Positions 1 to 64,000 of a stretch of DNA of 64,000 bases are shown here, in pieces. The stretch is taken from contig NZ_NERV01000002.1 in assembly GCF_003063315.1 (NCBI RefSeq), positions 1,054,001 through 1,118,000 on the forward strand. The letters run 5' to 3'. The position numbers and the translations under genes were made by a program. Every line of letters starts with the position of its first letter. The first letter of the stretch is position 1. This DNA is from Limnohabitans sp. T6-5 (GTDB lineage: Bacteria > Pseudomonadota > Gammaproteobacteria > Burkholderiales > Burkholderiaceae_C). Below the pieces are notes generated by a model that was not told the DNA's origin, did no database searches, and saw only the letters and a program-made list of their open reading frames with translations.

Positions 1-1415
1 CCTCGGTGCCCGGCGTTGCGCAGCGCACCGGTGCCACGGTGTACTACATCGAGATGTACCCGCAATCGGCATCGCCTTCGGGGCAAATGCCCGTGATGGC
101 GCTCAGCCCGTTTCCGGGCGAAGTCGACATCGTGCTGGCCTCCGAATTGATGGAAGCTGGTCGCGCCTTGCAGCGCGGGCTGGTGGATGCCGACAAAACC
201 ACCTTCATCGCGTCATCGCACCGCGTGTATTCAATGACCGAGCGCACCGCCATGGGCGACGGGCGTGTGGATACGGCCAAGCTGTTGGCGGGGGCACAGG
301 CCGCCGCACAGCAGTTCATCAGCGCCGACTTTGCCCAACTGGCCGAGCAAACAGGTAGCTTGATTGCGCCGGCCTTGTATGGCGCGCTGGCGGCCAGCCA
401 GCGCCTGCCGTTTTCAAGGGCGCAATTCGAAGCCACCATCGAGCGCAGCGGTGTGGGCGTCAAAACCAGTCTGAAGGCTTTTGCCGCTGGCTTTGATGCG
501 GCCATGCAGGTGCTGCAGCCCAGCTCGTCCAGCGTGGCCGATGCCACCCCTGTGGCTTTGCCTTTGCACCGCCAAGTCGGCCCCAAGTTGCAGGGCTTGG
601 CACAAAGTCTGGAAGGCGTGTTCGCGCCCGCGGCGCACGAGGTCATCGCCTCGGGTTTGACGCGTCTGGCCGATTACCAGGATGTGGCTTATGCCACCCT
701 GTATGCGCAGCGTTTACAAGAAATGACTGGTGCGCTGGCCTCGTCAAACACGGCCACCAGCTTGGCCGAAGAGATCTTGCGCGAGGGCGCTCGCCACCTG
801 GCCTTGTGGATGTCTTACGAAGACACGGTGCGCGTGGCCGATTTGAAAACCCGCCGCTCACGTTTTGCACGCGTGAGCCAGGAAGTGAGCCTGAGCGAAA
901 AGCAGCTGATCGACATCCACGAATTCATGCACCCGCGCCTGGAAGAAATTGCCGACACCCTGCCTGCGGGCATGGGCCGTTGGTTGCTGGGCTCCAAGAC
1001 AGCGCGCGCCGTGGTCGGTCGCTTCACGCAAAAAGGCCGCGTGGTGCAAACGAGCTCCTTGCGCGGTTTTCTGCTGCTTTATTGTGTGGCCAGCTTGCGC
1101 CGTATTCGGCCTGTGTCTTTGCGCTACGAAACCGAGCAACAACGCATCGAAAGCTGGTGGGCGCAGGCAATGGTCCTGCTGACGCAACACGCCGATCTGG
1201 CGCTCGAAGTTCTGCACGCTCAGCAGCTGGTCAAAGGCTATGGCGACACCCATGCACGGGGCTGGCGGCATTTTGAAAAACTCATGACCACTTTGCCTCG
1301 CCTTCAACAATTGCCCGACGCAGCCAACCGACTGAGTGCCTTGCGCAAAGCGGCCTTGGCCGACGACAGTGGCCAGGCGCTTGATCAGGCCGTGAAGCAA
1401 CTGGCACCTGCGTGA
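1..1415 (+). CDS. iorB: Indolepyruvate oxidoreductase subunit beta family protein (5' end outside window)
   Basis: The frame is open from the first base, so the start codon lies left of the window; a GTG at position 6 is internal. The first visible residues, SVPGVAQRTGATVYYIEM, match the conserved stretch of the gamma/beta domain of 2-oxoacid:acceptor oxidoreductases that follows the cofactor-binding start of IorB. The rest, about 470 residues, is the long C-terminal extension seen in the Burkholderiales form, including a KGYGDTHARG motif near the end. The family oxidatively decarboxylates arylpyruvates, passing electrons to ferredoxin, with an IorA partner that binds thiamine diphosphate. 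IorA is not in the window. The assignment rests on motif recognition; substrate is inferred from the family. It is followed 72 bp later by a TRAP transporter on the same strand, which may or may not share its promoter. Confidence 0.75.
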   Translation, partial: SVPGVAQRTGATVYYIEMYPQSASPSGQMPVMALSPFPGEVDIVLASELMEAGRALQRGLVDADKTTFIASSHRVYSMTERTAMGDGRVDTAKLLAGAQAAAQQFISADFAQLAEQTGSLIAPALYGALAASQRLPFSRAQFEATIERSGVGVKTSLKAFAAGFDAAMQVLQPSSSSVADATPVALPLHRQVGPKLQGLAQSLEGVFAPAAHEVIASGLTRLADYQDVAYATLYAQRLQEMTGALASSNTATSLAEEILREGARHLALWMSYEDTVRVADLKTRRSRFARVSQEVSLSEKQLIDIHEFMHPRLEEIADTLPAGMGRWLLGSKTARAVVGRFTQKGRVVQTSSLRGFLLLYCVASLRRIRPVSLRYETEQQRIESWWAQAMVLLTQHADLALEVLHAQQLVKGYGDTHARGWRHFEKLMTTLPRLQQLPDAANRLSALRKAALADDSGQALDQAVKQLAPA

Positions 1416-1484
1416 CGCCTGCACATGGGCCAACACGACTACCCTTCAAATTTCCGATCGACCCCAACCACAACAGGAGACTAG

Positions 1485-2983
<1,499 letters not shown>

Positions 2984-3026
2984 ACCTGAGTTTTTCCGTG
3001 AACGCTTTCCCCCTTGGAGCCTGGAT

Positions 3027-4346
3027 ATGAGCAGTTGGCAAATCGCAGCCTGGTTGATGTTGGGCGGCTCGACCTTGCTGCTGTTCATGGGCATGCCGGT
3101 GGCCCTGACTTTTTTGGGCGTCAACATCGTGGGTGCCGTGCTCTACATGGGGGGCGAACCCGGGCTGGTGCAACTGGTGCGCAACAGCGTCAGTTCGGTC
3201 ACGGCTTTTGCGCTCACGCCCATTCCGTTGTTTGTGCTGATGGGCGAGGTTTTGTTTCACACCGGCCTGGCCCTCAAGGTGATTGAAGGCGTGGAGCGGC
3301 TCATCATCCGCGTACCGGGTCGTCTGGCGGTGGTCGCTGTGGTGGCGGGCACGGTGTTTTCGGCCATCTCGGGCTCCACCATCGCCACCACGGCCATGTT
3401 GGGCTCGCTCATGCTGCCCGTCATGCTGGCACGCGGTTACCACCCCACCATCGCCACCGGCCCCATCATGGCCATTGGCGCGGTGGACATGCTGATCCCA
3501 CCTTCGGCCCTCACCGTGCTGCTGGGCTCGCTGTCGGGCATCTCGATTTCCAAACTGCTGCTGGGCGGCGTGATGCCGGGCATTTTGCTGTCGGTGGCCT
3601 TTGTGGCGTGGATCATTGTGCGCGTGCGCATCAGTCCGCACCTGGCCCCCGCCGACACCGAGGTCGAGCAGCACCACGGTTGGGCGCGCTGGCATCTGCT
3701 GTTTGCCTATGTCATGCCCACGTTGTCGATTTTTGGCGTGGTGGTGGGCGCTTTGGCCGCAGGCTGGGCCACCCCCACCGAATGCGCCGCTTTGGGTGCT
3801 TTTGCCACCATGTTCCTGGCCGCGCTTTACCGCGTGCTGCGATGGGAGGCGGTGCTCAAAGCCCTCAAAGGCACGGCAGGCATTTCCGGCATGATTTTGT
3901 TCATCATCCTGGGCGCCACCACCTTTGCGCAGATTCTGTCTTTCTCGGGGGCCAGCTCAGGCTTGGTGCAGTTCATCACCGGCCATGGTCTGTCGGCCAA
4001 CCAGATCCTGATCGGCATGATGCTGCTGCTGATCTTTCTGGGCATCTTTGTGGACCAGGTCAGCATGATGATGATCACCCTGCCCATCTTCATGCCGATT
4101 GTGAACACCCTGGGCATCGACCCGGTCTGGTTTGGCGTGCTGTTTTTGATCTGCATGCAACTGGGCCTGCTCTTGCCGCCACACGGTTTGCTGCTCATGA
4201 CGATGCGAGGCGTCGCACCACCCTCGGTCACCATGGGCCACATCTTCATGGCGGTGACACCCTATGTGGTGATGAGTTTGCTGCTGCTGGCTGCCGTGTT
4301 CATGGTGCCCGGCATCGCGACCTGGCTGCCCGGGTGGATGGGCTGA
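3027..4346 (+). CDS. dctM: TRAP transporter large permease subunit, DctM family
   Basis: The 439-residue transport channel of the TRAP system, using a sodium or proton gradient. It is highly hydrophobic, with about a dozen membrane segments, and shows DctM hallmarks: GMPVALTFLGVN near the start, the GSTIATTAMLGSLMLP stretch, GAVDMLIPPSALTVLLG, and the second-half GIFVDQVSMMMITLPIFMPI. GGAG lies 7 bases before the ATG. The stop at 4344-4346 abuts the stop of the opposite-strand helicase, leaving no intergenic base, so no room for a separate terminator. Length and motifs are normal for the family. Confidence 0.92.
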   Translation: MSSWQIAAWLMLGGSTLLLFMGMPVALTFLGVNIVGAVLYMGGEPGLVQLVRNSVSSVTAFALTPIPLFVLMGEVLFHTGLALKVIEGVERLIIRVPGRLAVVAVVAGTVFSAISGSTIATTAMLGSLMLPVMLARGYHPTIATGPIMAIGAVDMLIPPSALTVLLGSLSGISISKLLLGGVMPGILLSVAFVAWIIVRVRISPHLAPADTEVEQHHGWARWHLLFAYVMPTLSIFGVVVGALAAGWATPTECAALGAFATMFLAALYRVLRWEAVLKALKGTAGISGMILFIILGATTFAQILSFSGASSGLVQFITGHGLSANQILIGMMLLLIFLGIFVDQVSMMMITLPIFMPIVNTLGIDPVWFGVLFLICMQLGLLLPPHGLLLMTMRGVAPPSVTMGHIFMAVTPYVVMSLLLLAAVFMVPGIATWLPGWMG

Positions 4347-5600
4347 TCAATCGTTCGATTTGAGCAGACCTGCCGCCCGCAGCTTGTCTTTTTTGCTGGG
4401 CCGTGAACCCTTGATGCCGCCATTGCCCGGCGAAGGTGGTGGTGGGGTTTCGGTCTGCTCAAAGCCTGGAATTTGCTCCAAAGGCAGCTCCAGGCTTTCG
4501 CGTTTTTGGATCAGCTGCCAATGCGCCAGTGCAGCGGCAGTGACAAAACTCACCGCGTCACCGTGCGCCCCCGCCCTGCCCGTGCGGCCGATGCGGTGGG
4601 TGTAGTCTGTGGCCGAGCGTGGCAGGTCGTAGTTGACCACCACGGGCAGCATGGCGATGTCGATGCCGCGTGAGGCCAGATCAGTGGTGACCACCACATC
4701 CCAGCGGCCGGCCTTGAATTCGCTGAGCACCTCTTGCCTTGCACCTTGGCTCATCTCGCCATGGAAAGGCGTGGCAAACACACCCGCCTTGTAAAGCTTG
4801 TTCGCCACATGCTCACAGGCATAGCGCGTGGCCACAAACACCAGCACCTGCTTCCAGCCGTTTTCTTGAATCAGGTGGCGCAGCAAGGCGGTGCGGCTTT
4901 TCTCGTCCACGGCAATGGCACGTTGGGTGATGTCGGGCTTGTGGCCTTCAAAGGCCTCCACCGTGATGCGCACAGGGTCTTGCAGCAGCTTGGCCGCCAG
5001 CGATTCCACCTCGGGTGCAAACGTGGCCGAAAACAGCAGCGTTTGATGCTTGGCAGGCAGCAGCGCCAGCACGCGCTGCAACTCATCCGCAAAGCCCAAA
5101 TCCAGCAGGCGGTCGGCTTCGTCCAGCACCAAATGCTGCACATCGGCCAGGCGCACGGCGTTTTGGTCAATCAAATCCAGCAGCCGACCCGGTGTGGCCA
5201 CCACAATGTCGGCACCGCCACGCAGCGCCATCATTTGCGGGTTGACCGACACACCGCCAAACACGGTATTCACCTTCAAGGATTGCGGCAGCTTGTAAGC
5301 CAGATTGGCCAACACATCGCCCACCTGCACCGCCAGCTCGCGCGTGGGCACCAGCACCAGGGTGCGGATGGGGCGGCGGAAGTTGGTCTGGCGCGGCGCG
5401 GCCAGCAAATGCTGGAGCAAAGGCAAAGCAAACGCCAGCGTCTTGCCCGAGCCGGTGGGCGCGGTGGCCCACACGTCGGCAGATTTCAGCACCGCCGGAA
5501 TCGCCTCGGCCTGAATGGGGGTGGGGGCATAGAGGCCCATGTCGGACACGGCGCGTTGCAGCGCGGGAGAAAGGCCCAAGGGGCCAAAAGTCAAGCTCAT
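4347..5600 (-). CDS. rhlE: DEAD-box ATP-dependent RNA helicase, RhlE-like
   Basis: ATP-driven RNA duplex unwinding, typically in ribosome assembly or RNA decay, especially in the cold. All core motifs are seen in the 417-residue protein: Q motif region (GLYAPTPIQ, residues 22-30), motif I ATAPTGSGKT (45-54), motif Ia PTRELA (84-89), DEAD (159-162), SAT (190-192), and motif VI HRIGRTGR (334-341). Motif I has Pro-Thr where AQTGTGKT is more common. The C-terminal tail after the helicase core is short and Pro/Lys-rich, as in RhlE-type members, without the DbpA RNA-binding domain. The gene is convergent with dctM. Its Shine-Dalgarno lies inside a possible hairpin (5602-5639). The RhlE subfamily assignment is a best guess; other DEAD-box paralogues are possible. 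Confidence 0.88.
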   Translation of the reverse strand: MSLTFGPLGLSPALQRAVSDMGLYAPTPIQAEAIPAVLKSADVWATAPTGSGKTLAFALPLLQHLLAAPRQTNFRRPIRTLVLVPTRELAVQVGDVLANLAYKLPQSLKVNTVFGGVSVNPQMMALRGGADIVVATPGRLLDLIDQNAVRLADVQHLVLDEADRLLDLGFADELQRVLALLPAKHQTLLFSATFAPEVESLAAKLLQDPVRITVEAFEGHKPDITQRAIAVDEKSRTALLRHLIQENGWKQVLVFVATRYACEHVANKLYKAGVFATPFHGEMSQGARQEVLSEFKAGRWDVVVTTDLASRGIDIAMLPVVVNYDLPRSATDYTHRIGRTGRAGAHGDAVSFVTAAALAHWQLIQKRESLELPLEQIPGFEQTETPPPPSPGNGGIKGSRPSKKDKLRAAGLLKSND

Positions 5601-5601
5601 A

Positions 5602-5639
5602 CTTGATCCTCAAAAAATGGCGACAGGGAAAGGATCAAG
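5602..5639 (-). promoter_or_regulatory. Inverted repeat covering the helicase ribosome binding site
   Basis: On the minus strand, CTTGATCCT (5639-5631) can pair perfectly with AGGATCAAG (5610-5602) over 9 bp with a 20-base loop. The second arm contains part of the GAGG Shine-Dalgarno and ends one base before the ATG at 5600. In the RNA this would hide the ribosome binding site. Seen directly; a regulatory role is inferred. Confidence 0.45.
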
Positions 5640-5649
5640 GTGACACGGC

Positions 5650-5886
5650 TCATCGCTCATCACCCTCCAGCGGAGAACGTTCGGGCACCATAGCCAAAAA
5701 GCTGGCCAAATCGCCCGGCTTGGCCACCCCAGCACGTTCAGCAAAAAAAGCGGCCGCATTGAGGGCCGACACCTTCTCGGCCACCGCCACGGTGATGAAC
5801 TGGTTGAGCGAGGCCTGGTCTTGTTCCGCCAACTTGCGCGCATGGGCGTACAAAGAATCGGGCAAACGAAGGGCAAAGGTACTCAT
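5650..5886 (-). CDS. Ribbon-helix-helix antitoxin (HicB/Arc-like)
   Basis: A 78-residue protein beginning STFALRLPDSLYAHARKLAE, the beta-strand plus first helix of a ribbon-helix-helix DNA-binding fold, then SLNQFITVAVAEKVSAL, the second helix. This resembles the short HicB-like antitoxins that pair with PIN toxins. The C-terminal part (about residues 45-78) would be the toxin-neutralising segment. Its start overlaps the end of the upstream PIN gene by 4 bases (ATGA), giving the order toxin then antitoxin. In such pairs the complex usually represses its own promoter. Confidence 0.75.
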   Translation of the reverse strand: MSTFALRLPDSLYAHARKLAEQDQASLNQFITVAVAEKVSALNAAAFFAERAGVAKPGDLASFLAMVPERSPLEGDER

Positions 5887-6314
5887 ACGGCATCCTCCAA
5901 AAAGGCCAAGGCCTGGGCTGGCGTTTTGACGGCCAGGCCAAAGCGTGGCGCGGCCATCGAAAAATCTTTCACATTCAAGGTGACCAGGCCATGTACCCGC
6001 GCGTTGACGGCGGCCTCCAGCACCATCTCATCACCCGGATCGCGCAACTGCGGCCGCCAGATGTAATGCAAGCTCACCGGCTCCACCCACACGGCCAAGG
6101 CGGACAAAAACGCATCAAGCTGTTCGGCAGAAAAACCATGCAAGGCCCGTATTGCATCGCGCTTGAGGACCGACTCGTATTCGAGCCACAAAGCGGGCGA
6201 CGCCACCATGCGCAAGCGCGCCGAAGCCACCGCTTGCAGCAGCGCATAAGACGCGCCGTGGGAGCTGCTCAAGGCTGCAACCAGCACATGGGAGTCCAGC
6301 AACACGGTTTTCAT
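5883..6314 (-). CDS. PIN-domain toxin (putative toxin-antitoxin system toxin component)
   Basis: Predicted metal-dependent ribonuclease of 143 residues. The frame is open further upstream to 6446, but the ATG at 6314 is chosen because MKTVLLDSHVLVAALSS is the usual first strand of the PIN fold with the first acidic residue (Asp7). Later acidic positions typical of the active site are E in LWLEYESVLKR, and D/E in LRDPGDEMVLEAA. No strong Shine-Dalgarno is visible. It forms a coupled operon with the ribbon-helix-helix antitoxin downstream. The RNA target is unknown; such toxins often cut tRNA or other RNAs. Confidence 0.78.
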   Translation of the reverse strand: MKTVLLDSHVLVAALSSSHGASYALLQAVASARLRMVASPALWLEYESVLKRDAIRALHGFSAEQLDAFLSALAVWVEPVSLHYIWRPQLRDPGDEMVLEAAVNARVHGLVTLNVKDFSMAAPRFGLAVKTPAQALAFLEDAV

Positions 6315-6658
6315 GATGTTGCCAATGATATCAGCGATCGACTGCTTGGGCGGGGAAGGTGGAAGGTACAGGCGCTCTTCGCCAAGGATCGAGGGGGTAT
6401 GCAGCAGCTTGACAATTCGTACCGATTTAAGTCCGCCACACATCATCAGGATTGTTTATGCAAACCCTCAACGCATGTGAGCCAGGTCTATCCGTTTTCA
6501 TCGACTGGATTCGTTGGGGGCACTGTTGGAGCCTATAGCCAATTGGACATAAAGGTGCTCAACCGACGGTGCAAACCCAATAAAAGTTAATTAAATAGCA
6601 TTATTTTTGAAGAGATAATTATGTCCGCATTGAAACAACCTTAGAAGGAGGACAGGTT
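6315..6658. other. AT-rich intergenic region between divergent toxin and DUF4259 genes
   Basis: About 340 bases without a convincing gene. It must hold the promoters of the toxin-antitoxin pair (leftward) and of the small-protein cluster (rightward). The right part, from about 6540, is clearly richer in A/T than the surroundings. A 7-codon frame (6621-6644, MSALKQP) ends just before the strong AAGGAGG at 6645-6651 that serves the gene at 6659; whether it is translated is unknown. A TTGACA near 6410 has no good partner box. Confidence 0.4.
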
Positions 6659-7153
6659 ATGGGAACATGGTCATTTGAGCCATTTGGCAACGACTTTGCC
6701 AACGACTGGGCCTATGAATTGGATGAGACCAAAGATCTCCGCTACATCGAACAAGCGCTCGATGCGATCACTGCCGAGGTGCCGCCCCGACTGTTTGGAC
6801 TAGAAGAAGAGGCAGTCGCCGCTGCTGAGGTGCTGGCCAAAGTATTGGGCAAAGGCACACAGTCTGAAGAACGAATCCCAGTGTTCGAGTCGTTTTCCGC
6901 TCTTCATATTGTGGATGAATGGGTGGCAGCGCTCAAAGAGCGGCCAAGTTCAGTCTTGGTAGAAAAAGCGCGACAAATGATGGAGCTCATCCTTGCAGGT
7001 GACCCCGAAAATCCTGAGAAATTGTGGCTGCGTCAAACACGAGAAGAAGACCCAGAAGAGTTGGCAGAGTGGAGTGCCATCATGAATAAGTTGATTGCGG
7101 CGCTGACCCTAGCGCCACCCACTCGCTCACACACGGTATTTGCACTTGGCTAA
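6659..7153 (+). CDS. DUF4259 domain-containing protein
   Basis: A 164-residue acidic soluble protein whose start, MGTWSFEPFGNDFANDWAYEL, is the family signature of DUF4259 (MGxWxxxPFxNDxAxDW). No signal peptide or membrane segment. The function of the family is not established. A very strong Shine-Dalgarno AAGGAGG lies 7 bases before the ATG. It is first of four same-strand small genes running to 8853, overlaps the next gene by 14 bases, and sits in a segment less GC-rich than its neighbours, consistent with acquired DNA. Clusters mixing such small DUF proteins are sometimes banks of immunity proteins against polymorphic toxins; that is inference only. Confidence 0.75.
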   Translation: MGTWSFEPFGNDFANDWAYELDETKDLRYIEQALDAITAEVPPRLFGLEEEAVAAAEVLAKVLGKGTQSEERIPVFESFSALHIVDEWVAALKERPSSVLVEKARQMMELILAGDPENPEKLWLRQTREEDPEELAEWSAIMNKLIAALTLAPPTRSHTVFALG

Positions 7154-7598
7154 ACCGCTAAATTCAATCTTTGATGATCTTTTGAAGGCGGCTCAAGAAG
7201 CCGCGTTGAAGCAAGACAAGTGGATCATCATTGACCGTGCTTATGCACACCTCGATGACTTGTCTTCGCATGACTACCAGCAAGTCCTTCAACGCATTCT
7301 GGCGCTGATAGAAAAATACCCGGAACTGGATTACGGAGGCCCGGGACCTTTTGGCTCGTTCCTTGAAACGCAAGCCGTAGGGGCCTATTCACCTCAACTC
7401 GTGGCGTCTCTTCAAAGACAGCCAAGCGTTCAAGTTCTGGGTTGGCTCGATCGGACGATGCGAATGGATGAATCGCAGCGCACAGCAGATGGCGGCATCG
7501 AGCCAAGCTACTACGCAGAAGTGGTAACGACCGTGCTTCAACACCCCATGGCCAGCGAAAACTGCAAGTCATTTGCTCGAATGTGCGTTGAAGAGTAA
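7140..7598 (+). CDS. Hypothetical protein, 152 residues
   Basis: Not recognised. The frame starts with TTG at 7140, overlapping the previous gene by 14 bases; a second TTG at 7146 gives a start two codons shorter. No ATG is near, so the start is uncertain. The protein is soluble, largely helical (residues about 5-65), and has a GGPGPFGSFLETQAVGAYSPQLVASL stretch followed by a helical C-terminal part; this layout resembles small immunity or helical-repeat proteins, but no family is claimed. It is translated in the same direction as its neighbours and is probably part of their operon. Confidence 0.6.
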   Translation: MHLAKPLNSIFDDLLKAAQEAALKQDKWIIIDRAYAHLDDLSSHDYQQVLQRILALIEKYPELDYGGPGPFGSFLETQAVGAYSPQLVASLQRQPSVQVLGWLDRTMRMDESQRTADGGIEPSYYAEVVTTVLQHPMASENCKSFARMCVEE

Positions 7599-7647
7599 CC
7601 ACACAAGTGCCCAACGGCACGCTCGATAACGTTTATTAAAGGAACAC

Positions 7648-8151
7648 ATGAATCATCTCAACCATCCCTACTTTGGTCCTCTCGACACCGATGAATTGCA
7701 TGGCATCATTTGGGAGCAATCACACACCTTGAATGGTGAAACGTTTGATGTGCATTTATGGGGCGGCAACGCCTCAGATGCCGAGCAACATCCGTCGATG
7801 CTGGATGCCTTTGCAAAGTTTCTGCAAGACCTGCCAGCGATGGACGTTTTTGCGCGCCAGCAGTTGACGCACTATTTGACAGAGGATGCCTACTTCATCG
7901 AATTTCATGCGGAGGAGCTGACCGAGGGCAGTGACGTGATGGCCCAGCTTCTGGCTGATGCGAATGGTGGCAACATTTCGGCTGCAGCTTTTTCCGCCAA
8001 GATGAAGCTCCAGAATATCGGCATGTGGCTCGATCAACCTGATGCGCCCATCATCTTGGACTACATGATGGAGCCAGAAAACAGCGATCAAATTCTGGCC
8101 GTCAAATTAACGCTGGACTACCAGCTTGCAACGATTGCTTGGGAGAGTTGA
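7648..8151 (+). CDS. DUF2004-like domain protein
   Basis: A 167-residue acidic cytoplasmic protein. Its start, HPYFGPLDTDEL, followed by a strand-rich segment ending ETFDVHLWGG, matches my memory of the DUF2004 family, found next to other small orphan proteins and in contact-dependent toxin immunity banks. AAGGA lies 6 bases before the ATG. The stop is 3 bases before the next start, so the two are probably translated together. Function is unknown. Confidence 0.6.
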   Translation: MNHLNHPYFGPLDTDELHGIIWEQSHTLNGETFDVHLWGGNASDAEQHPSMLDAFAKFLQDLPAMDVFARQQLTHYLTEDAYFIEFHAEELTEGSDVMAQLLADANGGNISAAAFSAKMKLQNIGMWLDQPDAPIILDYMMEPENSDQILAVKLTLDYQLATIAWES

Positions 8152-8154
8152 ACG

Positions 8155-8853
8155 ATGACGAACGCACCATTGACCAACTTCGAACCTGACTCAGAACTGC
8201 TCGCAGTCATCCACGAATGCATGGCGCACTACGACATAGGTGACCCCGATGCGCAATGGCCCAACAACCTGATTTCTCGCAGGGCCGTCGTGTACGGGAG
8301 CGGTCTCATCGCCCGAGAAGGCGACGCCATTCGCCACGCAGTCGATCCAGTCGAACTGGCCCTGTGCCGCCAACTGGCCGCTGAGGTCGAAGAACTGATG
8401 ATGGGAGTTTCGGTGGGCATGGGATCTCAGTCGGACGACGAGTTCCACGGATTCTTCATCGCTGGGTCAGTGGGTGAATCGGTCCCGTCGACCATTGACG
8501 AAACGCTGATCCGATCGCGGTTCGGCGGCACCATCTTCCCGCCAGCGACGATCACCATCGAACCACTGACCGAGGGCACAAGCTGGTGGGCGGCGGTCGA
8601 ACAGGACGGAGAGGAGTCTGAGGACGACTACTTCGTCACGTGGCGAGCGATGATCCAGTGGTTCAGCGTGCGGCCCGAGTTCACGTCCTCCGCATTCGTC
8701 CAGATTGGGGACGACAGGTCGCTGTATAACTTGACTCCCGAAGAGTGGCCGGAAGGCACAGAGAGTCTCGGCTGTGTGCTGCCACGACTTGCTGTCGGGC
8801 TGACCCATGGCGGCAGTTTGATCGGGCTGTTTGGCTACAGCGTCCAAACGTAA
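8155..8853 (+). CDS. Hypothetical protein, 232 residues
   Basis: Not recognised. Starts 3 bases after the previous stop, with GGGAGA about 8 bases before the ATG. The protein is acidic and soluble, with tryptophans clustered in the C-terminal half (TSWWAAVEQDG, TWRAMIQWFS) and no signal peptide. Codon use is more GC-rich than the three genes before it. It is the last gene of the small-protein cluster and converges on purH, with a hairpin in the gap. Confidence 0.6.
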   Translation: MTNAPLTNFEPDSELLAVIHECMAHYDIGDPDAQWPNNLISRRAVVYGSGLIAREGDAIRHAVDPVELALCRQLAAEVEELMMGVSVGMGSQSDDEFHGFFIAGSVGESVPSTIDETLIRSRFGGTIFPPATITIEPLTEGTSWWAAVEQDGEESEDDYFVTWRAMIQWFSVRPEFTSSAFVQIGDDRSLYNLTPEEWPEGTESLGCVLPRLAVGLTHGGSLIGLFGYSVQT

Positions 8854-8887
8854 AGCTAAGACTGGCTTATTAATCTAGGCGAGGCAC

Positions 8888-8913
8888 GAAGCCTCCCAAA
8901 AGTGGGCGGCTTC
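8888..8913. terminator. Possible bidirectional terminator hairpin
   Basis: GAAGCC-t-CCC (8888-8897) pairs with GGG-c-GGCTTC (8904-8913), giving 9 bp with one mismatch and a 6-base loop, between the convergent gene ending at 8853 and purH ending at 8937. No T-run follows on either strand, so its strength as an intrinsic terminator is doubtful. Confidence 0.4.
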
Positions 8914-8936
8914 GCAGCGCTCGCAGACAACCAGAA

Positions 8937-10523
8937 TCAATGACGGAAGTGACGCACACCCGTAAACACCATTGCCACGCCACGCTCGTTGGCGGCGTCG
9001 ATGACTTCTTGGTCGCGCATCGAGCCACCGGGCTGGGCCACGCAAGTCGCACCTGCGTCCACCACCACATCGAGGCCATCGCGGAACGGGAAGAAGGCGT
9101 CGCTCGCCACCACGGTGTGTTGCAGGCTCAGCTTGGCGGCTTCGGCCTTGATGCTGGCGATGCGGGCTGAATCGAGGCGGCTCATTTGGCCTGCGCCCAC
9201 ACCCATGGTCATGCCGTTTTTGCAGAACACGATGGCGTTGGACTTGACGAACTTGGCCACTTTCCAAGCGAACAACAAGTCGTTCAACTCTTCAGGCGTG
9301 GGTTGTTTGACGGTGACGATCTTGAGGTCGGCCAAAGCCAACTCGTGGTTGTCTGCGCTTTGCAGCAAGAGTCCTGAGCCCACGCGCTTGGTTTCGAGCG
9401 CGTTGCGCACATCACCGTAATTGGCAGGCAGCGCGATTTTCATCAAGCGCACATTCACTTTGCTCTTGAACACTTCTAGCGCTTCGGCGCTGAAGTCGGG
9501 GGCCATGAGGACTTCAACAAACTGCTTGCTGACTGCTTCGGCAGCGGCTTTGTCCACAGGGCGGTTGAAGGCGATGATCCCGCCAAACGCGCTGGTGGGG
9601 TCAGTTTGAAAAGCCTTGCTGTAGGCCTCGAGGGGGTTCGCACCCACGGCCACGCCGCAGGGGTTGGCGTGTTTGACGATGACGCACGCGGTGGTCTCGA
9701 AACTCTTCACACATTCCCACGCCGCATCGGCGTCGGCGATGTTGTTGTAGCTGAGTTCTTTGCCTTGCAGCTGCACGCCAGTGGCCAGCGATCCGGCTGC
9801 AGGGGCCAAGTCGCGGTACCAAGCGGCTTGCTGGTGGCTGTTTTCGCCGTAGCGCAGGTCTTGCACTTTGACGTATTGCTCGTTGAACTGGCCTGAGAAC
9901 TGGGCACGCTCGGGCACGTAGTCTTCGCTGAGTTTTTCAGCTTCAAAGTTCACGCTGGAGAGGTAGTTGCTGATCGCGCCGTCGTATTGGCTGATGCGGT
10001 TGAACGCGGCCACAGACAAAGCAAAGCGCAGCTTGTCGCTGAGTTTGCCGTTGGCTTTCAGCTCGGCAATCACGTCAGCGTATTGGTTGGCGTCGGTGAC
10101 GATGCCCACGTCTTTCCAGTTCTTGGCGGCAGAACGCACCATGGCGGGGCCGCCGATGTCGATGTTTTCAATCGCGTCGGCCAGCGTGCAACCGGGCTTG
10201 GCCACGGTGGCTTCAAACGGATACAGGTTGACGATCAACAAGTCGATGGTGTCAATGCCATGCGCTTGCAATGCCGCCATGTGTTCGGGCGTGTCGCGAC
10301 GGGCCAGCAAGCCGCCGTGTACCTTGGGGTGCAGGGTCTTGACGCGGCCATCGAGCATTTCGGGGAAGCCTGTGACTTCGGCCACTTCGCTCACGGGCAA
10401 ACCTTGTTCGGCCAAGAGCTTGGCGGTGCCGCCGGTGGAGATCAGGCCCACGCCCAAGGCGTGCAGTTCTTTGGCCAGATCGACGATGCCGGTTTTGTCA
10501 GAGACGGAAATGAGGGCTCTCAT
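8937..10523 (-). CDS. purH: Bifunctional AICAR formyltransferase / IMP cyclohydrolase
   Basis: Catalyses the last two steps of purine synthesis: formyl transfer from 10-formyl-tetrahydrofolate to AICAR, then ring closure to IMP. The 528-residue length is normal. The N-terminal IMP cyclohydrolase (MGS-like) domain shows [18 protein letters not shown] and [12 protein letters not shown]; the C-terminal transformylase domain shows the catalytic [12 protein letters not shown] and [10 protein letters not shown]. It ends in GVRHFRH, the usual C-terminus. It is the last gene seen of the dusB-fis-purH order common in betaproteobacteria, 99 bp after fis, so it may also have its own promoter in that gap. 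Confidence 0.97.
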
Positions 10524-10622
10524 GGGGACTTTCTTGAAAATTTAAAAGGTACGCAGTGGGTGGCCGAGGTACACGGTTTCGGCCTAGGGTGTGCAGCGGC
10601 TGGGCATGCGCTTAGCCTGAAT

Positions 10623-10862
10623 TCATTTGAGGAGATCGTGCTCCAGCAATTTCTTGCGCAGGGTGTTGCGGTTCAGGCCCAGCCATTCGGCAGCTCGCGA
10701 CTGGTTCTGGCCCGACTGGTTCATCACCACGTCGAGCAAGGGTTTTTCAACCAGCTTGACCAGCATGTCGTAAAGGCCCGTGGGCTCTGTGCCGTCCAGG
10801 TCGCGGAAATAGGTTTCCAGGTTGCCCCGGATGCAGTGTTCAATCGATTGTGGTTCGCTCAT
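10623..10862 (-). CDS. fis: Fis family transcriptional regulator / nucleoid protein
   Basis: A 79-residue DNA-binding protein. The C-terminus NQSRAAEWLGLNRNTLRKKL is the Fis helix-turn-helix; the N-terminal half carries the dimer helices. Fis bends DNA and tunes rRNA and growth-phase genes. It overlaps the end of dusB by 4 bases, the classic dusB-fis arrangement, so its translation depends on dusB. Slightly shorter than the enterobacterial protein (98 residues), as usual for betaproteobacteria. Confidence 0.92.
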   Translation of the reverse strand: MSEPQSIEHCIRGNLETYFRDLDGTEPTGLYDMLVKLVEKPLLDVVMNQSGQNQSRAAEWLGLNRNTLRKKLLEHDLLK

Positions 10863-11890
10863 TCCAATGTCTCCAATACCGGCTGCACCGCCAGGGTGGG
10901 CAGTCGGTCCATCTGGCTGGCCAGGCCATCCAGGAAATGGGCCACCGCGTTCAGCTGCTGCGCGGCGGTCTCCAGGGTGTTCATGTGTTCTCTGAATGCA
11001 TCACCGCCCGGCAGCGCACGCACATACCAGCCGATGTGTTTGCGCGCCGAGCGCACCCCGGTGTATTCGCCATACAAACCGTAGTGGTCTTGCAGGTGCT
11101 CCAGCAGGGCACGGCGCACCTCGGCCACCAGAGGCGGGGCCAGGTGTTCGCCCGTGGCCAGAAAGTGACTGATTTCGCGAAAGATCCAGGGGCTGCCTTG
11201 CGCGGCGCGGCCAACCATCACGGCGTCGGCACCGGTGAACTTCAGCACATCGCGGGCTTTTTCAGGGGAGTCGATGTCGCCATTAGCCACCACCGGGATC
11301 TTGAGCGCGGCTTTGACGGCGGCCACGGTGTCGTATTCGGCAAAGCCTTTGTAGCCCTGCTCGCGGGTGCGGCCGTGCACAGTGACCATCTGCACGCCTG
11401 CGGCTTGCGCGGCGCGGGCCAGGCTCAGGGCGTTCTTTTCGGCATCGCACCAGCCGGTGCGCATCTTCAGCGTCACGGGCACGCCGTGCGGCAAGGCGGC
11501 CTCGACCACGGCCGAGATGATGTCCAGCGCCAGCGGCTCGTCTTGCATCAGGGCCGACCCGGCCCATTTGTTGCAGACTTTTTTGGCCGGGCAGCCCATG
11601 TTGATGTCAATGATCTGCGCGCCCCGGTCAATGTTGTAACGCGCGGCGTCGGCCATCATCTGCGCCTCGGTGCCCGCAATTTGCACCGCAATCGGTCCCG
11701 GCTCCCCCTCGTGGTTGGCGCGGCGTGAGGTTTTCAGTGACTTCCACAAATCAGGCCGCGAGGTCACCATTTCGCTCACGGCATAGCCCGCCCCAAACTG
11801 TCTGCACAGCTGACGGAAAGGCCGATCCGTCACCCCCGCCATGGGGGCAACAAACAAGTTGTTCGGCAATAGATAAGGGCCAATCTGCAT
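10859..11890 (-). CDS. dusB: tRNA-dihydrouridine synthase B
   Basis: FMN-dependent reduction of uridine to dihydrouridine in the tRNA D-loop. The 343-residue protein begins with the TIM-barrel strand FVAPMAGVTDRPFR and carries the catalytic motif INMGCPAKKV with Cys100, plus VTLKMRTGW, VTVHGRTREQGYKG and VVANGDI typical of the family. First gene of the dusB-fis-purH operon. The 205 bases upstream hold a short perfect inverted repeat (TTTCAG/CTGAAA at 11954-11968) but no clear promoter. Confidence 0.95.
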   Translation of the reverse strand: MQIGPYLLPNNLFVAPMAGVTDRPFRQLCRQFGAGYAVSEMVTSRPDLWKSLKTSRRANHEGEPGPIAVQIAGTEAQMMADAARYNIDRGAQIIDINMGCPAKKVCNKWAGSALMQDEPLALDIISAVVEAALPHGVPVTLKMRTGWCDAEKNALSLARAAQAAGVQMVTVHGRTREQGYKGFAEYDTVAAVKAALKIPVVANGDIDSPEKARDVLKFTGADAVMVGRAAQGSPWIFREISHFLATGEHLAPPLVAEVRRALLEHLQDHYGLYGEYTGVRSARKHIGWYVRALPGGDAFREHMNTLETAAQQLNAVAHFLDGLASQMDRLPTLAVQPVLETLE

Positions 11891-12095
11891 GACTGGAAGG
11901 TGTTCTGGAAAAGGGAATGCCTAAAAAGGAGGCACGATTGTAGTTGCTTAATATTTCAGCAACTGAAAGCTGGGTGTGCTAGACACAATGCCACCGTCTG
12001 CAAATAGGCATCGACCATCAGCTTTCCCGTAACTGTCTCGTCAAAGGGGGAGCCGACCATCGCCCCCCCACCCACTGAAACAGCAGGACACCTTT

Positions 12096-12220
12096 CTACC
12101 GCATCAGCCGGTAACCCACGCCCGTCTCAGTAAGCAGGTGCTCGGGCTGGGCGGGGTCACGCTCCAGCTTTTGCCGCAGGTGGCCCATGTAGATGCGCAG
12201 GTAATGGCTTTGCTCAGCAC
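12096..12220 (-). pseudogene. kdpE: kdpE 3' remnant (response regulator C-terminus)
   Basis: In the frame ending with TAG at 12098-12096 the DNA encodes [20 protein letters not shown] followed by a stretch ending [10 protein letters not shown]. This is the final winged-helix segment of KdpE, about 40 residues. The receiver domain and most of the DNA-binding domain are missing. The segment is joined out of frame to the start of kdpB, so the remnant has no start of its own. It shows that kdpC, kdpD and most of kdpE once lay between here and kdpB. Confidence 0.8.
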
Positions 12221-12817
12221 CGACAGCACACGGGTACCGCCGGTGACGGAAGCAAAATCGCCACCGGACTCACGCACCACGGGTGCAGATTCGCCCGTAA
12301 TAGCGCTCTCGTCCACCGTGGCTACGCCCTGTAGGACTTCGCCGTCCACCGGAATCATCTCGGTGGCTTCGACCAGTACCACGTCACCCTTGCGCAAGTT
12401 TTCTGCGCGTTCAGGCAACCATGGATAGGCAGGGAGACGGGACATGGGATCGACTGGCTTTGTCGATGTCAAGCTGCTCGGGTTGGTTATTTTTTTCGCC
12501 CAAGTACTTTGTTTGAGGCCGCGCAAGGAGGCCGCCTGAGCCTTGCTGCGGCCCTCTGCAAGTGCATCGGCGAAGTTGGAAAACAGCACGGTAAACCAGA
12601 GCCAGACAGCAATGCTGAGGATGAACCAGGCGGGTGCCTCGCCCTGCCCTTGCAAGGCCTGCAAGCCCATCAGGGTGGTGAGAATGCTGCCGATGTAGAC
12701 CACAAACATCACCGGGTTGCGCCACTGAACGATCGGGCTCAGCTTGAAGAAAGCCGCCTTGATGGCCGGCACGACCAGCGCCGGATCCAATAGGGTCAAA
12801 GCGGTAGAGGTTTTCAT
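12104..12817 (-). pseudogene. kdpB: Truncated kdpB (potassium-transporting ATPase B subunit), fused out of frame to kdpE tail
   Basis: The ATG at 12817 overlaps the kdpA stop by 4 bases, as in intact operons. About the first 199 codons are normal Kdp[23 protein letters not shown], transmembrane helices, [11 protein letters not shown], and the actuator motif [27 protein letters not shown]. At about 12221 the similarity stops and the frame runs 38 codons out of frame through the kdpE tail to a stop at 12104. The phosphorylation motif DKTGT, the nucleotide-binding domain and later membrane helices are gone, so no ATPase activity is possible. Adjacent GTGCTG copies at the join hint at a microhomology deletion. 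Confidence 0.88.
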
Positions 12818-14613
12818 TGCGTACTCCACAGCATGAGATGCTCCACTATCGGTCCCAACGCGAGAGCAGGCACGTAGTTCAACAGGCCCACCAACAGCAC
12901 CGTGCCGATCAGCAGAAAAACAAACAGGGGCCCATGCGTGGGCAACGTACCTGCTGTCACCGGCAGGCGCTTCTTGGCGGCCAGGGCACCAGCAATGGCC
13001 AGCACCGGCACGATCACGCCAAAGCGGCCGAACCACATCAGCACAGCCAGCAGCACGTTGTAGAAAGGTGTATTGACCGACAGGCCCGCAAAGGCGCTAC
13101 CGTTGTTGTTGGCGGCGGAGCTGAAGGCGTAGAGGATCTCGGAAAAGCCATGCGCTCCCGGGTTGGCCATACCTGCCCGGCCGGCCTCGGCCATCACCGC
13201 AATTGCGGTGCCCACCAGCACCAAAATCGGCGTCATCAGAATGGCCACCGAGGTCAGTTTCATCTCATGCGATTCGATCTTCTTACCCAGATATTCCGGC
13301 GTGCGGCCAATCATCAGCCCGGCAATGAACACGGCCAGCATGGCAAACACCAACATGCCATACAAGCCACTGCCCACCCCGCCAAACACCACCTCCCCAA
13401 GTTGCATCATCACAAGGGGCACCAGGCCGCCCAGGGGGGTGAGCGAGTCGTGCATGCCATTGACAGCACCGCAGCTGGCGGCGGTGGTGATGACGGAAAA
13501 CAGGCTGCTGGCGTTGATGCCAAAACGCGTCTCCTTGCCTTCCATATTGCCACCGGCCTGCAGGCTGCTTACCGTCTGATCCACGTCCTGTGCTGCCAGC
13601 AAGGGGGTGCCACCCTGCTCGGCCGATGTGAGCGTCATCACCGCCACAGCAAACATCAACGTCATGGCCGCCAGCAACGCCCAGGCCTGACGCTTGTCAC
13701 CCATCTCAATACCAAAGCTGAAGCACAGTGCGGCCGGAATCAGGAAGATCGCCAGCATCTGCAGGAAGTTGCTGAGTGCCGTGGGGTTCTCATACGGGTG
13801 GGCCGAGTTGGCATTGAAGAACCCGCCACCATTGGTGCCCAGCATCTTGATCGCCTCCTGCGAGGCCACTGGACCCATGGGTAAAGTCTGCTTATTCGTT
13901 TGCGCGTCTTCCAGCACAGCCACGCCCTTGGCATCCAGCACCGGTTGGCCCGCAGCATCCACTTTCGGCTGCTGGAACTTCGTCACCTCCACCGTCATCA
14001 CTTCTTTGTAGGCATCCAAGTTCTGAATCACGCCCTGGCTCACCAAAAAGATCGCAAAGACCATCGACAGCGGCAGCAGCAACCACAGCGTAATGCGCGT
14101 GATGTCGATCCAGAAGTTACCGATGACGGCACTTGAGCGCCCGGCAAAGCCGCGCACCAGCGCAAACACCACGGCAATGCCTGTAGCGGCAGAAAAGAAG
14201 TTCTGCACTGCCAGTGCCAGCATCTGTGTCAGGTAACCCATGGTGGACTCACCGCCATAGCCCTGCCAGTTGGTATTGGAGACAAAGCTAACGGCTGTGT
14301 TGAAGGCCGAATCGGCAGATACTGCGGCCAAGCCCATGGGGTTCAGAGGCAACACGCCCTGAAGGCGCTGCAAGGCATACACCACCAGAACGCCCAGGAG
14401 ATTGAACGCCAGAAGCGCCAAGCTGTATTGCGTCCAGTACATGGATTGCTCGGGTGCAGTGCCTGCTAGCCGATACAGAGGCGCTTCCACGCCATGCATC
14501 CAGCGCGGGAGGCGACCTGTGCTTATGCGGACGATCCAAAAGCCCAGCGGCCAAGCGCAAATGAGCAGGGTCATCAGGAAGAGGGCAAGCAAACCCCAAG
14601 CGGCGCTGGTCAT
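12814..14613 (-). CDS. kdpA: Potassium-transporting ATPase potassium-binding subunit A
   Basis: Channel-like subunit of the Kdp P-type ATPase. The 599-residue protein is full length, with about ten membrane segments and the conserved filter region [23 protein letters not shown], plus [21 protein letters not shown]. The start at 14613 (MTSAAWGLL) overlaps the kdpF stop by one base (TGATG); an upstream in-frame start at 14673 would run over kdpF and is rejected. The gene itself looks intact, but with KdpB truncated and KdpC absent the pump cannot work, so kdpA is probably a recent relic on its way to decay. Confidence 0.93.
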
Positions 14614-14711
14614 CAGAACGCCTCGGCGCGAAACAGCGCATAGACCAAATAGGCCAGCAGCAGGATGGCACACAGCCCCCCTGCGCCATACAACACATGC
14701 AGCAAGTTCAT
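14613..14711 (-). CDS. kdpF: KdpF small membrane subunit
   Basis: A 32-residue hydrophobic peptide, [12 protein letters not shown] then [19 protein letters not shown], with the one-helix pattern and Y-L-x-Y-A-L-F-x-x-E ending of KdpF, which stabilises the Kdp complex. It sits directly before kdpA with a one-base overlap and starts inside an ATGA overlap with the small frame upstream. Too short for standard gene callers. Confidence 0.85.
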
Positions 14712-14812
14712 GGACGATCTCCTTGCGGTACGTCCAATTTGGCCAGCCCCTGAACCATCAACACCGAGGCCAACCACAGGCCCACTGCCATCGCCACAAA
14801 CACCGCATCCAT
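14708..14812 (-). CDS. Small membrane peptide preceding kdpF
   Basis: A 34-residue frame, [20 protein letters not shown] then a short charged tail ending QGDRP, with one transmembrane helix. AGGAG lies about 8 bases upstream and the stop overlaps the kdpF start (ATGA), so it looks translated and coupled. Similar short frames ahead of kdpF are familiar in Burkholderiales kdp operons; function unknown. Confidence 0.6.
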
Positions 14813-15247
14813 GCTGCAACTCCTATTCAAACAAGTGAATCGAGTATGGTTTTGGCGATATAAAACTGTTGTTGAGAATTCTCAAATCAATATAAAAGAA
14901 GCGTAAAAATGCGCAATGGATACTGTGAAATGATGAGGGTTGCAGTTCTGCGTTGTGGCTATCGACCGGAGGCGCCCATGCTCATGCGAGCGTGCCCTAG
15001 AGGGGCAGTCCTCAAGCGCATGGTGAAAACACGCAAGGTTGAAATTTCGAACTGGGTTGGCGGTGATGCAGCGACAGACACATCAAAGGATTCTGCGTGA
15101 ATTCACTTTCCCAGCGCTGTCATCATGGCCCGGCAATCCAACGGCGACGCACTCTTTGCTATTTTCTAAAAAGCGATGTCACTGAGGCATGTTGGCACAT
15201 TGCTCGAGCCAAACATTAGCGGGGGGTGCTCAAGGAAATCCCCGAGC
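14813..15247. other. Intergenic region upstream of the kdp remnant
   Basis: About 435 bases between the kdp leader peptide and the histidine kinase stop. The left 90 bases are AT-rich and contain the likely kdp promoter: a perfect palindrome at 14872-14885 followed (minus strand) by a TTTATAT element near 14860. A 63-codon frame at 14909-15100 (+) has no Shine-Dalgarno and no recognisable family, and is not called. From 15100 to 15247 I see nothing. Confidence 0.45.
14872..14885. promoter_or_regulatory. Perfect 14-bp palindrome, possible operator
   Basis: TTGAGAATTCTCAA reads the same on both strands and lies about 60 bases upstream of the kdp leader peptide, next to an AT-rich element that could serve as a -10 box on the minus strand. 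A dimeric regulator, formerly perhaps KdpE, could bind here; that is inference. Confidence 0.35.
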
Positions 15248-17212
15248 TCAATCGCCCGAGGTCCGCAACCATTTGCCGATCAGCTCCAGAATCTGACGGC
15301 GCATGAACGGTTTGGTCAGGTAATCGTCCATGCCCGCAGCCAGGCAATTGGCTTTGTCATCGGCCAAGGCATTGGCGGTCAAGGCCAGGATGGGTTTGCG
15401 CATATGGCCCAAAGCCACCTCACGCGCACGGATGGTTTTGGCCGCCGTGATGCCGTCCATCTCGGGCATTTGCACGTCCATCAAGATGATGTCGTAAGGC
15501 AAGGTGGCACTCATCTGCACGGCCTCCAGGCCGTTGTGGGCTTGCAAGACGCTGCAGCCGGCCGTCTTGAGCATGGTGACCAGAATTTCCCGGTTCACGT
15601 CGTTGTCTTCGGCAATCAGCACACTGCAGTCCAGCGATTGCGGCAGCGCAGAGGGCCGGTTGCCGGGTTCTTGCGGCATGTCTTTGAGTCGGGGGCCGCA
15701 GACCTCGAACCAAAAGCGCGAACCTTGGCCCGGCTGACTGTCAAAGCCCACCTGACCGCCCATGAGTTCGGCCAGTTGGCGCGAAATCACCAGTCCCAGG
15801 CCGCTGCCACCATAGCGCCGGGCCATGGAAATATCGGCTTGAGAAAACGCACTGAACAGCCGCCGTGTTTCGTCTTCGCTGATGCCAATGCCCGTGTCCT
15901 GCACCGTGCAGCGCACACGGGTCGTGCCGTCGGGCTGCGTGCTGTTGCTCAGGCTCACGGTCACCTGGCCCTGCGCTGTGAATTTGACGGCGTTGGACAC
16001 CAAGTTGCTGGCGATCTGGGTAAAACGGTGCGGATCGCCCAGGATCATCAAAGGCACGCCGTCGGCGGGCGGCTCGAAGACGAGCTTCAGTCCCTTGTCC
16101 TGCGCGTGGGGCTCAAACAAGGCACATACTTGTCGCGCGGCATGCTCGGGGCTGTAGGGCACTTTCTCGAGGTGCAGCATGCCCGCTTCGATTTTTGAAA
16201 AATCAAGGATGTCGTTGATCAGGTAAAGCAGCGTCGACGAAGACGAGCTGATCATGCTGATGAGTTTTTTCTGCTGTTCGGTGGGCTGTGTGGAGCCCAG
16301 CAGTTCTGACACCCCGATCAGACCATTGAGCGGCGTGCGGATTTCATGGCTCATATTGGCCAGGAACTGGCTCTTGGCCTGGTTGGCCGCATCAGCGTGT
16401 TCCTTGGCCAGCAACAACTCGGCCGTACGGGCCTGCACCTCAGACTCCAACTGCTGGCTGTATTGCCCCAACGCTTTGTCCTTTTGCTCGATCTGGTCGA
16501 GCATGGAGTTGAAGCCTGCCACCAGCTCCCCAATCTCGTCCTGGCTTTGCCTTTGGGCGCGCTGGCTGTAGTCGTGCACCGAGGTGATACGGCGCATCAC
16601 CTCGGCCAGATCCAAAATGGGATGAATGACCAAGGCGATCAGGTGACCCAGGAAATGGCGCACCACCGCATACGCCAGCAGCATCGCCCCCACAGCCACC
16701 AGCAGCGTGATGGCAATGTTCCACCAAAAATCATTCAAACGGGTCTGCACCACCACCATGCCGATGTGTTCTCCATCCTGCACGATGGGCAGGCGGATCG
16801 CATAGCGGCTGAGCGTGAGCTTGGACTCCTGCCCCTGAGGTATCAGCGCCACTGATGCCGTCACCTCACTGGCGCGCACCGGGTAGTGCGCAAAAGCCTG
16901 ATCACCCGTGGCATCGGTAAAGATGTCCACCGTTTCCACGTTTTTGATGTGGCGGAAGATTTCCAGCTGCTTTTGCGCGCCAGCCCGATCCTCAAAGCGC
17001 ACCGCCGCCGCATTGCTTTCGGCCGCCAGCTCTGCCAGGCTTTTGGCGGCCGCCTGGGTGGCCTGCAAAGTTTGCGAGGCCTGCCAAAGCGTGGTCACCA
17101 CAAAAAACAGGATCAGCACGCACCAGATGCCCAAAGCCAGGATGTGCTGAAGCTTCTCCCGCATGGGGGCATGCAGCAGCTTTTCACGACGCCATGGGGC
17201 CAGAAACAGCAC
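15248..17212 (-). CDS. Hybrid sensor histidine kinase / response regulator with CHASE8-like sensor
   Basis: A 654-residue inner-membrane kinase. Order: transmembrane helix about 22-43, periplasmic domain about 45-160 resembling CHASE8 (the YfiN sensor type, with a helical [12 protein letters not shown] segment), second helix about 163-186, HAMP about 190-245, coiled coil, HisKA with phospho-His289 ([10 protein letters not shown]), HATPase about 395-505 (N-box NLVSNAVKF with Asn407, DTGIGI, GGSGLGL), and a C-terminal receiver ([10 protein letters not shown], phospho-Asp579 in [11 protein letters not shown], Lys634 in TKPF). The GTG at 17212 is 12 bases after yfiR; an in-frame ATG at 17164 is a possible alternative. 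It follows a YfiR-like gene and a TonB receptor gene, suggesting YfiR restrains the sensor. No output domain follows the receiver, so the downstream partner is elsewhere. Confidence 0.9.
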
Positions 17213-17224
17213 GGCACGGACTTT

Positions 17225-17830
17225 CTATCGGATCACGACACGGGCCAGTTTGAGCATTTGACTGCTGGCCTTGATGCTTGATTTTTGCAGGTTAAGCAAG
17301 TTCACATCGAACTCCACCCGATCATCGTTGAAAATCAAGGACAAATGTGCGCCCTGGTCCGTCGCCTGCCGGGCATCGCTGACCAGCAAAACCGGTGCAT
17401 TGCCCAGTTGGCGAACCACGACCGGCAGCAGCCGCGCATCGCCCTCGCCGACAAAAGCCATGGTGCAGTCCTTGAGCTGGTCCAGTGTCACATCTTTGCG
17501 CACGAGGATTTCACGACCCTGGGCCATGCGGTGGTTCAAACTCTGCATGGAACCGTTCAGGTCATCCTTGCCCAGCAGACACACCCGGATGGACTTGTCG
17601 TCGCTGCCGGGCAACTCGACAAATTTGGCGAAGTTGTAAACGTAGGCCGCCTTGATGCGGTCGACCGTTTGGCCCGCAGATGGCCCTGAAGATTGCGCTT
17701 GCACGGCGCCAACCGAACAGGTGGCCAGCAAGAAAAGGAAGGTGTGCCCAGCACTTGCCCGCTGCATTCGGCCGAACACACGCTGAGCCATGAATGAAAG
17801 TTTTTGAAAGGTCATGGTCATGTCCTTCAA
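17225..17830 (-). CDS. YfiR family periplasmic protein (DUF4154)
   Basis: A 201-residue secreted protein. It has a long N-terminal signal region (hydrophobic AGHTFLFLLATCSVGAVQAQ) and the family signature IKAAYVYNFAKFVELP, then IRVCLLGKDDL and a C-terminal VEFDVNLLNLQKSSIKASSQMLKLARVV. In Pseudomonas YfiR binds and inhibits the periplasmic domain of YfiN; here the matching partner is probably the CHASE8-like kinase encoded next. Two cysteines remain in the mature part (VCLLG and KDCTM). The ATG at 17830 overlaps the receptor stop by 4 bases and is preferred over inner ATGs at 17821 and 17815. Confidence 0.85.
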   Translation of the reverse strand: MKDMTMTFQKLSFMAQRVFGRMQRASAGHTFLFLLATCSVGAVQAQSSGPSAGQTVDRIKAAYVYNFAKFVELPGSDDKSIRVCLLGKDDLNGSMQSLNHRMAQGREILVRKDVTLDQLKDCTMAFVGEGDARLLPVVVRQLGNAPVLLVSDARQATDQGAHLSLIFNDDRVEFDVNLLNLQKSSIKASSQMLKLARVVIR

Positions 17831-20010
17831 AAACGAACCACCGCTTGAGCCAGCACGCTGCGCTGCACGTCGTAGGCTCTGGTCACGGGGAAGATGTTGA
17901 TGAATTCGGTGTGGCGGTCCTGAAGCAGATTTCGCCCTTGCAAAGACAGCTCGGTGTAGCGATTGAACTGCCAGGCCAGCCGCATGTCCAAGCCGGTGTA
18001 AGGTGCCAGACGGGTCAGCTCCTGGCTGTTGAGGGTGTAATGCGCGGTCTCGGAGTTGTAGCGCAAACGCACATTCAGGTTCAAGTTGTGCGCCAGACTG
18101 AAATGGTTGTCCAGCGACAACTGGTGCCGTGGAGCACTGTTTTCAAACGCCACCACCTGGGTGTCACCCAGCCGATCGCCCGTGTGCACACCTTTGACAT
18201 GCAGGTGGCTGTAGGCCGCCTGCAGCTTCCACCAGGCCCGTGGGTGCCATTCGACAGAGAACTCACCGCCATAGGAGCGGGCTTTGTCGAGGTTGGTGTT
18301 GTAGCCGGCCAGCGTGAAATAGCATGCACCCGGGCCGTAGATAGCCGGGCAGCCCCTGGCTTGATCCAGACCGGTGACCGGATTGCTGAGCAAACGCGCA
18401 CCGCGCAAATGGCTGTAGTCGGTCACAAACAGCGAGGTGTCCACGCTCAGGAAATTCGAGAACTGCTTGCGCCAGCCGCCTTCAAGGCTGACTGCGTCTT
18501 CGGCTTGCAAAGTGGCGTTGGCTTTTGGCGAGACTTGCGTGACGGCGGTCAGCATGCCCGCAGGAATTCTGGGGTCGACAAAATGCGCATCCTGCGCACT
18601 GATGTCCAGCGTGGCCAGACTCTCGGTGCGCCGTGACGAGCGCACCGAACGCGACAGCGCTCCCCAATAGGCTTCGTTTTGCCCTGGTGTGTACAGCGCC
18701 CGCACATTGGGCTGGATGTTGAAGCCGGTCAGACCGTCTTTTTCAAACTTGGAGCCCACAATCAGCTTGAAGCGTTCGGGCAGCAGGCTGATCTCGTCGT
18801 GCACAAAGGCGCTGTAGTTCAGGCGCTGGCTTTTGCCGTCGAGCAACAAATATGGGGTAGCCGGCAAGAGCAGATTGTCTGAGGTGTGGCGCAGGTTCAG
18901 ACCCCAGATGAAGTCGTGCGCATCCAGGATGCGTCGCTGCTGAAAGTCCACGTCCACGTCTGTTTTGGTGCCGCCCATTTGCATGTAGCTGGGGGCCTGC
19001 CCCAAAGGTTGGAGGGCACCGGTGCCAGAGCCCCAAACCCCGGCATGGATCGATTTGTCATAGTCAATCGAGGTCTGCAGCACATTCTCTGCACCTTGCG
19101 CCCCACGCCAGGCATAGCGCGCCTGCACCGCGGCGCCATGGCCATCTTCAGACAAGAGACTATCGCGTGCATAGGGTGTGGCCGCATCGCTGAAGGCGCG
19201 CACTGTAGGCGTTCCCCAAAAATCCTTGGATCGGGCCTGGTAGACCTCGGCCTTCAGGCTCAACTGACCGCCCTCCACCTGGGGCTCCAGCCGGACACCC
19301 AGACGTTGCTGTTGAACAGCATCCTGCCCCGTCACGCCGGTGTTGCGCTCCATCGAGCCGCCCATCGTGCTGGTTTTACCGTACACCTTGTAATGCCCGC
19401 CCTGTGCCAGTGCGGCGCCATGGGTCATGGACACCGAAGCCAGATCGCCCGTGCCCACGGTGGTGCTGACCTTATTGCCCTGGCTGGCTGCTGCCGAGCG
19501 GGTCACGATGTTGATCACACCGTTCATGGCATTGGTGCCCCACAGGGCAGCGCCCGGCCCCCGGATGACTTCGATGCGCTCGATGTCCTCCATGACGGTG
19601 TCCTGGGTTTCCCACAGCACGCCCGAAAACAATGGCGAATACACGCTGCGCCCATCGATCTGGACCAGCAGCTTGCTGGAAAAACGTTCATTGAAACCGC
19701 GCGAGCTGACGGCCCAGCGGTTGCGCGCAATTTGCGCCACATTCAGACCCGGCACCAAGCGCAAGGCCTCGGGAATCGACTGCGCCCCCGAGCGGCGGAT
19801 TTCTTCGGCGGAAATCACATAGGCCGCTGCCGCCATGTCGGCCACGCGCTGCTCTTTGCGGGACATGGACATGAGCCGGTAATCGACCAACTCTTCCAAT
19901 GACATCTCCAAAAACTCATTGCCGCTCGCTGCCGCAGCACACGAAGCATGAATGGCACAAACCAAAAGTGACCAACGCCACAGGCCGTGTTGTCTTGTCA
20001 TTTTGCGCAT
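17827..20010 (-). CDS. TonB-dependent outer membrane receptor
   Basis: A 727-residue outer membrane protein. The start at 20010 is chosen because GGGAG lies just upstream and MRKMTRQ begins a typical signal peptide; an in-frame ATG at 20052 adds 14 residues. After the signal: a short TonB-box-like segment, plug domain (AAAAYVISAEEIRRSGAQSIPEALRLVPGLNV, then IERIEVIRGPGAALWGTNAMNGVINIVTR), then a 22-strand-type barrel ending in phenylalanine (AVVRF), as needed for barrel assembly. Receptors of this subtype often sit with yfiR and a sensor kinase, as here, which suggests a signalling or regulated-uptake role. The ligand is unknown. The 203 bases upstream are AT-rich and hold its promoter and that of the divergent gene at 20214. 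Confidence 0.9.
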   Translation of the reverse strand: MRKMTRQHGLWRWSLLVCAIHASCAAAASGNEFLEMSLEELVDYRLMSMSRKEQRVADMAAAAYVISAEEIRRSGAQSIPEALRLVPGLNVAQIARNRWAVSSRGFNERFSSKLLVQIDGRSVYSPLFSGVLWETQDTVMEDIERIEVIRGPGAALWGTNAMNGVINIVTRSAAASQGNKVSTTVGTGDLASVSMTHGAALAQGGHYKVYGKTSTMGGSMERNTGVTGQDAVQQQRLGVRLEPQVEGGQLSLKAEVYQARSKDFWGTPTVRAFSDAATPYARDSLLSEDGHGAAVQARYAWRGAQGAENVLQTSIDYDKSIHAGVWGSGTGALQPLGQAPSYMQMGGTKTDVDVDFQQRRILDAHDFIWGLNLRHTSDNLLLPATPYLLLDGKSQRLNYSAFVHDEISLLPERFKLIVGSKFEKDGLTGFNIQPNVRALYTPGQNEAYWGALSRSVRSSRRTESLATLDISAQDAHFVDPRIPAGMLTAVTQVSPKANATLQAEDAVSLEGGWRKQFSNFLSVDTSLFVTDYSHLRGARLLSNPVTGLDQARGCPAIYGPGACYFTLAGYNTNLDKARSYGGEFSVEWHPRAWWKLQAAYSHLHVKGVHTGDRLGDTQVVAFENSAPRHQLSLDNHFSLAHNLNLNVRLRYNSETAHYTLNSQELTRLAPYTGLDMRLAWQFNRYTELSLQGRNLLQDRHTEFINIFPVTRAYDVQRSVLAQAVVRF

Positions 20011-20213
20011 CGAAAAAGCTCCCTTTTGAACCCGTTGTTGATCCCAGATCAACTATTAGATTTTACATTTATTACCCATTAATGCCACAAATAAATTCAT
20101 CATTCATGTAATTTAATAAATTTAAACAATTCAAAACACATTCTTGTATATTGTGATTTTTGATGCTTTGAAGCACACGGGCGTCGCCCCATCATCGCGA
20201 TACACTGAGCCGG

Positions 20214-20678
20214 ATGGAACTTTGGCTCAACCAACTTTTGCACTGGCTGGCACTGCCTCAATATGGCCTGAGCAGCGTGTTTGTAGTGGCCTTCATCTCG
20301 GCAACCCTGTTGCCTTTGGGCTCTGAGCCCGCCGTCTTTGGCCTGATCAAACTCAACCCGGACATGTTTTGGCCCGCCATTGTGGTGGCCACCGTGGGCA
20401 ACACCCTGGGCGGCGTGGTCAGCTGGTGGCTGGGATGGGGGTCGCGCCATGTGGTCAACCGCTGGGGCCACTCCTCCAGCCATGCACGGGCTTTGATCTG
20501 GCTCGAAAAACTCGGACCCAAAGCCTGCCTGCTGTCCTGGCTGCCCATCGTGGGCGACCCACTGTGCGCCGTGGCAGGCTGGCTGCGCATGCCGCTGTGG
20601 CCATGCACGGTGTACATGGCCCTTGGCAAATTCGGACGTTATCTGGTCATGACCAGCTTGCTGCTGTGGGTGTTTTGA
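20214..20678 (+). CDS. yqaA: YqaA family membrane protein (VTT/SNARE-associated type)
   Basis: A 154-residue inner-membrane protein with four or five hydrophobic segments. The family pattern is visible: FISATLLPLGSEPAVFG, VVATVGNTLGGVVSWWLGWG, then FGPKACLLSWLPIVGDPLC-like and MALGKFGRYLVM (here the first residues read LGPKACLLSWLPIVGDPLC). YqaA is related to DedA-type proteins, thought to act on membrane lipids, but its exact job is not known. It is divergent from the TonB receptor and ends 20 bases before the convergent M50 peptidase gene. Confidence 0.85.
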   Translation: MELWLNQLLHWLALPQYGLSSVFVVAFISATLLPLGSEPAVFGLIKLNPDMFWPAIVVATVGNTLGGVVSWWLGWGSRHVVNRWGHSSSHARALIWLEKLGPKACLLSWLPIVGDPLCAVAGWLRMPLWPCTVYMALGKFGRYLVMTSLLLWVF

Positions 20679-20698
20679 GCCCAGCGAATCCCACCGAA

Positions 20699-22807
20699 TC
20701 AAGGCTGAAACTCCCGCAACACCACCGACAAAGCCCGGCGCACATAACGCCCGAGCAAAGACTCGGCTTGCGCTGACACGCTCAGGTGCCCGCGCTGCAC
20801 CGGCAGGTGGGCAGGCAAGCGTGCCGCATCGGCCTCATCCAGCGCCAGCACCACGCGGTAGACCGCCTGCTCGGGAAACCACTTGCCGCCTTGTTCTCGC
20901 GCCAGCACATGGCCGCCCATGGGCGCGGTCAACTGGCCATCGGGCAACTGACGGGTGGCGTCGGCGTCGATCAAGGTGATGGTCAGCGCAACAGGGTGGC
21001 TCAGGCCGGGCGCCCAAAAATGCGCCTTGTTGCCCGGCTGCAAGCGCTTGACCTGCTCTTCCTCCAGCCAGGTTTCGACTTTCCAGGGCTCATCGGCGAT
21101 CAACACGCCGATTTGCTCATGACGCGCCAGCCATTGGCCCACCGCCAGATCCGGTTGCGTCCAGCGGAACACGCCTGCAAAGGAGGCCACCGGGGCATAG
21201 GGCGCCATCTGGTCTTGCAGCCTGCGTGCATCGGCTTGTGACATCTGAAACTGCTCACGCGCCAGCTTCAGGGGCTGGCTGGAGGCATAGGCCAAACTGG
21301 TCGTGGCCGCTTGCCAGCTCAGGCGGGCACTTTTGGCCTCGGCCACATCGGATTGCGCCAACAATTCCGGCTCGCTCATGCGGGCCAGCAGCTGGCCTTT
21401 GGCCACCCGGGCGCCGTCGGCCAGCGGCAATGCCTGCAGCTGCGCTGGGCCGGGCGCATAAACAGGCCACGATTGCCCGGGCCGCAGCATGGCATGCGCG
21501 GTGATCAAAGTGGGCAGGGGCAGCGCCATGAGCACGCCCAGGGCCAGCAGCGCCGCGCCGCTCCACAGACTGCGCCGACGCTGGCGAATGACCGCTGCAC
21601 GCTGCACCCAGGCCAGGATTTCAGAGCGGATCGGGCTGAAGATGAACCAGTAAATCTCGATGGCAAACAGCAGCACCCCCAGCAGCTTGGTGAACAGGTG
21701 ATACACCATCAAGGCGATGCCCAGGAAAAGCACCAGTCGGTAAACCCACACGGCAAACGCAAAGGCCACCAAGCCCCACTGCCGAAGTGGCGTCATGCGC
21801 TCGGGCTGCGCCTCGCCCAGCTGGAACAACCACTCACGCAACTGCCAGCGCGCCAGCGCAAAACTGCGCGCATGCAAATTGGGCAGGTTCAGCACATCCA
21901 TGGCGATGAAATAACCATCAAAACGCATGAAAGGGCTGGCATTGATGGCCAGCGTGGCCACCCAACTGAGCGTGGCCACAAAAAACGCACTGGAGCGCAA
22001 ACCGCCTTCGGGCAACAAAGCCCAGGCCAGCGTCGCCCAGCAGGCAATCACCAGCTCGGTGACGATGCCCGCCGCCGCAATCTGCACACGGGCACGCCGT
22101 CCGGGCAAACGCCAGGCCTCGTTGGTATCGGTGTAGGCCATGGGCCACATCACCAAAAACGCCACCCCCATGCGCGGCACACGGCAGCCTTGGCGTTTGG
22201 CGGCAAAGGCGTGCCCCAGTTCATGCAAGACCTTGACCACCGACAAGGCCACGCCATATGACAGCAAGCCTTGCCAGGTGAAGGTGTCCACCAAGGTGGC
22301 TTTGAACAAGCTCCACTGCTGCATCACCTGGTACACACCCACCAAAAGCACCAGCCCTGTCAGGGCCATGAAGCGACGGGAGAAAAACACCTCGACCGCT
22401 CCCACCCAACGGCTCAGCCAGGCATCGGGCTTGAGCAAGGGAATGCGAAAAAACAGATAGTGGTGAATCAGCCAAGTCCAGACGCTTTGGCGGGTACGGG
22501 CCACTTTTTGGGCCATCTCGGCGGCGGCTTTGGCATCCGTGGGCAGCAGCAGTTCATGCTGGGACAAGAAGGTCATCACCTCTTCGATGTGCTTGGCCTC
22601 GATTTGCAAAGGCGTGTCCCGCGCCACCGCGTGCACGATGGCTTCGGTGTGCCCCAAGCTCCAGCGCGACAAAACCTCCCAGGTCAGCCAATCGATCTGA
22701 AAGTATTGTTGGCGCACCGGGTCATGCAGCACCCAGCTGGGCTGCCCCTGCGAGCCCGTGGGGCCTGCAAACACATCCAGCTCTTCGCGCAGCAAAGGCC
22801 AGGCCAT
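20699..22807 (-). CDS. Membrane M50 (site-2 type) zinc metallopeptidase with HlyD-like C-terminal region
   Basis: A 702-residue integral membrane protein. Residues 1-100 are a soluble N-terminal domain that includes a winged-helix-like stretch (QYFQIDWLTWEVLSRWSLGHTEAI) seen in PqqD-like leader-binding modules. The membrane core has HELGH (195-199), two zinc histidines and the catalytic Glu196, and the second motif SPFMRFDGYF with Asp297 as third ligand. More helices follow to about residue 430, then a periplasmic tail with lipoyl-like (LADGARVAKGQLLARMSEPELL) and barrel segments as in HlyD/membrane-fusion proteins. The gene starts one base after the HlyD-like gene stop, so the two are coupled. 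Known relatives are annotated as peptide zinc metalloproteases in peptide export. Here it may process or help export the giant protein encoded two genes upstream. Confidence 0.85.
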   Translation of the reverse strand: MAWPLLREELDVFAGPTGSQGQPSWVLHDPVRQQYFQIDWLTWEVLSRWSLGHTEAIVHAVARDTPLQIEAKHIEEVMTFLSQHELLLPTDAKAAAEMAQKVARTRQSVWTWLIHHYLFFRIPLLKPDAWLSRWVGAVEVFFSRRFMALTGLVLLVGVYQVMQQWSLFKATLVDTFTWQGLLSYGVALSVVKVLHELGHAFAAKRQGCRVPRMGVAFLVMWPMAYTDTNEAWRLPGRRARVQIAAAGIVTELVIACWATLAWALLPEGGLRSSAFFVATLSWVATLAINASPFMRFDGYFIAMDVLNLPNLHARSFALARWQLREWLFQLGEAQPERMTPLRQWGLVAFAFAVWVYRLVLFLGIALMVYHLFTKLLGVLLFAIEIYWFIFSPIRSEILAWVQRAAVIRQRRRSLWSGAALLALGVLMALPLPTLITAHAMLRPGQSWPVYAPGPAQLQALPLADGARVAKGQLLARMSEPELLAQSDVAEAKSARLSWQAATTSLAYASSQPLKLAREQFQMSQADARRLQDQMAPYAPVASFAGVFRWTQPDLAVGQWLARHEQIGVLIADEPWKVETWLEEEQVKRLQPGNKAHFWAPGLSHPVALTITLIDADATRQLPDGQLTAPMGGHVLAREQGGKWFPEQAVYRVVLALDEADAARLPAHLPVQRGHLSVSAQAESLLGRYVRRALSVVLREFQP

Positions 22808-22808
22808 G

Positions 22809-24179
22809 TCAGAGCCCCAGACTGGTGCGGATCAAGGCCAGCGGCTTGCGCAGCAGCCAATAACCCAGAAACGTCCATTCGCCACTGACGCGGGCCGTGC
22901 CCTTTTGCCCCACGCTGTGGGGCGTGGGCGCCAGCAGCCGCGCACGCAAGCGGTAAGCGTAGGTGGCATCGGGCCGCAGCACGGCCTCGTGCGACAGGTA
23001 CGTCAGCTCGGCATGCACGGGCGACAAAGGGCTCGATTGCAAAAACAAGGTGAGCGTCGAGCCCACGGGCAGCTGGACCACATCGTCGAGCGGCAGCCAG
23101 GCCTGAACCTCGATGTCGCTGGGGCGGGCGATGCGCAATATCTGCTCGCCCACCGCCACCGGCTTACCCACCCAGGTCAGGGGGTCGTCCAGCAAGACCA
23201 TGCCCGCACCGCTGGCGCTGACCTGGGTGCGCTGCAATTGGGACTTGAGGAACTCAAACTCGCTGCGTCGCTCCTGAATGGCACCGGCCACAGCCGCCAA
23301 TTCGGCCTTGTACTTGGCGTCATCCAGGGCCAGTTGATGGGTCTGGCGAAATTGCGCCTGCGCCGTCTCCAGCGTCTGCTGGGCCACCGCCACACGGCTT
23401 TGCAGCAAGGCCTCGTCAAACTCGAACAACAGCTGACCGCTGCGCACGGTCTGGTTGGGCTGCACATGGAAACGGGCAATCACCCCCTCAATCGGGGCGC
23501 GCACCACCACAGGCTGGGCAGGCACCAGCTCGCCGGGGGCCAGCACCGTCATGCGCACCGGCAAAAACACCAAACCCAGCAGCAGCGCCATCAGCCAGAC
23601 CCCCGGCCGCTTGTACCAGGGCTTTTGCCCGGCCAAGTGCCATTGGCGGCGCCAGTTGCGCAAACGCTGGCCCAGCGCAGGCCTTTGCTGCCGGGCCAGT
23701 GCATGCCAGGCGTGCTGCCAGACCTGCAGCCAGGCCATGAGCTTGGCCTGGTCGGCTTCAGAAAACTGCACATCGCGGGCCAGCAACAGACGCGCACCGG
23801 GCGCCACATCCAGCGGCAAACTGAGGGCGTTTTGTGGCCACCACTCGGCCCAGCTTGGCTGCTGCTCCACTGGCAAGTCGTGCGCACTCAAGGCCTGCAC
23901 ACCCAACTGCAATGCCCATGGCTGGGCCAGCAAGGCCTTGACCCAATCGAGGTAGGGCGTGTGCTGCTCCACCTGGCTGACGCCCGACAAGGCGCGCACG
24001 CCCTCGTCGCCCAGCCACAACACCGCTTGCCGGTAGGGCAGCAAGGCGTGGGTGGTGTTGCACAGCAAAAACGCCAGTTCGTCGAGTGACTGCGCCTGCC
24101 GGGCCTGTTGGCCCAGATCGAAAAGGGTCAACAAGGGCGAATTGTCCAAAGCCGCTGGCGGCCCGCTTGATTGAGTCAT
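22809..24179 (-). CDS. HlyD family periplasmic adaptor with N-terminal GAF-like domain
   Basis: A 456-residue inner-membrane adaptor. Unusually long cytoplasmic part: residues about 15-160 look like a degenerate GAF-type domain (SLDELAFLLCNTTHALLPYRQAVLWL, later LSLPLDVAPGARLLLARD, FSEADQAKLMAWLQVW). Then a basic stretch, one transmembrane helix (192-208), the lipoyl-like half-motif (VRAPIEGVIARFHVQPNQTVRSGQLLFEFD, 227-256), a coiled coil (about 258-320), the returning lipoyl half and a barrel. Such adaptors link inner-membrane exporters to a TolC-type outer channel. It starts 7 bases after the stop of the giant gene and is coupled to the M50 gene. No ABC ATPase is seen nearby. Confidence 0.85.
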   Translation of the reverse strand: MTQSSGPPAALDNSPLLTLFDLGQQARQAQSLDELAFLLCNTTHALLPYRQAVLWLGDEGVRALSGVSQVEQHTPYLDWVKALLAQPWALQLGVQALSAHDLPVEQQPSWAEWWPQNALSLPLDVAPGARLLLARDVQFSEADQAKLMAWLQVWQHAWHALARQQRPALGQRLRNWRRQWHLAGQKPWYKRPGVWLMALLLGLVFLPVRMTVLAPGELVPAQPVVVRAPIEGVIARFHVQPNQTVRSGQLLFEFDEALLQSRVAVAQQTLETAQAQFRQTHQLALDDAKYKAELAAVAGAIQERRSEFEFLKSQLQRTQVSASGAGMVLLDDPLTWVGKPVAVGEQILRIARPSDIEVQAWLPLDDVVQLPVGSTLTLFLQSSPLSPVHAELTYLSHEAVLRPDATYAYRLRARLLAPTPHSVGQKGTARVSGEWTFLGYWLLRKPLALIRTSLGL

Positions 24180-24186
24180 AAGGTAT

Positions 24187-27100
24187 TCAATTCATCCATT
24201 CGCCACGCAGTTTGCCAGAAGCCATCAGCTGGCGCGATTGCGCCAATTTGTCTGACAGGCCCACACGGCCTGTGCGCTGGGCCTCCGCACCGATCTTGAT
24301 GCGCAACACCGTCACCGCCGCCTGGCCGTGCTGGTCCAGCGCCATCAGGCGCAAGACCACTTCGCCTTCCAGAACATCTGGCGGGTTGAGTGTGATGACG
24401 CCGGTCTTTTGGTTGACAGTCACCCAATGTGGTGCGGCCTCACCGTCGAGCATGTCCACCGAAAGTCGCACCACGGCCTTGGGGTCATGGTGCACAAAGG
24501 TGTCCGGTGGCAGGGTGAAAACCAGGCTTCGCCCCGCTTCGATCTGCAAATCGGGCAAGCCGCGCAGCACGCCAAACACCCCGTCCAGGGGGCTCAAGCG
24601 CACAGGCAAGCCCTCGGACTGCGTGGTTGTGGTTTCGCTCAGCAACTGCAGGAACTGGCGCAAGCGAATGGCCTCACGCTCCAGGTTTTGCTGCCGCTGG
24701 ACCCAATCTTCAGGCACGGCAGGCGCTGTCGCTCGCGTCCAGGACGAAGGTGTGCCCTCCACCCAGGATGGCATCGGGGCACGATGCGCCATCGCTTTGG
24801 CTGCGGGCACCACCTCATCCAGAGGCATGAATGCGGCAGGGCCACCCGCGCCTTTGTTCAACGGGGCCTCCTGCTGCGTCAGCGGCTCCAGCCACGCCGT
24901 CACGCCCGTGAGGGGCGCGGGTTCAGATATTGGCGGTTCTGGCGCTGGCACTGGCGCTGGCGCTGGCGCTGGCACTGGCACTGGCACTGGCACTGGCACT
25001 GGCACTGGCACTGGCACTGGCACTGGCACTGGCACTGGCTCAGGCACTGGCTCAGGCACTGGCTCAGGCACAGTAACGGGCACCGACTTGTCCAGCTGCA
25101 CAGTGTCGGCCAAAGCGGTGGCGTCACCCACCTGGTTGCTGACCGACAGACTCAGGCTCACGGGCCCATCCGACAAGACACGCAAATCCACGCCCTGCAG
25201 CGCCCAACGGCCCTGGCTGTCCACGCTGGTCACCGCAGTGACGGTGTTCACGCCGTCGCTGAACACCACCGTCAAGGGCTGGCCCGCTTCCACGCCCGTG
25301 GTGCTGCCCGACAAGTTCACCTGCCCGGCTTCACCCGCCGTGATCACCCCATCGGCGGCCACGGGGAAAGACTCCAGGCGCACTTGCGGTGCTTCACGCA
25401 CGGCCGCCACAAAGCCTGGGTCGAGCACGACGCCATCCGCGGCGCCATCGTCATCGCCACGTCCACCATCGCGGATGAACAGGCGCACCAAATCGATGTG
25501 CCCGTCGCTGTTGCTGTCCAGGAATTTGGCGCCGGTGCCGCTGGCCTCGTCCCAGGTGAAGGCCCACACGCCTTGGCTGCCCACTTTGAAATAGGTGTTG
25601 TAGAGGCCCTCGGCGACTTTCACATCGACTTCATGCACCTGCCCCACATAGGCGCTGAGCACCTGTGCAGACAAGGCATCAACGGCAGCCTCATCCACCT
25701 CGCCCAGACGCACGACCTGAGGGTAGTGACGGAACGAAATCACGTCGGTGGCTGCAAACACATCGGCACTGCCCAGCTGGCTGCCCGACAAGGCCTGCGC
25801 CCGCTCGGCTGCGGTGACCGCGCGGCTGGTGACGCTGTCGATTTGCACCTCCACCCGCAATTGACCGCCGGGGTTGGTGGCAGGATTGCTCAACAAGTCC
25901 TCCATGCCAACGTTGCCCTGACCGGTGGTGTCGATGGCCATGATCTGGCCAGCCGAAGTCTGGAACGTGACCACATCGCGTTGATCGGCATCATCGATGC
26001 CATCGCCGTTGATGTCGCCAAAGTTCTTTTCGTTGGAAAAGCGCACGCCGTCGCCATCGAGCGACTCCAGGTCCGCACCGTTTTGCGGCGAGACGATGCG
26101 CATCTGCAAGGTCGGACTGCCTGTGGACACATTGCCCGCCATGTCCTGGAACTGGTACTGCAAATTCCAGCTGCCTTCGGGCAGGGCCGACAGCGGCATC
26201 AGCGTCAGCGTGGCCACATGGAACAAGCTGGGCACCGCCCGGCCATCGACCAGCAAGACCACATTGGCTGTGCCGTCCGGCAAGGCGTCCACTTTCAGGC
26301 GCACCAGCCCGCTGGGCGAGGGGTTGCCGCCTTCGGGCACCGGCGCATTGAGCGGCGCTGTCTGAGCGGGCAATTCGCTGATCCATCGGTAATCCTGCAC
26401 CCGAGCCTCGCTGGTGCGCAGCGGATCGGCACCGTTGTCGCGCACCACCTGCAAGACCAGGCTGCGGGCAGGACCCGCCAACAGTTGCGCGTCCGGCCAC
26501 TGCAGCAAGGTGCCATCCACATGCGCGGTCAAGTCAGTCCAGCCTGCGGCCACCCAGTTGGCATCCGTGGGCATGACTTGCAGGCCATCGAGTCGGCCAT
26601 AGACGCGGTCAAAGGTGCCCAGCGGCGCGTTCAAGGTTCCACTGATGAACTGGTTGTTGTTGGCCGTGATGAAATCGCTGGCCGAAGGACCGGTGTCGCT
26701 CGACAGCTGAACACCCATCACGCGGGCCAGGCGGTCGGTGACGGTAAAGACCAGACCTTGCAAGGCAGACAAACGGGCCATATCGCGGCCATCGTCGGCC
26801 AGGGCCGCCAACTCGGACACCACCACCGCCAGCTGTCCAGCCGACATGCCCGTGGTGTCCACACCCATGCGCTGCAGGTCGGCCACGCTCAGCGAAGCCG
26901 CTTGACCCGCCACCACCGCCATCAGGCGTTGCACCGTATCGGCCAGAACCTCGATCTGCGCCACCGTCGACACATCGGCCGCTTGCATGTTGGCGATGCT
27001 GTCGTTCAGCAAGGCCAGCGCAGGCGCGGTCAAGGCCGCAGCTGTGGTGGCGCCGATGGCGGCGTAATCGGCCGCTGTGGGCTGGCTGTCGGGCGTGGCA

Positions 27101-30100
27101 TCTACCAGCGTGCCGTTGGCTTCGGCCAGGATGCGCGCACACGCATCGACCACGGCCTGCACTTTGGCGGCCGTGTCCAGCACTGCGCCTGCGGCGGCCG
27201 CACTGCTCAAAGCCGACTGGATGGCCGCCAGATTGCGGGTGTCCACACCGGTGATCTGCGCATATGCAAAGTCGGCCACAGCGGGCGCGGCCGCCGTGGT
27301 GTCTTGCGTGTAACGGGTGAGCACGGCCAGCGCCGCGCTTTGGCTTGCTTGCTGCAGCCAGCTGCGCACATCGGCCATGGACTGCAGATCAGACGGGCTG
27401 ACCGCTGGCGACTTGAGCAATTCGGCCAGCGCCACCAGCGATGTGCCTTGCACACCGGTCATGCCCAAGGCTTGCATCTCGGCCACGGTCAAGGGCGAAG
27501 CAGGGTCTTGCCCATCGGCCAGGCTCATGAGCTTGTCCACGGTGGTGGCCAAGGATTCCAGCTCATCCACCGAGTCGACCAGATAGAAAGGCTGATCGGC
27601 CAGCACCGCATCCATGAGGCGCAGACCCTCGGGCGACAAGGCAGCCGCCTTCACCGCACCGACGCGGGCAAAGTCTGCCGCCTGCGGTTGGGACTGTGGC
27701 GTGGCATCGGCCGCAGCGCCATTGGCTTCGGCCAGGATGCCGGCATACGCATCGACCAGCGCCTGCACAGCAGGCAAGCTGCTGATCGTGTCACCCGTGA
27801 TGGCGCTGCTGACCAGTGCGCTGTTGAGGGCAAACACATGGACACTGTCCACGCCTTGCACATCGGCACGCTGCCAATCTGCCAGGGTGGGGGCTGCGCC
27901 GCTGTTGCTGCTGGCATAGCGCTGCAAGACCTGCAACAAATCGCCACGCACCGTGTTGACCAGGTTCTGCAAAGCCGCCAGGTCGGCCACACCAGCGCCG
28001 TTGTCGGCTGTCGCGGCCACCGCCGCCAAAATCGCGCTCAGGTTGTACGGCGTGACCCCGCTCAGACCCAGCGCTTGCAAATCGGCTTCGCTTAAGGCCA
28101 CGCTGGGCGTGCCACCGGCAGCCGTCAGCAGCAAGGCCTGAACCGTTTGGGCCAGCGCTTCGATCTCGGCCACGCTGTCGATGGCAGACGCCGTCTTGTC
28201 GGCCATCACCTGGTTGAGCAACTGCTGGCCAAAAGAGCCATCAGGCAGCGCAGCCGCTGCTGTGGCCCCGATGGCCGCATAGGTTGCGGCCTGCGGATCG
28301 GCCGCCGTGCTGTCGGCGGCCGCACCATTGGCTTCGGCCAGGATGAGCGCATAGGCGTCCACCATGGCCTGGATTTGGGCCACTGTGCGGACCTGCTCGC
28401 CCTGCACCACGCTGGTGGCCAGCACACTGTTGATGGCCTCCACGTTGTTCGTGTTCACGCCGCTGACACCGGCCACGAGGTAATCGGCCAGACGCGGCAA
28501 TGGCGCAGCCGTGTCGTCAGCCGCTTGCGCAATGACTGCCAAAGCCGCCGCAATGGCCGCCTGGGCCGCCTGGCTGCTGCGGATCACCTGGCTGACGCTT
28601 TGCTGCAAATCGTTCAGGCTGCGCACGCCACGGCCATCATCAGGCCCTGCGGCAATGCTGGCCAGCACAGCGGCCAAATTGGCTGCGTCCACACCCAAGA
28701 TGCCTAGCGCGGCAAAGTCATCTGCGCTCAAGGCGGGGCTGGCCGCCAGGCCTGCCGCCGTGTGCATCAGGCCCTCCACCGTCTGGGCCAGGGCGTCGAT
28801 CTTGCTGACCTGATCGACCGCTGTGGGCTGCGCATTGGCGATCACATCGAGCAGCAATTGCTGAGCCACCGAGCCGTCTGCCAGCGAGGCGGCGGCAGTG
28901 GCACCGATGGCCGCAAAGGTGGCTGCTGTCGGGTTCACGGCACTGGCATCGGGTGCGCCGCCATTGGCTTCGACCAGCACCAACTGGTAGGCATCGAGCA
29001 CGGCCTGCAAGGCTGCAGGCGTGACAGTCGAGATGGCACCGGTTTTTAGTGCATCGAGCAGCGCCAGGCGATTGGCATCGGTCACGCCGGTCAGGCCCGC
29101 GTCCACCAAATCGTCCATGGTGGGTTTGCCCGACTGGGTATCGACCACGGCTTGCAACACACCGATGGCCTTTGCTTGCTTGGATGCCGAAGTCACCACG
29201 TTTTGCAAGCGGGCCAGCGTGTTGATCGCATCCCCGGTATCGGGCGTGCTGACCAAGGCAGCCAGCACTGCGTTCAGATTTTGAGCCGTGACGCCCGTGA
29301 CCCCCAGCAAGGCGAAATCGGCCGGTGTCAGCGTCTGTGCAGGCGTCAAGCCAGCGGCCGTCTCCAGCAGCGCCGAGGTGATGCTGGCCAGCGCATCGAT
29401 CTGCGCCACGGTGTGCACCGCTGGCGTCGTTTGTGCGCCGATGACATCGTTGAGCAAGGCCAAAGCGTTTTGCCCCAAGGCCGTGCTTTGCGCCGCCACA
29501 CCCAGGTCTACGCCGATGCGCTCGAAGTTGGCTGCCGTGGGGTCGCTCACGGTCAGGTCGTTGGCGCTGCCATTGGCTTCTGACTGGATGCGGTTGTACG
29601 CATCCACCATGGCCTGCAAGGCCTGCACCGTGATGCCGCCGCTGAACGACTGTGTGGCCAGCGCCTGATTGAGGAATGCCCTTGCGTCGGCATTCACAGC
29701 GCTCACACCCAGCAAGGTGTAGTCGGCCAGGCTTGGCACGGCGGCGTTGGCGGGGTCGTTGGCATAGGCCTGCAAGCGGGCTTGCGCATCCACTGCGGCT
29801 TGCTGATCACGCACGGTGGTCAACACCAGTGTTTGCAGCTGCGCCAGCGTCTGAATCTGGCTGCCGTCATTGGCGGTGTTGGCGATGGCGCTCAAGACCT
29901 GCGCCAGATTGACGCTGTCCACGCCAGAAATTCCCAAGGCCAGGAAGTCTGCCGGGCTCAGGGCCTGGTTGGCAGGCAATGCGCTGGCTTGGCTGGCAGC
30001 CACCACCATGAAGCGCTCGGCCAGGCTGGCCAGCGCATCGATCTTGGCCACGCTGTCCAGCATGGCCGGGTTGGCGGAAGCGATCAGATCGTTGAACAAA

Positions 30101-33100
30101 GCCAGCGAGGCCGAGCCAGGCCGCAAAGCAGCCGCCTGAGCAGCACCGATCAAGGCGAAATCTGCCGCCACAGGCACCACGGCAGGCGTGGCATCCAGCG
30201 CCTGGGACAACACGGCCTGGACCGCACGGGCCAGCGCGTTCACTTCGCCTGAGGTGTCCACGGCCGAGGTGGTCTGGCTGGCCACCACGTCTTGCAACAA
30301 AGCCATGCCGCTGGCGTTGCCACGCAAGAGGCCCAAATCGACCCCCATCGCTTGGTAGTCAGCAGCGCCCGGATTGACAGCGCTGTCGGCGTCTCCTGCT
30401 GCGCCATTGGCTTCCGCCAGGATGCGCGTGCAGGCATCCACCATGGCTTGCAAGGCCCCCAAGGTGCTCACACCCGAGCCATCATCGGCAGACGCAGCCA
30501 GGGCCGACTGCACGGCAGACAAATTGCCTGCCGTCACACCTGTAATGCCCAAAGTCTGCAATTGCGCCATCGTTGCCACGCCTTGGCCTGCGGCACTCGC
30601 CACCACCGCCTGCACAGCATCGGCCAGCGCCTGCAGCTTGGCCACACTGTCCACATCGGCTGCGGTTTTGCCGTCAATCACTTCACCCAGCAAGTCCAGC
30701 TTCAAGGCGCTGTCCATGCCATTGACGCCCAGCTCCGCATATTGCGCTGACGTTGGGGGCGTGCTGTTGCTGGCCTGGCCATCTGCGCTTTGCAAGACAG
30801 CGGCATAAGCATCCACGATCACCTGAACGTCTGCAGCGCTGTCGGCTTGCACGCCGGTGATGTCCCGATCGGCCAGCACACTGTTGACCATGGCCGCGCT
30901 GGGCTGAGCTGAGCCCCCCACACCGGCCACACCGGCCAGCGTGTACACATTCAAATCAGCCGACGCCGTCAGGTCAGCCTGCGCCGAGCTGCCCAGCACG
31001 GCCGCTGCGGCCTGCTGCGCTGCTGCAGCCGCTGCACCCGAAGCGGCGTTGGCGGCAGCCACGCTGGCAGGTTCGGTTTCGTTGGCGGCAGTGGCGGCGG
31101 CCTGGGCTGCTGTGGCTGCAGCTGTTGCGGCTGTGGCTTGGGCTGCGGCATCAGTGGCTGCGGCCTGAGCTGCGGTTTGTTTGGCTTCGATGTCCGCCAA
31201 CTCTGCTGGCGTTGCTGGACTGCTCAGTGCGGCGACAGCGTTGTTCAAAGCTGTCTTGGTCGTTATTGCCGTTGCAGCTGCCGTTGTGGCGGCAGTGGCC
31301 GCATTGGCGGAAGCTGTTGCAAGGTCTGCCACCTTGGCGTCGGTTGCTGTTTCGCTGGCTGTGGCCGAAGCGGTGGCGTCGGTGCCCGCTGTGCTTGCAG
31401 CGGTGGCGGCAGCGTTGGCAGTGGCCACACTGGCAGGCACGACTTCGTTGGCGGCTGTGGCTGCTTCCTGGGCTGCAGTCGCAGCGGCTGTTGCAGCTTT
31501 TGCTTTCGCTGCGGCATCTGCTGAAGCTGTCAGCGCTGCGGCTTGCTTGGCTTCAATATCGCTCAATTGAGCTGGTGTTGCGGGATCGCTCAATGCGGAA
31601 ACGGCGTTGTCCAAAGCCGTCTTGGCCGCTGTCGCTGCTGCGGCAGCTGTTGTAGCAGCTGTTGCGGCATTGGCGGCGACTGTGGCCAGGTCCGCGACTT
31701 TGGCGTCGGTTGCGGTTTCGCTGGCCGTGGCCGATGTTGTGGCGGCTGTGCTCGCTGCAATTGCCACAGTGGCTGCAGCGTTGGCAGTTGCCACGCTGGC
31801 AGGCACTGTTTCGTTAGCGGCTGCAGCTGCGGCTTGGGCTGCATTTGCAACGGCTGTCGCTGCTGAGGCTTTAGCTGCGGCATCAGCTGCTGCAACTTGC
31901 GCTGCAATTTGCGCAGCTTCAACGGTAGTCAGTTCGGCGGATGTTGCGGGGTTGCTCAGCGCGGCAACGGCACCGTCCAGTGCGGTCTTGGCTGCTGTTG
32001 CGGTGGCGGCGGCTGTTGTCGCAGCTGTTGCGGCATTGGCTGCGGCTGCAGCCAGATCAGCCACTTTGGCGTCTGTCGCAGTTTCGCTGGCGGCTGCCGA
32101 TGTGGTGGCGTCGGTGCCTGCTGCGCTTGCCGCTGTGGCGGCAGCGTTGGCGTCTGCAACGCTGGCTGGTGCGACTTCATTCGCAGCCGTGGCGGCAGCT
32201 TGCGCTGCTGTCGCTACAGATGTTGCGGCGGCTGCTTTGGCAGCGGCATCAGCGGCGGCAGTGAGCGCTGCTGCTTGCTTCGCTTCAACATCGGTCAATT
32301 GCGCAGGCGTTGCGGGATCGCTTAATGCGGCAACGGCGCTGTCCAGCGCAGTCTTGGCCGCTGTCACTGCTGCTGCGGCTGTTGTGGCGGCAGTTGCAGC
32401 ATTGGCGGCTGCTGCGGCCAAGCTGGCCACTTTGGCGTCGGTTGCAGTTTCGCTGGCGGCTGCCGATGTGGTGGCGTCGGTGCCTGCTGCGCTTGCCGCT
32501 GTGGCTGCGGCGTTGGCGTCTGCAACGCTGGCTGGTTCGACTTCATTCGCGACTGTGGCGGCAGCTTGCGCTGCTGTCGCTGCAGCTGTTGCGGCGGCTG
32601 CTTTGGCAGCAGCATCCGTTGCGGCAGTCAGTGCTGCTGCTTGCTTCGCTTCAACGTCGGTCAATTGCGCAGGCGTTGCGGGATCGCTCAATGCGGCAAC
32701 TGCGCTGTCCAACGCGGTCTTGGCCGCTGTTGCGGTTGCAGCGGCCGCACTGGCGGCGGTCGCGGCATTGGCGGCTGCTGCGGCCAAGCTGGCCACTTTG
32801 GCGTCGGTTGCAGTTTCGCTGGCGGCTGCCGATGTAGTGGCGTCGGTGCTCGCTGAGCTTGCAGCTGCGGCGGCAGCGTTGGCAATGGCTACGCTGGCAG
32901 GTTCAGATTCACCGGCGGCCGTGGCTGCAGCTTGCGCTGCTGTCGCTGCAGCTGTTGCGGCGGCTGCTTTGGCAGCAGCATCAGCGGCGGCAGTGAGCGC
33001 TGCTGCTTGCTTCGCTTCAACGTCGGTCAATTGCGCAGGCGTTGCGGGATCGCTCAATGCGGCAACGGCGCTGTCCAGCACAGTCTTGGCCGCTGTCACT

Positions 33101-36100
33101 GCTGCTGCGGCTGTTGTGGCGGCAGTTGCAGCATTGGCGGCTGCTGCGGCCAAGCTGGCCACTTTGGCGTCCGTCGCGGTTTCGCTGGCGGCTGCCGATG
33201 TGGTGGCGTCGGTGCTCGATGCGCTTGCTTCTGTAGCAGCAGTGTTGGCAGCAGCAACGCTGGCAGGTTCGCCTTCACCGGCAGCCGTTGCTGCCGACTG
33301 TGCCGCTAGAGCAGCCGCAGTCGCTGCGGCAGCTTTGACAGCTGCATCAGCGGCGGCTGTCAGTGCTACGGCTTGCTTCGCTTCAACGTCTGCCAGTTCA
33401 GCAGGCGTTGCCGGATCGCTCAGAGCGGCAACGGCGTTGTTGAGCGCAGTCTTGGCCGCTGTAGCTGCCGTTGCGGCTGCTGTCGCGGCAATCGCGGCAT
33501 TGGCGGCTGCTATGGCCAAGCTCGCCACTTTGGCATCCGTCGCGGTTTCGCTGGCTGTGGCAGATACGGTGGCTGCAGTAACTGCGGCGCTTGCAGCTAT
33601 GGCTGCAGCGTTGGCTGTTACCACGCTGGATGGCGTTGTTTCACCAGCCTCTGTGGCGGCAGCTTGCGCGGCTATTGCGGCAGCTGCTGCGGCTGCAGCT
33701 TTAGCAGAAGCATCAGCAGCGGCAGCTTGCGCTGCGGCTTGCTTGGCTTCGATGTCAGTCAGTTCAGTTGGCGTTGCGGGATCGCTCATCGCTGCAACGG
33801 CGCTGTCCAGCGCTGTCTTGGCCGCTGTTGCCATTGCAGCAGCCGTTGTCGCGGCAGTCGCGGCATTGGCGGCGACTGTGGCCAGGTCAGAAACTTTGGC
33901 GTCTGTCGCTGTTTCGCTGGCCGTGGCCGATGCACTGGCGTCAGTACTCGCTGCGCTTGCAACTGTTGCAGCGGCGTTGGCAGTGGCTACGCTGGATGGA
34001 ACTGTTTCGTTAGCGGCTGCAGCTGCGGCTTGGGCTGCTGTCGCGGCAGCTGTTGCTGCAGCTGCATTGGCAGCGGCATCGGCGGCGGCAGCGAGCGCTG
34101 CTGCCTGCTTGGCTTCAACGTCTGCTAGTTCAGCGGGCGTTGCCGGATCGCTCAGAGCCGAGACGGCGTTGTCCAAAGCCGTTTTTGCAGCAGTCGCTAC
34201 CACTTCCGCAGCTGTCGCGGCGGTCGCGGCATTTGCGGCTGCTGTGGCCAAGCTGGCCACTTTGGCGTCGGTTGCCGTTTCGCTGGCGGTAGCTGATGCG
34301 GTGGCGTCGGTGCCCGCTGTGCTTGCAGCTGTGGCGGCGGCGTTGGCAGTGGCTGCGCTGGCAGGTTCAGATTCACCAGCTGCTGTGGCGGCAGCTTGTG
34401 CGGCTGTCGCAGCAGCTGTGGCTGCTGAGGCTTTGGCGGCTGCATCAGCGGCGGCAGTCAGTGCTGCGGCCTGCTTGGTTTCAACGTCTGCCAGTTCAGC
34501 AGGCGTTGCCGGATCGCTCATCGCTGCAACGGCGCTGTCCAGCGCTGTCTTAGCCGCTGCTGCCGTTGCGGCAGCCGCACTGGCGGCAGTCGCGGCATTG
34601 GTGGCGGCGGTGGCAAGGGCGGCCACTTTGGCGTCAGTCGCGGTTTCGCTGGCGGTAGCTGATGCAGTGGCGTCGGTGCCAGCTGCGCTTGCAGCTGCGA
34701 CAGCAGTGTTGGCAGCAGCAACGCTGGCAGGTTCACCTTCACCGGCAGCCGTTGCTGCCGACTGTGCCGCTAGAGCAGCCGCAGTCGCTGCGGCAGCTTT
34801 GACAGCTGCATCAGCGGCGGCTGTCAGTGCTACGACTTGCTTCGCTTCAACGTCAGCCAGTTCAGCAGGCGTTGCCGGATCGCTCAGGGCGGCAACGGCG
34901 CTTTCCAGAGCGGCCTTCGCAGCTGTCGCTGCTGCGGCAGCCGTTGTGGCGGCAGTTGCGGCATTGGCGGCTGCTATGGCCAAGCTGGCTACTTTGGCGT
35001 CTGTCGCCGTTTCGCTGGCAGCAGCCGAAGCTGTGGCGTCGGTGCCCGCTGTGCTTGCCGCGGCAGCAGCGGCGTTGGCAGTGGCCACGCTGGCAGGTTC
35101 GGCTTCACCGGCTGCTGTTGCAACAGCTTGCGCGGCTATTGCAGCCGCTGTTGCAGCTGCAGCTTTGGTGGCGGCATCAGCGGCTGCAGCTTGCGCTGCG
35201 GCTTGCTTGGCTTCGATGTCAGTCAGTTCAGCTGGCGTTGCGGGATCGGTCATCGCTGCAACGGCGCTGTCCAGCGCTGTCTTGGCCGCTGTTGCCGTTG
35301 CAGCAGCCGCACTGGCCACAGTCGCGGCATTGGCGGCGACTGTGGCCAGGTCAGAAACTTTGGCGTCTGTCGCTGTTTCGCTGGCCGTGGCCGATGCACT
35401 GGCGTCAGTACTCGCTGCGCTTGCAACTGTTGCAGCGGCGTTGGCAGTGGCTACGCTGGATGGAACTGTTTCGTTAGCGGCTGCAGCTGCGGCTTGGGCT
35501 GCTGTCGCGGCAGCTGTTGCTGCGGCTGCTTTGGCAGCGGCATCGGCGGCGGCAGCGATCGCTGCTGCCTGCTTGGCTTCAACGTCTGCTAGTTCAGCGG
35601 GCGTTGCCGGATCGCTCAGAGCCGAGACGGCGTTGTCCAAGGCTGTCTTGGCAGCTGTCGCTGCTGCTGCAGCTGTTGTGGCGGCAGTTGCGGCATTGGC
35701 GGCGACTGTGGCCAGGTCCGCGACTTTGGCGTCGGTTGCGGTTTCGCTGGCCGTGGCCGATGCACTGGCGTCAGTACTCGCTGCGCTTGCAGCTGTGGCA
35801 GCGGCGTTGGCAATTGCCACGCTGGCAGGCACTGTTTCGTTAGCGGCTGCAGCTGCGGCTTGGGCTGCATTTGCAGCGGCTGTCGCTGCTGCAGCTTTAT
35901 CTGCGGCATCAGATGCTGCAACTTGCGCTGCAATTTGCGCAGCTTCAACGGCAGCCAGTTCGGCGGATGTTGCGGGGTTGCTCAGCGCGGCAACGGCACC
36001 GTCCAGTGCGGTCTTGGCTGCTGTTGCGGTGGCGGCGGCTGTTGTAGCGGCTGTTGCGGCATTGGCTGCGGCTGCAGCCAGATCAGCCACTTTGGCGTCT

Positions 36101-39100
36101 GTCGCAGTTTCGCTGGCACTGGCTGAAGTGCTTGCCGACGTACCTGCGGCGCTTGCAGCTGTGGCTGCGGCGTTGGCAGTTGCCACGCTGGCAGGCACGG
36201 TTTCATTGGCGGCTATGGCGGCATCTTGTGCTGCAGTCGCGGCGGCAGTCGCTGCGGCAGCTTTGACAGCTGCATCAGCGGCGGCTGTCAATGCTACGGC
36301 TTGCTTGGCTTCAACGTCTGCCAATTGAGCTGGCGTTGCCGGATCGCTCATCGCAGCAACGGCGCTGTCCAAAGCGGCCTTCGCAGCTGTCGCAGCTGCA
36401 GCAGCCGTTGTCGCTGCAGTTGCTGCATTGGCGGCAGCTGTGGCCAAGCTGGCGACTTTGGCGTCGGTTGCGGTTTCGCTGGCAGCAGCCGAAGCTGTGG
36501 CGTCGGTGCCCGCTGTGCTTGCAGCTGCGGCGTTGGCAGTGGCCACGCTGGAAGGTTCGGCTTCGTTAGCGGCTGTGGCTGCGGCTTGGGCTGCAGTCGC
36601 TGCGGCAGTCGCTGCGCCAGCTTTGACAGCTGCATCAACTGCAGCAGTCAGTGCGGCGGCCTGTTTGGCTTCGACGTCTGCCAGTTCAGCTGGCGTTGCC
36701 GGATCGCTCATCGCTGCAATGGCGCTGTCCAGCGCTGTCTTGGCCGCTGTTGCTGTTGCAGCAGCCGTTGTTGCGGCAGTTGCGGCATCGGCAGCGACTG
36801 TGGCCAGGTCAGAAACTTTGGCGTCTGTCGCTGTTTCGCTAGCCGTGGCCGATGCACTGGCGTCAGTACTCGCTGCGCTTGCAGCTGTGGCAGCGACGTT
36901 GGCAATTACCACGCTGGCAGGCACTGATTCGTTAGCGGCTGCAGCAGCGGCTTGGGCTGCTGTCGCGGCAGCTATTGCTGCGGCTGCATTGGCAGCCGCA
37001 TCAGCAGCGGCAGTCAGTGCGGCGGCCTGTTTGGCTTCGACGTCTGCCAGTTCAGCTGGCGTTGCCGGATCGCTCATCGCTGCAACGGCGCTGTCCAGCG
37101 CTGTCTTGGCCGCTGTTGCTGTTGCAGCAGCCGTACTCGCGGCAGTCGCGGCACTGGCTGCTGCCGTGGCCAAGCTGGCCACTTTGGCATCCGTCGCGGT
37201 TTCGCTGGCTGTGGCAGATGTGGTGGCATCAGCACTCGCTGCACTTGCAGTTGTGGCAGCGGCGTTGGCAGTGGCCACGCTAGCAGGTTCGGCTTCACCG
37301 GCTGCTGCTGCAACAGCTTGCGCGGCTGTTGCAGCAGCTGTTGCAGCTGCAGCTTTGTTGGCGGCATCAGCAGCGGCAGCTTGCGCTGCGGCTTGTTTGG
37401 TTTCAACGTCTGTCAATTGCGCAGGCGTTGCGGGATCGCTCAATGCGGCAACGGCGCTGTCCAACGCGGTCTTGGCCGCTGTTGCGGTTGCAGCGGCTGC
37501 ACTGGCGGCGGTCGCGGCATTGGCGGCGACTGTGGCCAGGTCCGCGACTTTGACGTCTGTCGCAGTTTCGCTGGCGGCTGCCGATGTGGTGGCATCGGTG
37601 CCTGCTGCGCTTGCCGCTGCGGCTGCTGCGTTGGCAATGGCTACGCTGGCAGGTTCAGATTCACCGGCGGCCGTGGCTGCTGCTTGCGCTGCTGTCGCTG
37701 CAGATGTCGCCGCTGCAGCTTTGGCAGCGGCATCAGCGGCTGCAGCTTGAGCTGCGGCCTGCTTGGCTTCGACTTCTGCTAATTGAGCTGGCGTTGCGGG
37801 ATCGCTCAAGTCTGCAACTGCGCTGTCCAACGCGGTCTTGGCCGCTGCTGCGGTTGCAGCGGCTGCACTGGCGGCGGTCGCGGCATTGGCGGCTGCTGCG
37901 GCCAAGCTGGCCACTTTGGCGTCGGTTGCAGTTTCGCTGGCAGTGGCCGATGCGGTGGCGTCGGTGCCCGCTGCACTTGCAGCGGCGGCTGCGGCGTTGG
38001 CGGCGGCCACGGTGTCTGGCGGTGTTTCACCAGCCGCTGTGGCGGCAGCTTGTGCGGCTGTCGCCGCGTCTGTTGCTGCTTGTGCTTTCGCTGCGGCGTC
38101 GGTGGCGGCAGCTTGCGCTGCGGCTTGCTTGGTTTCGATATCAGCCAGTTCAGCTGGCGTTGCGGGATCACTCAGGGCTGCAACGGCGCTGTCCAGAGCC
38201 GTCTTGGCCGCAGTCGCTATTGCAGCGGCTGCAGTCGCGGCGCTTGCAGCATTGGCGGCAGCGGTGGCCAGGTCAGCCACTTTGGCGTCTGTCGCAGTTT
38301 CGCTGGCGGCTGCCGATGTGGTGGCGTCGGTGCCCGCTGCACTTGCAGCGGCGGCTGCGGCGTTGGCGGCGGCCACGGTGTCTGGCGGTGTTTCACCAGC
38401 CGCTGTGGCGGCAGCTTGTGCGGCTGTCGCCGCGTCTGTTGCGGCTTGTGCTTTCGCTGCGGCGTCGGTGGCGGCAGCTTGCGCTGCGGCTTGCTTGGTT
38501 TCGATGTCAGCCAGTTCAGCTGACGTTGCAGGATCACTCAGGGCTGCAACTGCGCTGTCCAACGCGGTCTTGGCCGCTGTTGCGGTTGCAGCGGCTGCAC
38601 TGGCGGCGGTCGCGGCACTGGCGGCTGCTGCGGCCAAGCTGGCCACTTTGGCGTCCGTCGCGGTTTCGCTGGCGGTGGCAGATGTGGTGGCATCGGTGCC
38701 TGCTGCACTTGCAGCGGCGGCTGCGGCGTTGGCGACGGCCACGCTGTCTGGCGGAGTTTCACCAGCCGCTGTGGCGGCAGCTTGTGCGGCTGTCGCCGCG
38801 TCTGTTGCTGCTTGTGCTTTCGCTGCGGCCTCGGTGGCGGCAGCTTGCGCTGCGGCTTGCTTGGTTTCGATGTCAGCCAGTTCAGCTGGCGTTGCAGGAT
38901 CACTCAGGGCTGCAACTGCGCTGTCCAACGCGGTCTTGGCCGCTGTTGCGGTTGCAGCGGCTGCACTGGCGGCGCTTGCAGCATTGGCAGCAGCGGTGGC
39001 CAGGTCAGCCACTTTGGCGTCGGTTGCAGTTTCGCTGGCTGTAGCCGATGCGGTGGCGTCGGTGCTCGATGCGCTTGCTGCTGTAGCAGCAGTGTTGGCA

Positions 39101-42100
39101 GCAGCAACGCTGGCAGGTTCGCCTTCACCGGCAGCCGTGGCTGCCAACTGCGCCGCTAGAGCAGCTGCTGTCGCCGCTGCGGCTTGTGCGGCTGCATCTG
39201 CGGCGGCAGTCAGTGCAGCGGCTTGCTTGGCTTCAACTTCGATCAATTGCGCTGGAGTGGCGGGACTGCTCAGTGCAGCAACGGCATTGTCCAGCGCAGT
39301 CTTGGCCGCTGTTGCGGTTGCAGCGGCTGCACTGGCAGCAGTTGCAGCATTGGCAGCTGCCGTGGCCAAGCTGGCCACTTTCGCATCCGTCGCAGTTTCG
39401 CTGGCGGTGGCCGCAGCGGTGGCGTCGGTGCCCGCTGCGCTTGCCGCTGTGGCGGCAGCATTGGCAGCAGCAACGCTGGATGGAGCTGTTTCACCAGCCG
39501 CTGTGGCTGCTGCCTGAGCTGCGGTCGCAGTCGCTATCGCCGCTGCAGCTTTGACAGCGGCATCAGCGGCGGCAGTCAGTGCGGCGGCTTGCTTGGCTTC
39601 GACGTCTGCCAGTTCAGCTGGCGTTGCCGGATCGCTGAGTCCAGCGACGGCGTTGTCCAACGCAGTCTTGGCTGCTATGGCCGTTGCGGCAGCTGTTGTG
39701 GCGGCACTTGCGGCATTGGCGGCGACTGTGGCCAGGTCCGCGACTTTGGCGTCGGTCGCGGTTTCGCTGGCCGTGGCCGCTGCACTGGCGTCCGTGCCCG
39801 CTGCGTTTGCAGTTGTGGCGGCAGCGTTGGCTGTTGCCACGCTGGCAGGCACTGTTTCACCAGCTGCTGTGGCGGCAGCTTGGGCTGCATTTGCAGCAGC
39901 GGTCGCCGCTTGGGCGGCAGCGCTTGCGTCGACTGCCGCAGCTTGCGCTGCGGCTTGTTTGACTTCGACGTCAGTCAGTTCAGCGGGCGTTGCCGGACTG
40001 CTCATGGCTGCTACGGCGCCGTCCAAAGCTGTCTTGGCCGCTGTTGCTGCGGCAGCAGCTGTTGTGGCAGCAGTTGCAGCATTGGTTGCTGCCGTGGCCA
40101 AGCTGGCTACTTTGGCGTCGGTTGCGGTTTCGCTGGCTGTGGCCGATGCGGTGGCGTCGGTGCCTGCTGCGCTTGCAGCTGTGGCGGCGGCGTTGGCGGC
40201 GGCCACGCTGGATGGAACTGTTTCACCCGCCGCTGTGGCGGCAGCTTGGGCTGCATTTGCAGCAACAGTCGCCGCTGCAGCTTTGGCAGCCGCATCAGCA
40301 GCGGCAGCTTTCGCTGCGGCCTGCTTGGCTTCAACGTCTGTCAATTGATCTGGCGTTGCAGGATCGCTCAGGGCTGCAACGGCGTTGTCCAAAGCGGCCT
40401 TCGCAGCTGTCGCTGCTGCTGCAGCTGTTGTTGCGGCCGTCGCGGCATAGGTGGCGGCGGTGGCCAGGCTGGCCACTTTGGCGTCGGTTGCCGTTTCGCT
40501 GGCGGTGGCCGATGTTGTGGCGTCGGTGCCTGCTGCGCTGGCAGCTGTGGCAGCGGCGTTGGCTGTTGCCACGCTGGCTGGAACTGTTTCCCCAGCCGCT
40601 GTGGCGGCAGCTTGCGCCGCTGTTGCAGCAGCTGTCGCTGCTGTAGCTTTAGTAGCCGCATCAGCGGCGGCAGTCAGTGCTGCAGCTTGCTTGGCTTCGA
40701 CGTCTGCAATTTCAGCTGGCGTTGCCGGATCACTCAGGGCGGCAACGGCGTTGTCCAACGCAGTCTTGGCCGCTGTTGCGTTTGCGGCAGCCGTTGTGGC
40801 GGCAGTCGCGGCACTGGCAGCAATCGTGGCCAAGTTGGCCACTTTGGTATCCGTCGCAGTTTCGCTGGCCGTGGCCGATGTGGTGGCGTCGGTGCCTGCG
40901 GCGCTTGCAGCGGTGGCTGCAGCGTTGGCTGTGGCCACGCTGGCAGGTTCAGATTCACCGGCAGCCGTGGCTGCTTCTTGCGCCGCTGTTGCAGCCGCTG
41001 TCGCCGCTGCAGCTTTGGCAGCCGCATCAGCAGCGGCAGTCAGTGCTGCGGCCTGCTTGGCTTCAACGTCTGTCAATTGATCTGGCGTTGCAGGATCGCT
41101 CATGGCTGCTACGGCGCTGTCCAGCGCAGTCTTGGCCGCTGTTGCTGCGGCAGCAGCTGTTGTTGCAGTCGTCGCGGCATTGGCAGCTGCCGTGGCCAAG
41201 CTGGCTACTTTGGCGTCGGTCGCGGTTTCGCTGGCCGTGGCCGCTGCACTGGCGTCCGTGCCCGCTGCGTTTGCAGCCGTGGCGGCAGCGTTGGCTGTTG
41301 CCACGCTGGCAGGCACTGTTTCACCCGCCGCTGTGGCGGCAGCTTGGGCTGCATTTGCAGCAGCGGTCGCCGCTTGGGCGGCAGCGCTTGCGTCGACTGC
41401 CGCAGCTTGCGCTGCGGCTTGTTTGACTTCGATGTCAGTCAGTTCAGCGGGCGTTGCCGGACTGCTCATGGCTGCTACGGCGCTGTCCAGCGCAGTCTTG
41501 GCCGCTGTTGCTGCGGCAGCAGCTGTTGTTGCGGCCGTCGCGGCATTGGCAGCTGCCGTGGCCAAGCTGGCCAATTGGCTTCCTGTTGCGGCTTCACTGG
41601 CAGCAGCCGATGACGCCGCAGCTGTACTCGCTGCGCTTGCAGCTGCTGCGGCGGCGTTGGCAATGGCAACGCTGGCTGGATCGGCTTCATTCGCGGCTGT
41701 GGCTGCCGCCTGAGCTGCGGTCGCAGCCGCTGTCGCCGCTGAGGCTTTGGTGGCTGCATCAGCGGCGGCAGCTTGCGCTGCGGTCTGCTTGGCTTGCAGA
41801 TCTGCCAGTTCTGCTGTCGATGCCGGGTCACTCAATGCTGCGACGGCGCTCTCCAAAGCGTTCTTGGCCGATGTTGCCGTTGCTGCAGCTGTTGTGGCGG
41901 CGCTTGCGGCATTGGCGGCTGCTGTGGCCAAGCTGGCTACTTTGGCATCGGTCGCACTTTCGCTGGCGTTGGCCGAAGCTGTTGCGTCGGTGCCTGCTGC
42001 GTTAGAAGCGGCGGCAGCGGCGTTGGCAGTGGCCACGCTGGCTGGTTCGGCTTCATTCGCGGCTGTGGCTGCGGCTTGGGCTGCTGTCGCTGCGGCAGTG

Positions 42101-45100
42101 GCCGCAGAGGCTTTGGCGGCTGCATCAGCGGCGGCTGTCAGTGCTGCGGCTTGCTTGGCCTCGACGTCTGCCAGTTCAGCTGGCGTTGCCGGATCGCTGA
42201 GAGCCGCGACTGCGCTTTCCAAAGCCGTCTTCGCAGCTGTCGCGGCTGCGGCCGCTGATGTGGCGGCAGTTGCAGCATTGGTGGCGGCGGTGGCCAGGCC
42301 CGCGACTTTGGCGTCGGTTGCGGTTTCGCTGGCTGTGGCCGATGCGGTCGCGTCGGTGCCTGCTGCGCTTGCAGCTGTGGCGGCTGCGTTGGCAGTGGCC
42401 ACGCTGGATGGAACTGTTTCACCCGCCGCTGTGGCGGCAGCTTGGGCTGCATTTGCAGCAACAGTCGCTGCGGCAGCTTTGGTAACCGCATCAGCAGCGG
42501 CAGCGAGCGCTGCCGCTTGCTTGGTTTCGACTTCAGCCAATTGAGCTGGCGTTGCCGGATCGCTCAGAGCGGCGACGGCGTTGTCCAAAGCTGTCTTCGC
42601 AGCAGTCGCTGCTGCTGCAGCCGTTGTGGCGGCAGTCGCGGCACTGGCGGCTGCCGTGGCCAAGCTGGCCACTTTGGCGTCGGTTGCCGTTTCGCTGGCG
42701 GTCGCAGATGCGGTGGCTGAAGTACCTGCTGCGCTTGCAGCTGCGGCAGCAGCGTTGGCAGTGGCCACGCTGGCAGGTTCAGATTCACCAGCTGCTGTGG
42801 CGGCAGCTTGCGCGGCTGTCGCTGCGTCAGTCGCTGCTGAGGCTTCGGCGGCTGCATCAGCGGCGGCAGTCAATGCGTTTGCTTGCTTGGCTTCAACGTC
42901 TGCCAATTGAGCAGGCGTTGCAGGATCGCTCAGAGCGGCGACGGCGTTGTCCAACGCTGTCTTAGCAGCAGTCGCTGCTGCTGCAGCCGCACTGGCGGCA
43001 GTCGCGGCACTGGCAGCAGCGGTGGCCAAGCTGGCCACTTTGGCATCCGTTGCGGTTTCACTGGCCGTGGCCGATGCGGTGGCTCCAGTAACAGCTGCGC
43101 TTGCAGCGGCGGAAGCAGCGTTGGCGGTGGCTACGCTGGCAGGTTCAGATTCACCGGCGGCCGTAGCTGCTTCTTGCGCTGCTGTCGCTGCAGCTGTTGC
43201 TGCTGCAGCTTTAGCAGCCGCATCAACTGCAGCAGTCAATGCTGCAGCCTGCTTGGCTTCAACGTCTGTCAATTGCGCAGGCGTTGCAGGATCGCTCAGA
43301 GCGGCGACGGCGTTGTCCAACGCCGTCTTGGCTGCAGTCGCTGCTGCGGCAGCTGTTGTGGCGGCCGTCGCGGCATTGTCAGCAGCGGTGGCCAAGCTGG
43401 CCACTTTGATGTCGGTTGCGGTTTCGCTGGCGGTGGCTGATGCTGTGGCGTCAGTGCCTGCTGCGCTTGCAGCTGTGGCAGCAGAGGTGGCAGTGGCGAC
43501 GCTGGCAGGTTCAGATTCACCGGCAGCCGTGGCTGCTGCTTGCGCTGCTGTTGCTGCAGCTGTCGCTGCTGCAGCTTTGGTAACCGCATCAGCAGCGGCA
43601 ACTTGCGCTGCGGCCAGCTTGGCTTCAACGTCTGCCAATTGAGCTGGCGTTGCTGGATCGCTCAGGGCTGCGACGGCGTTGTCCAAAGCTGTCTTGGCTG
43701 CATTCGCTGCTGTTGCAGCCGCACTGGCGGCAGTCGCGGCACTGGCAGCAGCTGTGGCCAAGCTGGCCACTTTGGCGTCGGTCGCTGTTTCGCTGGCCGT
43801 GGCCGATGCGGTGGCGGCGGTGACAGCTGCGCTTGCAGCGGTGGCAGCGGCGTTTGCACTAGCCACGCTGGCAGGCACTGTTTCACCCGCCGTTGTGGCT
43901 GCTACTTGCGCTGCTGTTGCAGCCGCTGTCGCCACTGCAGCTTTGGCGGCTGCATCAACTGCAGCAGTGAGTGCGGCTGCCTGCTTGGCTTCAACGTCTG
44001 CCAGTTCTGAAGGCGTTGCAGGATCGCTCAGAGCGGCGACGGCGTTGTCCAACGCTGTCTTAGCAGCAGTCGCTGCTGCGGCAGCTGTTGTGGCGGCAGT
44101 TGCGGCATTGGCAGCAGCGGTGGCCAAGCTGGCCACTTTGGCGTCGGTTGCCGTTTCACTGGCGGTGGCTGATGTGGCGGCGTCGGTGGCTGCTGCGTTT
44201 GCAGCTGTGGCAGCGGCGTTGGCAGTGGCCACGCTGGCAGGTTCGGCTTCGTTCGCTGCTGAGGCTGCTGCCTGAGCGGCAGTCGCAGCAGCAGTCGCTG
44301 CTGTAGCTTTGGCTGAGGCATCAGCGGCAGCCGTCAGTGCTGCTGCTTGCTTGGCTTCGACGTCTGCCAATTGAGCTGGTGTTGCTGGATCGCTCAATGC
44401 GGCAACGGCGCTGTCCAAAGCCGTCTTGGCTGCAGTCGCTGCAGCTACAGCCGTACTGGCGGCAGTCGCGGCACTGGCAGCAGCCGTGGCCAAGCTGGCC
44501 ACTTTGGCGTCTGTCGCAGTTTCGCTGGCGGTGGCGGATGCGGTGGCGTCGGTGCCTGCTGCGCTTGCAGCTGTGGCAGTGGCGTTGGCAGTGGCTACGC
44601 TGGCAGGTTCAGACTCACCGGCGGCCGTAGCTGCTTCTTGCGCTGCTGTCGCTGCGGCAATCGCTGTTGCAGCTTTGGCAGCTGCATCAACTGCAGCAGT
44701 CAGTGCGGCGGCTTGCTTGGCTTCGACGTCTGCCAGTTCAGCTGGCGTTGCCGGATCACTCAGAGCGGCGACGGCGTTGTCAAGAGCTGCCTTCGCAGCT
44801 GTCGCTGCTGCGGCAGCTGTTGTGGCGGCAGTTGCGGCACTGGCGGCTGCCGTGGCCAAGCTGGCCACTTTGGCGTCGGTTGCCGTTTCGCTGGCGGTCG
44901 CAGATGCGGTGGCTGAAGTACCTGCTGCGCTTGCAGCTGTGGCTGCGGCGTTGGCAGTGGCCACGCTGGATGGAACTGTTTCACCAGCCGCTGTGGCGGC
45001 AGCTTGCGCGGCTGTCGCTGCGTCAGTCACTGCTGAGGCTTTGGCTGCTGCATCAGCGGCGGCAGTCAGTGCTGCAGCCTGCTTGGCTTCAACTTCTGCC

Positions 45101-48100
45101 AGTTCTGTTGGTGTTGCCGGATCGCTCAGGGCTGCAACGGCGCTATCCAGAGCGGCCTTCGCAGCTGTCGCTGCAGCTGCAGCCGCACTGGCGGCAGTCG
45201 CGGCACTGGCAGCGGCGGTGGCCAAGCTGGCCACTTTGGCATCCGTTGCGGCCTCGCTGGCTGTGGCCGATGTGGTGGCGGCGGTGCCCGCTGCGCTTGC
45301 AGCTGTGGCAGTGGCGTTGGCAGTGGCTACGCTGGCAGGTTCAGACTCACCGGCGGCCGTAGCTGCTTCTTGCGCTGCTGTCGCTGCGTCAGTGGCTGCT
45401 GAGGCTTTGGCTGCTGCATCAGCAGCGGCAGTCAATGCGTTGGCTTGCTTGGCTTCGACGTCTGCCAGTTCAGCTGGCGTTGCAGGATCGCTCAGGGCGG
45501 CGACGGCGTTGTCCAGCGCAGTCTTGGCCGCTGTCGCTGCTGCTGCAGCCGTTGTGGCGGCAGTCGCGGCACTGGCAGCGGCGGTGGCCAGACTGTCCAC
45601 TTTGGCATCCGTTGCGGCCTCGCTGGCTGTGGCCGATGTGGTGGCGGCGGTACCTGCTGCGCTTGCAGCTGTGGCGGCGGCGTTGGCAGTGGCTACGCTG
45701 GATGGAACTGTTTCACCAGCCGCTGTGGCTGCTTCTTGCGCGGCTGTCGCTGCGTCAGTCGCTGCTGAGGCTTTGGCGGCTGCATCAGCGGCGGCAGTCA
45801 ATGCGTTGGCTTGCTTGGCTTCAACGTCTGCCAGTTCTGAAGGCGTTGCAGGATCGCTCAGAGCGGCGACGGCGTTGTCCAACGCAGTCTTGGCCGCTGT
45901 GGCTGCTGCAGCTGCCGTTGTGGCGGCAGTCGCTGCACTGGCAGCGGCGGTGGCCAAGCTGGCCACTTTGGCATCCGTCGCTGTTTCGCTGGCCGTGGCC
46001 GATGTGGTGGCGTCGGTGCCCGCTGTGCTTGCAGCTGTGGCGGCGGCGTTGGCAGTGGCTACGCTGGATGGAACTGTTTCCCCAGCCGCTGTGGCGGCAG
46101 CTTGTGCAACTGTCGCTGCGTCAGTCGCTGCTGCAGCTTTGGCTGCTGCATCAGCGGCGGCAGTCAATGCTGCAGCCTGCTTGGCCTCAACGTCTGCCAG
46201 TTCAGCTGGCGTTGCCGGATCGCTCAGAGCGGCGACGGCGTTGTCCAACGCAGTCTTGGCCGCTGTCGCTGCTGCTGCAGCCCCACTGGCGGCAGTTGCG
46301 GCATTGGCAGCAGCGGTGGCCAAGCTGGCCACTTTGGCGTCGGTCGCAGTTTCGCTGGCCGTGGCCGATGCGGTGGCATCCCCACCCGCCGCACTTGCAG
46401 CGGCAGCAGCAGCGTTGGCTGTGGCCACGCTGGCAGGTTCAGATTCACCGGCGGCCGTTGCTGCTTCTTGCGCTGCTGTCGCAGCCGCTGAAGCCGCTGC
46501 CGCTTTGACAGCAGCCTCAGCGGCAGCCGCCAAGGCTGCGGCCTGCTGGGCCTCAATGTCTGCCAACTCGGCAGGCGTGGCCGGGCTGCTCATGGCGGCA
46601 ACGGCGCTGTCCAAAGCTGTTTTGGCTGCTGCGGCGGCTGTGGTGGCAGCGGTTGCGGCGGTGGCTGCATCTTGGGCGTGCTTGGATGCGCCGGCCAACA
46701 CCACTGTTTGCAAACCCACCAAGCTGCTCAGCTCAGTGGCATCGGTCACGCTGGCCAGTGCGGCTTGCACGGCGGCCAGGTTTTCAGCGGTGACCCCTTG
46801 CACTCCCAAACTGGCCAATTGCGCCAGGCTGGGCGTACCGGCCATGACCGCTTGCACGGCGTCCGCCAAGGCCTGGATTTCAGGGACGCTGTCGACGGCG
46901 TCAAAAGCTTGGCTGTCGATCACATCACCCAGCAAGCTGGCCTTGGCGGCGCTGTCCACCCCGGTCACACCGATGGCGGCGTATTGCGCCTGAGAAGGAG
47001 GTGTCGTGTGGTTGTCCGACAGGCCATCGGCATGGGTTTGAATCGCCTTGTAGGCATCGACGAGGGCCTGCACTTTGGCCACCGTGTCGGTCTCGGCGGC
47101 AGTGACGGCACTGCTTGCCAAGGCACTGAGGATGGCGTCCAGATTGCTGGCATCGACCCCGGTCACAGCGCATGCCGTGAAAACAGCCAGGTCAGGCACC
47201 GCGCCGGAACCACTGCCGTTGGTGTCTGCATAGGCCTTGATCACATCCAGTTCAGCGGGTGTGGTATCGATCGTCACACGCTGCACCGCCGTCGTGGCCA
47301 CGTTGCCCGCTGCATCGGTCACTTGCGCCCGGAACTGGTAGTTGCCGTCTGCCAGATTGACCTGGGCGGTGGAGGTGGAGCGCCAGCTTGCGCCGCTGTC
47401 GGTGGACACTTGGTAGACCACGCTTGCATCGGCGTCTGGGTCTGTCAGTGTCAGATCAAAGCTGTTGTCGGTGGTGCTGATGCCGCCTGATTGGCTGACG
47501 CTGTCGGCCAAGCCCTCCAAGCTCAACACGCCTGCTGCCACCGCGGTGTCAATCGTCACGCTGTGCACATTGCTGATGCTCAGGTTGCTGTCGGCATCGA
47601 GCATCTGCGCGCGGAACTGGTAGCTGCCGTCTGCCAGCGGGCCTTGCTCGGCCGAGGTGGTGTCCCAGTTCAGCCCGCCGTCTGTCGAGACCTCATAAGT
47701 CACCACGGCCGCCGGGTCTTGACCCGTCAAAGACAGCGTGAAACTGTTGTCTTGCGTCAGGCCATCGGTGTCGCTGTCGCCACTGTCCGTGAATGCGATC
47801 AAGGACAGCGTGCCAACAGCAGGCGCCATGGCGCTCACCGTCAAATCAAACGGACTGGCCAATGCAGAGATGTTCAGCGCCCGGTCGGTCGACAAAGCGG
47901 TGAAGCTGTAAGTGCCATCGGCCAGCGCGGCATCGGTCAGGTCCAGGGTGAAGGCACCGGTGCTGTCGGCTGTGGGGGTGCCCAGCAAGATCCCGTCGCG
48001 CCAGACTTCGACCACGGCACCCGGCTCGGCCATGCCTTGCAGCACCTGCTGCTGCACCTCAGAAATCAAGGCCGTCGGCGTGCCGCCCACGGTGCCAAAG

Positions 48101-51100
48101 CCCGCCAGGGTCGGGGCATTGGGCGCTCGGGTGTCCACCACCAAGGCCAGTGGCTCAGACCTGGAGGACACATTGCCCGCCAGATCCACGACTTCCGCCA
48201 TCAGGCTGTAATGGCCATCGGCCAGATCAGCGCTCGGTTGCCAGCTGAATTGGCCGTCCGCATCGGCCCGAACCACCGGCTCGGTGTTCAGACCGGTGCC
48301 CAGAATGCGCACCTCGGCATCGGGCTCGGCGCTGCCCGTCAAAGTCGGCCGTGCTTGCCCGGTCACATCGGGGCCGGTCAGGCTGGTGGACAAAGGGGCC
48401 GTCGTGTCGACCGTGATGCTCAGGGCACCACTGACCTCGCTGGTGTTGCCAGCGGCATCCAGGGCGACGGCGGTGTAGTTGTAAACACCGTCGGCCAAGC
48501 GCTGTGCAGGCGTGAAGCCAAATTGCCCGTCGCTCACCGCCACCGTGGCTTGCAGCGAACTGCCCAGATACACCTTGACCCACTGCGCGCCCTCAGCACG
48601 GCCCGCCAGCGTGGGCAGGGTGTTGGCCGTGATCGCGTCGCTGGTACTGCGCCCGCTGTCGGTGTCGGCGGTCAAACCACTCAAGACTGGCGCCGTCGGT
48701 GGCGTGCTCATCAGCGTGATGCTGCGGGTGATGCGGCTGACGTTGCCGGCCGCATCGGTGGCGCTCACGGTCAGCGTGGTGAGGCCGTCCTCGCCCAAGG
48801 TCTGCAGATCGGTGGCGCTCAGCTCCAAAGTCCATTGCCCGGCGGCGTCTGTCGTGGCGGGCAAATTCAGCACGCCCTGCGAGCCAGACCAAGACAGCTG
48901 CACCGAAGCGCCTGCTTCGCTGCTGCCGCGCAAAATCAGGCCTGCAGATTTTTCTGCCGCATTGACGATGTCATTGCCCGCCACGGCGGCCAAGGACAAA
49001 TTGGGGGCCGCTGTGTCAACGCTGACCACCATGGGCGCACTGAGGCCCCCGATATTGCCTGCCGCATCGCGGTTCTTGACCGTCAGGGTGTGCTCTCCAT
49101 CGAGCAAGGCGGTGCTCGTCACACGCCACTGGCCTTGGCTGTCGGCCACAGCCACACCCACGGTGGTGACGCCGTCCAGCAAGACCACTTCACTGCCGGG
49201 CTCCGAGGTGCCGAACACCGTCAAGCGGCTGTCGCGGGTGAGCAGATCTGAGGCCTCACCGGTGTCGTTTTCCAAGCCGTCAATGCGTGCTGCAAACGGC
49301 GATGTCTTGTCCAGCGTCACATCCTGGACGGCACTGGCGGCGCTCAGGTTACCGGCCGCATCGAGCAAGCGGGTCGTCAAGGCATAGACACCTTCAGGCA
49401 AAGCACTGGCCAGGCTCACCCCGACCACGCCTTCAAGGACCTGGGCCTCGGTCAACACCACACTGCCCAGCACCTGCGTGCCCTGCAAGACCTGCAAGGT
49501 GTCACCGGCCACGGCCTGGGTGTTGTCCAGACTGACCGAGAAACGTGGCAACAACTTGCGCGTGATCTGATCGGTGCTGGAAACGCCCGTGTCATCGGCA
49601 GTCAGCAAAGTGGGCGCAGAACTTGCCGTGGGCGCTGTCGTGTCCACCACCAGGTTCAGCACCGGCGAATCCGGGCTGCTCAGCGCCACGCTTGTGCGAT
49701 GCACCACACCCACCAGGGTGTACAGGCCATCGGCCAGGTCAGCCAGGGGCTGCACCGTCACCGTGGTCTGAACAGACGGGTCAAAGCCCGCCGCCAAAGT
49801 GGTGCTGCCCAGCAACACCCGCTCAAGGCCTGTGGAGCCTGCGTTGGTTTGCCACAACTCCACCACATCACCGGCCAACAAGCCCGCACCAGCGACTTTG
49901 GCCGTGTCAATCTCCAGCGTCACCACAGGCCGTTTGACCTGGGTTCGGTTATCGCTTGCAGAGCGACCGCTGTCGTCACTGTCGTTCAAGTCCGGGGCGC
50001 CGGGGGCGTCCGGCACGCGTGTGTCAATCTGCAAATCCAGGGCATTGGCCGACAGCACCGTGGTGCCCGATCGGTCCGTCAGCCGCGCATTCAAGCTGTA
50101 GAGGCCATCGTCCAAAGGCGCTGTGGCCCCCAACTGCACCGTTGCCACGCCCGCGCTGACTTGCTCGGACGTCAGGCTGATTTCAGCCCACACATCGCCC
50201 GCCGCATCCACCAGCGCCAGCATGTCACCGGCACTGGCCCTGCGGCCTGCGCCATCAAACAGCACGACCTGCACCTTCGGTGCGTTCACCGATGTGCGGT
50301 TGTCCACATCGCTCAGGCCCAGGTCATCTGCCGTCAGCAAATCGGGCATGCCAGGCGCCGCCAGGGGCGTGGTCAGCACGTCCACCGCATGGGTCAAGGA
50401 CGTGCTGTTGCCCGCCACATCGGTGACCACCAGGCGGATGCTGCGCCCTGAACCTTCGCCCAGGGCCGCCACATCATCGGCGGTGAGCGCATAGGACCAT
50501 TGCGTGCCAAAACTCTCCGGCACCACGGTTCTGGCCGCCCCACCGGCGCCCAGCACCAGGGTCAAAGCGGCCCCCGCCTCGGCCGTGCCGCTCAGGGTCA
50601 CGCCCTGCAGCAGATCGCCCGCGTTGATGATGTTGTCGTCCGTGACGGCATCCACCGACAGGCTGCCCGAGGTGGGCACTGCGGTGTCCAGCTGCACCAC
50701 CAAGGCGGCCGAATAGGCACTGACCAGGCCATCGGCATCGGTGGCGGTGGCCTTGAAGCCATAACGACCGTCGCTGGCCAAAGCGTTGGGCAAGTGCGCC
50801 GACCAGCTGCCATCGGCCCCGGTCACCACCGTGACCAGCGGTGTGCTGCCCAGCACCAGGGTTGACAAGTTGTAGGCAAACACCTTGACAGTGCTGCCCG
50901 GCAAGGCCGTGCCGCTCAGCTCAGGCTGTGCCAGGCGGGTGATGCGGTCGCTGCTGCTCAGCCCCGTGTCGGTGGCAGGGGTCAGGCCCGTGATCACCGG
51001 CGCCAGGGGCTGCGTGGCATGCACATTGAAATCAAACGTGCTCATGCCGCCCAGATTGCCCGCCAGGTCCTCGGTTTGCACCGTCAGGGTGTAGGCACCG

Positions 51101-54100
51101 TCATCGAGCACGCTGGCACTGTCGTCAAAACTCCACAAGCCGGTCACTGCGTCGGCCGTGACCACGCCCAGGAACTGCCCATCCAGGGCCAGTGATACGC
51201 GTGCGCCTGCCTCGGCCTGCCCTGAAAAACTCAGGTTGGCACTGGGCACCGTGTCCGACACCTCAAAGGCCACGCCATTGAGGGCCAGACCACTGACCGC
51301 TGCCGGTGGCGTGGTGTCCACCGACACCTTGAACACCGCAGAGGCTTCGCTGGCATTGCCCGCCAAGTCCACCGTTTTGGCCTGGAAGGCATAGTCGCCC
51401 TGCTCCAGCGCCAGGCTGCCCACATCGAACAGCCAGGCCCCGGTGCTGCTGGCCGTCGTCACCCCCACCAGCTGGCTGGCATCGGTACCGCCGATGTAAA
51501 CCTCGATGCTGGCGTTGGGCTCTGCCGTGCCGCTCAACTCGAGCGCGGCACTGTTGCTCAGGTGGTCGGTCTGGCTGCCGCCAGTGTCCGGCGTCATGGC
51601 GCGGATGATCGGGGCATCGGGCGCCACGTTGTCCACGATCACCACAAAGGGGTTGGACGCCAGGCTGGTGTTGCCGCTGAAGTCACGGCCAATGGCGGTG
51701 TACACATAGCGGCCATCGGCCAGGCTGCGCGGCGCATTGCCCACCAGATCATTGAAGACCCAAGCACCGCTGCCACTTGTTGGCGCACTGCCCAGCTTCA
51801 CGCCGTTGCGGTACACATCCACCCAGCCCCGGGCTTCAGCGGTGCCGCTGATGACCTGGGTTCGGGTGCGGGTCACACCATCGTTGTCCAGGCTGCCGGT
51901 GTCGGCTTGCACCGCCAGCACCTGTGGGACTTTGGGCGTTTGCGCATCAATGATCAGGGTGAAGGCCGCACTGAGCGGACTGACATTGCCTGCGGTGTCC
52001 GTGGACGTGAGCACGATGGCATAACGGCCATCGGCCAGGTAACTGCCGTTGGTGTCAAACGACCAATGGCCCGATGCATCGGCCAAGGCTGTGCCCAGCA
52101 CCACATCGTTGGCCACCACTTTGACCACCGTGCCCGCTTCGGCCGCGCCTTCGAGCAGCGGCCGGTTGTTGCGCGAATAGCCTTCCAGCGTGCTGGTGTC
52201 GATGCCCAGGCCGTCGATATTGGCCAGCGCAGGCTGCACCGGCGCCACCACATCGAGCACCACATTCAGCACCCCCGACCACTCCGAAGCCATCGCAGCG
52301 CTTGTTCCGGCATTCAAGACCGAAGCCGCCACCACACGGGCCTTGAAAGCCAGCAGCTGACCTTGCACCGCATCCAGACCCGTGGTCTGGGTGGGCAGGC
52401 TCACGATCACGCGCTCCATCGCGATCTGAGCGGGGGTCAGCAGCACCGTCTTGAGCACGGTGCTGCCGGCGTCATTGAGCGCAATTTGCAGACTGTCGCC
52501 CACCGCCACGCCTTGCGGAATGCCGACCGACAGGCTCAGGCCGTTGATCTTGGTGTTGTTGTCCAGGCTGGATCGGCCGGAATCGTCTTCACTGAGCAAA
52601 TCGGGCGTGCCCGGGGTGGCGGGCACGTTCAGGTTGCTGACGGCGTCCGAGCTCACATAGAAGCTGGCGGCATCATTGCCTGCCAGGTCTTGCAAAGCCG
52701 TGCCGTTGTCAGCGGCTGAAGGATCGGTGTAGGCCAGGGTCACCGCCTGCCCGCGTGTCACGGCTTGGGCCAAGGTGATGAGCAGGCGGGTCTGCGTGCT
52801 GTCGCTGGCATCCAGCGTCACCGACAGCACGTCCACCAGCTCGCCATCCACCGCCACGGCAAACGCATCGGAAGGCAATGCCGACTGCACCGCTTCGCTC
52901 AGGCGCAGCGTGATCAGATCGCCGTTGAAGCTCAAGCCCCCCAGCAACTGGGGCCGCACACGGTCAGTGGGCTCGGTCAGCACTTGCGCGTTGTTCACGG
53001 TCAGCGTCAGCACCGAGGTGGTGGCCAGCAGTTCGGCATCGGTGGCCGAGACATTGCCCGCCATGTCCACACTGCGCAGCACAATGTTGTGGGCCCCTTG
53101 CTTGAGGGCCGATCCGTCATAGGTCAGCGCCCAGGCATTGCCGGTCGACTTGACGCCCGCCTCACCCAGCAAATACAGGCTGCTGCCCACACGGTCATAC
53201 ACCTGGACCTTGACCACATCGGCCAGCGAATCGGTGGCTGCGCGTGCGGGCAAAGTGCCCTCCAGCGTGAACAGGCGGTTGAGCGTTGTGCTTGCGGTGC
53301 GCGCCGCCACACTGGCGGTGGTGTTGTTGTTGCTGCCATCGCCCAGATACAGGCTGGCGGTGAAGGGGTCGGCTGGCGGCCGGGTTTCGTACAGCAGGTT
53401 GTAGCTGCCCGTGATGGAGCCGGGGTTCAAGCCCTTGTAGGAGGGCGTATTGCCTGCGGCATCCACAATGGCGCCGTCGATGTAATAGTTGCCCGGCGTG
53501 TTGCCCTTCATCTGCTCACGCGTCAGCGCAAACAACACCTGCCCGGCGTCGATCTCGGCCGCCGTCAACAAGACGTCGACCGTGGTGTGCACCGTGCCAT
53601 TCAGATAACTGAGCACACGCACCCGGGCCGTGTCGCCCACGCGGGCATCCGCGGGCAAACGCATCACGACTTGCGGCGGGGCGTTGGTGATCTTGTCATT
53701 GTTCAGATAACCGCTGTCCACGCTGCTGGTTTCTTGCAGGTTCAGCCACAGCGGTTTGGTGGCCGTGAAGTCGATGGTGATGGACAGCGGCGCACTGGCC
53801 ACCATGTTTCCGGCCAGATCGTTTTGCACCACGATGTAGCGGTGCACGCCTGCTTTTTGGTAGGCGCTCAACTGGAACTCAAACACACCGGTGGTGGCGT
53901 GGGCCAGCACAAAACGCGCGCTCTGCGCATTCAGCACCAGCTCGGACGGCTCCACCACACCCGAGCCATTGCGGTCTTCATAAATGCTGATGCGCGCGCC
54001 GGGCTCGGCCACACCCACCAGCGTGGGTGAACGGGTCTTGGTGACGTTGTCACCCAGCGTGCCCGTGTCATCGGTGACTGAATTTTTAAGGGCCACGCGC

Positions 54101-57100
54101 AGTGCTGTGGACGTGTCGCTGCCCACGGTGGGCGCAAGCGGCAAGGCGCCTGTGGTGTCGACCACCAGGCTCAATGGCGCAGAAACCGGACCCCGGTTGC
54201 CACCCACATCCCAGGCGCGCCAGGTGATGGCGTGCGTGCCATGGGCCAGGGCCGGGCCCTGGTAACTGAAGACCCAGGTCGAGGCGCTGGGCATGACGGC
54301 AAAACCCAGGCTTTGGGTGACGCCACCAAAGGTGTCAAACAACTCCACACGCGTCGTGCCCGTGGGCAAGCTGCTGTACGAGGCAAAGCTCAGGTTCGTG
54401 CCCCGGTTGACCCGGTTGTCGGTGTTGTTGACATCGGTGCTGAAGGTGCCGGTGTCGTCCACCGCCACCAAATCGGGCGCATAGGCAGGGGCTGCTGGCA
54501 AGGCGTTGTCCACCACCAGTGACGTGCGCAAGGTCACGCCCGCGCTGGCATTGCCTGCCCGGTCGATCATGAAGGCCGTCACGGCCGTGGTCGATGAATA
54601 AGTCACGGCCGTGCCCGCGTTCATGGCGGTGGTGGGCGTGAAATCAATGTAGCCCGCGGCCATGTCGGCTGCTTGCAGCGTGACCAAGCCCAGTTGGGTG
54701 CCTGTCACCACAGAACTGGTGTTGATGCGCACCTTGTCACCCGGCACCGCATCGCCGGGCAAGGCAATGCGGAACGTGGGCGTGTTGTCGTTGGTCTTGC
54801 CGTCGTAGGGCGAATCCCCCGTGTCACTGCTGGTCAGCAGCACCATGCTTTGGGGGGCCAGGGCGCTGGTGTCCACCGTGAAGGACACTGCCGAGCTCAT
54901 TTGCTCGTTACCCGCCACATCGGTTTGCACCACGCGCAAGTTGTAGGCCCCCACGGCCAGACCGCGCAGGTCCACCGTGTAGGCCCCGTTGACATCGGCC
55001 ACCACCGTGCTGGTGATGACGGTGCCGGTGTCCTTGGTGTAGAGCGCCAAGCTGTCTTCACCCAGATCGCGTCGCCCGTTGTTGTTGCTGTCGTTGAAGA
55101 CGCTGATGCGGGCATTGACTTCGGCCGCGCCGCTGAGCGTGAGCGCATTGACGTTGCTGGTCAGGCGATTGACCGTGTCGGTCAGGTCCGCACTGGCCAG
55201 GCTGGCCGTCAGGCCCGTCGGGGCGGTGGCGTCGATGGTCACGTTCAGCGTTTTGGCAGCGCCCTCGTTGCCCGCAAAGTCGACCGGTCGGACCGACATG
55301 GCATGCACCCCATCTGACAGGGTCACACCCGCAGGCAGGGTGAACGAAAAGACTTGGCTGCCCTGCACATTGCCCACACTGGCGCGCCCGATCAGTTGCG
55401 CACCGTCATACACATTCACCCAAGCCAGATCGGCGGCATTGCCCAACACTGTCGATGAATTGAAAGTGATGACCTGGTTCAGGCGCGTGATGTTGTCGGT
55501 GCTGCTGCGCCCCAGATCGTCACTGTCTGCCAGGTTCAAATCCACCGCCAGGGCCGGTGCCGTGGTGTCGATGGTGAGGTTGACAATCGCGTTCAGCGTG
55601 GCCGACTTCACCGCCCCCTGTGCGGTGTAACGGAAGTAGTTGGTGCCTGTGCCTGCCGTCAATGCCGTCGTGGCCACATCCACATAGCCTTGGCTCAAGT
55701 GGGCAGCGGTCAGCGTGGCGTTGCCTTTGCGGTTGACATCGTTGGTGCCCGCGGTGCTGGCGTTGAAGATTTCCACCAAACCGCCTACAGCAGCCCCTGC
55801 GCCCAGGTAGACGCGCAAGGTCGGACTGGTGGTGTTGGTGATGCGGTCATAGGCCGATGCGCCCAGATCCGAGGCCACCGTCGGCGCGATGGTGAACACC
55901 GCCGAAGACGGCAAGCCGCCCGCCACGGTGAGTGAAGTCACGGCAGCGGCCTGGCTGATGCTGCCTGCACCGTCGATCAGCTGCACACTGATCAGGTTGT
56001 TGTAGGTCGCAGCCGCCAGCGCCTGGTTGGGCAGCACCTTGAGCACCACAAAACCCTGGGCGATGTCGCTGGCCGTGAGGCTGGCGCGTGCCAGCTCGGT
56101 GGCGCTGTTTTTCATGACCACCAGGTCACCCACTTGCACCACACCATCACCGGTCACCGGCAAATCGATGCGGAAACTGGGCTGCGCCAGGGCGGTGACA
56201 CCGTCGTCATCGAAGCTCACGCCGTCTGCAGCCAGCAAGCGCGGCGTGCCAGGCAACAGGGGCATGGTGCGCTGCGAGGTCACCACCAAGGCATCGCTTT
56301 GGGTACCGATCAGGTTGCCTTGGCTGTCCAAAGCCATGGCACGCAAACGGTTCACACCGCCAGGCAAGGTCACCGTGCTGGCCGTCAGCAGGCCTGCCGC
56401 GTCGGTCGTCAAGCTGGTGCTGAGCAGCTCGCCACTGTCGAGCAAGCCATTGTTGTTGCGGTCGTTGTAGAGCCAGACCGTGGCGTTGGGCGCCATGCGG
56501 CCGGTCAAAGAAATGCTGTTGCCCGAGATCAGTTGGTCGTCGGGGTTGCCTGTATCGACGGTGGTGTTGTTGCCAATCCACAAGCGGTTGGCATAGGCCT
56601 TGATGGGCGTGGTGGCGCTGTCCTCGAAGTCCAGCACCAGGGTGCTGGAATAGGCGCTCAAGTTGCCCGCCGCGTCGCTGGAGCGCACCAGGATGTTGTG
56701 GATGCCGCTGTTCAGTGCGGCGCCGCTGTGCGTCCAGGCCCAGGTGTTGTTGGCCAACACCGGTGCGGTGCCGATCAGCACTTCGCCGTCATAGATGGAC
56801 ACCAGCACGCCCGCCGTGGCCGTGCCGCTGAGCGTGAAACCACGGCTCATGCGGGTGATGCGGTCGGTGCTGCTGCTGCCCGTGTCGGAGTTCAGCAGCG
56901 TGACCGTGGGCGTGGTCGGCGCGGTGTTGTCGGTGGTGTAGCGCGGCAGCACCACCGAGGCGCTCAGGTTGCCCGCCTGGTCTTCCAGACGGGCACTGAT
57001 GGCCTGGGTGTAGACCGTGTCCGCCACCAGGGTGAACCCACTGGCCACCGTGCCCACTTTGCTGAAGGTGCTGATGACCGTGGCGCCTGCGCCTGCCGTG

Positions 57101-60100
57101 TCGGTGATGGTGGCACCACCGGCGGTGAAGCCCAGGGTGTGGCTGGCCACAGGCGTGATGGCGGAGCCCGCCGACAAGGCCGTGGCATCCAGTGTGCTCA
57201 GCTGCTGGTTCCAGCTTCGGTAAGACAGGATCTTGCCGTCAAAGTAGCCGCCGTGATAGGCCTGCCCCAGACGTTGCTCGGTGTCCCAGTTGTAGTCAGA
57301 GCTGGTGCGGTTGCCATGGGCTTGCAACACGCCGTCCACATAAATATCGGTCCCTCGGGCGCCCAGGGTGAAGACCACGCGGTGCACGGCGCCATCGGTC
57401 AGGTTCAGACCGGTGGTGTAGATGACCTCACTGTTCCAGACATAAGAGCCGATGTTGCCGTCGGCCGTGACCCACAGACCCCGGTCATAGGCCCCGCCAC
57501 TGCTGACTGCGAACAAGCCCCCGCCCGTCGTGGTCTGGAACACAATTTCCCGGCTGATGCTGGTCTCGGGCTCGTTGAGCGAGAAGTTCACATAGCCGCT
57601 GCCCGTCAAACTCAGCACCGATTCGGTGGTCACCCCGTCACGGGGGTCAAAGTCCACATAGCCCCTGTCCTTGTCGGCTTGCGTGATGAGCAAGGTCGCC
57701 AACACCGAGGTGGTGTTGTCCGCCGAGTACAGGCGGATTTTGTCCCCCACCAATGCTTCGGCAGGCAAATTCACGCGCACGGTGGGCTGCAAGTTGCTGG
57801 TGATGCCGTCGGCGGCAAACACGCCGTTGTCACCCGCGATGACCTGGATGCCCGTGGGCCGCTGCGCCAAGGTGTCCACCACCACGGTGCTGGCGGCCGA
57901 CACGCTCATGGCACCGGCCACATTGGTCGCCAGGGCATACAGGCTGTGGGTGCCCGCAGGCAAATTCAAGCTCAGGCTGTAACTGCTGCCCGTCAAGGTG
58001 GCGGTGCCCAGCGATTCGCCTTCGTCCATGCGGGCGTTGCCGTTGCGGTCCCGGAAAACCTGCACCGTGGCCCCGGCTTCAGCCGTGCCCGTCAGCGTCA
58101 CCGAAGTGTTGCGGGTCAGGCCGTCGTTGTTCAGGTTGCCGCTGTCCGAAGCGGTGGTCAGCGTGGGCGCGCTCAGTGGCGAGACCCGGGTGTCGAGGGT
58201 CACCACGCGGTCGAGCGAGCAGTTGATCACCGAGCCGGTGATGTTGACCAGGCCATAGCCGTCGGCCGTGCCTGTGGTGGCCAGCGTCATGGCCGTGCCT
58301 GCGATCCAGGCGGCATTGACGGCAGCAGCGGTCTGTGCGGGGTTGCCGCCGTGCGTCCAGTATCGGGCGCCGGTGCTTCGGATCTGCAAAGCGGTGCCGC
58401 TGGTGCTCAAGACCACCGCGACCATTTTGGTGTGCACACCATTGCTGTAAACCGCGATCCAGGTGTCGGTGGTGCCCGCCATCCGGACAAAGCTGGCATT
58501 GGCACTGGGGCCGCCGTCAACGGACTTGCCATTCATGATGGCGCTGCTCAACTCGACCAAATCGACACGCGAAGCGCTCAGGCCGGTGGACGTGGCGGTG
58601 GTCGTCAGGTTGCTGCCAAAGCTCAAACGCTGCGTGCTGTTGCCTGCGGCGTCGAGTTCAACCACGCTCAACTTGTGGGCGCCATCGGCCAAAGGCGCAC
58701 CGGTGTAGACAAAGACGTAGGTGTTGTCGGCCTTCACATCCGCGTAGCCCAGCACCGTGGCGGTAGCCCCTGCACCATCGAGCACCTGAATGCGCGTGAC
58801 GCCCTGGCCACTGCTGGCGGTGCCTGTCAGCGTGAAGCCCGTGTTGCGGGCGATCGTCAAATCGGTGTTGGCAGCGCCCCCGGCGAGTGCCGCATCATCA
58901 GCGCTCAGCAAGGTGGGCTGTGCGGGCGCTACATTGGGCGCCACGTTGTCAATGCGCAGCATGGGCATGTAACTGCGTGCCACCACGGCAACTGCGCCCC
59001 CCACACGGTAATCCACCGTGATCGGGTTGATGCTGGTTGAAGCCAGTGTGGCGCTCAGATCGGCATAGCCCCGCGCCACGTCGGCTGCCGTGAGGGTGTA
59101 GGTCAGCAAGGTGCTGCTGCCTTGCTTGAGGGTCAAGGTGTCGCCACTGAGCACGCCTGCGGCCAAGGCCTGGCGCAGCGTCACCTGGGCGCTGTTGCTG
59201 GAGGTGGCCTCTGTGCCTGTGGGGTTGAGCAGTTTGGGCGCGGCCCAGATGTTCAGGCCATGCACATCATTGAGCACCAACAAAGGCTGCGTTTCCACGT
59301 TGCCCATGCTGTTGCCTGCAGCATCGATGGCGGTCACGGTGACGGTCGGGTTGGCACTGCTGAAGCTGCTGGTGGGCACGCTCAAGGACCAAGTGCCCTG
59401 GGTCATATCCAGCACCAGTCCTTGGCTGCTGGTGTAGCTGTTGCCATCAACCGTCACACTCAGCGAGGCCGTGTTGAGTTTGTCAAAGCTTCCCGTCAAA
59501 GTGGTGCTGACCGGCCAATTGCCCGCTGCAGACATGGCCTGCTGGGCAGCGCTTTGCCTTGTCAGGCGCAAGTTGTCCAGATCCAGATAAGCATTGGCCG
59601 TGAGATCTTGTGGTGTGCCATACAGCACACGCACACGCTGTCCGGCATCCTGGGCCAGGGCCGTGTATTGAATGCTCACATTTTTGAAGCTGCCATCCGC
59701 CCCCAGATCACTGGTGGTGATCACGCGACGCGACAAGAGCGTCGCAGTGGTGCCATCGGTGCGGTACAAAGCCACATACCCGCCCACCACCAAGGGGTGC
59801 GCTGCGACAGTTCCCCCGCGGTTACCCACATCCACACTCAAGGTCAAGAGATCACCCGTGCTCAGCGTCGTGGTGGTGTCTTGGTAGAACTGCACACCGC
59901 CAGCCACGCTGGGCTGAAAGATGTAAGCCAGGTTGTTGTTGGTGGGATAACCAAAGTTAGAGGTCAAGGGGTCATACAAGCCGGTATCAATGCTGCTGCT
60001 TCCGACCTTGGTCCAACCGGCAGGCGTGATGGCACCTCGAATGGTTCCGGCAGCCACCACATCGGCTTCGAAGTCACCGTTGGTGATCAGGTTGTTGGGT

Positions 60101-63100
60101 TGGAACTGCCCTTTGACGGCCAGCGGATCGACCGTGGGGCGGCCCGGCGGCGTCAAGTCCACGCTCAGGCTGAAGGTTTGCGAAGCCACACTCAGGTTGC
60201 CTGCCCGGTCCAATTGCACCGCACGCAGCGCGTGCGTGCCTTGGGGCAGGTTCATATCGAGCGTGAAAGCGCCGGTGGTGATGTCGGCATTGACGCTGCC
60301 CAGCAGCTCGCCGGTGTTGATCAGGCCATTGCCATCGGCATCGTCAAACACCAGCACCTTGGCGCCTTTATCGGCAAAGCCCTTGAGCGTCAAGGCCGAG
60401 CTGTTGCGGGTGATGCCATCGCCTGTGGGCGTGGTGTCGTCCAGGCTGTCGAGCGTGAGCGGGGGCAGTTTGGCCGGGCCGTTGGTGTCAAAAGCCACCC
60501 ACAGCAGGGCACTGGCTGCCGATGTGTTGCCCGCCAGGTCCACCGCTTTCACGCTGAAGCCGCGCGTCATGTCGGTATAGGGCACACCGCTGTAGGTGAA
60601 GCGCCAGGTGTTCAGGGTGCGGTCCACCTGTGCCAGGCCCACCGGCGTGGTGGCACTGCGGTCGTCGTAGACCTCGACACTCACCACATCGGCGGCAATG
60701 GTGCCACTCAAGGTGAAGCCTGTGCTGTTGCGGGTGATGTTGTCGGCCGAAGTGCCGCTGTTGTTGCTGCCCGAAGCGGCCGTGGTGAAACTGTCGTCTT
60801 CGGCGATCAGGTCGGGCGCGGCCAGCGCCGCTGGCGCGGCCTTGAGGGTCAGCGAGGGCATGGACACCGTGGCCCCGGCGTTGCCTGCGGCGTCGGTGAT
60901 CTGGGCTTTGATGGCGTCGTTGTAGGTGTTGGCCGCGAGGGTTCCGGCGCTCACCTTGAGGTCCACATAGCCCGCGCTGAGCATGGCCGCTGTGACCGGG
61001 GTCGAAGCCAGCAGCGTGCTGCCATTGAGCACCGAGACCGTCTCGCCCACGCGGGTGTCGGCGGTATTGAGGCTCACGCGGAACGTGAGGTCGCGCCCGG
61101 CAGCGGTGAAGGCATCGTCGCTGCGTTGCCCGCCATCGCTGCTCCCCAGCAAGGCGATGCCCACAGGCGCCATGGGCGGCTGCAGGTCGATGTTCAGGCT
61201 CACGCCCGAGCTGGCCAGGCTCTGGTTGCCCGCTTTGTCAAAGGCAATGGCCCGCACGCTGTGGTTGCCGGCTGACAGCACAGCGCCATCGGTATAGAAC
61301 CAGCCATAGCCATTGGCCGTGACTTCGGCCAGTTGCTCTTCAGCGTCCACCTGGCCGTTGGCATTGAGGTCGTCAAACACCACCACGCGTGCGCCCGGGT
61401 CGGTCACGCCGCTGATGCGGTTCACCGTGCCCGTGTTTTGCAGCGCACTGGTGACGCCGGTATCGGTCCACACCGTGCCCATGACCAGGCTGGGGCGGCT
61501 GATGGCCGTGTCCACCAGCACCGTGCGCAGGGCCGAGCGTGCGCCCACATTGCCCGCCGCATCCACGGCAGCCACACTGAAACTGTGGGCCCCAGCCGCT
61601 AGCACAGTGGCGTTGCCCGTGTTGAAGCTGTAGTTGGTGCCCGTGAGTGTGGCTTCGCCAATTTGCACCGTCTGGGTCGGGGTGTAACTGAAGTCAAAAC
61701 TGGTGATGTCGTAACCCGTGCCTGCGCCGCTGCCCGCCACCGCGATGGTGCTGACCGGTTGCAGCCAAGCCGCATTGAGCACGCTGGCATCGGTGGTCTG
61801 GTTGCCACGCGCCCAAGCCGCACCCGAGCTGCGTGCGAGCAAGCTGCCGTCAGCGGCCAGGCTCAGGCTCAGCGCCACCATGCGGGTGGTGTTGCTGGCG
61901 GCATCAAAAGACGCCAGCAGCCAACGGTCGGCGGCGCCGGTCTCGCGGTAGACCACGGCCGGTACAGGCGCACCGATGCCTGCACCGTCCAGATACGCAT
62001 TGCTGATGCTCACACTGGCCACACCGGCCGGGAACGCCAATTCGACCCCCGCCACCGCGTACTGCGCCACATCGGCCACGTTCAGGGTCAAGCCTGCCCC
62101 GGGGTTGAAACTGCCGGTGCGGGTCTGCGTGGTGTCTGGTCGCGTGTCGTACACCAACACGCGCACCGTGTCTGCGGGCACTGTGCCGCTCAAGCTCAGA
62201 CCCGTGTTGCGCTGGGTCAGGTTGTCGGTGTTCGAGGTGCCCGAGTCGCTGCTGGCCGACAAGGTGGGGGCCGTGCCGATGCTGGGGCCTGTGGTGTCCA
62301 CCACCAGCGGATAGGTGGCCGGAGATTTTTCGCCTTCATTGCCTGCGCGGTCGGTCAGGCTGGCCGTCAGGTTGTAGGTGCCTGCGGTCAGGGCCACCAT
62401 GTCGGGCAAGGTGAATTCGGCCACGCCTGCTTGCACCTGTGCGGCGCTCAGGCTCAGGGCATACAACACAGTGGTGCTGTTGTAAATGCTCAGGCGGTCA
62501 CCCACAGCGGCATCGGCGGGCAGGGCCACGCGCAAGCTGGGGGTGGTGTCGCTGGTCACGCGGTCAGCGGCGCTGACGCCTTGCACCGCCAGGTCCACCG
62601 GGGTGTCGCTGCTGGCCAGCACATCCACCACGCCGGGTCGGCCCGGTGGCGTGGTTTTGACGGTGATCACCAAGGCTTCGGACACCTCGCCAATCGGCAT
62701 GGAAGTGCTGGCGTTGTAGGCCATGGCGCGCAAACGGTGCGCGCCGGTGCCCAGGGTCAGTGACAAAGAAAACGCCCCTGTCGTGCTGCTGGTGGTGGTG
62801 GTTGCGCCCACCGCTTCGCCCAGCGAATACACGCCGTCGTTGTTCAGGTCTTCAAAGATCTGCACCGTGGCGCCCGCCGCCAAAAAGCCGCTGACCCAGA
62901 AGGCGTTGACATTGGTCACCGCGTCGTTGCGGCTGTAGCCGCTGTCATAGGCCGAGAGCAGACCCAGTTGGCCCATGCCCAGTACCTGCACTTTTTCAGT
63001 GGGGTCGACCAGCAAACGGATGGGGGTCGCAAACGGTCCGGCATTGCCCGCCTTGTCAATGAAGCGGGCCGACACGGTGTGCAAACCGGGGGCCAGGGCC

Positions 63101-64000: not shown

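What the first reader, a model, noticed from the sequence alone, without database searches (positions are those of the whole stretch)
20699..24186. HlyD-like adaptor plus M50 metallopeptidase coupled to the giant gene: a candidate export or processing pair without an ABC ATPase
The giant gene stop, the HlyD-like start (7 bases later) and the M50 start (1 base after the HlyD stop) form a tight operon. Type I secretion normally needs an ABC transporter, an adaptor and TolC. Here the second component is instead an intramembrane zinc peptidase that carries its own HlyD-like lipoyl and barrel tail. The pair may form a hybrid inner-membrane/periplasm assembly that releases, trims or passes on the giant protein. 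Related M50-HlyD proteins are known from peptide export, but a role with a megadalton fibre would be new to me.
Basis: partly seen in the sequence, partly recalled or inferred. Interest (0 to 1): 0.85.

Follow-up and report, generated by a model that had tools for sequence, protein, structure and literature searches.

The report
Leader-guided export machine for giant proteins
Beside one of the longest bacterial genes lies a conserved set of membrane proteins, found again in many bacteria, that appears to read a short tag at the start of giant surface proteins and to process and export them without the usual ATP-driven pump, which would be a kind of protein secretion not yet described.

Summary
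The operon continues right of the window: a TolC-like gene and a second periplasmic adaptor precede the giant, which is 17,573 aa long. The nearest ABC matches found lie about 44 kb and 60 kb away. Relatives of the M50 protein sit with the same partners in many Proteobacteria. The giants carry a short N-terminal tag, LE[PQ]RxMFDGA, which matches NCBIfam's LEPR-XLL domain. Tag and machine go together: 67 of 74 genomes with this M50 type have the tag, against 1 of 321 others. A second M50 type has its own tag variant (xSAD for FDGA) and, in 15 of 16 loci, a short SecA-like ATPase. The M50 protein models confidently as three domains: an N-terminal RRE (leader-peptide-binding type), a site-2 protease core with its zinc motif, and a HlyD-type adaptor. 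I read this as a leader-guided processing and secretion system for giant proteins, distinct from type I secretion. Recognition is supported by coupling and fold; cleavage, export and energy source are inferred. Ten full-text searches of an open library found no description of it.

The parts
20699..22807 (-). RRE-M50-HlyD protein, 702 aa: RRE (PqqD-like) domain about residues 2-89, site-2 protease core about 128-400 (HELGH, NASPFMRFDG), HlyD-type adaptor about 430-686
22809..24179 (-). Membrane adaptor (HD2), 456 aa: N-terminal domain of unknown kind, hydrophobic segment from about residue 192, HlyD barrel-sandwich and barrel. Type B counterparts carry GAF domains in the N-terminal half (3 of 4 tested)
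24187..64000 (-). Giant substrate gene, in-window part; it runs on to C2:1130908 (17,573 aa in all). The C-terminal motif GRVGLSDKL starts 27 residues from the end, close to the stop at 24187; the N-terminal tag LALEQRLMFDGAA (residues 42-54) lies outside the window
31042..46631 (-). Ala-rich tandem array inside the giant, 42.6 copies of a 366-bp (122-residue) unit

Best explanation
The two genes are the inner-membrane half of a dedicated leader-guided secretion and processing system for giant repeat proteins. Proposed working: (1) The giant starts with a tag (LEPR-type; here LALEQRLMFDGAA) that is not a classical signal peptide. (2) The N-terminal RRE domain of the M50-HlyD protein binds this tag, as RRE domains bind RiPP leader peptides. 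(3) The site-2-protease core cuts the leader off, or cuts near it, which commits or releases the substrate. (4) The HlyD-type tail of the M50 protein, the membrane adaptor HD2, the periplasmic adaptor HD1 and the TolC-like protein form a conduit that passes the chain to the surface. (5) Energy does not come from an ABC transporter. The sister form (type B) brings its own short SecA-like ATPase; the form in this window (type A) has none, so I infer housekeeping SecA/SecYEG. Shown: the gene set, the tag, tag-machine coupling, tag variant following machine type, the predicted RRE/S2P/adaptor fold, absence of a conserved ABC neighbour. Inferred: binding, cleavage, conduit, energy source.
Against: No experiment; no substrate-machine complex was modelled. 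The M50 match to daptide_HExxH is below that model's cut-off (158.8 of 300). By sequence alone the type A N-terminal domain matches PqqD only weakly (hhalign 16%). Seven of 77 type A genomes show no tag, and two machine loci (L155, L171) have no tagged giant found in their genomes. LEPR-8K is a weak 24-residue model: it also rings over cut-off in 1 of 14 control genomes. The giants also have a conserved C-terminal motif, which could be the real export signal. No dedicated energy source is found for type A. The own genome has three LssB-type type I ABC genes elsewhere, and type I systems are known to export cargoes over 8000 aa (PMC8277102, passage), so help in trans is not excluded. In one relative (L138) a 709-aa ABC ORF directly follows the M50 gene. 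Related genomes are not independent, so the Fisher values overstate the evidence.
Confidence: 0.6

Rival explanations
1. A sorting or anchoring machine, not an exporter: the giant crosses by another route, and the M50-HlyD-TolC set cuts the leader and fixes or releases the protein at the envelope, comparable in logic to exosortase or to the LapD/LapG release switch (comparison from recall).
For: The tag-machine coupling would be equally strong. M50 is a protease. The GAF-bearing half of type B HD2 (3 of 4 tested) suggests a regulated step. One type A locus (L059) carries beside the giant a 1006-aa ORF that by eye is a GGDEF/EAL protein.
Against: An outer-membrane channel protein and three adaptor-type proteins or domains are kept with it, which a pure protease would not need. 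No signal peptide was found near the tag that would serve another route.
Confidence: 0.22
2. Ordinary type I secretion with the ABC protein supplied in trans: an ABC exporter elsewhere energises transport, and the M50 protein is an accessory.
For: The own genome has three LssB-type ABC genes over cut-off. HlyD and TolC-like parts are present. The giants have a conserved C-terminal motif. Type I systems export other giants (PMC8277102, passage).
Against: LssB-type ABC over cut-off in 10 of the 23 type A carriers searched, none of them with a type B machine (the 24th genome, without the machine, is also below). ABC-like ORFs near the machine in 1 of 31, 9 of 80 and 0 of 16 loci, half of these ten loci with an ORF of 500 aa or more. 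Type B brings SecA instead. HlyB- and PrtD-type ABC were not counted.
Confidence: 0.12
3. A RiPP-like system: the real substrate is a short peptide, and the giant is a neighbour.
For: RRE-M50 fusions are known from daptides and M50 proteases from other RiPP classes.
Against: The tag sits on proteins of about 900 to 17,573 aa. No RiPP tailoring enzyme was seen among the few neighbouring genes scanned, which is a thin test.
Confidence: 0.03
4. Coincidence by shared descent: genes kept together in an old operon without working together.
For: All genomes sampled for the coupling are from one phylum and some are close kin.
Against: Gene order and strand vary while the set persists (giant first, third or on the other strand). 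Giants found elsewhere in the genome still carry the tag. Tag variant follows machine type.
Confidence: 0.03

Closest known systems
Type I secretion (ABC + HlyD + TolC), including exporters of giant adhesins such as SiiE (PMC8277102, passage) and LapA (recall)
   Same: HlyD-type adaptors and a TolC/OEP-family outer-membrane protein; very large repeat proteins as cargo
   Different: No ABC ATPase in the own operon and none conserved near relatives' operons; an RRE-site-2-protease-adaptor fusion in its place; an N-terminal tag
Daptide RRE-site-2 protease (MpaP, NF041824) and other M50 RiPP peptidases such as EpeP
   Same: N-terminal RRE fused to an M50 intramembrane protease; a conserved motif near the substrate's N terminus; best NCBIfam match
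   Different: Here there is a C-terminal HlyD adaptor, partner adaptors and an outer-membrane channel, no ABC, and the cargo has thousands of residues. Below the family cut-off
LEPR-XLL domain proteins (NCBIfam NF012209, LEPR-8K)
   Same: The giant's N terminus matches it: 13.1 bits in a scan of the fragment, below the cut-off of 17, and 19.9 bits, over it, in the whole-genome search
   Different: The model names a domain; the two papers that hold the term (listing only, not opened) are a Vibrio genome and a Baikal metatranscriptome. I found no account of a machinery
Accessory Sec (SecA2) systems
   Same: Type B loci have a short SecA paralog matching SecA and SecA2 models
   Different: The two proteins tested miss all SecA/SecA2 cut-offs and lack the C-terminal part of the SecA model; partners are M50-HlyD, adaptors and OEP, not SecY2/Asp proteins (recall); type A has no SecA paralog
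Tag/sorting-enzyme pairs such as PEP-CTERM/exosortase and LPXTG/sortase (from recall)
   Same: Short terminal tag on otherwise varied proteins, co-occurring with a membrane processing enzyme
   Different: N-terminal tag, site-2 protease with RRE, and a trans-envelope adaptor/channel set

Membership tests
Type I secretion system | ABC ATPase encoded with the adaptor and channel | tested here: not met
   Own genome: nearest PF00005 matches about 44 and 60 kb away. Relatives, searched with 12 own-genome ABC ORFs: ABC-like ORF in 1 of 31, 9 of 80 and 0 of 16 loci; L138 has one directly after the M50 gene. The motif that supplied those queries found 12 of 14 known ABC places
Type I secretion system | HlyD-type adaptor and TolC-family channel | tested here: met
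   PF13437/PF16576 and PF02321 over cut-off in the two genes right of the window, HlyD_3 over cut-off in the two in-window genes
Type I secretion system | Uncleaved C-terminal secretion signal | tested here: inconclusive
   A conserved C-terminal motif exists (44 of 90 frames taken as giant ends, strict pattern); its role is unknown
Peptidase family M50 (site-2 proteases) | HExxH in a membrane helix plus the NxxPxxxxDG motif, S2P core fold | tested here: met
RRE (PqqD-like leader-binding) domain | Three strands then three helices, PqqD-like fold or profile | tested here: met
RRE (PqqD-like leader-binding) domain | Binds the leader of its own substrate | not testable with these tools
   No complex prediction or binding assay was available
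Daptide intramembrane metalloprotease (NF041824) | Score over the curated cut-off of 300 bits | tested here: not met
   158.8 bits
LEPR-XLL domain (NF012209) | Score over the curated cut-off of 17 bits | tested here: met
   19.9 bits at C2:1130726-1130788 in frame with the giant; 13.1 bits in the scan of the N-terminal fragment, so borderline
Accessory Sec system (type B form) | SecA2 equivalog score | tested here: not met
   L068 protein: best SecA2 model 515.3 bits against a cut-off of 1085, all others missed too; L073 protein likewise. SecA_DEAD, P-loop and preprotein-binding domains of the L068 protein are over Pfam cut-offs
Tripartite efflux pump (RND/MFS/ABC) | Dedicated RND, MFS or ABC transporter in the operon | tested here: not met
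   The five operon genes are OEP, adaptor, giant, adaptor, M50-HlyD; no transporter gene among them. RND and MFS genes elsewhere were not searched

The most novel reading that the evidence does not exclude
A protein secretion system of a kind not yet described, widespread in Proteobacteria (type A in 77 of 398 sampled genomes; 91 with any M50-HlyD match, a few of them weak or partial). Megadalton proteins are handled like oversized RiPP precursors: an N-terminal leader is read by an RRE fused to a site-2 protease, and that protease with its built-in adaptor forms the inner-membrane platform of a trans-envelope conduit ending in a TolC-like protein, energised by a SecA paralog in one branch and by housekeeping SecA in the other, not by an ABC transporter. 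LEPR-XLL would be its substrate signal, with two dialects that follow the machine type.
Probability: 0.4. Interest if true: 0.95.

Novelty: categorically new. Interest (0 to 1): 0.88.

Why it matters
If true, it explains how many of the longest bacterial proteins (tagged open frames up to 17,576 aa here) leave the cell, gives a function to the LEPR-XLL domain, and joins two fields kept apart: RiPP leader recognition and giant-adhesin secretion. It makes the question testable at once, since one gene deletion or one peptide-binding assay would decide much of it. It also gives a simple genomic rule (tag plus RRE-M50-HlyD) for finding substrates.

Tried and rejected
Rejected: a complete ABC set next door. 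DUF4347 as the link between giant and machine: the 8 DUF4347 neighbourhoods fetched from genomes without the M50 start directly with DUF4347 and lack the tag; G038, G070 and G159 were not fetched. An LssB-type ABC in trans as a general requirement: over cut-off in 10 of 23 carriers.

Led nowhere or weak: Pfam does not see the RRE in the 62 type A proteins nor a GAF domain in the 51 type A HD2 proteins. hhalign of the type A N terminus against PqqD gave 16% (three controls 0.1-0.3%), type B 95.6%, joint 89.4%; an earlier run with a badly cut PqqD set (type A 0.3%, type B 42%) was discarded. In the tree the 111 type A proteins form one clade (support 0.885), but the script's own test of type B as a clade printed False, as the root falls among type B. 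The structure of HD2 was never obtained, nor a plain Foldseek search. The type B C termini were looked at in 9 places; only three showed a clear shared end. M50 frames that looked like HD2-M50 fusions (L041, L063) I take for overlong frames with HD2 in another frame, as seen in L138. Literature: searches found no account of this system. Only the held open library was searched; bioRxiv and most subscription papers are not in it. From papers I saw passages only.

Choices made after seeing data: the 1000-aa limit for LEPR-8K frames; the line between type A and weaker-only genomes (about 400 bits; G573, in fragments, counted as weaker); dropping G000, G093 and G015 from that table; using 35 of 40 tag windows for alignment A5. 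My N-terminal model (GN) contains the tag, so I count DUF4347 proteins by Pfam instead: 19 proteins in type A loci, all tagged. The 31 and 80 type A loci share two contigs (L035/L130, L037/L152) and L135/L136 are near-identical. Some of the 90 frames are not giants (wrong frames). Notebook entry 2 has a slip: one search has 32 places at 389 bits or more, not 34.
Full report
What is there. On the minus strand the giant gene ends at 24187, the HlyD-like gene (HD2) spans 24179-22809 and the M50 gene 22807-20699. The window is G000:C2:1054001-1118000. Beyond its right edge the giant continues to C2:1130908, 17,573 aa in all in one open frame; 74 bases further upstream ends a 363-aa periplasmic adaptor (HD1, signal-peptide-like start), which overlaps by 4 bases a 528-aa OEP/TolC-family gene with LLGAC, a lipobox by recall. 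So the operon reads OEP, HD1, giant, HD2, M50. The nearest ABC_tran matches lie about 44 kb to the left and 60 kb to the right.

The giant. Its first residues are MKKKNSP…REPARMLALEQRLMFDGAALDTAL…, followed by DUF4347 and autotransporter-type beta repeats, Ca_tandemer and Ig-like repeat matches, a tandem array of 42.6 Ala-rich units of 122 residues (window 31042-46631), and a C-terminal tail with GRVGLSDKL. The stretch around the tag is not hydrophobic enough for a signal peptide in any of 47 tagged giants (best 19-residue window over 1.6: 0 of 47; HD1 31 of 47; OEP 28 of 36).

Two types of machine. In 300 genomes of the order, 32 places score 389.7 bits or more over nearly the full length; the next best score about 181. 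I call the first group type A (the window's own) and the second type B. A tree of 127 proteins places all 111 type A in one clade apart from 16 type B. I read 31 type A neighbourhoods besides the own, and 16 type B. Type A: OEP in 26 and HD1 in 27 of 31; the 5 without OEP are cut by contig ends; order and strand vary. In the 80 named loci, which hold at most 10 kb on each side and are often cut within the giant, HD2 was seen in 74, OEP in 20 and HD1 in 19. Type B: an adaptor with GAF domains (3 of 4 tested), M50, then in 15 of 16 a short SecA-like ATPase, adaptors and giants. The exception is L067. In 111 type A loci (109 distinct) no such SecA gene was seen in the stretches held, and the type A genomes searched that lack a type B machine have one strong SecA match each, other matches being 25 bits or less.

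The tag. In the same 300 genomes, NCBIfam's LEPR-8K model is over its cut-off in a frame of at least 1000 aa in 36 genomes; all 36 are among the 53 with an M50-HlyD match, none among the other 247. With no frame limit it is over cut-off in 54 genomes, 41 of the 53 and 13 of the 247, the 13 in frames of at most 651 aa. DUF4347 is itself associated (37 of 53 against 11 of 247), but Pfam DUF4347 proteins beside the type A machine have the tag in 19 of 19, and those in genomes without the machine in 0 of 8. As a largely separate sample, 398 genomes of the phylum: a 40-column model of the type A tag (A5) hits 67 of 74 type A genomes and 1 of 321 others, the one being a genome 57% complete (the own genome and two that gave rows to A5 dropped). 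None of the 14 genomes with only weaker M50 matches has the type A tag. In loci with a tag found, type A tags continue FD[GA] in 41 of 41 (40 proteins) and type B tags xS[AG]D in 7 of 7; the pattern used allowed D or S. Two more type B giants show looser S-type forms (L091, L092). The machine type and the tag dialect thus change together, as expected if the one reads the other. Kinship among genomes makes the p-values (2e-66) too small, but not the pattern.

Named carriers. A search of named genomes (590 relatives among a capped list, best 80 kept) gave type A loci at 38-55% identity, in organisms such as Limnohabitans sp. T6-20 (55%; its tagged giant has an open frame of 16,083 aa), Pseudomonas songnenensis, Comamonas testosteroni JL40, Duganella, Polynucleobacter, Magnetospirillum and Alteromonas, which are Beta-, Gamma- and Alphaproteobacteria. 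Of 43 loci with at least 6 kb upstream of the M50 gene, 39 have a same-strand frame of 900 aa or more; two of the four others have a tagged giant on the other strand (L156, L157), and the last two have tagged giants elsewhere in the genome (L167, L173). Against the rule: L155 and L171, with no tagged giant found, and seven type A genomes without the tag.

A second conserved end. Type A giants end with a motif close to GRxSLSEQLRxA: 44 of 90 frames taken as giant ends by a strict pattern, many others in looser form; among 1461 ORFs of 300-899 aa 11 match, and all 11 are frames already counted among the 90. Whether this tail or the N-terminal tag steers export is open.

How it probably works. 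I take the RRE to bind the tag in the cytosol, the protease core to cut there, and the adaptor tail with HD2, HD1 and OEP to carry the chain outward; type B adds a SecA-like motor, and type A presumably uses housekeeping SecA. Recognition rests on coupling and fold; cutting rests on an intact active site (HExxH in 47 of 47 relatives listed) and the daptide precedent; the conduit rests on conserved partners; the energy source is inference. Chief rival: a sorting or release device acting on proteins exported otherwise. ABC help in trans stays possible: ABC-like ORFs lie near the machine in 1 of 31, 9 of 80 and 0 of 16 loci, in L138 directly after the M50 gene, and 10 of 23 type A carriers have an LssB-type ABC gene somewhere.

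Known or not. It fails the ABC criterion of type I secretion, the family cut-offs for the daptide protease and SecA2, and has no efflux transporter in the operon. Ten full-text searches of the held library (listed under Tried and rejected) found no account of it, which does not exclude one elsewhere.

Noticed in passing
L207, L209, L211 (type B DUF4347 giants, C termini): Three type B giants end in a hydrophobic segment followed by S[ML]PAWRxxDPxPVL, unlike the GRxxLSEQL tail of type A: a possible membrane anchor or a second sorting signal.
   Followed up: partly
G029, G254, G284, G100, G055: Genomes with type B machines carry several LEPR matches each (up to 12 at E 1 or less; tagged frames to 14,056 aa in G029), so one machine may serve many substrates.
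   Followed up: no
L003:14700-15908 (-) and relatives: DUF4347 shows an SHG ... YGCD pair in the sequences seen that by eye recalls clan CD (caspase-like) peptidases; it may be a self-processing domain right after the tag. Not tested.
   Followed up: no
window 31042-46631: 42.6 copies of a 366-bp Ala-rich unit in the giant gene; the antisense strand carries long, probably spurious ORFs.
   Followed up: partly
L059:5826-8846 (-): A 1006-aa ORF beside the giant looks by eye like a GGDEF/EAL protein, suggesting c-di-GMP control of the giant there; L076 has an ORF of similar length (1010 aa) in the same place, not read.
   Followed up: no
L111, L137, L148: MAG records titled Akkermansia or Chitinophaga hold type A machines 48-53% identical to the window's, like those of betaproteobacteria; probably mislabelled bins.
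   Followed up: no
G029, G016, G148, G242: Some genomes hold two or more short SecA paralogs, each near a type B M50 gene where both were located, hinting at parallel machines in one cell.
   Followed up: no
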